From positions 868,001-932,000 of the forward strand of contig NC_054744.1 of assembly GCF_018143015.1 (NCBI RefSeq): a stretch of DNA of 64,000 nt, in the 5' to 3' direction. A program made the translations under genes and the position numbers. The DNA comes from Lytechinus variegatus (Eukaryota; Echinodermata; Echinoidea; Temnopleuroida; Toxopneustidae). Positions within the stretch are counted from its first letter, which is position 1. Each line of letters begins with the position of its first letter. The notes below the pieces were generated by a model, which saw only the letters and a list, made by a program, of their open reading frames with translations, did not search any database and was not told the origin of the DNA. Positions 1 to 64,000 of the stretch are shown here, piece after piece.

Positions 1-815
1 TTTCATCCTCCCTCCCGAAGTAGTTATCAACCTGAAGCACCCTCTACCCCATATACTGAACTTCCCCTTTAAGGGCAGTGTTATACTAATTTCATTATCA
101 ATTCAGGAATAGAGAAGATCTATAACGCAATTTAGTCACACAAATTGTCGTGATTGTATGCAGTTGAACTTTATCTCAGTAATTAAATAAACTCCCTGGT
201 CTATCCAAATAACGTGTATGTAGGTATGGGTACCTATATCTACAAAGTGGGTATTGTATTAAGGTCAGGCCCCCCCCCCCCAAATCTAACTAATCTAAAA
301 AGTTCTACATCAATTATCACCATCAGCATTATCACTATCATATCACACACAAATTCATGGTATAGAATAATCACATTACCACAACTGCCTTTATAAATAT
401 CATCACCCACACCATCATTTTTATCACATTATCATCATAACAAACTTCATAATGATATCACTTTCCAACACCATCTTCATCAATCTGTAACAAACACAAC
501 ACTGGTGATATCCCTGTAATGCAAAATGTAAATCAATGCAATCAAAATGATGAGAAAATATTGAGTATCATTATTGGTGTACATGTTTATTTATTGTAAT
601 GTTAAAAGTAAAATATTTGTTGACATTAACAAAAGGAGAGAAGAAGCATGTTCCAACCAGTTTGAACATCATTCTTCAAAACACTTATCTGACCATATAC
701 ATGTATGTTCTTCAGTTGTACCTGCAAGTATTATCACAAGAAATCATATTTATATGTAGTATTTATAGTGTGCATATGATAAACATGTAAAATATTTTAC
801 TATACACTATACCAA
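1..815. other. AT-rich, no gene seen
   Basis: Holds a short poly-C (270-281) and a degenerate ATCATT/CATCAC stretch (about 303-440). The open frames here lack splice or coding signs. Confidence 0.5.
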
Positions 816-1185
816 CCCCCCCCCCCCCCCCCACTGATCAACTTTTTCAGGGTTGGCACACCGGAGGAAAATCGGACATGAACAAATGTGCAAAAGTCCC
901 CCCCCTAGACCCAAACTGAGTGAATTTTTCAGGGTTGGCACGGTGGGAAAAATTGAAGACATTCCAAAAACATACAAGAGCCACCCCCACCCACTGGGAG
1001 ACTTTTTCAGGTGCACTGTGGAAAAATTTGTCATGAAAAAATGTGCAAGAGTCCCCCATAAATGAGAACTTCAACTTTATTATTGGTGTTCATTAGTCTG
1101 AGTCTAATTAAGCTAGTAACTTTTTCAGGGTTGGCGCACTTGGAAAAAATTAAAGACATCTTTTAAAAAATGCACAAGAGTCCCT
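816..1185. repeat. Poly-C run and degenerate ~80-120 bp minisatellite
   Basis: A run of 17 C precedes four units that each begin TTTTTCAGG (843, 925, 1003, 1121), and most end with a TGTGCAAGAGTCCCC-like stretch. Spacing is 82, 78 and 118 bases. The open frames on both strands here are products of the repeat. Confidence 0.7.
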
Positions 1186-1189
1186 TAGA

Positions 1190-1480
1190 GTCTGTAACAT
1201 TGACCATTATAGGACTAATTATAAGAACAAATTCCCACATGAAATAAATACATGTAATATACATTGTAGTTCAACTTGCAATGTCAATGAAAGCACTTAT
1301 CATAATGGAACGTATCGTCACTTGGCTGTTAAAACCTTGTATCTCAAATTTTTCTGAAATTACTTAACTGATAAATGTGAGGTGTAACTCGTAATAACCA
1401 CATCAGTTGCATATCTTTAAAATAAAATGTCAAAATTCATCTTTGTGAAAACCTCTTATCTCATTTTTGGATTTACTGCA
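1190..1480. other. No feature seen
   Basis: AT-rich sequence with no coding or repeat signal I can support. Confidence 0.4.
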
Positions 1481-1486
1481 CATTTG

Positions 1487-1653
1487 TTGCCAATTTGAAA
1501 TCTCCGTAGATATAGTGATCACCAATATTCGGTTTTTTTAAAATTCATAAACTTCTGTTTGTCCAATAATGTTCAAACTAACACCTATCAACTTGTCTGA
1601 TTTTCCTTTTTCCTCTAAAAGCAAGTTTTTATTTGGGTTGGATTCCGCTTTTA
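1487..1653 (+). mobile_element. Fragment of TTAA-type MITE family M1
   Basis: Matches the 3' part of the fuller copy at 11209-11800 (CCAATTTGAAATCTCC..., AACTTGTCTGATTTT, GTTTTTATTTGGGTTGGATTC) and ends near a TTAA. Confidence 0.7.
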
Positions 1654-1841
1654 ATAACTGCAGCAAAGTAATTTTGCTCTAATTTTATATTTTGAGGACT
1701 GCAGGCCTTGATTCCACCACCCAGCACAATTCAAACCACATACATGTGTCCATCGTGCCATTTGAACATGCAAACACACTAGGTCAACAGAATCTACCTT
1801 CCTGTCACTTTCCATTTGAGAATGTTTACTTGCATGTAATA

Positions 1842-2047
1842 TCAGAGCTGCCAACTTGAACAAGATCATTCAGTATTTTAAAAGTAAAAAGAGTCAGTAT
1901 TTTGGTGAGGAAATCAGTATTTCTGAAGAAATACCATAGAACACATAAAAATGAAACTTAGAAATCAGTATTTTGCAAGAAACCATCAGTATTCTTCTCA
2001 TTTTTAAGTACTAAATACTGAAAATCAGTACTAGTTGGCACCTCTGT
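1842..2047. mobile_element. Short MITE with CAGAGSTGCCAACT ends
   Basis: The left end CAGAGCTGCCAACT mirrors the right end AGTTGGCACCTCTG, with repeated CAGTATTTT inside. TAATAT flanks both sides and looks like a target-site duplication. Confidence 0.65.
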
Positions 2048-2049
2048 AA

Positions 2050-2245
2050 TATGTGTGCCTGTGGGGGGGGGGGGTGGGCAGAGGATAGCTAGATTAGGAT
2101 GAAATATATTTTGATTGGGTATGGGTTCGTTTCCTGAATCACAGAGCAATAATAGTTTACATTGTAACCCCCCTCCCCCAAATGAAAAAAAGAAAAGAAA
2201 ACACAGACACACACACACCCATCCCCAACACCCACACACAACACA
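2050..2245. repeat. Poly-G and CA-rich low-complexity tract
   Basis: A G run at about 2059-2070, then an A/C-rich stretch with ACACACACACCC at about 2205-2245. Confidence 0.7.
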
Positions 2246-2277
2246 CACTATATGGAAAATGAAGATGTTCATATAGG

Positions 2278-2770
2278 GAAAGTTCTCCCTGGTTTTACTG
2301 GTTTAAAAAAAAACAGAAAATAAAAGAAATATATGAGGGTTTGAAGAAACATAGCGAAATTTGATATGAATATCTAAAGTTTTGATTCTGTGATGTCATG
2401 TCCCATGTGTTGTATATGTTTGTCTCTTTTAATGGTTCTTGATAAAAGAATGAATCTATTTCATAGAGGCATGTATATTAACATAAGTTTGATGGTATAT
2501 GCACATGGGAATATTCTTCTGAAAAAATTACATTTTATGGAATGTACATTTAAATAACTCGTGACGTCACAGATTCATAATTTCGTTAATTTGGGGTATA
2601 TTTTCTTCAAACTTTCACTCATAGCCAAAAAAAAAAATAGCAAAAATTGTATTCTTTCATTTTCCGAACTTTTAATGTATATACCCGGTAGGTATTTCAC
2701 AACAAAATATAAAAAATGTATTACAGGGTTTAGTATAGGTCAGATATATTTAGTGAATTTGTCCTTTAAT
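2278..2770. mobile_element. Fold-back MITE with CRE-like stems
   Basis: Sequence around 2335-2400 (GTTTGAAGAAA ... GATTCTGTGATGTCA) is the inverse of 2562-2620 (TGACGTCACAGATTC ... TCTTCAAACTTTC). It resembles the layout of family M2 at 15994. Confidence 0.5.
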
Positions 2771-2779
2771 TGCATGTAC

Positions 2780-3285
2780 ATTGTAAAATGGAACCTACAG
2801 AGGTCAGATATAACAAAATCCTCTCATAAAAAGGTGATTTAGCTGGTGTATTTGTATTGCTTTGTTGTTGTTTTTTACCCTGAGTGACTTTGTGAGAAAC
2901 ATGATATAACAAGGTAATTGTAATGTTCTTAAAGTACTTGTTATAGTGAGGTTCACCTGTATTTAGAAAGATCTAATACACCACAAAATGACAAGAGTAT
3001 TTTTGCACAATCTTGGAAAAATGAGAAAATAAGATGTACTTGTACATGTTTCATGAGATATGATTTTTTAATAAGTTGAAACCTTGTTATAACGAGGTCC
3101 TTGGGATTATGAATATTATCTTGTTCTATCAGATTTCTCATATTAGGGTAAATAAAACCAACAAAAACAATCTATAAAGAGCTGGGACCAGCATGAGTAC
3201 CATATTATGTAAGGGGTTTTGATGTATCTGACTGCTTTGTAACGAGGTTCGACTGACTAATAGTATACCACAGTACAATACAATC
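2780..3285. other. No gene; low-level repeat fragments
   Basis: Contains repeated TATAACRAGGT-like words on both strands, perhaps a decayed transposon. No coding signal. Confidence 0.35.
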
Positions 3286-3360
3286 CAATACAATATTTGC
3301 ATTTATATAGCACTCATTACTGGATTAATCGCATCGCTTTATATCATAAACATGATATGT
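3286..3360. mobile_element. Possible SINE/LINE tail fragment
   Basis: ATTTGCATTTATATAGCACTC resembles, in reverse, the AT-rich tails of the SINEs elsewhere in the window. Confidence 0.35.
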
Positions 3361-3427
3361 ACATATACAGTATATACAGTTGAGGCCAGCTCTACTTCGA
3401 GGTAAATAGTATACTATTAACACATGA

Positions 3428-3575
3428 ATGCACATGCGTTAGGTCGGGCGGCTGCATGAACGGTTATTTCGTGGTGCCTAATTATTTTGTGGTTCCTAAC
3501 GAACTCAGCAAGCTTCGTTTGTTGGTCACCATAAAATAATCGTGAGTGCTGCCGCACGCCCTAATGCATGAGCTC
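3428..3575. mobile_element. Hairpin MITE
   Basis: GCACATGCGTTAGGTCGGGCGGC at the left is mirrored by GCCGCACGCCCTAATGCATGAGC at the right, with TTATTTCGTGGTG / CACCATAAAATAA continuing the stem. Confidence 0.6.
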
Positions 3576-3600
3576 AAAATCATGTGTCAATATTTTAATA

Positions 3601-4668
3601 CAAGTGGAATGCCTCTGGCCGTCTCACCTGCATCACGCGGTTCAATATAGCAGCAGTGCTCAGTGTTCAGTGATACATGGTTACTCTTATTTCCCTTTTT
3701 TATGAACTAGACCAATAAACTTACAGAGATATGATGGTTATTCAACAAAAAAACCCAACATGGCCAAAGTTCATTGACCTTACATGACCTTTGACCTTGA
3801 TCATGTGACCTGAAACTCGAACAGGATGTTCAGTGATACTTGATTACTCTTATGTACAAGTTTCATGAATCAGATCCATAAACTTTCAAAGTTATGATGG
3901 TAATTCAACAGATACACCCAATTCGGCCAAAGTTCATTGACCTTGGTCATGTGACCTGAAACACGCACAGGATGTTAAGTGATACTTGATTACTCTAATG
4001 TCCAAGTTTAATGAACTAGACCAATAAACTTTCAAAGTTATGATGGTAATTCAACAGATACCCCCGATTCGGCCAAAGTTCATTGACCCTAAATGACCTT
4101 TGACCTTAATCATGAGACCTGAAACTTGCACAAAATTTTCAGTGATGCTTGATTACTATTATGTCCAAGTTTCATGAATCAGATCCATAAACTTTCAAAG
4201 TTATGATGGGAATTCAACAGATATCCCCAGTTCGGCCAAAGTTCATTGACCCTAAATGACCTTTGACCTTGGTCATGTGACGTGAAACTCAAGCAGGATG
4301 TTCAGTGATACTTGATTAACCTTATGTCCAAGTTTCATGAACTAGGTCCATATATTTTCTAAGTTATGATGACATTTCAAAAACTTAACCTCAGGTTAAG
4401 ATTTCGATGTTGATTCCTCCAACATGGTCTAAGTTCATTGACCCTAAATGACCTTTGACCTTGGTCATGTGACATGAAACTCTAATAGGATGTTCAGTAA
4501 TACTTGATTAACCTTATGGCCAAGTTTTATTAACTAGGTCCATATACTTTCTAAGTTATGACGTCATTTCAAAAACTTAACCTCAGGTTAAGATTTGATG
4601 TTGATGCCGCCGCCGCCGTCGGAAAAGCGGCGCCTATAGTCTCACTTTGCTTCGCAGGTGAGACAAAA
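3601..4668 (+). repeat. Repeat family A, full copy
   Basis: Begins CAAGTGGAATGCCTCTGGCC GTCTCACCTGCATCACG and ends with a GCCGCCGCC(GTC)GGAAAAGCGGCGCC block then GCAGGTGAGACAAAA. The inside is a tandem array of ~130-bp units with TTCATTGACC, TGACCTTTGACC, GTCATGTGACCTGAAACTC and CAAGTTTCATGAACTAG. The terminal GTCTCACCTGC/GCAGGTGAGAC form short inverted ends. The 4558 open frame is a by-product. Confidence 0.85.
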
Positions 4669-4724
4669 CGGGTTGAGTGTATTAATTTTTACCAAAAAGT
4701 GTCTTTTAAAAGGGCAAAAAGCTT

Positions 4725-5573
4725 AAAATCACCGACCCCAGTCCCTGTGTGTTAGTTCAGAGAACTAACACACACCCAAGCTCAACTAACACATATTCAT
4801 GTGATGTGAATCAACCGTTTGCATTGGCTACATTTTTCAACCCGTTTTATAATTCTTACTAACGACTTCTCCAATGTACATGCCAATGTAATTGTATATC
4901 TCATTTGAATGTATATAACTTCCTGATAAAATTTACACCATTTTTTTTTCAAAAATGGGTTGAAAATGGAGACAGTCAGAGCCAGCCAAAGTAAAATTTG
5001 GACAGGCTGCCCCCCCCCACCAAAAGGTACACTTTAGCTAATAATATGCTGGCATAATTCTAAGCAACATTGTATCACATGAATGCCTGTTTCCATTAAT
5101 TTAGGTCATACACCATAACCATTACTTTGATTTATTAGGGAAATTCTAAAATCACCGACCCCAGTCCCTGTGTGTTAGTTCAGAGAACTAACACACACCC
5201 AAGCTCAACTAACACATATTCATGTGATGTGAATCAACCGTTTGCATTGGCTACATTTTTCAACCCGTTTTATAATTCTTACTAACGACTTCTCCAATGT
5301 ACATGCCAATGTAATTGTATATCTCATTTGAATGTATATAACTTCCTGATAAAATTTACACCATTTTTTTTTCAAAAATGGGTTGAAAATGGAGACAGTC
5401 AGAGCCAGCCAAAGTAAAATTTGGACAGGCTGCCCCCCCCCCCCCCACAAAAAGGTACACTTAACTAATAATATGCTGGCATAATTCTAAGCAACATTGT
5501 ATCATATGAATGCCTGTTTCCATTATTTAGGTCATACACCATAACCATTACTTTGATTTATTAGGGAAATTCT
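4725..5573. repeat. Recent 423-bp tandem duplication (two copies)
   Basis: AAAATCACCGACCCCAGTCC starts at 4725 and again at 5148, and the following about 420 bases are nearly identical apart from poly-C length. Each copy holds a hairpin TGTGTGTTAGTTC-aga-GAACTAACACACA. Confidence 0.9.
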
Positions 5574-5607
5574 CAAATCACTGGTGTAACGGTAATCCAA
5601 CCCCCTA

Positions 5608-5623
5608 ACCCCCCCCCCCCCCC
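5608..5623. repeat. Poly-C run
   Basis: A run of C within CCCCCTAACCCCCC..., next to the 423-bp duplication. Confidence 0.8.
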
Positions 5624-5863
5624 TGCAGGTTTTGGGCTTAAGCGCTCTCCAAAATTACAAGCTGTGGAGTTTGGCACAACTTGTCAATGTCTGTATTACG
5701 TTGAGTTGCAAATCAATTTAATTCACCTTTACCTCTATTGGTATAAACTAACCTGGTTTGGTCTTTGGTGCCACCTTTATGTTTGGGTTGCCATTTTCAC
5801 TTAATGTGATATCACACAACTTACCATACATATTCTGACACAATACTGCATTTACATATGTAT

Positions 5864-6463
5864 TGTTATGTGATGATAAGACATATCTCACATATTCAAT
5901 ATTATATCAATACATAATCAATACTTCTACAGGAAGTATACCAGCTCCAACTTTCATTAGAAAGTATTACTCATTCTTCCAGCTAAACTTCTGACGCACA
6001 CATATTTTATGGGTTTCTTATTCACTACATTTCATGTTCTCCCTATAAGGTCAACTCCCCCAATTCAGAGTAAAGTTATGACGTACAGATTGTTTTGGTC
6101 AAGCGTCCAAGGTTGACCAACACCTGTTTGATCGTAAAGAGTCTAGACCAGACCAATATAAAAGGGGTTTACTTCTGAACCCAAATCAGATTACTTCAGA
6201 GAATGCAGATTGATTGTTAGCTTGTTACAGATTACTTTACAGATTGTTCCAGCATACAGACAGCTACAGAAGAGTTTATATTTTATACTGCAGAGTATAG
6301 TCACCATCAGACTTACTCATGTTCCTGTATTATTTGTCATCATCATCACCTTAGTTATCATCTTCAATAAATGTATATATGAACTGTACAGGCTTTGTAT
6401 TGACTCCTTCATTTTAAGTCTGGTTGAAAGTTAAAGTGCAATCGATCCAACCCCAACACAACA
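5864..6463 (+). mobile_element. Solo LTR of an LTR retrotransposon (fossil)
   Basis: The 600-base unit begins TGTTATGT and ends ACACAACA, which are inverse to each other. It is flanked by GTAT on both sides (5860-5863 and 6464-6467). It has a TATA box (TATAAAAG, about 6157) and AATAAA (about 6366), as an LTR should. No internal part or second LTR is nearby. Family unknown; the 4-bp duplication fits several LTR groups. It looks old and is a lone remnant. Confidence 0.65.
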
Positions 6464-6779
6464 GTATGTACAAAACATATATGACAAATATGTGATAAAG
6501 TTTCAGGTATTAAAAGCAACAAGATAGTTTTTGGTAAATTTGAAAACATTTCAAAAACTATTTTCCCCTAAAATTATAGTAATAGATAGTCATCGAGCAG
6601 TAATGGTATGCTCTAAATATCTTTTATTTGATTTTATATAAATCATTTAAAATATTTATTGAATTGGGTTAGGGTTTCTGAACAAATCTATAAAGACATT
6701 GGTAAACAAACTAAACATTGCAGAGGCCATATATAAAAAATTCCTCATCTTTGATGTCTGTTGCATATATATTGTTCAG
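6464..6779. other. No feature seen
   Basis: AT-rich stretch between the solo LTR and exon 1 of gene 3. It may hold the gene 3 promoter, but no motif stands out. Confidence 0.35.
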
Positions 6780-6819
6780 ATGGATGGACCAGGTAGACTG
6801 AGTGATGATGACAGTCTAG
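6780..6819 (+). CDS. Gene 3, exon 1 (unrecognised protein)
   Basis: ATG at 6780 opens MDGPGRLSDDDSL and ends at TAG|GTAAGT, a strong donor, in phase 1. The ATG directly follows TTGTTCAG, so this could also be an internal exon. Splicing to 9146 gives the continuous run DSLEQYLVEHAKRSGKHATK. I do not recognise the family. The exon lies beyond the end of gene 1 on the opposite strand. Confidence 0.38.
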
Positions 6820-6824
6820 GTAAG

Positions 6825-6830
6825 TTTATT
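6825..6830 (-). promoter_or_regulatory. Probable polyadenylation signal of gene 1
   Basis: AATAAA on the minus strand, about 265 bases after the TAG of gene 1. It overlaps the donor side of the plus-strand exon of gene 3 (6780-6819), so the two transcripts would be antisense here. Confidence 0.45.
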
Positions 6831-7095
6831 AGCCTTTCCAATACTGAAAACATGCATTAAAATCATATTTGGTTTCTTCAGTATATTAAAACTATGAGCT
6901 TTGAAGATGCAAAGCTGAATTTCGGAACACCCAATACAAAAAAATGTTTTTGGCTGGCACTCAATTTTCATAAGAATGATGTCAAATTGATAAGTCAATC
7001 TCTTTTCAATAAGATGCAAAACTGGAAAATGCAAAGCTGGTATTTGAAACATTACCCTTTTATACCCTGTCACTAACATTAGTAGAGTTAACCAC

Positions 7096-7595
7096 CTATT
7101 TAGCACTGTGCGTCTTCCCCAGTGCTTTGTTAAGCGACACAACATGGCTCAAACTGTGAGGAGCAGGTGCTCTTCTCCTCCTCATTAGCGGCACGACAGC
7201 TGATGACTGGGATGAAGACAGTCGGGAATAGCCATGCTCCTGGATGCGCAACGACTTGGGTGGCCGTCCTGCATGTAGTCGACTTGCTCCACGTCCCATG
7301 TGGCACCTTCGAGCAGTTGATGTGGGTTGGACACCGATCTTTTTGGAACCTTTCAGGTTCAAATGTCTTACTGCAGCATTTTTTGCTGCCAGACCTCGTT
7401 TCCTAACTGTCATGGCAGCCCCAGAATACTTCCCAAAGGTATGCAGTGCTGATACCAGATGCGTATCTGTCTTGATACCTCTGTAGCTGGCCAGCATGGC
7501 CCTTATGGCGGGTCTATAGAGGTCTGGTGACTGTTTCATCTTGGTGCACAGGTCATCATGCATATTCTGGAATTGTTCTAGGAGCTGGTCATCAT
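7096..7595 (-). CDS. Gene 1, exon 8 (basic C-terminus, stop)
   Basis: The acceptor is CATTTTCCAG| and entry is in phase 1, completing an Asp codon. The stop TAG is at 7098-7096. It encodes DDQLLEQFQNMHDDLCTKM, a helical stretch, then a strongly basic tail: VRKRGLAAKNAAVRHLNL, VQPTSTARR, HAGRPPKSLR (AT-hook-like) and MRRRRAPAPH, a likely nuclear localisation signal. An AATAAA lies on the same strand at 6830-6825, about 270 bases past the stop. Confidence 0.85.
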
Positions 7596-10500
7596 CTGGA
7601 AAATGAAAAGAAATAAAAATGAATGTCAACAAGGAAGAATTGTGTTTGTCACATGACATTGGATTTACAAGGTGTCCAAAAAAATGTGTGACGTATTGTT
7701 GTCTACAGAGAATTGCAGGTCTAAGCTATAATCTTCAGGTCAAAACTGACCTTTATATCTTACATTCTTAATAACATTTATCCATTCAGAATATTCATAC
7801 CATGTAAGTTGTACAACAATTCCAAAAAATAGTAAATTCAAAATTTTTCAACGTAACGAAACAATACAAGCAAAAAGGCATGCAAACAAAGCAAGCCCCC
7901 CCAAAAAAAAAAAATTAACTATGAAAGTATAATTATAAAAAACGTACACTTATGACAGTTTAATGGTACGGCCCCCGGGTACCTTTGATTGTGTTTTCAC
8001 GTGTAAATGGCACTGAAGAAATGCTGCAAATCATCACCTGTAGGTTGACTTTATTATAAGACCGGTACTAAATCCTTGATCATTCATCCATGCAGGCCAG
8101 AATTAGATGAAGTACTTTCTAAACCTAGTAAAATATAAATTTTGATTTAATTTAGCTTTCTATGATTTGGTTTTTAACAATTTCCCTATGGAATTCTTTT
8201 AATCCCCATAGACTTTGAACAGGGACCACCCGAGCCAACAGGTTAAATAATAACCTAGATTCCCATATTTCAAATAATGACATGACCACAATGCCTTTGA
8301 CCCAATTAGATCCCCCAAATCATAGCACAATGGGCCACTTTCTTGATGGAGGCAAAAAAATATTGAAATATCATTTACCAATATTCATAGCCCTGTCAGA
8401 GATCCAATATACCGGTACATGCAAATGAGTCCTGTGACCTTCGCCCTCTGACCCAAAAATACCAGTTAATATTTGTCTTGTCACATTCTACCCTTACGCC
8501 AAGTTACATGTTCATGTCTCATAGTATGTAAAATACTGTACCAGAAATGTTCTTCACAAAATGACCTGTGACCTTTGACCCTGTGATCCTAAACTCAAAA
8601 CAAAGTATCATACCCCTACGATATACTCTCATAACAAGTTTGAAGTAAAACCACCTCACGGTTCTTGAGATATCGACAAAAATAACCCATGACTTTTGTC
8701 CACGTGACCCTAAAATCCAAACAAAGTATTATCCTCCCAGGATATACCCTCATACCAAGTTTGATGTAAAACCACCTTACGGTTCTTGAGATATCAACAA
8801 AAACAAAATGGGATGGACGGACAACCCAAAAACATAATGCCTCTGGCCACTTCTTTGGCATAAAAACTTGAGCATATTCTAAGTTCGTTGACCCTAAATG
8901 ACCTTTTACCTTCATCATGTGACCTGAAAACTCATGCAGGATGTTCAGTGATACTTGATTACCCTTATGTCCAAGTTTCATGAACCTGGTCCAAATACTT
9001 CCTAAGTAATGACGAAATTTCAAAAACTTAACCTTGGTCAAGATTTAAATGTTGACGCCGCCATCGGATAAGCCTTGCCTATCGCCGCATAGAGTCTCTG
9101 CTATGCAGGCGAGACAAAAATTAGATAAACAAAAGGGATTTTTAGAACAGTATTTAGTAGAGCATGCAAAACGGTCTGGCAAACATGCGACTAAAGCCAG
9201 CAAAACGATGATGGAACTATCTGAAAAAAGGTAAGGACCATTGGTGCTGGAAGATGTTTGTGCTGATCTTGTCGAGCCTCGAAGATCAAAGTGGTTCTGA
9301 GCAGCTGCTTGTGCACGCAGACTTGCAACAGCAGGATTGGGATCAATTTGGCTTGTAGGAATAGATTCCATCTCATCTATTACTGGTTCTGCTGGGAAGC
9401 TAGCATCCATGATGGAAATATCTCCTGATACTGAGGGCTGGGTCATTAATCCATCAAAGAACCCTGATGGAACACTACAATTTCCTTTTCATGAAAATTA
9501 TAGGAGAGAGGCCATTAGAGATTATTCATAAAAATAGTATCATATAAACAAGGCAAAAGCTATTTTGTGTCTCGCCCACTTATGAAAAATAACCAGAAAT
9601 AACGTGATTTGTGAGGGCACGCAAGAGAATTATATTGAAACTTCATTGTGAAATGACTGGGATGGAATAACACTTGTCATAAGAGCCTTGCACGTAAACT
9701 TTAATGTTGACCTGAAAATGACCTTTGACCTTACCATGTGACCTGCGAGGGGTTTTCATTTATCTATTTGTTCCTGAGATTAAATTTGCACAAGTTAGTA
9801 GTTTGTGATCAAAAGAAAATATCAAAATTCTGTAAAGTTTTGTGTGCATGCATACCTCAATTAGAATCAAAATACAAAATATGTTGAAGCATTTTTCTGT
9901 GATTTTAAATAAAATTACTAAATTACAATTTAGACAATTGAATTTCATGATTCAGTGAAGTAGTTTTAAATCCCTCAATGATAAGGGAGAAGCATTTTGA
10001 AAACTGTGGATGGATGCATGACAGATGGACAGATGTCACACTGTGGCATTAGATCATCAGGCAACATGTGTATATGTAACATTAAAAAGCCCACAAGGGT
10101 CATAAGTGCCACCTTACCTTGGTTCCCTAGCACCCTAGCATTAGCTCCACATGCAATCCCTCATACTAATCAAAATTATACCTTCTGAACGGCCTTTACA
10201 ATACATATTTCCATAACGCCAACCCTAAACAAAAACCCTACTGCAACACACAACTCATGTTTCAATTTCTTTTTAACTTTGTTGACTTTTCTTTTGTTAC
10301 CACTATAATTATATTGGAAACAATTTGGTATCATAATCAATTATATTACATAACTGTTACAATAGTGGCCAGGAAAAAACAACAACAAACGGCAAATGGG
10401 TTTTCAGATTATAAATATTTTAAAAAATATTCAAATGCATCCAAATCGTTAACCATCACTGCACTGGGCTATTTTGTTCCATAGAAACACTCTTGGCTCC

Positions 10501-13500
10501 AAAGAGGCCGATTGCCACAAAAATTTGCCCGCACATCAACAGTCCCGTTAATAGATGGATTGTGGTAAAGATTTAACGAAAACAACTTCATTTCATTAGT
10601 TACGATAATTTATGCAAATGAGATGCATGGATATTGTTTCTTTAAATAATTTCATAAATTAAGCATCTTAAAAATCATTTGGGTGCCATAAGTATACTAG
10701 AAGACTGGTTAACATTAAAACATGGAAAAATAACTGAAGTATGCTTTCATTCTTATGTATTTTATTGCTTTATGAATTTTTTTATGAATTCTATTGTTTT
10801 TCAATTGTTATGTATTTTATTGTTCTTTTTAGTACTTCATTTCAATCAATATCATGTCGGAATAAATTATTTAAAAAGCCAAAACAGGAAAATATAGTGG
10901 ATTATACCCCCAATTAAAAAAAATCACTTTGCCATTGGTTTTGTACACAAAATGGAAAAAAATAATACTTTTCCGGTATACCTTTGGTCACAAAACGTCA
11001 TGTGACTCTGTAATGGGTGGTCTGATTTTCGCAAACTTGGTGTCAAAATATGCGCAAGACTTCAAAAAAAAAACTCATGAAATTGTGTGGCATGAGGTGC
11101 AGCTGTTTGGAGTACATGTTTAAATTTGTCTGGGGAGGGGGGGGGGGCAGTGCAGTTAAATCATTTTTATTTTTTCGACATAATCAAAGTCTTTGCATGG
11201 TTCTTTAAAGGGGAATCCAGCCTTGGTCATAAAGTGTTGGGAAGGAGAAAAATAAATTAAACAGAATGGTGAAAGTTTGAAAGAAATCGGACAAGTAATA
11301 AGTTATAGCTGCTTTACAATTGAGATCACTAATACTATGTAGATTTCAAATTGGCAACTGAGTAAGTAAATTATGACAAGGGGCAAGGACAACTTTCCCA
11401 TAGGCCATGTACTTTATTATCAGGGATTTGTGGTTTTCTCCTAAGTACCCATTCCCCTGTGGCAGTAATCTAAATATAACCCAGGGAGTATATTGTTTCA
11501 TGTCCTCGTGAAAGAAAAATATAATTTGAAATAAAACTTTTGGGAAAAATGACATTTTAGCCATAATGTGTATTGGAGTACATGGAAGAGTAGTCCTTGC
11601 CTTACATCACTATCACATCCCATATGCGGCCAATTTGAAGTCTCCATTGGTATAGTGATTACCAATATTTACAACTTTTAAAAATTCATAATTTTCTTTT
11701 TGTTTGTCCAATATTGTTCCAACTTCCACCAATCAACTTGTCTGATTTTTCTTTTCCTTATAAAAACAAGTTTTTATTTGGGTTGGATTCCCCTTTAATG
11801 GAAAACCTTACTTTCATGTGTTGTATTTTTCTGTTTTTTAAATAAATATGTTATGCTATTAGTGTATAAATCAAAATTTAAAAATATATTGAACCTCCAA
11901 AAAGGCATCTATCTGAGAAGGGATGTGAGATGAGAATTTAAATCAGACCATCATGCTTACATTATTTACATGTGTGTATCAGCATTTTTGTTTCGTTTAG
12001 TATGGATTCTTGAATACAGAATAGAGGTCTATTCATTCTATTGACATATTTGCATCTTTATCAAAATGCAGTGAAATTGTACAATTAAGATTTGGAATGT
12101 TTCTCAATATGGAATATCACATAAAGAAGTGAATCCAAGCTTGAAATTCCAAATACCATATACATATAAAATTAGATATTGCTTCAAACATTTACCTGTT
12201 GCGATCTTATACAGCAGTAGTCTTGACTGCGGGTCATTGACTGGGACAAAGTTTGTCGAAGAAACATTGAAATGTTTCACCACTGCTGCCTGGTGTTTGC
12301 AGGGGGCTCCAGTCTTCCCAGCATGACAAGAACAGTGTCCAAGTTCCATATCGACATCGTACCCCCTGTCTTGCGAAGTCTGACTTGTTACGATGAACTG
12401 GGAGTCTGAGAGCTATAACCAAAACAAAAGTTAAAGCAATAGTTATACAATTTACACCATTACAATTTACTGCAGCTTGACAATAATTTAATGAACATTT
12501 CTACAATTACTTATTCTACATATTGGGATATAAGCTCTTGACTCAATAATCTTACTTATAATCAAGTAATCAACTTGTCTCCTGACTTTTAAAGTAATGT
12601 TTTCTGATGTTTTTATTATGTTCTTCAAATGTTTGCAGACTATCTTCAGCATCTGGTAGGTTCTTACATAAGTTTTGAAAGCAAAAGGTTTGGGATTAGA
12701 TTTAAAATGTGGAAAACTTGTTAACAAATTTCATATTAAAATCATACATGATATGAAGTATAGGCAAAACCTTCCACACAAAAAACAGGTTTCCAAAACG
12801 ATGAAATCGCTAAACGTACAAGTAACTCAATTGATTTATGTTTAGAAAGTTCAGAAAGCATGCCATTTGATTGTAAGCTGGGTTTGCACCTCTGTTTTGG
12901 GGGTGATTCCTGTTTTTTTTAGGAGGTCTTCTACTTTCATTACCTGTCTGATGTCATGGAGCTTGATTGATTTCTCCTGGGGCATATACCTAGAGGCAAT
13001 CACATTCTGCAGGCGTCCATTGGCTACATCAATCAGCCGTTGTTGGTAGTATTCATCCAGAAAGGTGGACATATAGTCTGCCAGCTGGGGAATACTGAAG
13101 GCCTTTGTCCTTTCCAGGATCTTATCCTTTAGGACACGCATGGCTGCCTCGCAAAAATTGTTGGTGTTATTACCACGCACCTGGAGGTCAAGTCGACAAG
13201 CAATTGCCCACTTCTCCTTCCTCCCATAGTAGCCAGTAAGATGCTCTTTGAATTTGCTGTTAAAGTGAAAAAAGTGGCAATCAGTATACACATAATGTTA
13301 AACATCTCAACTGTTTCTGCATACATATTTGATAAAATCCTAGACAAATTAAATCTTTCTAGTCAAACTCATTTATTTGTTAATCTAAAAGACTATTTGA
13401 AATATATATTTTGAAATCATCTTCTATAAGAAATAATTTATCATTATCGTTGAATTTATCATCATTGGATCTATATTATACATATTGCAATGGTCATAAT

Positions 13501-16500
13501 TTTATGCAGTTTCAAATAGCCCAGGCTATTGAGGGTTAACATACATGTAGACTCTTCTATTATATGGGCATTACATGATAATATAATGGGGGACCCTCTT
13601 CCGTAATCTCAATACATGCATGCTCACTAATAAAGCAATAAAGTTAACTCACTCGGACAGGGTTGTGTCTTGAAGACTCTCCTGGTACAGTTCCTCAAGC
13701 TCCTCCTCAGTACAGGCGTAGATGAGGCGCTTTAGATGTTGGAGGTGATTGGGTCGCTGCTCCTTGGGGATTTGGTTTTTGCCATTCCACAACCATCTCC
13801 ACGTGGCTTGGAGAACATGGAACACGCAAAGGAGTGTCTGACTGGCAGGGAAAACGTGACTGATGGCATTCTGTTCTGCTGCAGAGTCATCGGTCATGAT
13901 GAGAGCTGGCCCTTGGACTCCTCTTCCTCCAAAACACTTCTGGGGAAGGAGAGAGCGGTACAGCTTGAGGGCTGCCTCAATCACCCCCTCTGCTTCACTA
14001 GAGGTGATGAGCACCCCCAGAGGAAGGCCACCTGCACAACTATGCGTCAGCAGCAAAAAGACACTACAGCCGTACCTGTCCATGTTCGATGAGGCATCGA
14101 TGAATACCAGCTCTGAGGCATGTTTCACTTCTTCATGGACCCTCTTCATTAGCGGAGTGCATATAGCCATCACAACTTTGTTGTCGCTTGTTATATCAAG
14201 CGCCATGCACTCTGAGCCCACTTGCGTGTTGTAATGAGAGATGTACGTTCTAAGGCTATGCAGCATCCCCTCACCAGTTGACTCCCCAAACTCTTCTTTA
14301 AATACCTTGCGGTACAATCTGGAAAGAACAAAATATAGTAATCAATTAGTCTAGATGCCAAAATCCAAATCCAAATTCGTTATGATTATTCTGATAGTAC
14401 TTTATTTTCCAGAATGATTGCTGCTATAAAAATTCTTATTCATTATTATTATTATTGTTATTATTATATTATCATGGTTATTATTATTATCATTATTATT
14501 AGTGATACAATTAAATAAAATCAGTATTTGGCAACAAAAAAAGGTACGTTGCTTTCACAAGTACATAATTTGAATATTTAAGCCAAAGTTTCCAAATGCG
14601 AAACTGTGGACATAATCCATTCAAGAATTTCTAAATGGTGAAACATAGGCAGAAGCCAGTCAAAGCTCATACAAGTATGCTTTTTTTCAAGCCAGTGTTC
14701 GAGCAGATTGATTCTTCAAACGTATCCTGCATTTTCTTACAAAATCTGTTTTTCTGTATTTTACCGTCGGTTGGCAACATAACAAGTTTTCTGGGGGCCT
14801 TATTATAATGGAAAGATAATAGTCATGTTAATCTACCGCATTTGAAGATGTAACACATTACACACCACTATATTAACAAACAAACATCTGCAATATATGA
14901 CATGATATGATATCCTAACTTACAGTTTACTGTTGAATTAAAATCCTAATACATTCAAGCAGGGAGAGGTGGTCTAATTTGCATCATAGTCAAGCTGTGC
15001 AATTCATGATTTTTTCTTATTTTTTCACTCTAGTGTACATGGTATGATCAATTTACAATCAAATTCAAATTGTTAATTTGCATAATATGCAAATTATAGT
15101 ATACTGCTTTCCCCATGCTTAAAAATTTTAGGACTTTTTTAGGACTTAAAAATTTTAGGACTTTTAGGAATTTAGTGACGATATCATAACAAGTACATTG
15201 CAATATTCCTGTGGGGTTCTTCGGGTGCCCCAGAAAGAAAATTATTTCAGTAGGTAGGAGAAAACCTACTTTGTATATTAAAGCAGAATATTAATTTTAA
15301 AAGTTAAATGCCATTTATTTGAGGAAAATCTATGAAATAACTGAAATGTGATTGAAAAATGGTTCGAATTGCGGTCCAAGTATCCTTGGATGACAATTTA
15401 AATTCGAAAATAATCATTATTTATGTGCAATTTGCTGATTACGTATTATATGAAATGCGCTATTACTGGGTAACACATATGTGAGGATATGTTAATTTTA
15501 CATAAGCATACATTTAACCATTATTATTGAATTTGGGGAAAATTAATAAAATATTTAAATCAATCATAATTATAATCCAGATTAAAAATCAAAACCAATT
15601 TTGAATTATCCCTTTAAGTATCCCCCCCCCACTTCTTTTCAAATGGCCATTAAAAAGTACCTGCTGACGGTGCGCCCTTCGTACACTGATTTCTTAATGG
15701 AGACAACCATGTCAGCTGGGCAGTTGGTGTTCTTAGAGGCCACACGACGACCTGCATTGGTAGACTCCTTTGCTGGTCTTGTGTTGTGATGGCACCTGTA
15801 TGCTTTCTAGATGAAAGAGAAAAGTATGTGTATTTGCATTTTTCTATAGATTACATGTACCTGATATGAATCCACACTTGGGTGAATTGTGTACATTATG
15901 GTGTCGTGTCTGTTGAATGATGGTTTAGTTTTGAAAAATTCATCAAAATATTATTAAAAATCTCATTTGTGATCTAAAGTTCATGTAAACCTGTATTAAA
16001 GGGGAAGTTCACCCTGACAAAATTTTTATTGCAAAAATAGCAGAAAAAATAATAAAAAATATTGCCAAAGATTTGAGAAAAATACATCAAATAAGTAAAA
16101 AGTTATTAGAATTTCAATTATTTGATTTGTGACATCATATGCGAGCAGCATTCCTACATCTAGCGAATGGTAAAAAATCAATGAAATGTCATTTTCTCAG
16201 AAAATTGAAAATGGTTTTCACTGTACCTTTTGTATATCAATAGACAAATCATTTCACACCCGATCATGAATAGAAAACAATTTTAAGTCATCAGAAACCA
16301 TACAAAATTTGAAATTCATGCATTTTATATATGACGTCACATATCCAAAACTTTTAACTCTAATAACTTTCTTACTCTTTAACTGATTTTCCTCAAACCT
16401 TCACCAATATTTTAAAATATTTTTTCTGCTATTTTTACAACAAAGTTTTCTTCAGGGTGAACTTCCCCTTTAACACTGCATTATGTAGACTTGATTTGTG

Positions 16501-19500
16501 CTCCAATCAAATATTATTTTGGATCATTTTTGACTCCTACAACACAAAAAATCTGAGCAAATTTTGTACACCACAGTGCACTCAGTCTGAAATTTCAGTC
16601 ACCATTGCTGAGATTTGTTATCCTCCCAGAAGTGATATGCACCATGGTGTTTCATTAGACCTGATGATTATGTTTTGTAAGCTTTTAAACAAACATACAA
16701 ATCAATCATCATGTTATTTTCATTTTGTCCAACAGAGCGTCAATAGTCTGAACCGCCGTTCATTTGAAATATTTATGACTCATACCAGTATATCTTTCAA
16801 TTCTATTGTTTACAGATCTATACAGATTGTTTATTGATACAGAGTTACAGATACAGAGATTGTTTACACATACAGATTGTTTATTGATACAGAGTTACTG
16901 TTGGTGAAGATTGTATTTGAGGTAGACCTACGTAACTTAAGATTACCCATCATATTTTTATACTACCCGACTGATTATAAAATATGTCAAATATATTCCT
17001 GTCATGCAGACTTGCAGTATAAAAAAAAAGATTTTTAGCAGTTAAGAAGAATTTGCTAAAGATTTAAAAAAGTATTTTCAAAGATATGCAGACTTTGATT
17101 TTGTCTAATGTGGCTAATTAACCAATTCTTCTTGTAGCATTTACTTGAAACCAAGTTTTTTGCAGTCTACGAGTACGTTCATACCTTAAAAACGATTTTC
17201 ATTCCAACTGAAGGAAATGTTCGCTTCACTCGCCAAGTGGTTGATGAAGCCTCTTGGAAACTGTCCAGCCACTTGCCAAAATCTTGTTTTGAACGCAGAT
17301 CAAGGCGAATGGTTGCAGCAAAATGCACTTCATCACCCTGGGAGAAGTTATCTACGTGGCACGCATGGTAAGTATAGCCCTCAGGTAAAATACTCTGGTG
17401 AGGGAATAAACAAATGATGTCGACATAATTAAAGTCACACACACAGATGAAGCAAATAAGCATACATTAGACTAAATAAAAAAAAAACAATTATAAAAAC
17501 AAGGCAAACACCAAGCGTTGTCTCGTCTGCATATTGCAGTCATGAAGAGAATGTATGTCAAAACTATGCTACATGTATATGACTTCCGAGGCTGTCAGCA
17601 GTTTAGGGGGTGAATTGTGGTTCTGACAGTTTACATATGCAATAATGCTATAGGCCTACTTTATCCCTAGGAAATGAGATAACACTAAGAATGCTGTTAA
17701 TACTATGAAGCTATATGACTGAATAAAAGCCTGCAGGAAATTAAAAAAGAATATAAATACAAAATCAAAAACCTACAAATACATGAGAAATTTAATAAAC
17801 AAAGAAGTTCCATATAAAAGAAGAAATTGCCACTTCCCCTCAATCTCAGGTACAGCAATTGCCCCTCTATGGGAAATAGATCTGCCCATTTGCTATAATA
17901 ATACATGGATGTCTAGACTATTCTACTTTTGCCTATAGGGGTGTAAGTTATGAAAATGTGAAGGGTTATTCATTTAATTTTGACTTGTTCTCATTTCTTT
18001 ATTTCTGCATCAACCTTGTTCAAACTTGGTACAAATGATCCTTGGTTGATACCATGTGTGTGTTCATATTTTTTTGAAGACTTTGTTTAAATCATTTTTT
18101 TTTTGCATCAATATTGTTCAAACTTAAAACACAAAATCAGTAATACAATTTTCTGGTTGATGAAGATGATAATTTCTAAGCTTATTTAGGGGTAAAAAGT
18201 CACTTTTTCTCATTTTGTTATTTCAAGGTCAATTGTTCAAGCTCTCTAGGGGTCAAAAGTTAACTTTTGATACCGGTAGTTTTTTATGTGTATAGTATTC
18301 AAATGTATTCAAACTTGGAACAAATTATCAGTGGGTGGTACCACATATTTGTTAAAGAGGATGGAGAGGTCAAATGTCATCTAGGTGTAAAAATGTCAAA
18401 TGACATATTTTTGCATTAATTTTGCCCAAACTTGGAACAAAATGTGTTATTGAGGATGTAGAGATCAAAGGTCATCTAGGGGTCAAAAGGTCATATTGCA
18501 TGTTTTGTTGATTGCAACATCAGGGAAGACTCATGGTTCATAACCCACCTTATTCAAACAAAGTTTGTAACAGGACAAGTTTTTTAATGTTGAAGAAATT
18601 CTTTGTCATGTCTTATGCAAACCATTAAAAAAGATACATTTTACTTGAAGTTTAGCAGTAAAAAATATCCTGCATTGTGTGAATAGTTGAGTTGTGTCAT
18701 TATTGATGTGATCTAAAAATGTATATCAAAATGGAAACAGTTTAAACCCAATGACTCATTTGTTATAGATATGAGGAGCATTTTGCTTGACTGTGAGAAA
18801 AATCAGTATGGGGGTCGGACATACCCGGTACACTGTCTGAATGCATGTCAACTTTAATCAAGCATAACTCTTCACCAGCATCAGATTCATTGAACTGTCT
18901 TATGTGAAAGACAACTAACCAAACAGTACCGTATGTAAAAAAAATCCAGTTTAGAATGTCTATGTTTTGTGTAACTGATCTTCAAAGGGGGTCGGACGTA
19001 CAGTGTGCAAATATTTTGCACAATGTACGTCCGACCCCTTTAAAGTGTACCTGCATCACAAAAATCACAGAGATTTTGACATGAACTCTAAAAGCATAAA
19101 ACCTGTTTTCGTCTGATGTACGTCCGACCCCTCACATTTTTGCCCATATTTTCTATTCTTCATATTGCAGCCTATTCCTGTCATGGTGTAATGATAACGT
19201 AGGTCACGTGTTATGATATACTAAAAAAAATAAAACACAGCCAACCTGAACACTGCTATCAAATCAAAGGAGATACAGCTCTTAAATGTGTCCGAATGTA
19301 CTTCCGACCTTTATGGAATGACCCTACTACTTGTTATATATAAGAATAATTGTAAAAGAATTTTAAAAGCAATTACTTTCATCTATTAGTTATTTCCCTT
19401 TAAGGATAGCCAAGAATTGTAAAGAACTTTCCAGAATGTCTTTTTATTATGAAGGCCTTGCCTATTTAAAGGCTAAGGAGTTTTATTGTTGAATAGGGAA

Positions 19501-21494
19501 AAGCCAAACATTAGAATTGTATTGGTAGTGGAAATGAACAATAGGCTTAGCTATGTTATTGACACTGTTGATTTCAATGAGGTCATTCAAGAGTGTTCTG
19601 GATTTTGACTGCTCCTGAAAGGAGAAAGTTTTTTAGAAAATGCTAGAACCTTCCTTAATAGTGAATTCTAGAAGGATAGCTGTAATGAGTATATAAAGCT
19701 GGCAGATTCTTCAAGATCATCATCACATCATATGAGAGCAGGAGATCACATCACATCATATTAGATCACTTGATCACCACATCATATGAGATCACTTCAC
19801 CAGATCAGATCAAAGCAGTTTATTTCCACCTGGAATATCTATATTGTGTGGAATTATTTGCCCACCATCAATGAACTGTTTGCAGTTATTTTGAGAGAGA
19901 AATTATCAGTTCTCATCGAGATCATCAACATCATCAACCTGTTCAATGAACACGCTTCAACCCATGGATTGCTGAAATTGACTGTTAATCATCATCAACA
20001 TCGTCTTCACGGCCATTTCAACTTGTTACAGTGACTCTTATTATTCATCGTACTTCAACATCAGTTTCATCATCGCCATCATTGTGAATTTTCGCCAGCC
20101 AACTGGGATCTTATCATTTGGACCATAAAATTGGAATTACACCAGAACTGATTTCAAGAGACGTAAGACTATTTATGCTTTATTAGTTTAAGTACTTATT
20201 TATTCCCTGTAATAAAAAAAGGGAATCAAGTTTAAACTTTATATCTCCCTGCCACCCCTCCATGCCAACATAAGTAGCGCATCTAATTTTGTCTTAAGGA
20301 GAGCAGCAATAGACATTTCTACTTTGAATCAAAGTTTGATCGATGAACAAGCTTCGTCCTACAAGATCGTTGGAATGTTACAAATATTCCTTCTTTCCTG
20401 CCACTGCCAGGTTATGGAATTCCCTACCTCAGGACGTCGTAGACAGCACCTCAGCAAATTCAAGAGTGAGGTGCAACATGTCAGACTATGTTAGTCTGCA
20501 TTTGTATGTAAATATGTAAATATCATACATATGTTTGCTCTTTTTACCACAACTTCAACGCTGGATTCTCAGCAATCAGCATTCAAATCCACAATACAGT
20601 AACTTAGGCCTATATAGGAAGAAGAGTAAACTAAACAGTAGAGGCGCACGGCCAATATTGGAGACTGTCTCTAATGTGGGAGATTATCTCCAATATCAGA
20701 GACTTTTGTAAAGAATTTGGGTATCCAATTTCAGAGACAGTCTCCAGTTTTGGAGTCCAATTTCCTTTGTTTACATTTGCTGCAAAAGGATTACCTTGGC
20801 GGCAAATAAAAATGTGATAAGCAGATTCCTCATGAAAAATTACCACTTTTCACCGTCTACTTTCGTTTTGATAAGGATTTTTGTTGTCAATCACACACAA
20901 AACAAATGGGCTTCTGACCTCAGTGAATCAAAATTTTAGGTGTAAAAAATCATGCTTTTGTTGGTGTTGTTTCTTTTGTCCTTTTGCAAAGCAAGTCTCC
21001 AATGACAAAATGTGGGAGATTGTCTCCCCTATTCATTGGAGAGAGTCTCCCATATATTGGCCGTGCGCCTCTACTGCTAAACTATGACTATGTCTATGTA
21101 TTAAACTAGTCAGCCTTACATATTAGTAGTACTAATATGTAAGGCTGACTAGTTTAATACATAGACAGTCATAGTTTAGCAGTAGTATTTTTAATAGTAT
21201 TAGTACCGTACTAGTAGTAGACTCTACACTACTAACTAGGCAGCCTTCCAATTAATAATAATTCTATGTTCTGTTAGTTTTAGTGCTTAAAAGTGAGGAA
21301 GGCCGCCTGGTTAACTCTTTTCTAGACTAAGTTAAGTTGGAGTCAAATGAGCTGGGCTTATTAAACGTGTCAAGACTTAGTCTTATTTTTATTAGCCTAG
21401 GTAGACAGAAAAGACTTAGATATAGATCTACCTGAATGGCTGCAGGAACTGTTACCCCTTCACCACATTCACAGTTTCTCGATGTAGACGTCAT
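7096..21494 (-). CDS. MULE/FAR1-like transposase-derived protein with SWIM zinc finger, 8 coding exons, 786 aa
   Basis: Coding exons in order are 21432-21494, 17185-17394, 15661-15806, 13653-14318, 12944-13256, 12196-12412, 9239-9484 and 7096-7595. They total 2361 nt, and every junction keeps one frame. Residues 96-120 hold a Cys/His segment (RCHHN...NTNCP) like the FAR1/WRKY-GCM DNA-binding fold. Residues about 140-400 form a MULE DDE core: FIDAS (D214), IMTDD (D283/D284), a LLCVFHVLQATWRWLW block, and TNNFCEA (E398). Residues 493-506 are a SWIM finger, CSC-x8-CKH. The tail is basic, with VQPTSTARR, HAGRPPK (AT-hook-like) and RRRR. From family knowledge, such proteins are mobile MULE transposases or domesticated DNA-binding regulators, nuclear in either case. 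All catalytic and zinc residues are kept and I see no frame break. Large repeat-filled introns and a CpG-rich promoter argue for a settled host gene, but a recently active copy is possible. The N-terminal part may also match what is annotated in invertebrates as CARF-like; I am unsure of that. Confidence 0.82.
7601..8160. other. Last intron of gene 1, 3' part, no feature
   Basis: AT-rich, with a short A-run near 7907. Nothing else recognised. Confidence 0.4.
8400..8867. repeat. Repeat family E (tandem TGACC-containing units)
   Basis: Units repeat with ACTCAAAACAAAGTATCATA..., ATATACTCTCATA..AAGTTTG, and AAAACCACCTCACGGTTCTTGAGATAT, each preceded by TGACC words. It ends with GGACGGACAACC and a family A-like AATGCCTCTGGCC. 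The 8616 open frame is a by-product. Confidence 0.65.
8868..9116 (+). repeat. Repeat family A, 3' part
   Basis: Carries the last array unit, AACCTTGGTCAAGATTTAAATG, GACGCCGCCATCGGATAAG and the end GCAGGCGAGACAAAAA. Confidence 0.8.
9146..9230 (+). CDS. Gene 3, exon 2 (unrecognised protein)
   Basis: The acceptor GGGATTTTTAG| and donor AAAAAG|GTAAGG frame 85 nt encoding EQYLVEHAKRSGKHATKAS then KTMMELSEK, entering in phase 1 and leaving in phase 2. It is basic and probably helical. It starts 30 bases after a repeat family A copy and ends 8 bases from antisense exon 7 of gene 1. I found no convincing third exon, so the gene may continue in a small exon I missed, or this may be a relic. Confidence 0.4.
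9239..9484 (-). CDS. Gene 1, exon 7 (probable; weak donor)
   Basis: The acceptor ATGAAAAG|GA joins exon 6 in phase 1 and reads on as KIATG then NCSVPSGFFDGLMTQPSVSG, a natural continuation for this family. The exon is 246 nt, so including or skipping it keeps the frame. It is acidic and Ala/Ser rich (SFPAEPVIDEMESIP, VASLRAQAAAQNHF). The end at AATG|GTCC is not a consensus donor, so the 3' border is uncertain or the exon may be alternative. Confidence 0.58.
9569..9750 (+). repeat. Repeat family C, 5' part
   Basis: Begins GTCTCGCCCAC and continues CAGAAATAACGTGATTTG, TTTAATGTTGACCTGAAAATG and TGACCTTTGACC (9719-9730). The same text is at 53764. Confidence 0.75.
9751..10440. other. Intron of gene 1, no gene seen
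   Basis: Contains a GATGGATGCATGACAGATGGACAG remnant of a repeat end near 10006. Otherwise AT-rich without signal. Confidence 0.4.
10450..11155. mobile_element. Diverged copy of MITE family M4
   Basis: Shares TGCACTGGGCTATTTTG, TTTATGCAAAT..., TGTCGGAATAAATT and the AATTTGGTGTCAAAATATGCGCAAGACTT-like end with the copies at 37899 and 42300. A poly-G follows at 11137. Confidence 0.55.
11209..11800. mobile_element. MITE family M1 (TTAAAGGGGAATCCA ends)
   Basis: Left end TTTAAAGGGGAATCCAGCC and right end GGGTTGGATTCCCCTTTAA are inverse. TTAA at the borders suggests a TTAA target. No transposase frame. Confidence 0.75.
11801..12195. other. Intron of gene 1, no feature
   Basis: AT-rich intron sequence between the M1 MITE and exon 6. 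Confidence 0.4.
12196..12412 (-). CDS. Gene 1, exon 6 (SWIM zinc finger)
   Basis: The acceptor is TTGGTTATAG| (phase 0) and the donor ACAG|GTAAAT (phase 1). A nearer CTCAG would bring an early stop, so the outer acceptor is chosen. The exon encodes GYDVDMELGHCSCHAGKTGAPCKH in outline: Cys493, Cys495, Cys504 and His506 form CxC-x8-CxH. It continues with the family-typical run AAVVKHFNVSS...LLLYKIATG. Confidence 0.88.
12413..12943. other. Intron of gene 1, no feature
   Basis: AT-rich. The open frame of exon 5 runs on into 12851 but is past the chosen donor. Confidence 0.4.
12944..13256 (-). CDS. Gene 1, exon 5 (third catalytic residue)
   Basis: The acceptor is CTTTAACAG| and the donor CAG|GTAATG, entering in phase 2 and leaving in phase 0. 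It encodes KFKEHLTGYYGRKEKW, then RGNNTNNFCEAAMRVLKDK, where the Glu (E398) sits in the TNNxxE position of the MULE/FAR1 family. A helical region DYMSTFLDEYYQQRL follows. An open frame continues past the donor, but the CAG|GTAATG site and the phase of exon 6 favour this end. Confidence 0.87.
13257..13652. other. Intron of gene 1, no feature
   Basis: AT-rich intron without recognisable repeat. Confidence 0.4.
13653..14318 (-). CDS. Gene 1, exon 4 (MULE DDE core)
   Basis: This is the longest coding exon: 666 nt, acceptor TTCTTTCCAG|, donor GA|GTGAGT, phases 2 to 2. It encodes LVFIDASSNMD with the first catalytic Asp, GLPLGVLITSSEAEG, ALIMTDDSAAEQNAI with the second catalytic Asp, and the FPASQTLLCVFHVLQATWRW block typical of MULE transposases. 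The frame is uninterrupted over 221 full codons, and the antisense open frames over it are shadows. Confidence 0.92.
14319..15660. other. Intron of gene 1 with (ATT)n microsatellite
   Basis: An ATT/ATC-rich microsatellite lies at about 14438-14505, and repeated TTTTAGGACTT words at 15115-15175. Nothing else seen. Confidence 0.5.
15661..15806 (-). CDS. Gene 1, exon 3 (Cys/His DNA-binding segment)
   Basis: The acceptor TCATCTAG| opens in phase 0 and the donor CAG|GTACTT closes in phase 2. The codons give KAYRCHHNTRP and later KNTNCPADMVVSIKK, i.e. Cys96, His97/98 and Cys120 of the protein. The last codon is split (AG|A, Arg) and is completed exactly by the first base of exon 4. Confidence 0.85.
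15994..16475. mobile_element. MITE family M2 (TTAAAGGGGAAGTTCACCCTG ends)
   Basis: Left TTAAAGGGGAAGTTCACCCTG and right CAGGGTGAACTTCCCCTTTAA are perfect inverse ends. The inner stems extend far (AAAAATAGCAGAAAAAATA / TATTTTTTCTGCTATTTTT). TTAA borders. Confidence 0.85.
16476..17184. other. Intron of gene 1 with small direct repeats
   Basis: CAGATTGTTTATTGATACAG occurs twice (about 16823 and 16875). Otherwise AT-rich with no signal. Confidence 0.45.
17185..17394 (-). CDS. Gene 1, exon 2
   Basis: The acceptor is CCCTCACCAG| and the donor AAG|GTATGA, both in phase 0, giving 70 codons. The encoded part runs from SILPEGYTYHACHVDNF to GMKIVFK and contains KWLDSFQEASSTTWRVKRTFP. That pattern (a hydrophobic and aromatic run just before a Cys/His segment) is usual upstream of FAR1-like DNA-binding domains. 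Confidence 0.85.
17395..17985. other. First intron of gene 1, no feature
   Basis: AT-rich with only shadow frames. Confidence 0.4.
17990..18540 (+). repeat. Repeat family D, tandem units
   Basis: Units repeat TTGTTCAAACTTGG.ACAAAT, then TGGTTGATACCA and AGGGGTCAAAAGGTCA. Related text in the opposite sense lies at 44870 and 53490. Confidence 0.65.
18806..19310. mobile_element. GGGGTCGGACGTAC element
   Basis: GGGGTCGGACRTAC occurs twice forward (18811, 18987) and about three times inverted (19026, 19118, and weaker at 19290). The outer copies form inverted ends. Confidence 0.55.
19332..20270 (+). mobile_element. Possible solo LTR (fossil), less certain
   Basis: The unit begins TGTTATAT and ends GCCAACA. 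It has a TATA box (TATATAAAG, about 19690) and an AATAAA (about 20209). No flanking duplication is visible and no second copy exists in the window, so the borders are tentative. It sits in the first intron of gene 1. Confidence 0.35.
20330..20520 (+). pseudogene. LINE reverse transcriptase C-terminal remnant
   Basis: One frame reads RPTRSLECYKYSFFPATARL then WNSLPQDVVDSTSANSR and stops. This is the typical end of non-LTR reverse transcriptases of the CR1/L2/Rex kind (SFFP..ARLWNSLP..VV). Only the last about 60 codons remain, so it is a 5'-truncated relic. Confidence 0.7.
20636..21076. mobile_element. MITE with CAGTAGAGGCGCACGGCC ends
   Basis: Left CAGTAGAGGCGCACGGCCAA is inverse to right TTGGCCGTGCGCCTCTACTG. 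Inside are repeated GGAGACTGTCTC / GGGAGATTATCTCC words. CTAAA flanks both ends (20631-20635, 21077-21081). Confidence 0.85.
21072..21184. repeat. Near-perfect 54-bp-arm palindrome
   Basis: TACTGCTAAACTATGAC ... CTTACATATTAGT, then loop AGT, then the inverse ACTAATATGTAAG ... GTCATAGTTTAGCAGTA. One 2-base difference. The left arm includes the end and flank of the MITE at 20636-21076. Confidence 0.9.
21432..21494 (-). CDS. Gene 1, exon 1 (start codon)
   Basis: The exon encodes 21 residues beginning MTSTSRNCECGEG and ends at CAG|GTAGAT in phase 0. The ATG at 21494 is the first after an in-frame TAG (21545-21543) and has A at -3. Phase 0 matches the acceptor of exon 2 at 17394. The CxC pair may belong to the N-terminal metal-binding part. 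It borders the CpG-rich promoter region. An untranslated leader exon further upstream cannot be excluded. Confidence 0.75.
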
Positions 21495-21982
21495 TATGGC
21501 TACGAGAAGCTTCAAGTGCAGTGATGATCGTAGGCCTAGATACTAAGATAGATCTACTGATCGAAGACTGAAGAGGTAGACGTTGTCGAACTCGAAGTCT
21601 ATACGCTACGGTAGAGTACAGGCTGCTATGCTGCTGCTGCATGTGTGATTTGCAAAGGTGATTTGTATAGCGCGCGCGCGAGCGAGATCGAGATAGCCGA
21701 GGCATTCGTAGACAGATAACGGCCTCCGCTCAAGTCGCTCTTTGGCATTAAATTGGAGAATCTGACGCGTTAGCGGTACGGTAAAAAAACACGCGCGCGG
21801 CCTGCGCCGGGTGCGCGTTTCCGTTTTACACCCTGGCGAAGGCATTATCCGCAAATATAGCTAAAAAGCGACTAGTGAAGAGTCTACACCCGTCGCTGGT
21901 TAGAGAGAGTCCGACACTTGAGACCTTTCGTTTTCTGAGACGAGCCATGTGGACGTACGAGATTTAGGGATTTTGGGAACAC

Positions 21983-21994
21983 TGCGCACGCGCG
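21983..21994. promoter_or_regulatory. NRF-1 / P3A2-type site
   Basis: TGCGCACGCGCG fits the NRF-1 consensus YGCGCAYGCGCR at all positions. It lies about 490 bases upstream of the gene 1 ATG, within the CpG-rich stretch. The sea urchin P3A2 factor binds this kind of site. Confidence 0.5.
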
Positions 21995-22103
21995 AAGTAT
22001 TCTGTGACGAGCCTTCTCGTTCACTGCCCAAATCTGTGACTCATATTTGAAGGTTTTGACGTTCGCTGTCATAGTGCTCGAACGAGCGCTTGTTCGTGCA
22101 TGA

Positions 22104-22111
22104 TGACGTCA
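22104..22111. promoter_or_regulatory. CRE/ATF palindrome
   Basis: TGACGTCA inside GATGACGTCATC, a full cAMP-response element core about 610 bases upstream of the gene 1 ATG and in the same CpG-rich stretch. Confidence 0.45.
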
Positions 22112-22499
22112 TCCAAGCTTAGCAAAAATGAATGAAGCCTTTAACACTTGAGTTTCGTTGATTTAGCAGGGCTGGTAAACTGCAAATTACTGCTTGTTAC
22201 CAGCTTTTCCATTACATTTAGTGTGTCCGGTTTTCAGACACTACATATCCGATAGGTAATTGATGTTCTTTTTCCAAACAACTGTGTTTTCGCGGCTTTT
22301 TGCGCAAGAGTGCAAGTGTTGCACCCTCAGTCGCCCCAATGCATGGTTCGTAGGGTGATGCTGCCCTAGCTGACTCTCCAGCCGAGCATCGGCCCACTGC
22401 CCGCTCCGCTATCACGCTGGTATATGCTGTGGTCTGGTAAGGTTAAAAGGACATTTTTAAAACTTTATGAAATACACGAAAATAATAGGTACCTGATAA

Positions 22500-22895
22500 A
22501 TTTGCGAGCGCGCAGCGCGAGCAGAAAATGTTGATATTCAGACCATAAAACCGACATTTTTACAGAAATCAATTTGTATATCACACAAAATAATGAAAGT
22601 TGGATTTCAATCCGTGGTGAAATATGTTTTGTATATTGACTTTCAAACTTGATATTGAACAAGAAATGAAAATCACCTGAAAGGCGATGCGAGCGCGAAA
22701 TATTATGAAGCGACATGAACGATTTTTTTTATTTTCCAAGTCTTCCCCCCATCTTATTCTATTCACTCGTCTTCCTCCTCTTCTTGTTTTCTTCTCTTTT
22801 CCCTCCCTTTTTTCTTTCTCTCTATTTTTTCCCTTTTTACGCCAATAGGGGGGGGGGCGGGCCCCTTGGCCCACCGCCCTGGATCCGCCTATAGA
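22500..22895. other. Pyrimidine-rich tract and hAT-like end fragment
   Basis: CT-rich sequence at about 22740-22835, poly-G at 22849, then CCCTGGATCCGCCTATA, like the end of the hAT-type MITE at 23071. No gene. Confidence 0.5.
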
Positions 22896-23070
22896 CTAAT
22901 CATCAGCCGAAAAGGAGACTTTCTCTAACCGTTGACCAACATAAAAACATTGGCCCTAGTATTCGAGTTACATAAATAATTGAGGAAAGCATTCGGGCTT
23001 TCTGTGCATATTATTTGCAGTGTTTCCCAAAACATTATAATAGATATTTAAAAACAAACTAACCGAAAAG

Positions 23071-23307
23071 CAGGGGCGGATCCAGGATTTTCCAAGGGGG
23101 GGACAATTTTTTCGGAGAAAATTTTTTACTAAAAATGTGACAAGCGAAAAAAAATGTTTTCAACCACAAATAAAGGATATTTCGTACCTGAAAAAATTGA
23201 CAAGCAAAAAAAAAGGCCTTCACCTCTGCTTTAATGACATTCTTACATTGAAAAAAATAATTTTGCTTCTCAAAGGGGGGGGGTACGTGCCCTTGGATCC
23301 GCGCCTG
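23071..23307. mobile_element. hAT-type MITE
   Basis: Ends CAGGGGCGGATCCAGG and CCTTGGATCCGCGCCTG are inverse. The flanks CCGAAAAG and TCGAAAAG are an 8-bp duplication with one change, the size expected for hAT. The inside has repeated TGACAAGCRAAAAAAA words. Confidence 0.85.
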
Positions 23308-24550
23308 TCGAAAAGGCATGCAAATACATATTATATTTTTTCGCCATTTCGGCATCACCAATTTTTCCAAAGGGTAGATAGCTCTGGGGAACTTTTTTTA
23401 TTTATTTATTTCCACATTCCAATAAAATCATATACAAGTGAAATCATTTTTTTTCTTGGCATGACATAAGTAAATGATATAATTGATAACATATACATAT
23501 ATACATGATATAATTAATAACATATACATATATACAATCTAATAATCTAATTAAAATATATTTATACCTGATATTTTTATTTGTTACAAAAAATAGCAGA
23601 AAAAATCATATATATATATACATATATCAACATAGTACATTTTAAAATATGGGAGACCTTCATCTTAAGCTTAGAGCTAGAAATTGATGAAGGCCTCAAA
23701 AGGAAAGGGGAAGGAAAATCAGACAAACAGTGCAATAAGAGAGACTTTGATTTAAAGCTACGCCTACCATTGTTCTCTTCATCCACTTCTTTCAAAAAAT
23801 TTGATTAAAAAGAGTTGCCCAAGCTGTTGTACATGTATAACTTCACACATTTATATATTGAGATCAGTATATGGAGAGGGCCGATAGCAAGGCCAATACC
23901 CGTCTTCATCAAGCTTTCGGACACATGCCCTTCATCAGGATCTAAACCAATATATAAAATACAAAATATAGGCCTACTAATAACAATGGTAAATACAATG
24001 CAATGTAATATATGACGGATATAAGTAATACTGATCTCAAATATAATTATGAAGGAGACCCGTTTATATTTTATATATATTTATATATATATGTATATAT
24101 ATGTATGTATACATATAGTGAAAGGATTTATCTTGGCCTGTAAAACAGCACTTCATCACACATACCAAACAAATTGTAAACACCAAAAGTGCGCTACCAT
24201 TGACTTATTGAAATAGACGAGTTCGGGATTTCTTTGAACCACTTGCATAACTTGGATAACAGAAAAATAAAACGTTCTGTAATAAAAGTAATTTTTCATA
24301 TTTCAATATCGTAATGGATCCGAGTAGATAATGTTATAATACGTATACAGTTTAATGTAAATGATGTGAAAATAGCAACTAGTGATCTTTTTTTTCAGAG
24401 TAATACCTAATTGAAGCTAGTCCAAGTGGATATCAGGTTCCTCAACTATATAGTTTCTATGGTATCGGGTGCCGAGTGAATTTTTACATGTGTAGCGAAT
24501 TAAGGATTTAAATTTAATCGGTGTTTCTTAAGTACCATTCTATCGACCTG
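23308..24550. other. AT-rich, small tandem repeats, no gene
   Basis: ATAACATATACATATATACA is repeated at 23485-23540, TATATA runs lie at 23606-23630 and 24070-24100. CTTCATCAAGCTTTCGGACA / CCTTCATCAGGATC near 23905-23942 resembles a decayed retroelement end, which I cannot confirm. Confidence 0.4.
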
Positions 24551-24552
24551 TT

Positions 24553-24950
24553 TTAAAGGGGAAATTCACCCCGACAAATGGTTTACTGTAAATATAACAG
24601 AAAATATATTGGTGAAGGTTTGCGGAAAGCCCATCAAAGATTAAGAAGGATATTAGAAGTTTGAGTTTTTGATCTGTGACGTCATAGTAGTAACTGCCCC
24701 GTATTTTATTCACCAAAATGTCTACTTTTCAATTTGTGTAATCAGTGGTTCATGATTGCTAAAAAAAAACTTTCAGGAGCGGGTGTGAAATTATTTGTAT
24801 ATTAATGTACTTATGTGACAATTAAAACCATTTTCACTTTTTTTTTCAGAAAATGACATTTCATTGATATTTTATATAACACCATATATGGGGAAAACTG
24901 CACGCAGATGATATCCCCAACATGTAAAATTTTAGTAGCTTTTTAAATCT
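24553..24950 (+). mobile_element. MITE family M2, partial
   Basis: TTTAAAGGGGAAATTCACCCCGAC and TTGGTGAAGGTTTG match family M2. The right end is not recognisable and is followed by the 69-bp duplication. Confidence 0.65.
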
Positions 24951-25036
24951 TTGATGGATTCCGTAAACTGCACGCAGATGATATCCCCAACATGTAAAAT
25001 TTTAGTAGCTTTTTAAATCTTTGATGGATTCCGTAA
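24896..25036. repeat. 69-bp tandem duplication
   Basis: AAACTGCACGCAGATGATAT starts at 24896 and 24965; the two 69-base units are identical by eye. Confidence 0.9.
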
Positions 25037-25320
25037 AACCCTCACCAACTGAATATCATTTTGATAAACTTTATGTCATTGTGATTTCCCCTGTAATGAA
25101 TTAAGTAAAATATTTGGGATCCAAAGTGTTCTTCAAATTTGAATATAAGAAGAGCGATCCCGAGAGCGATTTGACATGAGGTCGTGCATGTAAGTCCAGG
25201 AAGAAAAAGAGAAATACTAACATAACTGTTGTCGTTTTTACCTCTGTCGTTTTTCAACGAGCCACAGATTCAATCCCCATGACCATGATGATGAAAACCA
25301 ATAATATTGTTCAATTCATA

Positions 25321-27465
25321 TACACAACAAAAAGTAAGTCCCCCTTAAACAAACATGAATAATTTCCGAATCAATGCGAGTTTTTAATATATTTTTACAT
25401 GAGCGTGTAGGTAATTTTATAAGCTACCCTCTGAGTAAATGTTATGGACGTATTTTACGTCTTGCTTCAGTGAGCACCGTCAGAAGGCAAAAATGTCACT
25501 TTTCAAAAGTCACAAGCCAAATATCATGACTTTGATTCCATTTTATTGGAACTAATTCCACATTCTCATCATGAACAATAGTCAGAAGGCTTGTAAAAGG
25601 TACTTTCTAAAAGACGATACAACTATTTAAACTAAATTTCACGGTTTAATAAACACAAGTCCAAATTTGCTATAATTGGATTTTTACACATTTCGAACAA
25701 TAACAATGATAGAATATGATGACAGTTATTTTTGGGAAGAGTATCTCCAAACAATATTCATCGTTTCACGGTTCAATGAACATTTATTGAAAACTAAAAA
25801 TACAATTTTCAAATATCATAGGCAAGTATTGTTTCATTTTTGTAACTGAAAATAGTTTCTCAACTTTTTCGTTATGTTCATGACGTTAACATGTTTCAAT
25901 GATTCAACGGCATTTAAATAAACATTTACGCATGAATGAACATGTAAAATGTGATTAGCTCTTTTTTAGGTTATTGGAAAAAATGCAATTTGTAACTATG
26001 GATATCTGTCACAAACCCCCCTGCATAGTTCATTTGATTTGATTTTTATGAAAATCCCAATGTTTAATGCATCAGTGAGCACACAATATTCGAAAATTAT
26101 GCAAATGAGAAGAAAGTTCAAGTCCTTGGCCCCATCATTCTGTGCCGTATCGAATGGTTATTTTGGTGTGGGCGCCTTTTTGATAGTGTTACTCTGAAGC
26201 CATGTGCGAAGTTTCATGAAATAACTGTTGGCAGAAGTAACAAAAACCGTCCATGAAACAAACCCTCATTTCATATTTGTTAAAATTTTGACTTCGTCTC
26301 TCATAGACTTGTGTACATTATGGATGCATATGTTTAATGATAAATAATCCCTTATTCAATTTGGTGGAACTTTTTTTTTCAAGGCTGTCTTTAGCATTGT
26401 CACTTGGCAGTAATGTTCATCAACCTATGGGCAGACTTCTGTGCAAAAATGAAATCGATATGTTTATTTATGGATGAGTGTGCACGCATCATAGTGGGAA
26501 AATTGGTATTTTCAATGTCACAGACTCATTTTAAAGGGTAATAAAGTGAATATTGGCGGCAAATTCGGTTTCAAATGTGACTGTAATTGCTGTTGTTTTT
26601 ATCATCCATCATTTCTATCGCCACACACTTTCCGAACTTTAAACATTTTCATGGTTGAGCGCGCACATTCGAAAACTTAGGAATGAATACTTTTTATACT
26701 GCATAAATGTATAAATTTCCAATTTCTCATGATCAGTTTAAATTATATGGACAAATCAGTGGTGGATCCAGAATTTTAAAATGGGGGAGGGGCCTAAAGG
26801 AGCCACCAACATTTTCGAATTTTAACATGATCTAACAAGTTGTAGAGGATACTACCTAGGACCCCATTGGAAATAAGCCTTTCGGCTTTCATGGGCTATC
26901 CTGTCAAGGTATTCTTCAATTTCATTGTAATCTCCTGTGATATTCTTGACGAATAAAATCAATCAATCAATCAATTAAACCCCTACGATGATGTCACAAT
27001 ACAGGAGCCGCGGAACGGGGGGGGGGGGCTGACCATGCAAAAAAATCACAATCGTATGGTCATTTTTACATTTTTGTGCATACTTTTGGAGGCTGTAACC
27101 CCCACCCCCGCTTCCACGGCCCCTGCTATACATTGTGCTCACTCAACCATGAACATACAATATCAAAATTGTGTGTAAAAGTGGCTAAATGGTGGATAGT
27201 AAAACAGCATTAACACCATAAAATTCACCCATCAACAACTTTTGCCCAACTTTGTATTTGCAAATCTGAAAAACGACTCTGTGACTTTCAAAAATTGTCA
27301 TTTTTAATTCAATCTTTAATTACTCATGCATGACTCAACCAATCAATCATTTTTCATTTTTCTCCAGGAGTTGCTTAATGAGTGTAGAAAACCACCTATG
27401 AATATAATTCCGTTCAAAAGTTACAGCAATTTGAATTAGGGGGGACTTACTTTTTTTGTTGTGTA
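25321..27465. mobile_element. Mariner-like non-autonomous element, 2.1 kb
   Basis: Ends TACACAACAAAAAGTAAGTC and GACTTACTTTTTTTGTTGTG TA are inverse and flanked by TA. There is no open frame of transposase size. The inside recurrently carries TGAGC(A/G)C(G/A)C words near ATTTTCATG, and two inserts of other repeats (about 26755-26870 and 27000-27125). Confidence 0.75.
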
Positions 27466-27539
27466 TATTTTACTTGAAATTATTCTATATTTTTCTTTTA
27501 ATTATATTTTACTTTGAAATAATTTACTACGTTGGTTAC

Positions 27540-27790
27540 ATTTCGATTACTCCCCAGGGGAATGGGTACTTGCAAGAAAACCCCAAATCCCTGATGATTA
27601 TGTACATGGCGTAAATTTTACTTACCTAGTTGCCAATTTGAAATCTAAATAATCGTAGGAATCTCAATCTTATTAGTCATAACTGTTTTATTGCTTGCCA
27701 GACTTCTTTCAAACTTTCGCCATTCTGATTGATTTATTATTCTCAATTCCAACACAACATTTTCTGACCAGGGCTGGATTCCCCTTTAAC
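27540..27790. mobile_element. MITE family M1, rearranged fragment
   Basis: CAGGGGAATGGGTACTT and CCCTGATGATTATGTACATGG are the inverse of 11385-11480. It ends AGGGCTGGATTCCCCTTTAA. Confidence 0.65.
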
Positions 27791-28009
27791 TCATGGACTG
27801 TGTGGTTATTCTGGTTGTTGACCTGGTGGATGCTTTGGAAGTGATTCGGTCTACATTTATGTTACGTGGAGTTATATTGGGTATTTCTTTAAATAGGAAT
27901 ATGAGTTGGCTACTTATTCTTTATTGGAGAGTATCCCATTTTAGAATACTCAGCACTTCGGTGACACTACTTGTACATTAGTAATTATTGGATACAAATC
28001 GTGCTACTT

Positions 28010-28384
28010 CGTCCAAAACCCAAACCCAATTGGTCAAAGTTCAATGACCCCAAAGTTCAATCACAATGACACCTTTGACATTGGTTATGTAACCGGAAAC
28101 TTGGGCAGGATGTTAATACTTGATTACCCTTATGTCCACGTTTTATGAACTAATACACATAAAGTAATGACATTTTTAAAACGTAGCCTTGGGTTAAGAT
28201 TTTGCTTTTGATCCCCAACATGAAAAGGTCACATGACCATCGACCTTGGTCATGTGACCTGAAACTCAAGCAAAAACGATTTGTGATACCAGACTAAAAA
28301 AATTATTTCCAAGTTTTATGAACTAATATATATATACATTTCAAAAACTCATCCTTTTAAGATTTCAATGTTGACGCCGCAGAT
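28010..28384 (+). repeat. Repeat family A, 5' side of a split copy
   Basis: Array units (CAAAGTTCAATGACC, CATGTGACCTGAAACTCAAG, CAAGTTTTATGAAC) up to TTGACGCCGCAGAT, where another element interrupts it. Confidence 0.75.
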
Positions 28385-29627
28385 CCAGAAGGAAAAACCA
28401 GTTCTACTGGACCAGTTAGACCAGTATAATTTTAACTGGTAACTCTGGAAATTGGAACATCAGTTTACTGGTCTAACTGGTCATACTGGTCCAGTTAAAT
28501 TTTACTGGTCCAGTTAAAAATTAAACTGGTCTTGAAGTACTGGAATTTTATACTGGTCTTGTTTCTGATGGTTGTTACTGGTCTCACTGGACTTCATACT
28601 GGTCTACCTGGTCGAACTGGTCCTCGTACTGGTCTTACTGTATCAGTTTATTACATGCATTTGGTTTGTTTTATATCATGGACAGTGAAATGTGATGGAA
28701 AAGATGGTTAGTAAATTAATCTTTCTGCTGTTATTTTGAATGTGATGTATAAAAATAAACATTTTCATTGTGAATTAGTTCACACACTTATTTGGAAGGT
28801 TTTTAAAGATTAATGAGTGCTATTGCAAGGATATTCCATTATAATTCCTGATTTTTCTTTTAAAAAACAGGAAATATGCAAATGAGGTAAACCACGTGAT
28901 CAGCATCAGAATTACTGGTATTACTGGTCTTGACCAGTTTAATTTCAAACATTGAATTACTTTAGACCAGTTAACTATATCAGAGGAATATATCTTGCTT
29001 TGATCTTAATCATCTAAAAAAGGAAATAATTATTTTAATGATAATGTTAATAATTGATGATTATGGTAATATTGATAAAAATAATTACAATATCAATAAC
29101 AATGATAACAGTTATACGAATGATAACAACAATGATCATAATAATCATAATAATTAGGATAATCATAAAAAGAATGATAACAATGATAACGGTAATAATT
29201 GCAAGATTCATTTTACATAATTCATCATATGATCTGACTTGAAATAAAGTCATTGTTTATTGGACCAGTACAACACCAGTTTGATGAAAACAATTTAACT
29301 GGTATTACTACTTTGATTGAACTGGTCTCCAGTTGATTTTTACTGGTCTAGTTAGAAATCAACTGGTCCAGTAAATATATACTGGAAACCAGTAAACATA
29401 AACTGGAAACCAGTAAAAATCTTCTGGAAACCATTTATTGGACCAGTAGCATCAGTTTGATGAAAAAACAATTTAACTGGTATTACTAATTGCTTCAACT
29501 GGAATGTGGTTGTTGGAACTGGTCTCCAGTTGATTTTTACTGGACCAGTTAAAAATCAACTGGCCCAGTAAAAATATACTGGAAACCAGTAAAAACAATT
29601 ACTGGTCTTACTGGTTTTTCCTTCTGG
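28385..29627. mobile_element. ACTGGTC-rich TIR element inserted in family A
   Basis: Perfect 18-bp inverted ends CCAGAAGGAAAAACCAGT / ACTGGTTTTTCCTTCTGG. Both terminal 250-350 bases are built from ACTGGTC, CCAGTT and ACTGGAAACCAGT words. The middle (28650-29260) is AT-rich with a GATAATNATNAT stretch. No coding frame. Confidence 0.8.
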
Positions 29628-29688
29628 GGATGCGGTCGAAAAAGGGGTGCCTATAGTCTCGCTCTGCTATGCACAAGAGACAAAAAAA
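29628..29688 (+). repeat. Repeat family A, 3' side of the split copy
   Basis: GATGCGGTCGAAAAAGGGGTGCCTATAG and the end GAGACAAAAAAA complete the copy that begins at about 28010. Confidence 0.75.
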
Positions 29689-29814
29689 AATGATAGATGT
29701 AATACATTTGCAATTAATTACAGAAAACTAGTTCAGCTCAGTTATGCAAGACTTCTATTTCAACTATACTACTGCATGTATCATCCAAGTTTAGTGAATT
29801 TTCTATATTTTCCT

Positions 29815-30102
29815 TTAATAATAATGAGTATTTATAAAGCGCCAAATCCACATTGATTATGTGCTCAAGGCGCTGAAATATACTTGGTATATTATTACCC
29901 CGGCTGTAGCTGAGCGGCCATATAGGCGCTTAAGCGTTCAAGGTATAAATCCTGCCAGGTACCCATTTACCTCACCTGGGTCGAGTGCAGCACATTGTGG
30001 ATCAGTTTCTTGCTGAAGGAAATTACGCCATGGCTGGGATTCGAACCCACGACCCTCTGCTTCAAAGTCCGTAAACTAATCCACTGGGCTCAACGCTCCA
30101 CA
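29815..30102 (-). mobile_element. tRNA-derived SINE
   Basis: On the minus strand, an A-box-like stretch (CCCAGTGGATTAG) and a B box GGTTCGAATCC are followed by ACTCGACCCAGGTGAGGTAAATGGGTACC, GGCGCTTTATAAATA and a TTATTATTA tail. Confidence 0.8.
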
Positions 30103-31120
30103 TTTATTGTCATATCATTTTCATCCCAAGGAACCCCTTGAATTTAAAAGTGTTCATGAATAATAATTATGTAGGGCCTTGTGGGGTTTTGATTCCTCCT
30201 CTTCTTTGGATAAAAAATCTGACAAGGAAAAAATAATTGTTGGGCCTTTTGTCCCAAAAAAATATATTTTCCCACCCCAATTTTTTTGTGTTATTGAACC
30301 CCCTGGCTACGGGACTTTATCAAAATGACTAATCAAGAAAATAAGTCGTCACTAGGCAAATTACAACGCACTCAATTGAATAATTCTCAATAATCACACA
30401 AAGCAGTCAAATTTCATATACAACAAAATACTAAAACCATTTAATACATAGATGTCATTTATGCATACTTTTTTTTCTTTGTTTTCTTCTCTACAATGTA
30501 TATTCTGAATATAAGTACTGTACTTATGATACACAATTTAAAAAATATCTATCATGAGTTCATTAAGAGTGTCAAATCATCACAAAATATAATCTAAAAT
30601 ATCTTGACAATTCCTAAGTTCAGTCCATGAATTCTCCTTGAAAAAAAATCAGGACAACAAGCAAATGAGATTACCGAGATCATAATTTAATAATCATATG
30701 TGGATTTACAACTTAAGTCTGAAATAAGTAAGATTTATTAAGACTAGAAAATATGAGAACAGATTTGTCAAGTCCTTTGTATTTAATACTAGGAGATCAT
30801 AACAAGCATGGATAATAATGGTTGATTTCTTAAAAGACAATTCCAGACCTCCTAAAATATTGAATTAAAAAATATGGATGAATAGTAAATAGGTAAATGT
30901 TAAGTTTAACAATATGAAAGAAATTGTATTTTACCTACAAGCGCAGAGTAAAACTTTTTCAGAAAATGGAAAAATTTTATCTCAACGAGAGCTCTGAATA
31001 CCAGTAGGTTAATGTTCAAGTTTTTTTTTCCTCCGATTTAAAATTACTGACAGGTCTACGACTACTTCCATGATATGACCAGTTCTCACATGTATTTGAA
31101 AGTTAACTGAAATAGATTAA
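30103..31120. other. AT-rich, no feature
   Basis: No gene or clear repeat recognised. Confidence 0.4.
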
Positions 31121-33058
31121 ACAAGAGAAATTGCCTATGGCAATCTCATCTGCCTTATGCAATTCAAAATTAGCAGCAGTACTGACTTTGAAAAGAACTA
31201 AGATGAATAATTATTTCTCAAACAAGAGGAGCACCTCTAGCAGTTTCACCTGCCACACATGATTCAATAAAGCAGCAGTGCTGACTTTGAAAACTACTAT
31301 AAAATAATTATTCACAAAAAACACCATTCATATAATGATACAATACTATGTTCATTGACAATAAATGACATTTGACCTTGATCACGCCACCTAAGACTTG
31401 TCAGTGATACTTGATTACCCCTACATGTACTGTATACAGTGCGTATCAAAAAAAAGTTTACACTTTGAAAAAGTCCTGTAAAATTATACATTTGTAATAT
31501 CCTGAAAATTTTTCCACATTTTAACATTGTTACAGATCCATTAAAGCAAATGACGGTATAACTGTCGAAAAATATTTCCGCTTGAGTGAGCACCACTTAC
31601 TTTTGAAAAGTTAGTGAAAAATGATTTGCGCAGAACTTTGAAATAGTTATGCGAATAAAAGTAGACCTTAATCATAAAGAACATACAGAATTTAAATAGT
31701 AAAATTGATTTGAGGATATCTTCTACCTTGTTTGACTTGTTTCTTTGCCAAAAACACTTCGAAGAGTGCATTTCGCCCCACCCCACTCCCCCACACACCG
31801 AGGCCATCGTGACGATATTTGCTTTACACTGAGCTGTGATTTACATGGAATGGCTTAAGCTTGATTTTCATTTTGTTAATCATTGCTAAGCTCGGGAAAA
31901 GTATGAAGAAAAAGTACTAAATGAAAAATGAAATGTAAACCAACTTTCAATGATAAAAACTTGGTGAAAAAATGCTGGAGATGTCTGATATAAACTTTTG
32001 TTCAGATTCAGTTATGTCCTCAGATCCAGCTGACACAAATAGGGTAAAGGTTGTGCTTACTAAGTGTTGAAATTTCAATTTAGATGGCAAAATTGTTACA
32101 AAATGCTTGAATGTATCCGTTTTATTTAGGGAAATGTATGAGAAATGTTTCGCAGGGTAACTTTGATTTCGCCCTTTCCCATTGACACAGCATGAAAACG
32201 AGCATTTCTGCGCAAACAGATTTCTGCGAGCTTTACAAAAATGGACAGTGCTCGCTCAAGTGTAACATTCTTACAAAACTTTTACTTTCATTGGATAGAT
32301 GAGACCCAAACCCAAGATTATATGTGAAAAAATTACCCACATGTTGTATATTTTTTAATTCCCAGGGCTTTTTCAAAGTGTAAACTTTTTTTTGATACGC
32401 ACTGTATACACAATTTATAAAAAAATCTATAAACTTTGAATCTAATAATTACACCTCCATAATGGTCAAAGTTCAATGACCTCAAATGACCTTTGACTTC
32501 AGTCACGTGACCTGAAACTTGCATAAGATGTTCAGTGACATGTGATTACTCTTTTGTCCAAGTTTTATAAACTAGACCCATACACTTTCTGAGTTATGAT
32601 GGTTATTCAACAAATATCCCCAACATGGCCAAAGTTCATTGACCTTTGAAACTTTCATTGACCTAAATGACCTTTGAAATTGGTCATGTGACTTGAAACT
32701 CAGGCAGAATGTTTGATAATACTTGATTAACCTTATGTCCAAGTTTCATGAACTACGTCCACATATCTACTAAGTTATGATGACACTTCAAAAACTTAAC
32801 CTTATGTTAAGATTTTGATGTTGATTTCCCCCAACTTGGTCTAAGTTCATTGACCCTAAATGACATTTTACTTGGTCTTGTGACCTGAAACTCAGGCAGG
32901 ATGTTCAGTAATTCTAGATTAACCTTATGGCCAAGTTTAATGAACTAGGTCCATGATATTTCAAAAACTTAACCTTTGGATAAGATTTGGTATTGACATG
33001 CCGCCGCCACCATCAGAAAAGCGGCGCCTCACTCTGCTTCGTAGGTGAGACAAAAATG
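31121..33058 (+). repeat. Repeat family A copy, interrupted
   Basis: Two diverged heads (31121 and 31222, ...AGCAGCAGTGCTGACTTTGAAAAC) and array units to 33058 with GCCGCCGCCACCATCAGAAAAGCGGCGCC and GTAGGTGAGACAAAA. A mariner-like element sits at 31435-32406. Confidence 0.8.
31435..32406. mobile_element. Mariner-like non-autonomous element, 972 bp
   Basis: Ends TACAGTGCGTATCAAAAAAA and TTTTTTTTGATACGCACTGTA are inverse over about 38 bases (through AGTTTACACTTTGAAAAAG) and flanked by TA. No transposase frame. Inside are GAGTGAGCAC / GTGCTCGCTC words like those of the element at 25321. Confidence 0.88.
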
Positions 33059-33782
33059 CCTTTCATACTAAATTCACCTTTGACCTTGATCACGTGACTA
33101 AACAACTTGTGCAAAAGTTCATTGATACTTTATTACCCTTACGTCCAAGTTTCATGCAATATATCCATTTACTTTCAAAGTTATACTTTGGTTAAAATTT
33201 CAATGTTGATACCACAACAGTGTTAAGTTCATTGACCCTTAAATGATCTTTGATCTTGATCATGTGACCTAAAATTTGTAGATTACGATCAGTAATACTT
33301 GAGTACCCTTATCTCCATGTTTTTTTCCTAGGTTCATATACTTTCGAAGCTATGACATTTAAGAAAAATTTCCATGGTCAAAGTTTGTTGACCCTAAATA
33401 ACCTTTGACCTTTATCACGTGACCTGAAACATATTGACGATGATTAGTGATACTTGATTACCCTTACGTTCACGTTTCATGAACTAGGTCCATATACTTT
33501 TGAAGTTATGACATTTCAAAAACTTAACCTTGGTAAATACCAATAATAATAATTGGCATTTATAGAGCACTTTATCAATCTATGACTGTTCAAAGCGCTT
33601 CACAATTACTATTTCCCGGTCATAGCTTTTCAAGCAGCCTGTTAGGTGCACACTAGCTAAACCAACCACAATGACGGTTGTTTCTTACCGGTACCCAATT
33701 AGTAAATGGGTGAGAGTGGTTAAGATTTCAATGTTGATGCCGCCGCCATCAGAAAAGCGGCACCCTGCTTTGCAGGCGAGAC
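33059..33782 (+). repeat. Repeat family A copy with SINE insertion
   Basis: Array units resume at once and end with GATGCCGCCGCCATCAGAAAAGCGGCACC and GCAGGCGAGACAAAAA. 33540-33720 is foreign. Confidence 0.75.
33540..33720 (-). mobile_element. SINE 3' fragment inserted in family A
   Basis: Reads in reverse as CACTCTCACCCATTTACTAATTGGGTACC, ... TTTATAGAGCACTTTATC-like tail and TTATTATTATTGG. It lacks the A/B box part. Confidence 0.65.
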
Positions 33783-34638
33783 AAAAAATCATACTAAATG
33801 TATGGATTTAAACCAAAAGTTTAGATGATGTAGTTCAAACTAACCTTATAACTACAATATATTTCAATGTTCTAAATAACTAAAATAATATATATTCCGA
33901 TATAACAGCTATACAATGTTGATTAGTGTTCTAAGATCATAGCCTATCTGAATACATTGCTGCTTTTCCATGAATTTAACAAGAGGAGAAAATATGAAAT
34001 GTAATGGCAGATTGAGGAAAATAACAATTACTGGTAAGTGTCTGAAATTATCACTTACATGCATAAACAAAAGAAATCAACCCATCAATTATCAAGATAG
34101 TATATACATGAGTAAAGGTTGTAAAAATTCAATCTATGACTATCAGGTAAATGTACCTTGACTCCTTTCAGCTAGAAATGGTTACTAGATAAGTCAATAT
34201 ATGGTTTGACCCATAATGTATAATGTATTATTTAACCCATTTTACAAACATCATATTCTTGGATATTGAGCAAACGACAATGTCATTTCTTTTTTTAAGT
34301 AGTAACAGCAATTTTAGACTCCATTTTTGGAAGCCATCTTAGATTTTTGAACATACTGGACCACTCACTGTCCTTGTCCCTTGTCCCAATGTATTTTGAC
34401 CATTGAAACCATGGTCTAGACACCAAAATCATATCTCTCAGGTGGTTATGAAATGAACTATGTCCATTTTAAGTATTAAAATCCATTTTAAACTCCATTT
34501 TTTGACCCACCAGACCACTAACTGTCCTTGTAACTTGTTCCAATGTACTACTTCATTCTTAAAACAACTGAATAGAAACCAAATTAAAGCCACTTAAGTA
34601 ATAGATGAATTGGGTGCCATGTTGGATTTTCGAGGTAC
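33783..34638. other. No feature seen
   Basis: AT-rich. The 33970 open frame has no support. Confidence 0.4.
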
Positions 34639-35723
34639 CCTGGGGCGGTATTCTGAACATTGTCTTTTCTCCATATTTTATCTTATCTCAGAGATATGAC
34701 AAAATCGGTATTCTGGTGGATGTCATAACTTTTGTCACAAAAATAACGTGAAATAAATATCACGGAAGCTCCGCGGAACGGAATAATCTTACAACAGTCT
34801 TAGATGAGGGAAATATGATTGAAATAAGAGAAGAATTGCACAATAGAGTATCCAAACGGAGAACAAAAATGCAATTTTGAGAGTGTACTTAGCTTGCGAC
34901 TGAACTCGACCGCAGGCGAAAGTAAAAGAGGAAATGGACGCCAAATTGCGCGATGATCTTGGGATAGTGCGTTGGTAGGGAGATGCAGCACGCGCGCAGG
35001 AAAAGTTGTGTACTCTATATTCGGCACGCAGGTTCATTGTAATGAACTAGCAAATCAAATGGGTATATCCCAGTTATTGATGTAAATATTGTCATAAATT
35101 TTGTCTCTTCTCTTTCGCGCGCAGCAAAAATACGCGGCTTTCAATGCGCGTAATCCTTTTATACAAGCAAAAGATATGACAAAAGTTATGACAGGGGGGT
35201 AGCAGTCATAAATTTTGTCATATCTTTTAGTACCAAATATCCGATACCCTGCCGACTGAATGTCAAGCAAACAATTAAATTATTTTGATTAGATTGTGGT
35301 ATCATCTTCCATGACAATTTTCTAAATTATTTTTTCATGCTACAATTAGTTAGGCCCTACATATTTATTCCTCCCTTTTTTCTCTGTTTTCCTTATTCTT
35401 ATACTTCTCCTCTAAAATTCTTCACAGCTCCCTGTCTCTCTTTGTAATTAAGCGCATCAATATACGCGTAGTTGCGCGATGCCAGCAACTGTTTTGGGGA
35501 TACGCCCTACTTGCCACGGGGCTTTCCTATTGGCTAGAAGGGCTCCAACTGGGAACTAACGATGAATTTGATTGGTTTGCTTCCGAAAAGATGAATGGGA
35601 ACTTTGAGAGATATGACAGGGAAAAGACAATGTTCAGAATACCGATTTGTGACAATCATAGCGGTGTCACATCTCGGAGAGAAATGACAAAAGTTATGAC
35701 AGAGTTACAGAATAGCACCCCTG
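34639..35723. mobile_element. Fold-back element with GGTATTCTGAACATTGTCTTTTC ends
   Basis: CTGGGGCGGTATTCTGAACA at the left is inverse to right-end words TGTTCAGAATACCG and GAATAGCACCCCTG. ATGACAAAAGTTATGACA words occur at both ends and twice inside. The centre is CG-rich (34880-35010); a fragment of it recurs at 57840-58010. Confidence 0.7.
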
Positions 35724-35950
35724 GATTCACTCTAGCCTGTATCAACAAATTCTTTTACCTCTGGACCATGGAATATGAACCGAATAGGATTCTTGGGTAT
35801 AAATAGAATAATGGGATAGGATAATGAATTGTATCCATTTTCAGTGAATGCCGACAATCTTGGATGCCTTCTTGAAAATAAGCGGATGCCGATTTTGGTA
35901 GATGTTTAGTATGAGGTAAAATAGTACCAAAACCTGTTGAAAAAATATTT

Positions 35951-35991
35951 TTGCAATTTGTTCCAGGTACCATACCTGGAACAAATTGCAA
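35951..35991. repeat. Perfect 19-bp-arm hairpin
   Basis: TTGCAATTTGTTCCAGGTA, loop CCA, then TACCTGGAACAAATTGCAA. No run of T follows and no parent element is recognised. Confidence 0.9.
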
Positions 35992-36890
35992 CAATAATAC
36001 CCCGGTCTATACCATCTCCTTTAAACAGAGAACAATATATGACTGGAACCAATTGCTATTTTTGATAACTTCTAGCCTTAAGGCCACCACCCATCCATGG
36101 CCCTGGGAAGCGGGGGAGCTGAACATCTCCCAAAAGTTTTTTGAGGGTGCTACGTGTATTATCATCCATAGGGAGCACCCCCAGGTATACTGGAAGATTT
36201 GTAAAAATGGAAAATGTAACCAAAACGACCTCCAGTTTGTAGTGATAACTTTTTAAATTTTTGCTTGAAAAATTTCTTGGGACCACATTGATTTCCATTT
36301 TTTGTTTCGTTTATTGGGCTTTTTGAATTAACATCAGCACCCCCAGTCAAAAAATTGTTCCCAGGACCCTGCACGCACCCCTTAGGTTTGGTCTGGGATC
36401 CAATTTTGAAATAAAACAGTAGAATTTGATTCTATCATTGATACATGGAATACATGTATCTTATTGTGTACTGTTCTAAATCATCATACGAATACATGTG
36501 TTCCAATCTGTGACTATGCTATCATCCTTATTAAAATTTAATATCTAGTCATAATGGCATGATACTAGTCATACAATTGGCTACAATTTGAAAATAATTT
36601 GACCTTTGATAAAAAATAAGACTAGTAATCATCCAAATTTGCTGTATCAGTATTCTGACAGGTAATTTGAACCTCAAATAAAAAGATACTTTTTATTCAC
36701 ATTTTCAGAAAAGTCGTAAGATGAGTGGGCTTCAGGCTTTTAAAAGATTAATTGCCATATGTCTACTTATCATTTGTCTCATCCCACCTAACCTTATCCT
36801 AGTTAGTCTACAACTAGTTCATCTACTATAGACAAACTAGAATTACCAGTCCAGTACCAGACAGGACCCAGATGAGTTCAGTCAATGTGG
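35992..36890. other. No gene seen
   Basis: C-rich 36080-36190 and 36340-36390 may be an unrecognised repeat. The frames 35951-36374 overlap one another on both strands and lack support. Confidence 0.35.
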
Positions 36891-36891
36891 T

Positions 36892-37334
36892 GTTAAAGGT
36901 CAAGTCCACCTCAGAAAAATGTTGATTTGAATCAATAGAGAAAAATCAGACAAGCACAATGCTGAAATTTCATCAAAGTCGGATGTAAAATAAGAAAGTT
37001 ATGACATTTCAAAGTTTTGCTTATTTTTAACAAAATAGTTATATGAACGAGCCAGTTACATCCAAATGAGAGAGTCGATGATGTCACTTACTCACCTCCT
37101 TGCCTTAAGCACAAAATGTTAAAATAATGGAATTCCAATAACGAGAAAATCAGTTCCTCATTTGCATACCCACCGAGATGTGCATAAACTGTTTTGTAAA
37201 ATGAAGCGAAATTTTAAAATGCCATAACTTTCTTATTTTACATCCGATTTTGATGAAATTTTCAGTGTTATGTTTGTTAAATTTTTCTATTTTTATTCAA
37301 ATCAAGTTTTTGTTGGGGTGGACTTGTCCTTTAA
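36892..37334. mobile_element. MITE family M3 (TTAAAGGTCAAGTCCACC ends)
   Basis: Left TTAAAGGTCAAGTCCACCTC and right GGGGTGGACTTGTCCTTTAA are inverse. Long inner stems (GAAATTTCATCAAAGTCGGA / TCCGATTTTGATGAAATTTTC). Borders are TTAA. Confidence 0.85.
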
Positions 37335-37445
37335 ACTATCTGAGATAAGAGCAAGTGATTGTAGAAGTCAATATAAACCTTTAAAATATGAATCAAAAAG
37401 CTTTATGTGGGGTCAAGAAGGCAGTTCCCCCTCAAACTCCTGTGA

Positions 37446-37640
37446 AAGGGGAAGCTCACCTTGAAGAAAAGTTTATTGTAAAAATAGCAGAAAAAAATAA
37501 TAAAAATATTGGTGAAGGTTTAAGGAAAATCCATGACAAATTAAGAAAGTTATCAGAATTTGTGATGGCATAAATTAACAAGCAGCTGTCCCATATGTTA
37601 TGTAATATAAAATCGGTGTTTCTGCGTTGCGTTAAGGCGT
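37446..37640 (+). mobile_element. MITE family M2 fragment
   Basis: GAAAGGGGAAGCTCACCTTGA, AAATAGCAGAAAAAAATAATA and TTGGTGAAGGTTTAAGG match M2. Confidence 0.7.
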
Positions 37641-37898
37641 TACGCACGGAAACATCCCTTTAACCCTAAAAGGACTAGGGGTACTTAAAGACATATAGAG
37701 GACTTGATGCATGAATGGGTCCATGGAAATTTTTCCTACATTTTTTTCTCACATCAAATTTTAGTAATTAGAATGTCCTGATTTTGGGCATTTTCCAGGA
37801 AAATCCTGATAAAATCAGGTCTGCTTTATATCCATGATTTTAACAGGGGCCTATACAGTGCATCCCAAAAAAAAACTGAAAAGCAGCTGCTCCATGCT

Positions 37899-38643
37899 TT
37901 AACCCTAAATAGACTGGGCTATTTTGACGCCTAAGAAGACGGGGCATTCAGCCCCCCCTTATGATCTCGGCCGTCGATCGCGCGATTGTGACAAAAATTG
38001 GCATGCGCGTTACCCATGGCATTATCTACAAAACTATAGTATCAAAATTCTGCGAAAAATCTCATTGCTCATTAATTATGCTAATTTATGCGTAAAATCA
38101 TAAGTTTGCTCTAATTAATAAAATAATGCCCCTTAAATGCTAATTTTTGTTTCACATACTCTAGATAGGCATCTGATCAAATTCATTTAAAAAAAATTTC
38201 AACATCACATTTATTTTCTTATGTATTCTATTGTTTGCTAAATTTATTATGTATTTCTTTGTTTTTCGACTTTTTGTTTTTATTTTTTTTCAATGGAAAT
38301 TGTCGGGGAGTTTATTTTGACCAAAAAAAGATCAAATCAATCGAATTTCAGCAGTAAAAGGAAAAATAATGATACATTTATGAATTTTGGCTAAAAACAC
38401 TATTTGCATTGGATTTGTACAATAATTCATGTTTTGAGTAATTTTGGGTCTGCATGCACCTACAAAATGTTACGTTATTTCGGAACCGCGTACCCGGGGG
38501 TCACAATGTTGGTCTCAAAAGTTGCGCGAGACGTGAAAGTAAAAAGTCAGTGAGCGACGCGGTCAAAATATTTCAAGCGGCGGATTTATCGCGAAAAATG
38601 TCGAGGGGGGGCTGAATCAGCCCCCCAGTCTTTTTAGGGTTAA
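37899..38643. mobile_element. MITE family M4 (TTAACCCTAAA ends)
   Basis: Left TTAACCCTAAATAGACTGGG and right CAGTCTTTTTAGGGTTAA are inverse, with CATTCAGCCCCCCCT / GGGGGGGCTGAATCAG inside. TTAA borders. Copies also at 10450 and 42300. Confidence 0.85.
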
Positions 38644-39824
38644 ACAATAAACAGTAGTGTAGAGTAAAATTGCTTGTAACACGTGAATGATCAATAACTA
38701 AAATATTTTGCTGAGAAACCAATAATTTTTCCATCAGGCAATATGATAAAATAACCTCAAAAGAAAACAAAAGAATGCCATCATTGAGGTGTAAACCAGA
38801 ATTAGAATGGAATTCCTTGATCAGTAATATTTTTTTTTGTATTTACACAAGATCTGTCTACAAATAACATTTTAAAAACCTCTTTCATTTCATATACATA
38901 TATCATTGAATACAATCTACCTTCATATAAACATTATTGCAAATTACTAAATTTATACAATGAGTTCATATTTCATGTTATATAAAAAAAATGATTAAAA
39001 TATTAAGGCACATAATAGACATTTAAAGGCAAGATCTGTTACCAGAACCAGATAGAGTGGCTTGACCTATTGGTCTTACTTCTTAAAGAAGCTGGTGAAT
39101 GGAGATATTTGCATAGTAGACCAAGACCTTGATTCTCTTTTACATTGGTTGTTCTACTGGATGTCTTGCTTCACTACAAAGTAAAAGGAAATATCTTAAA
39201 AACTCCAAACAGACATAGCTCAGCAGTTCAAGTTTGTATGAAGGATCTGCACATGACGCATTCAATCCAAAAGCTAAGTCTCCATTATATGCCAGGAATA
39301 GGGAATTAATGACAATACTAATTATTATTTCCTATTCCTATCCGAGGTGTTTTTCTATGGCAATCATTTTCCATATTTTACATTCATTGATTATTTCTTC
39401 AGTGGGCAATATTTGCCAAATCCATTAAGAATCAGTTTTTAAAGCAACACAATGTACGTTGCATGTACTCCCAGCTAATCAAATCTTAGCACACAATATG
39501 TATGCATTACGTGTATGTGTGCACCTTACAAAGTAACAACTTATGTCATGAATAACCTGAAATAAGAAGTAGTGACAGGCAAACAGGCATGTAAATCTGT
39601 TTCCATCAATGGAAATTTCTCCAGAAGAAATGTGTCATCACAAAAAATTCATACAATTCACTTCCACTCAGTTAAAAAATCTATCCAACCTTTGCAGCAA
39701 ATGCCATCTTGTTTCCACTCCATGAATTGATTGTACACCATTCCCATCATTCTCCAAAAGGAATATAAGTCATTATATCCTGTTTCAATATCAGATATCA
39801 TCCCTAGAGATGGATAGTATCTCT
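38644..39824. other. Probable 3' UTR and downstream flank of gene 2
   Basis: AT-rich unique sequence just past the TGA of gene 2. I see no clear AATAAA that decides the 3' end. Confidence 0.35.
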
Positions 39825-39922
39825 TCATGAGTTGGATTCCTCTTTGAGTCCAAATCTCTTAAAAGCTTTCTGAAGTTCTCCCATATTGTTAGGAGGGCAG
39901 GAATTGGTTGATCTCAAAGGAG
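39825..39922 (-). CDS. Gene 2, terminal exon
   Basis: The acceptor is TCCTGTACAG|, entering in phase 1. It encodes PLRSTNSCPPNNMGELQKAF then KRFGLKEESNS and a TGA at 39827-39825. Joined to the 53092 exon, the split codon reads TCT (Ser). The intron between is about 13 kb and full of repeats, so a small exon in it could have been missed. Confidence 0.55.
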
Positions 39923-42900
39923 CTGTACAGGAAAACAAAATACAGATATAATTAAAATCATATATGGTTTTAAAATGGATAATACATTAATGTAAAAAAA
40001 ATGTATGTAGACAGTGTCAACACAGTGGCATAACAATTTTAATGTATGTTTTTTTTCTATGTTGTTAGCATCATTGTCTTGGTTAAACAGTTTATATTAT
40101 ACAAATAATGAATGTTTATGGACAGAATACTACATGAGGTGAATGATGAAATGATCCATTCAATGAGGCGAAGCTGAATTGAATGGATCATTCATTTCAT
40201 CTTTCACCAGATGAATTATTCTGTCCATTGAACGAATGAAAAGAACATTCATTATTTGGTTTATGCGACACCAACAATTAGATTCTTTTTCATATAAAAT
40301 ATGCAGTAGGAGCTTGGTCTATTGATCATCGCATACAACTTGCGCGCTGCAAACACAAGAGGTTTTACTTGTGGTGTCCGAAGCTGCAGTCTCAGTGCAT
40401 GTGTGCCATGGAAAAAGTTGTACGGATCCAAATTGCACAGATGATGACGCCATCATAAATGGGCTGAATGATCAAAATCAAACAACCAATCAAATGACAG
40501 GGATCTATCTAGAGGTCATAAAATACAAAAATATATTTCAATAAACATTGTAAAATGAAGTTTCATGCGTTTTTATAGATTATACTTCAACACTGTGTGT
40601 TACATTTGTTTATCTATTTGGTAATAATGTATAGTGTATTATAAACCATATCAGATATCTGAACAGGGCAACTAATACATTATTGCTTGCTTATTACTGT
40701 GATCAAATGGCCGGTCAATAAGTTTCCAATTGTTTATCCATGGGCCCAATTTATTGCCAGCTCAAGAAAGTCTATGAGAAAATGTGTGGAAATGAAGCGG
40801 GCAATAAGGCTGAGCAAACATCCGGGTATTCTACGCGTTTTTGTACACGTCCATGAACAGCGCAGTGCTATAAGTCACAATGTTAATCAAGTTGAGACAA
40901 TGCTGAATACTGCGTCCCTAGGCCAGGGACGCATCATTTCAATTACATCATAATGGGAAAGTTCTGAGACCCGGTCTGCTCAACATGACAAAATTCCTTA
41001 AACTCTAAAATATGCAAATTTTAACGATTTTTGCTCTAGATGTCTGATTTGGTTAATAATAGCAATATTGACTGGCTTGGGGGCAAAAGGACATATATCA
41101 CCGTCACTAAATTGATATCACCCTCGTCTATGACTCAGGTTCTATGTTGTATCGCCCCGAGGCCAGTCAATATGCCTATTGCTTTATTATTTCCTGTATC
41201 AGACATCTGAGCTGGTCATTTACAAAGCTGAATTGTCCAAGGATCATATCAAGAAGGGATAGGTTTATTATTTGTATTTTACTCGGTCTTTCTTTGCGTA
41301 TTGACTTTGCATGCAAAGACGACGCAAAATATTTTGCATTTTCCCTGGTCTCACATCCGGGCATCTTAGGACGCGTAGAAAGAGATACACACCATATTGA
41401 TCCATGCAGCACAATATACATGTATGTCATAATGTCAATCAAAATGGATACTGTGATATTTCAAATACATCCCAATGGTTTAGCTTAGAGGCACAGTCTG
41501 CTAAACATGACAAAATAGAATCATGTTCTTAAAGGGTAAACTATCCATATTTTCACGATTTTGCTCTAGAAGTCTGATTTGGATAACAAAGATATTGACT
41601 TGCTCTTCTTTTGAGAGATATCAAATATATTGCCCTTAAAAGAATCATATTGCACTCGTCTAATGACTCCCACCAATATGATTCTCCTGCTGGCAATATA
41701 CCCCTCAAGGCTAGTTTATGGTGTGCTACAATATGCCCAGTTTTGGCAATCTTCATAATATCATCATCTTCATAAAATGTTTTTGTGACACCATAAATGA
41801 CTTTAGTTTTGTTTATGGCATACTTTCATCGAGGGAAGTGTTTAATGATAGATAGAGAAATAGAAAGAGGATGAAATAATCACTTTATTTTTACATATTG
41901 AAAGTTAGTTTTGATTTACTAGTACTTTTAATTATACACAGTATTAGATATCCATGTTTTTTTAATTACTCTATACCTTTCATAATAGTTACGACTTCCT
42001 TCTTTAAATTGTTTCCTGCTGAAGCTGAAAGCTGAACTAAAATCAGGGCAGCCACAACTTTAATAAAATATTTGCTTTGTGAAGTGCATGTATCACTAAC
42101 ATATTAGGTTATTTACATCATAGTTCATATACATGTACTTTGATAGGAGGAAGCATGCGAGTCTAAAATCCTATTCATAATCCTCAAATGATGGAATACA
42201 TGTACTCGTTTACATGTTTACATCAAATGTACCATTTAACACAGCAAATATTCTACAAAGGTGCCTAAAAAATATTTTTGGGCAAACACAATTTATGCAA
42301 ATGCAAAGTAAAAGTCAGCTTTAACTCAATTTATTTAGCTAGCAGAATAATAATTTTTGGTAAGAGTCAATTTTTACATTTATAACAAATATCTATGAAA
42401 AATTGCAAAAAAATATAACTTCTTACATGAATGGATTTTGGTATTTTTTTTACATTTGTATTTTTGTTTTTTCGAGCCTTTGTTTTTTTATTGTTTTCCA
42501 ATTAACTTTGTCGGGGACACTTTTGCGATCCATAAATAGCATAAAATAAATCCACTTGAACTAACAAAAGTAAAAATAATCTTACATTTATGATTTTTGG
42601 TTGAAACACAATTTGCATTGACTTTGAACATGGAATCACGTTTTTGAGCAATTTTGGGTCCGACATGCAGGTACAAAATGTGTAATTTCGAAACCAGGCA
42701 CCTGGACATCGCAAATTTGGTCTCAAATGATGTGCAAGACTTGAAAGTAATAATTCAGTGAGCAGTGAAGTCAAAAAATTTTGTGGGATGGCAAAGTGAT
42801 TGATCCCCCCCCCCCCCCCCGTTTAATAAGTGTTAATATTGCATTAGGGGCCTACAATAGGCCTTAAATGCACACTCAGAGCTAACTGAAAAACAAAACA

Positions 42901-45900
42901 ATCATGGCTTACAATACATGTTCAGAAGAGTGAGGGACTTCACCATGGCATATCAATAACCTTATTTTGTAGCTTATTACAAGTGTCTACTGTTATGTAA
43001 ATGTAGTATGTATTTAACTTCCTGTTATCCTTTCAGTCATTCACCTTCACTTGTTTACAAACTCCACCAATGTCATCAAACTCCACCAATGTCATCTTAG
43101 AATCCCCAAAACCCCAATACCATTTAACTCCTAAACCCTGACCATGAAAGACCAACCCTCAGCTAACTTCAAGGAAAAAAGTTTTAAGTATGACTCACAC
43201 TTCCAGCCCCAGTCACTTGCACAGAGCATCACCACACCCCTTATAACAGAGAAAGTTTACTAGACAGTTACCTGTAGACCACCAAAACTACCAATGATAT
43301 AAAGACTTTATAATTAGACAGATATAATACTAAACCCCACTCATCCATATAGACTGACTGACTTCAAGACTTAGACGTCCATCCAATATTAGTTTAACTT
43401 CAGAATTTTAATCCCATACTTCAAAATAATTATGTTCATCGTCTCCTGTTTTATCTTAATCTTCATGGATATCTTCATGTAATTCAAATTGTAAACTGTA
43501 GATGATTATTAATTATTAAATACTCTGTGACTTTGAATTGTATAACTTTCTCCAAAGTTTCTTCATTACGCTTCCCTTCTAAATCATAATATTCAATCCC
43601 ATCCCGACACTATTATACCCCTAAACTGGCCAACTTGATCTATAACCTTCTCTGATGATAATAAAACATTTCTGAGAGAGAACAAAATTACTCAGAAAGT
43701 GAAAAAACAAAAATTCCTTTCTAAATTCATCAGGCTTGTTGCACATGTGTTGTCTGTAATATGTTGGATAACTGTTGATAATGGCAATAAACTGAGGGCA
43801 GTTTGACCTTTAATATTTATATAAAGGCGTTAAAGAAAATTAAAATGTTTCAACTTACCCCGCGTTCCAACTAACCACAGTCTCCCCTACATGTAGTTCA
43901 TCTTGACATTAAAATGAAAGTTATGATCTTTACAAACCTATGTACTTATTCATTTCCTTATTTATTAAATCAATTGTGTATCTAGTTATTAATCTAATTA
44001 ATTAGTTTTATTTATTTATATATTCATTTTTATTATTTTTGTGTTAGATGGATTGATTCATTCATTAATCTATTTTTTTCAATTCCCTTGTTTTTGTTTT
44101 TTTCATTTATCAATTGTTTTGGTGGGGTAATGTCACATGCAATCAGCTGTCCCTTATGTCATGTAAGATAAAATCCATAAATTCAAACTTTATGTTTATG
44201 ATAAAAACATATACATGTTTTTCTTATAGGAAGGTGACTTTATGGAATGATGTTCCTGACAATATATTGGAACCACAGGAAAAATCCTTTCCAAGTTTTT
44301 AGTGTGACTTAGCGTCATACTTTAATAAGGCGTGTATGTTATTTCACTTATCTGATTGATGGCTGCAGGGTTGTGTATATTTTGAGTGCATGGTCTGACC
44401 AATGCAGTCATACTTTATATCCAACTGGAATATCAGAGCAATTCCTCCTCCCCAAATGTAAGGAGGAATTCATTATTGGTGTCTTCCAATCAACAATAAT
44501 AACTGTCAGTAAATACAGTGTAGCTTTTTGTATAGTAAACAGCATTGTATCAAATTGTAAACAAGGTTTTTGAAGTGTTTTTTATGCTTTTTCCCTATTT
44601 ATTTCATCCCCTTTCCCTTCTTTTTCTCCCCACTTGAAAGTCATTAAGAAATTGATTCCTTTGTTTAGATTTAATCTATGTGAAATACAAATAATCTTGT
44701 TCAATTTTTTATTTTTTTATATGAATAATTACATGTCTTTATGAATTGTTTATTCATATTATATATATGAATATCTTTAATATTAAAAAAAAAATACTGT
44801 ACTTGAAACAACTGGTGCACGAACGACCAATCTCACCTGATTTCCCAATCAATAAAATATGTGATATTATCTTTTAACACCATGACCTTTGTCCTTATTC
44901 ATCCTCATGAACACACATGAACACCATTTGTACCAAGTGTAAATCCAATTGATAGATAAATAAACAAATGAGAGCAAGTTGAACAAAAACTTGAAAAAAT
45001 TGGATATAACCTCATATCATTTGACCTTTTACCACGTAATCCTCAACAATACACATGTGGTATTACCCAAGGATCATTTGAACCAAGAGTAATCAAAATT
45101 GGTGCAAAAATAAAGAAATGAAGGCAAGTTGAACAAAAACTTTAAAACATTATGGACATGACCTCATATAATTTGACCTTTTGACCCCTAGATGACCTTT
45201 AACCCCATCAAACCCCATCATCCCCTCAGATAAATATAGTGTATTACCCAATGATCATGTGTACCAAGTAAGAACTTAATGCAGAAATTAAGAAAATAGA
45301 GCAAGTTGAACAAAACATTTTTTTAAAGAGACTAACATACCAACAGGAAAAGTGATTACTACATGTAGGTCAGCCGAACTTAGTTCAGAAGAGACAGGTC
45401 CTCTGGTGGTAGTCATCCCCTGTCCTCCCCCCCCCCCTGATGTGACACCACACTTGTACTCATGAGAATGTTGATTCTTGTACCATGACTTCCTTTGGGG
45501 AAAATTTGTGGGTTCCCCAATGTTGCTTTTAAAATGGTCTGAAATAATGATGAAAGGTCACACAGCTACATATCTCGTTTGCTTTCACAAGAGTGCATTC
45601 ATTCAAACCAATTCATTACACACTTGAAATCAAGAGGAAATATGTCCCACATGAAAGCATTTAAGAGATTTCCTTCTTCATTGTTCTTTCCATTGTATAA
45701 AGTTTGGCTATTATTTTGAAGGTGCCCTTACATTACCTTATTTTCATTTGTCAGACATTAGCTCATTGCTTACACAATTACAAAATTCCATATCATATTC
45801 AGAAGCATTCAAAATAAGAGCATAAAATTAGTGTTGTATTGTTATCTAGATATCCTGCATTATAAGCAGTTATTTTCATATTTTGATTTCCATACATTTC

Positions 45901-48900
45901 ATTACAATTTAGACCAAGAAAAAACAAGTGGAACGCCTCTGGCAGTCTTGCCTGCATCACGCAATGCAATATGGCAGCAGTGCTTCCTTAGAAAATAGCT
46001 AATGAATAATATTCACAGAAGAAAACACTAATATGATAATAAAATATTATGTCCATTGACCCAAAATGACCTTTGACTATGATCATGTGCCCTAAGACAT
46101 GTGCAAAACAATCATTCATACTTGATTATCCTTATGTCGATGTTTCATGAGCTAGATCCATTAACTTCCTTAGTTATGATGCCGATTCAACACATACTCT
46201 CAACACGGCCAGAGTTCATTGACCTTTGATCTTGGTCATGTTCCTGAAATGCACACAGGGTATTCAGGGATACATTGCTGCTCTTATGTCCAAGTTTCAT
46301 GAACTTGATCCATAGACTTTTAAAGCTATGATGACAATTCCTCAAATAACCCCAACAAGGCCAAAGTTTGTTGACCCAAAGTGACTTTTGACCTTGGTCA
46401 TGTGACCTGAATCTCAAGCAGGGTGTTCAATGATATGTGATTTCTCTATTGTCTAAGGTTCATAAACTAGATCTTCAATTTTCAAAGTTATGATGGCAAT
46501 TCAGCAAATACCTCCAACATGGCTAAAGTTCATTGACCCTAATGACATTAGACCTTCACCATGTGACCTGAATCTCACAAAGGATATTCAGTGAAACTTG
46601 ATTACTCTATGTCCAAGTTTCATGAACCTGATCCATAAACATTCAAAGTTATGGAAATTAACAAATACCCCCAACATGGCAAAAGTTCATTGACCCTAAA
46701 TGACCTTTGACCTTGGTCATGTAATCTGAAACTCAGGCATGGTGTTCAGTAGTACTTGATTACCTGTATGTCCAAGTTTCATGAACTAGGCCTATACACT
46801 TTTAAAGTTATGATGACATTTCAAAAGCTTAACCTCGGTTAAGATTTCAATTTTAAGTCTCATTCTGCTACGCAGGCCATACAAAATAATGAAGACATCT
46901 CCTGAGGGATCAATTTCATCACCTGAAACACCCTTCTGCCAATCAAATATAGTTCCAAAGTTGGTGATACATGTACTTCTTCCAACTTTTGAAAAGGAAG
47001 TTCACTAAATATCCAAAATAGAATCATGATTAGATGGGACAATCATATTCATACACTTTGTCAATCAGCTACATGTATATCAAAAATATAAAAATTGAGA
47101 TTGGGTTGGTTCAAATATGTGTTACAATTTCATATAAAATTAACTCAATAATAGTTTATGTGCATTTTATATTGATATGTTAGTATAGTGCACAATTCCA
47201 CACATGCATATGTTTACTATTATCTTTTTTAACAGTGGTTAACTTTGTCTGTTATGCTGTTATGTGTGATGCTCAATAATTTGAACTATATCTTGGGCTA
47301 CTATTTCAATATTCATATCTTACAAAAAGTGAAGCGACCATTTATAGAGAAATGTCTTTTTTGAACAATTGAATTTAACCTTTTCACTCAGATTTATGAT
47401 TTTCTCTCATTGATGCAATTTTTTATCATATAATGCCCTTCAAATGCTTTAGATTTTATCAATGTACATGTACATGAGGATTATATATCCAAAGATTGTA
47501 TCCCTAATTGATTGTTTAATTTCAAGCCTGAGAAGTGGCTTTGTACAAAAAGGGAAAAAATAGTCACTCAGTCATAAGGAACACTTGTCTACACTTCTGT
47601 GGCAAGTTAAATTTCAGAGCACATCTGAGGTACACTTCTTTAATTACATAAGCTTTCACTTTATCTGACATTAAATTCAAATATCATTAATGAATAATCT
47701 TTAGATTTATTAAAAACTCAACACAGGCTTTGAAAGTAATGTCTAAACTAAACTGTTGAAAATTTATTGTTGGAAAGGAAACAAACAAAATATGACCTAA
47801 AAAGCTAAGAATTGAAATAAAAGATAAATCAATTTTAAAACTCAAAACAAGAGGATTCCAAATTAACTGATAAATAAAATTGTTTGAATTGGGAATATAT
47901 TATCATTCATATTATATTATCATCATTATTATTATCATTATTATTTTATAATCACTTTATTATCATTATCATTATTGATAATCATTTTATTGTCATCATT
48001 ATTATTTGATAATCATTTTATTATTATTATTATTTTGTATCATTATTATTACATAGCAGCTCGGACAGCATCTTCCAGTGAGTCTATTTTCTACATGAAT
48101 AAAATCATTGGATAGGATTTGGGTAGCAATACTACTTGTTCTTGCAAGTTTCTACACCTAATCTAAAAGAAACCTCCTTGATCTGCCTATTACAAGTGCA
48201 TGTGAAAGGTGCATTCAGACTAATATCAAATACGGTACACTTTCTTACCCCATTCAGACATCACTGTCTCTAGGTAAGGAGGAACCTGTGTAATAAATCA
48301 AAACTATATTTAGATTAAGGTCAAAGGTTACATTTAATAAATCAAAACTATATTTATTTCAAGATCACAGGTTACATCAAAAGTTGTGGCTTTGTAACCA
48401 CTGCAGTTATCTATATTAATTTTTTTCAAAAGCAAAATACAATGCAATGCATGTATATACTGAGAAACATAACAAACCACAATGCAAGCCAGGAACTAGA
48501 GCAGTTTTTAAATCCTCTTGTGCACACACAGCATTTCAAATTATTCGCATTTTACCACATGTATAATGATAATGATTTTTTTAATGCTATATGTCTTGCA
48601 TGAATGTACAGTACCATGAATCCTTTGTTATTTTTCTCTGCGATATGTAGTGGCTTTTAATTTCTGTGCATGGGCCATTTTAAGTTTGGTGAAATAGTGT
48701 TAATCTGCTTTATGTTGGAAAGTCACACGTGTACTATTGTTGATGGTTGCCAATACTTCAAAAATTGCTTTTAAAAATTATATAATGAAATCATGATATT
48801 GACGGTACACTCTGAATCTTTCATAATCCCATTCTCTTGTTCTTAATACACATAATAATCCTGATATTCCAATTACTACTAAGTTAATAAGTAAAAATAA

Positions 48901-51900
48901 TAAATTTTTTTCAAAGAAAAATAATATTTTAAAAAATAATCACATACTATATTGAGATTAGTACTTTCCGTTAATTCTCAAAAATTTTTGTCTCAAAACT
49001 ATTTTACATATTGTATATTCCAATCACCATGTTGAAACTGCACATTTTTTGAAAAATAATCATATTCTGTATGAAGATCAGTATTTCTGTTAAATCTCAA
49101 AAATTAGTCTAGACTATTGTACTTGTCTAAACCATTACACTCGATGCAGTAGCCCAGTGCTTTTTCAATATCATTCACTTTGATAGAAGAACTGAATAAC
49201 AAGCGAGACATGATGGTTTTATAATCATAGCAAAATATTTCTAGGTAGGCTTATTTGTGAGCTTTAAAAGTAATAAACAGACAAGGCCTTTGAGTGAATT
49301 TGATAACCTCCTCCCTTCGACTTCCCCCTCCCCACAACTCCCATTAAATCAAATTATCTTGGTATCATTAGTGTTTAGAAGATGCTTTCAATGGATAATG
49401 CAAACAAGTAGAGCGCCTCTGGCAGTCTCACCTGCATCACACAATTCAATATAGCAGCAGTGCTGAATTTGAAAATTACTATAAAATAGTTATTCACAAA
49501 AACACCATTCATATAATGATACAGTACAATACGACGTTCATTGACAATAAATGACATTTGACCATGATCATATAATTGTCAGTGTTACTTGATTACCCTA
49601 TATCCACATTTTATAAACTATATCTATAATCTTTGCAATTTATGATTGCAATCTACTAATTATCTCCAAAATGGCCAAAGTTCACTGACCTTGAATGACC
49701 TTTGACTGTGGTCATGTGACCTGAAACTCGCAAAGGATGTTCAGCGATACTTGATTATTCTTATGTCCAAGTTTTCAGAACTAGACCAATAAACTTTCAA
49801 AGTTATGAAGGTAATTCAACAAATACTCCCAACTTGGCCAAAGTTCATTGACCTTAAATGACCTTTTACCTTGATCATGTGACCTGAAACTCACACAGGA
49901 TGTTAAGTTATACTTGATTACTCCTATTTCCAAGTTTCATGAATTAGATCCATAGACTTTCAAAGCTTTGATGGTAATTCAACAGATACCCCCAACATGG
50001 CCAAAGTTCATTGACCTGTGACCTTGGTCATATGACCTGAAATTCACACAGGATGTTCAGTGATACTTGATTACTCTTATGTCGAAGTTTTAGGAATCAG
50101 ATCCATCAACTTTCAATGATATGATAGTAATTCAACATTTACCTCCAACTTGGCCAAAGTTCATTGACCCTAAATGGCTTTTGACCTCGCTCATGTGACT
50201 TGAAACTCACACAGGATGTTCAGTAATACTTGATTAACCTTATGTCTAGGTTTCATGAACTAGGTCCATATACTTTCTAAGTTATGCTGTCATTTCAAAA
50301 ACTTAACCTTTGGTTAAGATTTGGTGTCGACGATGCTGCTGCTGCCGCCGTCGGAAAATTCTGCTATGTAGGTGAGACAAAAATGATATTTTCAGGATAA
50401 AGTACTATTCCATTTTTTCTCAAGGCAATCCATGAAAGGTCAATTCTAAGCAGTTTATGAAATATTAACTGATTTAGGAAAGTTCCAAACATCTAAGAAA
50501 CTGAATAATAACATGCAGTGATATGGATGTATCTTAAAGAATATATCTGTTCAGTTCTATGACTTACTTCACTAATATAATGAAATGAACTATTGAAACC
50601 TATAAAAATACAGACATAAAAAACATACAATATTAAATGGATAATATGAATGAACAAATAAATGTAAATACACAACAAGAGTGTTGCTGGGGTGAGCAAA
50701 ATAATACGCCCGTCTGTAACACAGAAAATGGAGGTATTGGTCAAGCAAGAAAAGTGGAAAATGGCAACTTCTCCTTTGACCCTTGACCTCAAAATCAATA
50801 GAATTGCTAGGATCTATGCTAGTATCATTTACACCAAATTATATGAGCCTAGATTAAGTTAAACTGAAATTATAGCACTTAACAAGAACTGCGGAAGGGT
50901 AAGATGAAAACATGTCACTGTGACCTTGACCTTTGACTTCAAAAGGCTTCCTCGGATCCATGCTAGTATGACACACAACAAATTTTATGGGCCTAGGTTA
51001 CGTTACCTGAAGTTATCGTGTTTACAAGAAAAAGTTAATGGACGGACGGACAAATAGATATACAGACACCGAGCTTGATAGCACAATACGTCCTGTAGGA
51101 CAGGCAATGGATTCATGCTCAATCAATATAAAGACAATCATACTGTACAAACTCCATTGAGCTTTCAATTCTAAGCATTTCTCAAGATGTTATTTATAAA
51201 TACTTGATGTGTTAGCCATTAAAACACCAATACCAAGAATAATATCCACAAGTCCATCCCAACAAAAAGTTGATTGGAATAAAAAGGAGAAAAATCCAAC
51301 AAGCACAACACTGAAAATTTCATCGAAATCAGATGTAAAATAGGAAAATTATGGCATTTTAAAGTTTCGCCTAATTTCACAAAACAGTCATATGCACATC
51401 CTGGTTGGTATGCAAACTAGGAGACTGATAAAGTCATCCACTCACTATTTCCATTGTATTTTATAATATGAAATGTGAAATATTCGAATTTTTTTCTTGT
51501 TGTCAAGTGAATCAATGATTAAATCCTCCCTGAACATGTGGAATTAACATTGTCCAATACTAGTCATGTTGGTCCTTATTGTCAAATCTGTAAAACCTAA
51601 AATATTGTATAATTCAAACAATAAAGTGTGATTTTTCTCTTTCTATTCAAATCAACATTTTTCTCAGGTGGGCTTGACCATCAACAATCACTAATAGTTA
51701 AGAGCAAAAAAAAAACAATTAGTAAAGAGCTCAATGATGTTATCATGTGTGTAATGCATTTTTAAAAAGTGCAAATCATATCTTATTGTTTAGTAAAGTT
51801 GGACTTTGTTTAGAATGAAACAATTAATACATGCATGGAATTTAATGTTAAAGTAAATGATGGATGTAAGCAATAAAAAAGCAACCAAAATATTAATGCT

Positions 51901-54900
51901 CAAAGCGTTATTTTTATTATTATTAATGATGCTCAAAGTGTTATGTAGAGGTGTTGTGACTTAGTGGATAAGTCTTTGGACTTTGAACCACAAGGTCCAG
52001 GGTTCAAATCCCACCGCAGCACTAACGTCCTTTGGCAAGGCGTTTATCTACATTTGCCACTCTCGACCCAGGTGTAGTAAATGGGTACCCGGTAGGAAGG
52101 AATTCCTTGAATGTTCGTTGCGCCCGATCAGGGTAGCCGCGCTAAAGCCGGGTTAATAGTATGCAGCGCTTAGAAACATTTGTATTATGCGCTATATAAA
52201 TGTTGCATATTATTATTATTACTTTTCAGTGTTAAAATGAAAGGGCCACATCACTTCAAACAAAAACCACCAAAGGGTTGATTTTCTAATCTAATAGCAA
52301 CATAATCTAATACCAACATAATGATAACAAAAAGACAAATGGATAAATCAACAGGAAAACACAATAAAATTAGCTGAATGTTGTTTTGTTTTTTTCATGC
52401 AAGAGGGATGAGACAAGTAGGGGGTGTTTTATGAAGCTGTTTGACAATGCAGCATGTCTTTACTCATCATCACAAAATATTCTTGTGCTAGATCACATTC
52501 TAAATCATTTTGAATGGCTTAACCTAAGAGATGAAATTTCTTATTCATAAGTATGAATGCATAGTTTTAAATATGTCAAAATTTAATAAGGGTTTAAAAG
52601 CAAAAATAAAGCGCCACTTTGTCAAAATATCAGAGAAGGGCTGTCATATTTGAATATTTGAGCCAGTGGATGCCAATGTACTGTACATGTGGTCACCCTT
52701 TCCTCCTTAAATCATATTTCTAAATATCAAACATTCCATTTTTCATATCAAGAATTACATTACGTAAAAACTGAATATAAAAAACTCAAATTCTTAATAT
52801 TTAGTGGTGTCAACAAAAGGCAATTCCTGATTTATAGAAATGGGATTTAAAATATATCAAACCAACTGACCTACCAAGTTTTCTAATTTGATAAACGATT
52901 AATTGCTGGTTTGATCTAATTTGTATTCTTTCTTGTTTTAAGTCAATAACCATATTTTTATTTTCTCTTTGTATTATATTGAAATTTGATATATTTATTT
53001 TGATATCATTTATATGAGAGCCATGTGTATACAAACAGCTTCAATTATGACAATGTGGGATAGAACATGCAATGGAAGTGTTCTAACTCACACTTCAAAT
53101 GCTGTACTACAGGTGATGTAAATCCACTCTCGGCAAGCTCTTCTGGTACAGACTTTAAGTGGGTACAGTAACCATGGTGACTACGGGACTTGCGGGGAAG
53201 AGGAGGCGGGGTCACACTCTTACCTTTAGGGACAATAGCAAATGAGACAGCATGAATGTGATGAAATAGACAGCAACAGGAGAGAGAGAGGAACAAAAAG
53301 ATGAAAAGAGATAATAGAAGACAAGAAACAAGAAAGTCCAATACAAAGGTGTTATGAAAATATAAAGAAAATTAGATGAAAGAAAGAAAATGAAAAGGTG
53401 TGCATAAAAAAGAGGGATTAATGTTTTGACCTTGAAATCAAAACAAATGGATAGGAGGAAATATAAAATAAGATGGGTCAACTGGCTAATATGCTTGTTT
53501 GACCCCTACATGACCTTTGACCTTAACATCCTCAAGAAAAAAGTGTGGTATTACCCAATTATTTGTATAAAGTGTAAACATAATTGATGCAGAATAAATG
53601 AGAGCAGTTTGAACAAAAACTTGACCACTTGACCCTTACATGACCTTTGACCCCATCATCCTTAACAAAAGTCATGTGAACAAAGTGTGATCAAAATCTG
53701 GGCAGAAATAAAGAAATGAGAACAAGTTGCACAAAAACTACAAAAAGGCATAAGCAATTTTGTGTCTCGCCCACTTCTGAAAATAACCAGAAATATCGTG
53801 ATTTGCGAGGGCATGCAACAGAATTGTTTCAAAACTTCATAGTGAAATGACTGAGATGGAATGACACTTTTCGTAAGTCTTGCATGTAAATTTTAATGTT
53901 TACCTCAAAATGAATTTTTGACCACACCATGTGACCAACCAAAACAATAACATGCAGGTCCCCAAGTTCATCTACCATCCAAGTTTGGTTGAAAAGTGAT
54001 TCATGGTTGCAGAATTATGTGTCATAAGAGTCTTGCACGAAAACTTTAATGTTGACCTGAAAATGACATTTGACCTTATCATGTGACCTCCAACTACAGC
54101 ATAACATGCAGGTCCCCCAAGTCCATCTCCAAGTTTGGTTGAAAAGTGACTTACGGTTGCGTAGTTATGTGTCATAAGGTTTGTGACGGACGGACAACAT
54201 TTGGATCCCTAAGTCTCACCTTCACCTCTGGTGGACGAGACAAAAAGGGATTAACATGTCCTCAAAATATTATTATTATTAATTATTCTAAAAGAACAGA
54301 TCGGCAGTTACATGGCAAAACGATGAATCTGAAAAATGCACATTTACAGCTTTTGTCTGTCTTTAAAAGAAAATTTCCCAGTGTTGAATTTAGTTAGATT
54401 TATGAGAATGTCATTGAATTCATCTCCCTTAATAGTTTTTATAACATTTAATTTTGTTTTTCATCAAAATAACCGTTTTTATGTAGATACAGCATATAGC
54501 CAAAATATTCAACTGTCCACATTATTCCTACGTTTATGGCAAAATGATGTATCTGCAGATACATCATACAATTCCTGCAGCGATATCATGGCAAAAAGGT
54601 GTATCTGCAGATACGTCGATTAGTTTCTATGGTTGAATCATGGCAAAATGATGTATCTGCAGATACATCATTTTGTGTTTATGGTCAAATTCAATTTAAC
54701 CATAAAAGAAGCCTTTAAAACTTTAAAAGGTGTCATTTACACATATGCATGTACACTTTTACTATAAACTAGTCTCTGACTTTTGGTGGCACAATTTGTG
54801 GAAAAAAGATGTATGTTTCAAATACACTATTTTGCCATAAACTAATCTCTGAATTTCGTGGCACTTAAGTTGTATGCTGTAGATACATTTTTTGCCATCA

Positions 54901-57900
54901 ACTAGTCTATGAAGTTCTTGGCTCACTGAATATGGTAAAAATATGTACATGTATGTTGCAGATACATCCTTTTACCATCAAACAAGTTAGCAAATTTGAA
55001 AAAGGTACTGCAGATAGCCCATGCTATCTTGAAAACTAAAATACCTGTAATTGTAAGGGTAAGATAAATGAAAAAGAGCTCCCTGAAGCATCCCACCAAA
55101 TGTCAAAACCTGAAAAAGTCAAATTGTTCAGATACATCGTTTTGCCATGTGACGGCCGAGATGAGAGAGAGTGCATGAATAAAAGGAACAGAGACAGAAA
55201 GATGGAAGGAAGAAAGGAAAGGAATATTTCCCAAAGTCTGCGACGAGAACCAGTTGTGTACAAAAAACAACAGCCACAAGGCTTGGTTATTCCAGAACGT
55301 CGCTAACGTGGTGATCGCAAGGGTGAACACCCCCAGCGCCAGTTGCGTAAGAACTGAAAGCTCCAATGCCGGCAAGATTAAGCGTTCCAAAAGACGCGGG
55401 GGCGGCAAAACTGACGCCTGAATCAATGGGGGATGAGAATCTAAACTTCTATAAAGAAGAGCTCGGGTGAAGTTAATCACTTTCATGGATGGACTAATCT
55501 ACAGTCCGCCTAAGAGATCAGAGGGCCACAGTGATCAGGGGTAGGCAGACATAAATAAATATATACACACATATATATATATGTGTATATCCATGATCGA
55601 TCCTCCTTGGTTGCCCAGAGGCCACAATCATAGCATGGATGAAGGCAGCCTACATGCCGAGTGAAGAAGCTTCTAAAATAAGAAGAAAACTCGCCAAAAG
55701 GGAATGCATCGACTGTAACTCACTCCTACACAAAGAGGAGGCGGCGGAGACTCCTGCAAGCATGACACACATAGAAGGCAGTCTATCAGATAGACTGTTT
55801 GGATAAATTAGAGGGAATTACCGCTGAAAGAGCCATCGCCGTGATCGATGCCCAGACTTGAAAGATCGACATAGAGGGCGAATTCAGGAAATCGGAAGCA
55901 CCTGCATATTAATGGAAGATACCCATGCAGGTGAGCAGGCCGGAGAGTCAGATGGATCACCGACAGCTCCCCAGAGTGCGAGCTGGCGTGAGAAATCTCA
56001 ATCCGCTCAATGCCCGACACCAGCAATTAGACTGATAGAAAGCAACAAAAGCGGCTGCAATGTCCATCCAGCAATTCGAGGGCTTGCCAACTTGCTGGGG
56101 ATGAGACCTACATGTCGGCAGCACCTGTACATTGCGAGAGATCACCCGTGCAGGTGAACGGGCCGGCAATTTTATTGAAAAAGACGGCGGCTGGTGTGAG
56201 ACTGCTGATAAGCCCGGCCGTCAAGATCAAGAGAAAGAAAATTATATTTCTATTAAATAGATTACACGAGACAGTACGTTAATCACTTTTTAACAGAAAG
56301 CATCTAAGTCCAAGACGAAGTGTAGGATCAGCCAAGAAAAAAAAGGTGTTTTTTTTAAGAAGAGTCAAAAAAGAAGCAAGTATCAGGAGATTTGGCAGCT
56401 GATCTGAAAGAAAGAAGTAAACAAGTGGAATGCCTCTGGCCGTCTCACCTGCATCACGCGGTTCAATATAGCAGCAGTGCTGACTTTGAAAACTACTCTA
56501 ACTCGCACAAGATGTTCAGTGATACATGGTTACTCTTATGTCCACTTTTTATGAACTAGACCAATAAACTTAGAGATATATGATGGTTATTCAACAAAAA
56601 ACCCCAACATGGCCAAAGTTCCTTGACCTTACATGACCTTTGACCTTGATCATGTGACCTAAAACTCACACAGGATGTTCAGTGATACTTGATTACTCTA
56701 ATGTCCAAGTTTCATGAATCAGATCTATAAACTTTCAAAGTTATGATGGTAATTCAACAGATACACCCAATTCGGCCAAAGTTCACTGACCTTTGACCTT
56801 GGTCATGTGACATAAAACTCATGCAGGATGTTCAGTGATACTTGATTAACCTTATGCCCAAGTTTCATGAACTAGGTCCATATATTTTCTAAGTTATGAT
56901 GACATTTCAAAAACTTAACCTCAGGTTAAGATTTTGATGTTGATTCCTCCAACATGGTCTAAGTTCATTGACCCTAAATGACCTTTGACCTTGGTCATGC
57001 GACATGAAACTCTAATAGGATGTTCAGTAATACGTAATTAACCTTATGGCCAAGTTTCATGAACTAGGTCCATATACTTTCTAAGTTATGATGTCATTTC
57101 AAAAACTTAAGCTTAGGTTAAGATTTGATGTTGACGCCGTCGCCGCCACCGCCGCCGCCGTCGGAAAAGCGGCGCCTATAGAGTCTCACTCTGCTATGCA
57201 GGTGAGACAAAAGCTTACTTTCCTTAAAATGGAAAGCCGAAACAAAAATAAGCGAGAAACAATGAACACTAATCAAAGGAACAGGGAGGCTTCCCGAAAA
57301 TTTTTTAGAGAGAAAACATATTTTAGTAGAACAATTAGTATGAAAAAAAAATTAAAGACAGAGAATTAATCAAATCAATCAATAATTAAGAATTTAATTA
57401 ATTAAAAGGACAATGTGAACAAATGATTGATTGAAAAACAAAAGGAACAATCAACCAACTCGAAACAAGAACAACAACAAAGTTGAAAACAAGTTTGAGA
57501 AAGAAACAAGGACAACGCTCCTACCTGTCCAATGTAACCTAAGCTGTGGAGAGAAGGACTAAAACTAAATTCAAGACGAAACAAAAGGGAGCGAGTCAAG
57601 AATTATAAATAAAATATGCGTCGACCAACACCCACAAGTAGCGGAGGTGCAAGGAGGCAAAGCGGAGGCAAACCATCTGTGAGGAAAGGAATCTGACAGT
57701 TCAGAACTCACAGGAATAATTGAAAAGAAAACATGAAAAAAAATCACAAAAGGCTCCACGCAGAGGGAAATAAAAAGAAATCAATCTAAGACCGAAAGGA
57801 AAAAGATTGAAATAAGAAAGATATGCAAAGATAGAAATGCCAAAGAACACGTTATAAATGCAATTTTGGGAGTGTACTTAGTAACGTCTGATCACGGCGG

Positions 57901-59845
57901 CAGGCGAATTTAAAGAGGACATGGACGCCAATTTGCGCGATGATCTTGGGATACTTTTATTCAGCGTGCAAATTTATTGTAACTAAAATGAATACATCCC
58001 AGTTATTGACAGTAAGTATAAATCCTTTACAAAGTATTTTAGTCTTTTCATACCCTCGCAAATTGGATCATTAACACATAGTTTCCCGATGGAAATATAT
58101 ACTCTTTTTTTCATTATTTTAGTGTTTTTGACACCCTTATTACGTTACGTACGGAAGAGATTGTTTTTACGTGTTTTTGGTCACGCATGGTATCCCCTTG
58201 TCAATGGAATAGATATGTTAGAAAGATAATAGAAAGAAATGAATGAAAAATCTGGAGGAATGCAGAAAGGAAGAATAAAGAGAATTGAAAAAATAATAGT
58301 TGTATAAAATACAAATGTTAATGCATGTAAAAATGAAAGAATTATACAGAAGAATAAATATTTAGGGGAAAATGAGATATGAAAAGTAGAGTATGAGGGG
58401 TATATCAAGAGTTATTCAAGAAGCATAAGGAAACAGGCATATAAAACAGAAACACAAAAGATATTAATATCACATGAAACATCTCAAAAACAGCTTCTTA
58501 ACACTTCTCACTTCAATCATTCCTGAAAAATTTGAAAATAAGAGCATGGATAAATAATAATTTATCTTATATCATTACTATGATTGGTTTAGTTTTGCTT
58601 TTTAATTAGTGCAGCCCTTTAAGTCTTGCGATTCATAGTACTCCCTTTTATTACAGAAGTCTATAATTTGCCCCTGGAATCCCCCGCTCACATGTGCAAT
58701 TAAAAATCACTTCACCAAACAAGGTTATTTCAGAAAGAGCAGAGTATACACACCTCATTACATTACTTGACCATTATGTTAAGCATTGTTTTAAGAATAG
58801 AATGAAATAAAATGGGGACCTTATGTTAAAGCTTGTAAGGACAATAGAAATCTGTTTGTTGAGAGATACAAATATATGTAACACACGCTTTTCATACTCT
58901 GTTATGAAATAAAAATGTTTCAACTTTGGCGATTTTTCAAGTCATTGAAGTTAACTTAATTGTAATCAACAAGTTTGTAATTTGAATATGATTTCCCAAC
59001 ATCAGTAAGACAACTGTGAAGAATGCTTTCAAAAATTGCTTATTTTGACCCAAATCAAAATCAGAGGCTTATCTTGAATGGAAAATTTAAAAATTCATCA
59101 CCACTATTCTTTGGTAAATGATTCGTGTTTTGTTAGTCTTTATTTATTTATTTTATTCTTTTAGTGCTTAAGAATTAAAATTCAAATTGACAGAGCATTT
59201 TGGAATATATTTTCTTTCTGTTACAACTGAATAACCTGTGTCATGTGGAGAGAATTTTGAGCATCATGTAAGAGAAAATTTTAGTAATTTTATTTTTCTG
59301 TATTAGATATGAATAAATGTCATATACCAAAATTTATCAACACCAATGTTACATGTTAAATGACATAGCTAGTTTTAAAGCAAAGCCTTGAATATTGTTA
59401 GTTAATGTGGCAGCCTATGCTCACTATCATGAATTGAAGCATCTATAATTGTGCTAAAACTAAAGAAAAGGATCTGATGGAGAAGAATATGATATCTCAT
59501 TGCAATGTTAAGATTAAACACACCTGTCTATTCCCTACCACCAACACCAAAACTCAAATTAGAACTAAATTCTATTCAAATCCTAATGGACTAGCTATAT
59601 CTTACTCATTGGAAAGGTATTGAACATGCACAGGAATGAAATAAAAATTCTTTATGTACAATCAACTGTCATGATATCACTACACAATATCTAAAATATC
59701 TAAGTCTATAATAGTTGTCAATACATCATCTAACAAAGTGATTCAATATGCAACAAGTACCTATGCAATGCTATATGTGTGCAAAAATAATCAACAGACA
59801 TTCATGCTTCTTATGTGCAGATATGCATTTGGGATACATTGTTAA

Positions 59846-59919
<74 letters not shown>

Positions 59920-62900
59920 TGTATGTAAATATGCTTATTCTTTCTACAATTAGTAGATTACTGTTTTTAAATAGAATATATCCAATGGAAATAAGCAGTT
60001 TAATAATATTTTATTTGAATGAAAAAGTAGGGTTTTGTTTGTTCCTGAAAGAAAGGTCTCCATACCTCTTTTTCTTTAAACAATCTAAATATATAGTAAG
60101 AGTTGAGGTCTGATGCGCAAAAAAAAATGATCAAAGTGTAATTTTTCGACAGTAATAGTTAATTTATTTGAACTGATATAATATATTCAATATTTGTCAT
60201 CCTCAATATGTGTATCGCATGTTGCATAAGGGAAGAAAACATTACATTTGATCATAGAATGTTCTAAGAAAAGAGGAAGAAGGGGTAGGGCTCAAAATGC
60301 AGAGTATTTGAGGGAAACTCTATCACGGGCACATGCACTTTGCAAATTTTCAAACATTCATTTTTTTCTGTGAAAGCTATACAGAGCTAGTGGAAGAAGA
60401 AAAAAGAGAAAGATGTTTTTTTCCTCACCAGAACCCCTCGCACTATCTCCATGACTACTATCAGGTCTACTTCCATCATCCAAACTAGATTGCTTCTTCA
60501 TATTGATATACCCAACATCATCATGCCTTGTTCCTTGGAGAGTTGGGGAAGAATGGAAGCTTTTCATCTTCACGTAACCGGTTGTAAGATTACTGCTACC
60601 CCCAGGGAGTGAGGGGAGAGGTATCTCAGACCGGTGGGGTGATGGAGGTGGAGGGTGGAGGTGATGCTGACCAGCTGGAGGTTAGAAAGATGCAAGGTGG
60701 GAAAAAGAGGAGGGAGAGAAAGAGTAAGGAGGAAAGAAAGAGTAAGGGAGAGAGATATATATATAAAAAGAGGGGAGAGTAGAGAAGGGGACAGAAAGAG
60801 CAGAAGAGAGGGAAGGGGGAAAAGATGGTAGAAAGGGGAAGAAAGGAAGAGATAAAGAATAAATAGGAAAGGAAAGGGGAGAGGGAGACAGATACACAGA
60901 GAAAGAGAGAAAAACACAAGATGGAAAGGGGAACATAGAGAGGTAAAGGGAAAGCAAACGATGATACCATTCATACATGCAGATATGAAGCAAAGGAAAC
61001 AAAAGAAAAACAAAAAGGGATATACATTCAGTCATGCAGTACCAAGCACCAATTAATGCACAATTCTACAACTTATCAAGAAAGAATCCAATGATTGAAA
61101 TACAGAAGATGTAATGCAATTTAATTTTGATTCCCTTTATCAAATAAATTTACTATTCAACTGACACTATCATGATATCATTAATGATTCATGTACCAAT
61201 AATATTAATTTAATCTGTTACCATGGGTACAATGAGCACAACAAAGAGATATATAGAAACTCTCAAACCAATATAAAAAAGCAGAATTTTGCTTTTTTCA
61301 AAATGAAAATCATGTGAACATACATGTACATGTGAAAACTAAGTCCATGTAACTTTTGTATATAAAACCCATAATCATATGCCAAAATATTTAAAATTTA
61401 AGAAATATGAAACCGTAAAATCAAGCCAAAATAGTTCCAAATGTAAAAAAAATTGTGATGAGAATACCCCATAAACAATTGCCAACCAGTAACGGGAGAT
61501 ATCATATTCAAACCCTTAAATCATATGTCACAATGTTTTTCTCTGTTTTTTTATTATAAAAACATGTATGCCCATTTCATAAATCTTTTGACCAAATTCT
61601 ATATTTCATATGTATACAAGAGTGTCGCCAGGGTGAGCTCATAATACGCCCGCCTATAACGTGGAAAATGGAGTTATTGGTCAAACAAGAAAAGTGAAAG
61701 TTGGTGACTTGACCTTTGACCTTTTGACCTCAAAATCAATAGGCTCTTGGGATCCATGCTAATATCATAAAAACAAATAATATGAGCCTACGTTAAGTTA
61801 ACGTGTTAACAAGGATTGCAGAAGGGTAAGATGAAATCATGTCAGTGTGACCTTGACCTCACACCTTTTGACCTCAAATTGCTAGGCTTCCTGGGATCCA
61901 TGCAAGTATCATGCACACTAAAAAAATTTCAAACTAAGGAGAAGTTCTCTGGTTAGCTTTCATACTGGCCATTTCCCAAGGGAATTTTTCCTCTGTACCT
62001 TTAATACTGGGTACTTTCCCCTTCACTGGCGAACTTTGCCGGCGAAGTTCACCGGGGAAAAAACACAGTATGAAAGGGGTATTATATGAGCCTAGGTTAA
62101 GTTAAACTGAAGTTATTGCGTTTACAAGGACTGCGAAAGGGTAAGATGAAAACATGTCACTGTGACCTTGAAATTTGACCTCAAAATGAATAGGCTTCCT
62201 GGAATTCATGCTAGTATAATACACACCAAATATATGAGCCTAGGTAAAGTAAAACTGAAGTTGTTGTGTATACAAGGACTGCAGAAGGGTAAGATGAAAA
62301 CATGTCATTGTGACCTTGACCTTTTGACCTCAAAATCACTAGATTTCATGGGATCCATGCTAGTATCATACACACCAAATTATATGAGATTAGGTTAAGT
62401 TAAACTGAAGTTATTGCATTTACAAGGAAAAGTAAGCGGACGGACACTGAGCGTGACACCATAATACTTGTAGAACGGGCGTATAAAACAATTGAATTTT
62501 AAATAATTATATATGCTGATAATGACTAATGTGGTTTTCTGTGAGGGCTTGCATGCCTATGGGCAAAAGTATAAAATGGAAAACCACGGAAAACCATTTT
62601 TAATCTCTTCTTTTCTTTCATTTTACTTATTTACATTTAATAATTCAAATTATATTTTTAAATTTGCATTGTATGTATTGTATGTTTTTATGGCCAAATA
62701 AATAAATAAATAATAATAATAACAATAAAAATTGTGTCATAAGAGAGTCTTGCATGTAAACTTTTAACGTTGACCTGAAAATGACCTTTGACCTTACCAT
62801 GTGACCTCCAACTGCAGCATAACATGCAGGTCCCATAAGTGCATCTACCATCCAAGTTTGGTTAAAAAGTAACTAACGGATGGACGACAGATGGACGGAC

Positions 62901-63113
62901 GACATTAGGATCCTTAAGTCTCGCCTTCACATCTTGTGGGCGAGACAATAATAAGCCAAGAGCCATGGGGTATTAATAACTCACCTGATGATGGTGGCCT
63001 AGGAGCATCTCTTTGTGGAAGATCATCATCAGCAGGTGAATATGTATCATCTGGTTCGTCAAAGGATTCAGTCAGACTTGTTAAAGAAGGCCTAGTTGTC
63101 GACATCGGCCGAC
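39825..63113 (-). CDS. Gene 2: YxxM-motif adaptor-like protein, C-terminal 200 aa (5' part not seen)
   Basis: Four exons, 62985-63113, 60429-60674, 53092-53223 and 39825-39922, join in one frame, and every internal junction is phase 1. The 200 visible residues are Ser/Pro rich and low in hydrophobics, so probably disordered. They include DDTYSPADDD, a His/Pro run, GYVKMKS and GYINMKK (two YxxM motifs, the PI3K p85 SH2-ligand type), TPPPLPRKSR (an SH3-ligand type) and a C-terminal helix-like MGELQKAFKRFGLKEE. Such a mix is known from docking proteins at receptors (GAB, IRS, DOK or BCAP type), but I see no folded domain and cannot name the family. The ATG in the first visible exon follows a good acceptor, so the gene probably starts beyond the window. 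Confidence 0.58.
40100..40263. mobile_element. Imperfect fold-back of ~80-bp arms
   Basis: AATAATGAATGTTTATGGACAG ... GGTGAATGATGAAATGATCCATTCAAT, then GAGGCGAAGCT, then the inverse ATTGAATGGATCATTCATTTC ... CTGTCCATTGAACG ... GAACATTCATTATTTGG. Confidence 0.75.
40690..41770. repeat. Two diverged ~530-bp direct repeats
   Basis: CATCCGGGTATTCTACGCG (40829) matches CATCCGGGCATCTTAGGACGCG (41353). GTCTGCTCAACATGACAAAAT and TTTGCTCTAGATGTCTGATTTGG recur at the same offset. The open frames at 40687 and 41144 are by-products. Confidence 0.65.
41771..42299. other. Intergenic/intron AT-rich, no feature
   Basis: Nothing recognised. Confidence 0.35.
42300..42830. mobile_element. Diverged copy of MITE family M4
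   Basis: Shares TTTGTCGGGGACACTTTTG-like, TTTTTGAGCAATTTTGGGTC and GTTCAGTGAGCAGTGAAGTCAAAAAATTT-like text with 38100-38600. It is followed by poly-C (42806-42820). Confidence 0.6.
42831..44865. other. Long intron of gene 2, no exon seen
   Basis: Mostly unique AT-rich sequence. A short frame near 44220-44300 (KVTLWNDVPDNILEP) resembles the end of a LINE reverse transcriptase but is too short to call. Confidence 0.35.
44870..45330 (-). repeat. Repeat family D copy
   Basis: GAGCAAGTTGAACAAAAACTTGAAAA, ATTACCCAAGGATCATTTGAACCAAG and TTTGACCTTTTGACCCCTAG units. The text is related to 53490-53740 and, in the opposite sense, to 17990. Confidence 0.65.
45926..46885 (+). repeat. Repeat family A copy
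   Basis: Head AACAAGTGGAACGCCTCTGGCAGTCTTGCCTGCATCACG, array units with TGACCTTTGACC (46701-46712), end AACCTCGGTTAAGATTTCAATTTT and a decayed GTCTCATTCTGCTACGCAGG. Confidence 0.85.
46886..49400. other. Intron of gene 2, AT-rich with (ATT)n
   Basis: ATT/ATC microsatellite at about 47915-48055. CAAAACTATATTTA is repeated near 48300 and 48345. Otherwise unique, no exon that fits the frame. Confidence 0.45.
49405..50380 (+). repeat. Repeat family A copy
   Basis: Head AACAAGTAGAGCGCCTCTGGCAGTCTCACCTGCATCAC, five or six array units, GACGATGCTGCTGCTGCCGCCGTCGG and the end GTAGGTGAGACAAAAA. Confidence 0.85.
50676..51105 (+). repeat. Repeat family B copy
   Basis: Begins AACAAGAGTGTTGCTGGGGTGAGC and AATACGCCCGTCTG. 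Inside are TGACCTTGACCTTTGAC and ATGAGCCTAGATTAAGTTAAACTGAA. It ends GGACGGACGGACAAATAG and ACAATACGTCCTGTAGGAC. Confidence 0.8.
51244..51690. mobile_element. MITE family M3, older copy
   Basis: CACAAGTCCATCCCAACAAAAAGTTGAT and ATTCAAATCAACATTTTTCTCAGGTGGGCTTGACC are the M3 ends, with decayed TTAA borders. Confidence 0.75.
51945..52225 (+). mobile_element. tRNA-derived SINE
   Basis: A box TGACTTAGTGGATAAG and B box GGTTCAAATCCC, then TGCCACTCTCGACCCAGGTG, GTAAATGGGTACCCGG, GCGCTATATAAATGTTGC and a TATTATTATTATT tail. Complete by these signs. Confidence 0.88.
52226..53085. other. Intron of gene 2, no exon seen
   Basis: AT-rich. GGTGTTTTATGAAGCTGTTTG near 52427 is an end like that of the MITE at 63310. 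Confidence 0.4.
53092..53223 (-). CDS. Gene 2, exon with PPPLPRK motif
   Basis: The acceptor is TTGTCCCTAAAG| and the donor GAAGT|GTGAGT, phase 1 to 1, 132 nt. It encodes KSVTPPPLPRKSRSHHGY then LKSVPEELAESGFTSPVVQHLK. PPPLPRK fits an SH3-binding proline motif with a basic end. The phases fit both neighbours. Confidence 0.65.
53490..53740 (-). repeat. Repeat family D copy
   Basis: TGTTTGACCCCTACATGACCTTTGACC (DR1 at 53511-53522), GGTATTACCCAATTATTTG, GAACAAAAACTTGACC units. Confidence 0.65.
53764..54241 (+). repeat. Repeat family C, full copy
   Basis: Begins GTCTCGCCCACTTCTG and ends GTCTCACCTTCACCTCTGGTGGACGAGAC. Inside are repeated CATGCAGGTCCCCAAGTTCATC, CCAAGTTTGGTTGAAAAGTGA and CTTTAATGTTGACCTGAAAATGAC. 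Confidence 0.8.
54300..55150. mobile_element. Element built of GGCAAAATGATGTATCTGCAGATACATC words
   Basis: Inverted ends TCGGCAGTTACATGGCAAAACGATG / CATCGTTTTGCCATGTGACGGCCGA. Inside, ATGTATCTGCAGATAC palindromes with GGCAAAA recur four times forward (54538-54665), then looser inverse TTTTGCCAT copies (54830-54975). Confidence 0.7.
55151..56420. other. GC-richer island of unknown origin
   Basis: Higher GC than its flanks. Frames are short; the best plus-strand run (about 55645-55800) reads MPSEEASKIRRKLAKRECID, then a Cys/Glu-rich stretch. CACCTGCAT..ATGCAGGTGAGCAGGCCGG (55900-55945) recurs loosely at 56123-56166. It may be a decayed mobile element; family unknown. Confidence 0.35.
56421..57210 (+). 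repeat. Repeat family A copy
   Basis: Head AACAAGTGGAATGCCTCTGGCCGTCTCACCTGCATCACGCGG is nearly identical to the copy at 3601. DR1 core at 56634-56645. The end has GCCGTCGCCGCCACCGCCGCC, then GCAGGTGAGACAAAA. Confidence 0.9.
57211..57839. other. Purine-rich, no gene
   Basis: A/G-rich sequence with AAACAAGAACAACAACAAA. No exon signature. Confidence 0.4.
57840..58010. mobile_element. Fragment of the 34639-type element
   Basis: GCAATTTTGGGAGTGTACTTAG, GGACATGGACGCCAATTTGCGCGATGATCTTGGGATA and CATCCCAGTTATTGA match 34872-35075. Confidence 0.8.
58011..59848. other. Intron of gene 2, AT-rich, no feature
   Basis: Unique-looking AT-rich sequence. No exon found. Confidence 0.4.
59849..59916. repeat. 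(TA)n microsatellite
   Basis: About 68 bases of uninterrupted TA. The 59748 open frame reads through it and is not a gene. Confidence 0.95.
60429..60674 (-). CDS. Gene 2, exon with YVKM and YINM motifs
   Basis: The acceptor is TCTAACCTCCAG| and the donor TTCTG|GTGAGG, phase 1 to 1, 246 nt without a stop. It encodes QHHLHPPPPSPHRSEIPLP, NLTTGYVKMKSFHSSPTLQ, DDVGYINMKKQSSLDDG and RPDSSHGDSARGSG. Two Tyr-x-x-Met motifs lie about 20 residues apart. The intron just upstream carries a long purine-rich tract (pyrimidine-rich on the coding strand) that may serve as a strong splice signal. Confidence 0.68.
60685..60960. repeat. Purine-rich tract (GGARAGAAAG-like)
   Basis: About 275 bases almost wholly of A and G, pyrimidine on the coding strand of gene 2. 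It ends about 10 bases before the acceptor of the 60429-60674 exon. Three overlapping Ser/Leu/Phe-rich frames here are artefacts. Confidence 0.85.
60961..61614. other. Intron of gene 2, no feature
   Basis: AT-rich, nothing recognised. Confidence 0.4.
61615..62488 (+). repeat. Repeat family B copy, longer
   Basis: Begins ACAAGAGTGTCGCCAGGGTGAGC and AATACGCCCGCC. Three or four units with TGACCTTGACCT.., GGGATCCATGCTAGTATCAT, ATGAGCCTAGGTTAAGTTAAACTGAAG. It ends GCGGACGGACACTGAGCGTGACACC and AACGGGCGTAT. Confidence 0.8.
61945..62085. mobile_element. Small MITE inserted in family B
   Basis: TTTCATACTGGCCATTTCCC and GGGGAAAAAACACAGTATGAAA are inverse ends, with TTCACTGGCGAACTTTGCCGGCGAAG palindromic words within. 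Confidence 0.6.
62734..62947 (+). repeat. Repeat family C, 3' part
   Basis: TTGACCTGAAAATGACCTTTGACC (DR1 at 62782-62793), CATCCAAGTTTGGTTAAAAAG, and the end GTCTCGCCTTCACATCTTGTGGGCGAGAC. Confidence 0.8.
62985..63113 (-). CDS. Gene 2, first visible exon
   Basis: The acceptor is TTTATTAATCAG| and the donor CATCATCAG|GTGAGT, phase 1 to 1, 129 nt. It encodes RPMSTTRPSLTSLTESFDE then PDDTYSPADDDLPQRDAPRPPSS. The acidic tyrosine context (DDTYSP) could be a phosphorylation site. The internal Met is possible but unlikely as the start because a good acceptor precedes it. Confidence 0.6.
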
Positions 63114-63189
63114 CTGATTAATAAAACAATTTTGATATAGGTCTTTGCTTATGCTTCATAGACCTTATGTTTATATCACAATCTGCTAA

Positions 63190-63303
63190 GAGAAAATATG
63201 ACAATTCCACAAATACCCCCTACATGGCCAAAGTTCATTGACCCCAAGTGACCTCTGACCTTGGTCATGTGGCTTGAAACTCATGCAGGATATTCAGTAA
63301 TAC
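63190..63303 (+). repeat. Repeat family A fragment
   Basis: One array unit: CCAAAGTTCATTGACCCCAAG, TGACCTTGGTCATGTGGC, GGATATTCAGTAATACTT. Confidence 0.8.
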
Positions 63304-63307
63304 TTTG

Positions 63308-63497
63308 TGTTGTTTTATAAAGCTGTTCGTAAGATATAAATGATTTAACGCACGACTGGTGATCCTCTTATTGCGCTAGATCTACATGTATGTGATATCC
63401 CAAGTTTGTAATTGATTTATAACCTAAGAGTAAGAACATTTTCCAGTCTTGCATAAAATTGTGCGTAACTTTACTAGCAGCTTTATGAAACACTCAC
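63308..63497. mobile_element. MITE with TTATAAAGCTG ends
   Basis: GTTGTTTTATAAAGCTGTTCGTAA at the left is inverse to GTGCGTAACTTTACTAGCAGCTTTATGAAACAC at the right. A CGACTGGTGATCC word lies near the left end. Confidence 0.7.
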
Positions 63498-64000
63498 CCG
63501 ATTTGTTGTATGGCATTATATTTCACAAAGAATTACACCTTTCAAAATGAGCTAAGAATTTCAATTTAAGAAAATTGCACTATTTTCAACATTGTTCCCT
63601 GTTTATGGAAGCATGAACATACACAGGCCACACAGAAATGATACCAAGAGATTCAGAATAAAAATCTAAAGGATGTTTAATAATTCACAGCATAGGTCCT
63701 AATCAAAATGAATAGCCAATTTCTAAGTCTAATTTTTAGTTCCTTTTCGACTTAATTTATAGATTCAATGAAGATAAAAGATACATTTAATTAAATCAAA
63801 GTAATCCAATTCAATGGATGAACAAGGATAAAAAAAGATATACATGGGTCAAAAATAAGTTTTTTGTCATTTTGTTATGGAAACAATTTTTTTTATTCCT
63901 TGTAATGTATCTCAACATGAAAGGACAATATTTGTTGTCTCTGGTCCATAAAAAAACTGTCCCATGCCAAAATCCCCCAAAATCACAGTTTTGGCCACAA
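63498..64000. other. AT-rich, no feature
   Basis: No exon of gene 2 recognised up to the window edge. Confidence 0.35.

Follow-up and report, generated by a model that had tools for sequence, protein, structure and literature searches.

A probable giant Mutator-like DNA transposon with an intron-split transposase gene in the sea urchin Lytechinus variegatus

Mutator-like elements (MULEs) of animals are described, in the available parts of two papers, as encoding a DDE transposase with a zinc finger and as carrying terminal inverted repeats and target duplications of 8–11 bp (PMC6446971, PMC5225508). According to the latter, the gene models of Muta contain introns, as does the gene discussed here, and Muta5 of Aedes exists in identical copies, yet a derivative of it was not moved in an assay. 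The 322 arthropod MULEs treated in the accessible text of PMC13359780 span 1.4–10.0 kb. Of 191 coding MULEs of maize that contain nested insertions, 2 seemed to retain an intact transposase, and in rice 35.9% seemed to do so (PMC3903597, available portion). Our literature search, with Repbase and most subscription journals outside its scope, found, among the papers listed, none on the element reported below or on a MULE of its size, and PMC8277862 and PMC9168764 yielded nothing on size or on sea urchins; the family may already stand in Repbase, and it is here that a claim of novelty is weakest.

The window, i.e. the whole stretch of DNA analyzed, comprises 64,000 nucleotides (C5:868001-932000; positions with the prefix w are window coordinates), and the genome searched amounts to 870 Mb in 33 contigs, designated C1, C2 and so on. 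An initial annotation proposed a MULE/FAR1-like gene with a single frame split into eight exons. A separate splice-site search, run on the minus strand around exon cores chosen from the open reading frames, reproduced this arrangement (w21494-7096) and joined the eight exons into one long frame of 746 aa, i.e. 747 codons including the stop as against the 787 claimed, with the expected in-frame stop upstream of the ATG. All 7 introns of the C5 gene model exhibit the GT-AG dinucleotides, whereas the annotation had excepted one junction; it was right, though, that one junction is doubtful, namely that of exons 7 and 8, because exon 7 has the weakest splice sites in the scoring of the search (acceptor -0.7, donor -2.5), and the predicted 7/8 junction may be wrong. 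With the alternative start of exon 6 (Table 1) the protein has 751 aa; the frame of a sister family at this place, read by eye, favours this variant. The Cys/His-rich stretch of exon 3, also judged by eye, is a possible zinc finger.

The residues D214, D283/D284 and E398 occupy exactly the positions at which they had been annotated, and the CxC-x8-CxH motif of SWIM is present as well, starting at position 488 when the protein is counted in its 746-aa version. The frame is no product of chance: the comparison of the spliced protein with the Pfam profiles placed MULE above its cut-off (E-value 4.8e-8, 33.8 bits against 27.6) and SWIM just below it (8e-4, 19.3 bits against 19.6). No likeness to FAR1 beyond these two domains was found, the FAR1 DNA-binding family being absent among the six Pfam matches up to E=1. 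In a comparison with eight other MULE loci, three of one distant kind (L001-L003, 24% identity) align over positions 214, 283 and 398 as D, D and E; since position 284 is K in these loci, D283 is likely to be the catalytic residue. For one further locus (L005) the alignment is confined to the region around D283, and no match at E<=1e-3 was obtained for the remaining four. In the PDB, the exon 4 frame had no sequence match up to E=10.

Table 1. Positions of the transposon, its ends, the exons of its transposase gene and internal features (window coordinates unless prefixed by C5).
Feature	Position	Strand	Remarks
Part of the MULE transposon within the window	1..21794	- (strand of transposase gene)	likeness to C1 and C3 copies has two common limits
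Right terminal inverted repeat, 80 bp	21715..21794	-	72/80 identical to the left one; also in C1, C3, C7
Left terminal inverted repeat, 80 bp	C5:867132-867211		72/80 identical to the right one
Right copy of 9-bp target duplication, GCGCGGCCT	21795..21803	.	left copy C5:867123-867131; perfect match
Exon 1	21432..21494	-	ATG at 21494; splice-site search
Exon 2	17185..17394	-	splice-site search; also present in C1, C3, C7 copies
Exon 3	15661..15806	-	Cys/His-rich
Exon 4	13653..14318	-	MULE domain with D214 and D283
Exon 5	12944..13256	-	contains E398
Exon 6	12196..12397	-	SWIM CxC-x8-CxH; alternative start 12412
Exon 7	9323..9463	-	weak splice sites at both ends
Exon 8	7096..7595	-	stop and C-terminal tail
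Nested repeat, intron 6	11202..11798	.	same family as the C1-only 597-bp TTAA-flanked insertion at 1328
Point in intron 3	15212..15213	.	C5 lacks ~1,060 bp present in C1, C3, C7
Point in intron 1	19047..19048	.	C5 lacks 108 bp present in C1, C3, C7

The gene lies within a transposon of 22,663 bp (C5:867132-889794), the left end of which falls 868 bases outside the window. The likeness of the C5 copy to those on C1 and on C3 begins and ends at two identical points, exactly where the inverted repeats sit; the search for terminal inverted repeats, which the annotation had proposed as a check, thus found a pair of them (80 bp, 72 identical), a feature of many, though not all, MULE groups. The structure with its conserved DDE/SWIM frame occurs on four chromosomes. 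The exon 4 frame (w13649-14341) has five matches in the genome, four at 100% (C1, C3, C5, C7) and one partial on C13 (338/693 bases at 98%), and exon 8 is found in the same four places at 99–100%, with another fragment on C13 at 94%. Judged by the matches to the ends, the copies on C1, C3 and C7 are ~24.05 kb, 26.24 kb and 24.87 kb long. A target duplication of the size typical of MULEs (8–11 bp) accompanies 3 of the 4 nearly full copies, as a perfect 9-bp repeat within unrelated flanks: besides C5, GCCCCGGAC stands on both sides of the C1 copy and GCCCGGCCC on both sides of the C7 copy. At C3 the flanking 9-mers disagree (CATAGCCAC vs GTCCCGGCC), perhaps through a later rearrangement. Incomplete relatives were found on three other contigs. 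On C9 there is a left end (568 bases at 99%; the piece read comprises 1,769 bases at 97.7% and 70 at 95.7%), and C2 carries two related ends ~8.0 kb apart with flanking 9-mers agreeing in 7 of 9 positions; on neither contig did the genome search match exon 4 or exon 8. For C19 the search gave a single short match to an end, together with an internal piece. The three perfect duplications contain 8, 8 and 9 G+C of 9, and 9-mers with at least 8 G/C make up 0.59% of the window, 0.73% of the C1 stretch and 0.67% of the C3 stretch. By eye, CCGG can be seen in the 9-mers that flank the ends on C9, C2 and C19 and in the one to the right of C3, and not in those of C5 or in the one to the left of C3. 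A preference for insertion into G+C-rich sites is therefore likely, with few sites behind it.

Nine repeat stretches within the element, 3,087 bases in total (13.6%), resemble the neighboring DNA (201 kb sample); all nine are present in C1 and 8 of 9 in C3, hence they travelled with the element. The remainder of the element exhibits no likeness to the DNA of this sample, which is small. Six-frame scans of the element (w1-21797 and the 868 bases preceding the window) recognized no Pfam family except MULE at E<=0.01, and so revealed no second gene. As to the inserts with which the introns had been said to be swollen, one TTAA-type element and other repeats are indeed there, while the LINE relic found no counterpart in these scans. 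Nor is the supposed long stay at this locus supported, as the 9-bp duplication at C5 is perfect, the copies differ by 0.07–0.64% and the repeats are common to other copies.

Several repetitive and compositional features were observed along the way. A tandem array with a ~163-bp unit belongs to the left arm, and its sequence turns up again in the window (places concerned, with the array: 3597-4671, 46220-46854, 49696-50358 and 56419-57212) as well as in the surroundings of the C1 and C3 copies, with up to 44 overlapping matches, as a dispersed satellite-like repeat. Another ~117 bases of the left arm (C5:867321-867437; L037:9320-9437) recur very widely, with 1,971 first-look candidates, 40 of which were scored. 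Over the last 12 kb (w52001-64000) the AT skew rises abruptly, to about +0.11 to +0.12, and the GC skew becomes positive.

Pairwise divergence between the copies (with C7 compared over w10937-19761 only) is 0.07–0.18% in the exons, 0.22–0.50% in the introns, 0.56–0.64% in the left arm and 0–0.33% in the short right arm. The exons are significantly less diverged than the introns between C1 and C3 (p 0.004, with only six exon sites varying), and not significantly so between C5 and C1 (p 0.50, again with few exon sites). Four of the six variable exon sites are synonymous, an excess over an assumed silent share of one quarter (p 0.04), and both nonsynonymous ones fall in the C-terminal tail. Neither an exon indel nor the loss of a splice dinucleotide was found, a comparison that covered all exons of C1 and C3 and exons 2-6 of C7; the C7 copy was read over w10937-19761 and two end pieces, with exons 7 and 8 taken as search matches. 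Changes of 25 bp or more were listed separately, and all of them leave the exons untouched. Peculiar to C1 are an insertion flanked by a TTAA duplication (597 bp, of the family seen at w11202-11798) and the absence of 422 bp at 5011-5432. Peculiar to C3 are insertions of 2,169, 563, 187 and 68 bp, of which that of 563 bp is accompanied by an 8-bp duplication (GATAACAC), and the absence of 603 bp at 18395-18997.

A sister MULE family with three copies (C3:53842303, C6:27493378 and C12:12883009) shares 68% of amino acids with the element in exon 4 and 66% in exon 5, keeps the D, D, E and SWIM residues, and has its exon limits at the same residues in the exons compared (4, 5, 6 and 8). Over 543 aligned codons of these four exons pN is 0.23 and pS, which is saturated, 0.85, hence the protein has been constrained over the longer term; a ratio of the pN/pS type could be defined for exon 8 alone (0.12). 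More distant relatives in this genome cross some of the exon breaks without an intron (e.g. 140-507 on C4, 138-464 on C1 and C6), thus the set of introns has changed over time.

Other MULE-related and unrelated loci deserve a brief mention. At C15:4109676-4114522 an 84% piece of exon 2 (exactly residues 21-92) occurs in mixed order with pieces resembling exon 4 (41%) and exon 8 (56%), perhaps a mosaic or nested MULEs. Two other kinds of MULE possess a single open frame, one of 892 aa in two equal-scoring copies (C4:1418193, C4:3497720) and one of 494 aa in three (C3:36712479, C5:45207371, C15:28645679); both are compact relatives of the intron-rich one. Bindin, an echinoid protein, is represented by four Pfam matches in the genome (best 4e-66) and by none in 14 control genomes, a weak control as those identified are prokaryotes; the matches make a sea urchin the most likely host. 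Two bindin-like places 6.3 Mb apart on C13 (18601949-18603482 and 24947663-24949214), with two matching pieces each, are either a duplication or two assembled alleles.

Taken together, the locus w21494-7096 is very probably a transposase gene, split by introns, that belongs to a giant sea urchin DNA transposon of the Mutator-like kind. The MULE domain, the inverted repeats and the target duplications place the element among the MULEs, and it is not a FAR1-like regulator. The annotation had left the choice between a domesticated regulator and a host-like, intron-rich transposase that is still competent; the intron-rich transposase fits, its competence being probable. A host regulator of the FHY3/FAR1 sort, i.e. 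a former transposase that now serves as a transcription factor at a single, fixed place, would explain the long, intron-rich and constrained frame with its intact residues. It would not explain the inverted repeats, the perfect 9-bp duplications and the four nearly identical copies, and the intact DDE residues and the absence of the FAR1 domain among the Pfam matches up to E=1 also speak against it. The annotation itself regarded many near-identical copies with inverted repeats and target duplications as the mark of a plain mobile element, and such copies exist, though only four are nearly full. Domestication was therefore rejected on the transposon ends, the target duplications and the further copies, and is highly improbable. 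The same low probability attaches to a segmental duplication in which a chromosomal region was copied together with a MULE gene inside it: the length of the unit and the C3 copy without a matching duplication would agree with it, but in C5, C1 and C3 the likeness goes no further than the inverted repeats, and perfect 9-bp duplications with unrelated flanks are found at C5, C1 and C7. It was likewise rejected on ends, duplications and copies.

Does the giant element move itself? It could be non-autonomous and moved in trans by another MULE, for instance by the sister family or by a copy that escaped notice, its own gene being unproductive through mis-splicing of exons 7 and 8. The weak 7/8 junction and the presence of the three-copy sister family in the genome are in line with this, and the example of Muta5 (PMC5225508, available text) teaches that copies may be identical and yet inactive. 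Against it, the exons are unbroken in every copy where they were read and 4 of the 6 exon differences are silent, while the three places of the sister family lack element-like ends among the matches listed, at a likeness visible to blastn. Mobilization in trans is thus unlikely, if less so than the two explanations above. The element itself is probably a young, low-copy MULE of unusual size and autonomous; identical copies alone prove nothing in this respect, and we put autonomy at rather better than even. The young copies suggest recent movement and, indirectly, transposition activity.

If the giant transposon is autonomous, the predicted gene would be transcribed and its seven introns spliced out, the transposase would bind the 80-bp ends, and the DDE core would excise the whole 22.7–26.2 kb unit and insert it into G+C-rich 9-bp targets, which would be doubled through gap repair. 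As the unit is mostly intron and non-coding arm, incoming transposons would mostly miss the code, and therefore the element would stay usable while growing. A tentative extension, for which we see somewhat less than an even chance, is that the eight exons spread over ~20 kb of tolerant DNA buffer the element, so that it absorbs transposons, grows to 26 kb, keeps its enzyme and moves as one unit. If this is true, the intron positions common to the 68%-identical sister would point to an old and stable way of life rather than an accident of one copy. The 22.7–26.2 kb unit has moved recently and kept its frame while further elements keep landing inside, and the natural size limit of cut-and-paste transposition and the role of introns as shock absorbers become testable. 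For annotation there is a warning: a live transposon can resemble an intron-rich, constrained, host-like gene model.

Among known systems, the plant regulators FHY3/FAR1 have MULE ancestry in common with the element (PMC13306707, as far as its available text goes), which unlike them has ends, target duplications, several copies and no match to the FAR1 domain. Teratorn (41–182 kb), one of the giant DNA transposons, resembles the element in moving as DNA despite its great size; according to the accessible part of a review (PMC6431247) it carries ~90 other genes, whereas in the element Pfam recognized only the transposase, and the size of the element exceeds the figure given there for Pack-MULEs. 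The closest likeness is to the animal MULE/MuDR superfamily (Muta of Aedes aegypti, Phantom, Spectre), with which the element shares the DDE transposase, the terminal inverted repeats and target duplications within the range of 8–11 bp. It differs from the animal MULEs compared in its eight exons and in several nested elements that vary between copies, and its 22.7–26.2 kb are over twice the arthropod maximum of 10.0 kb (PMC13359780, available text).
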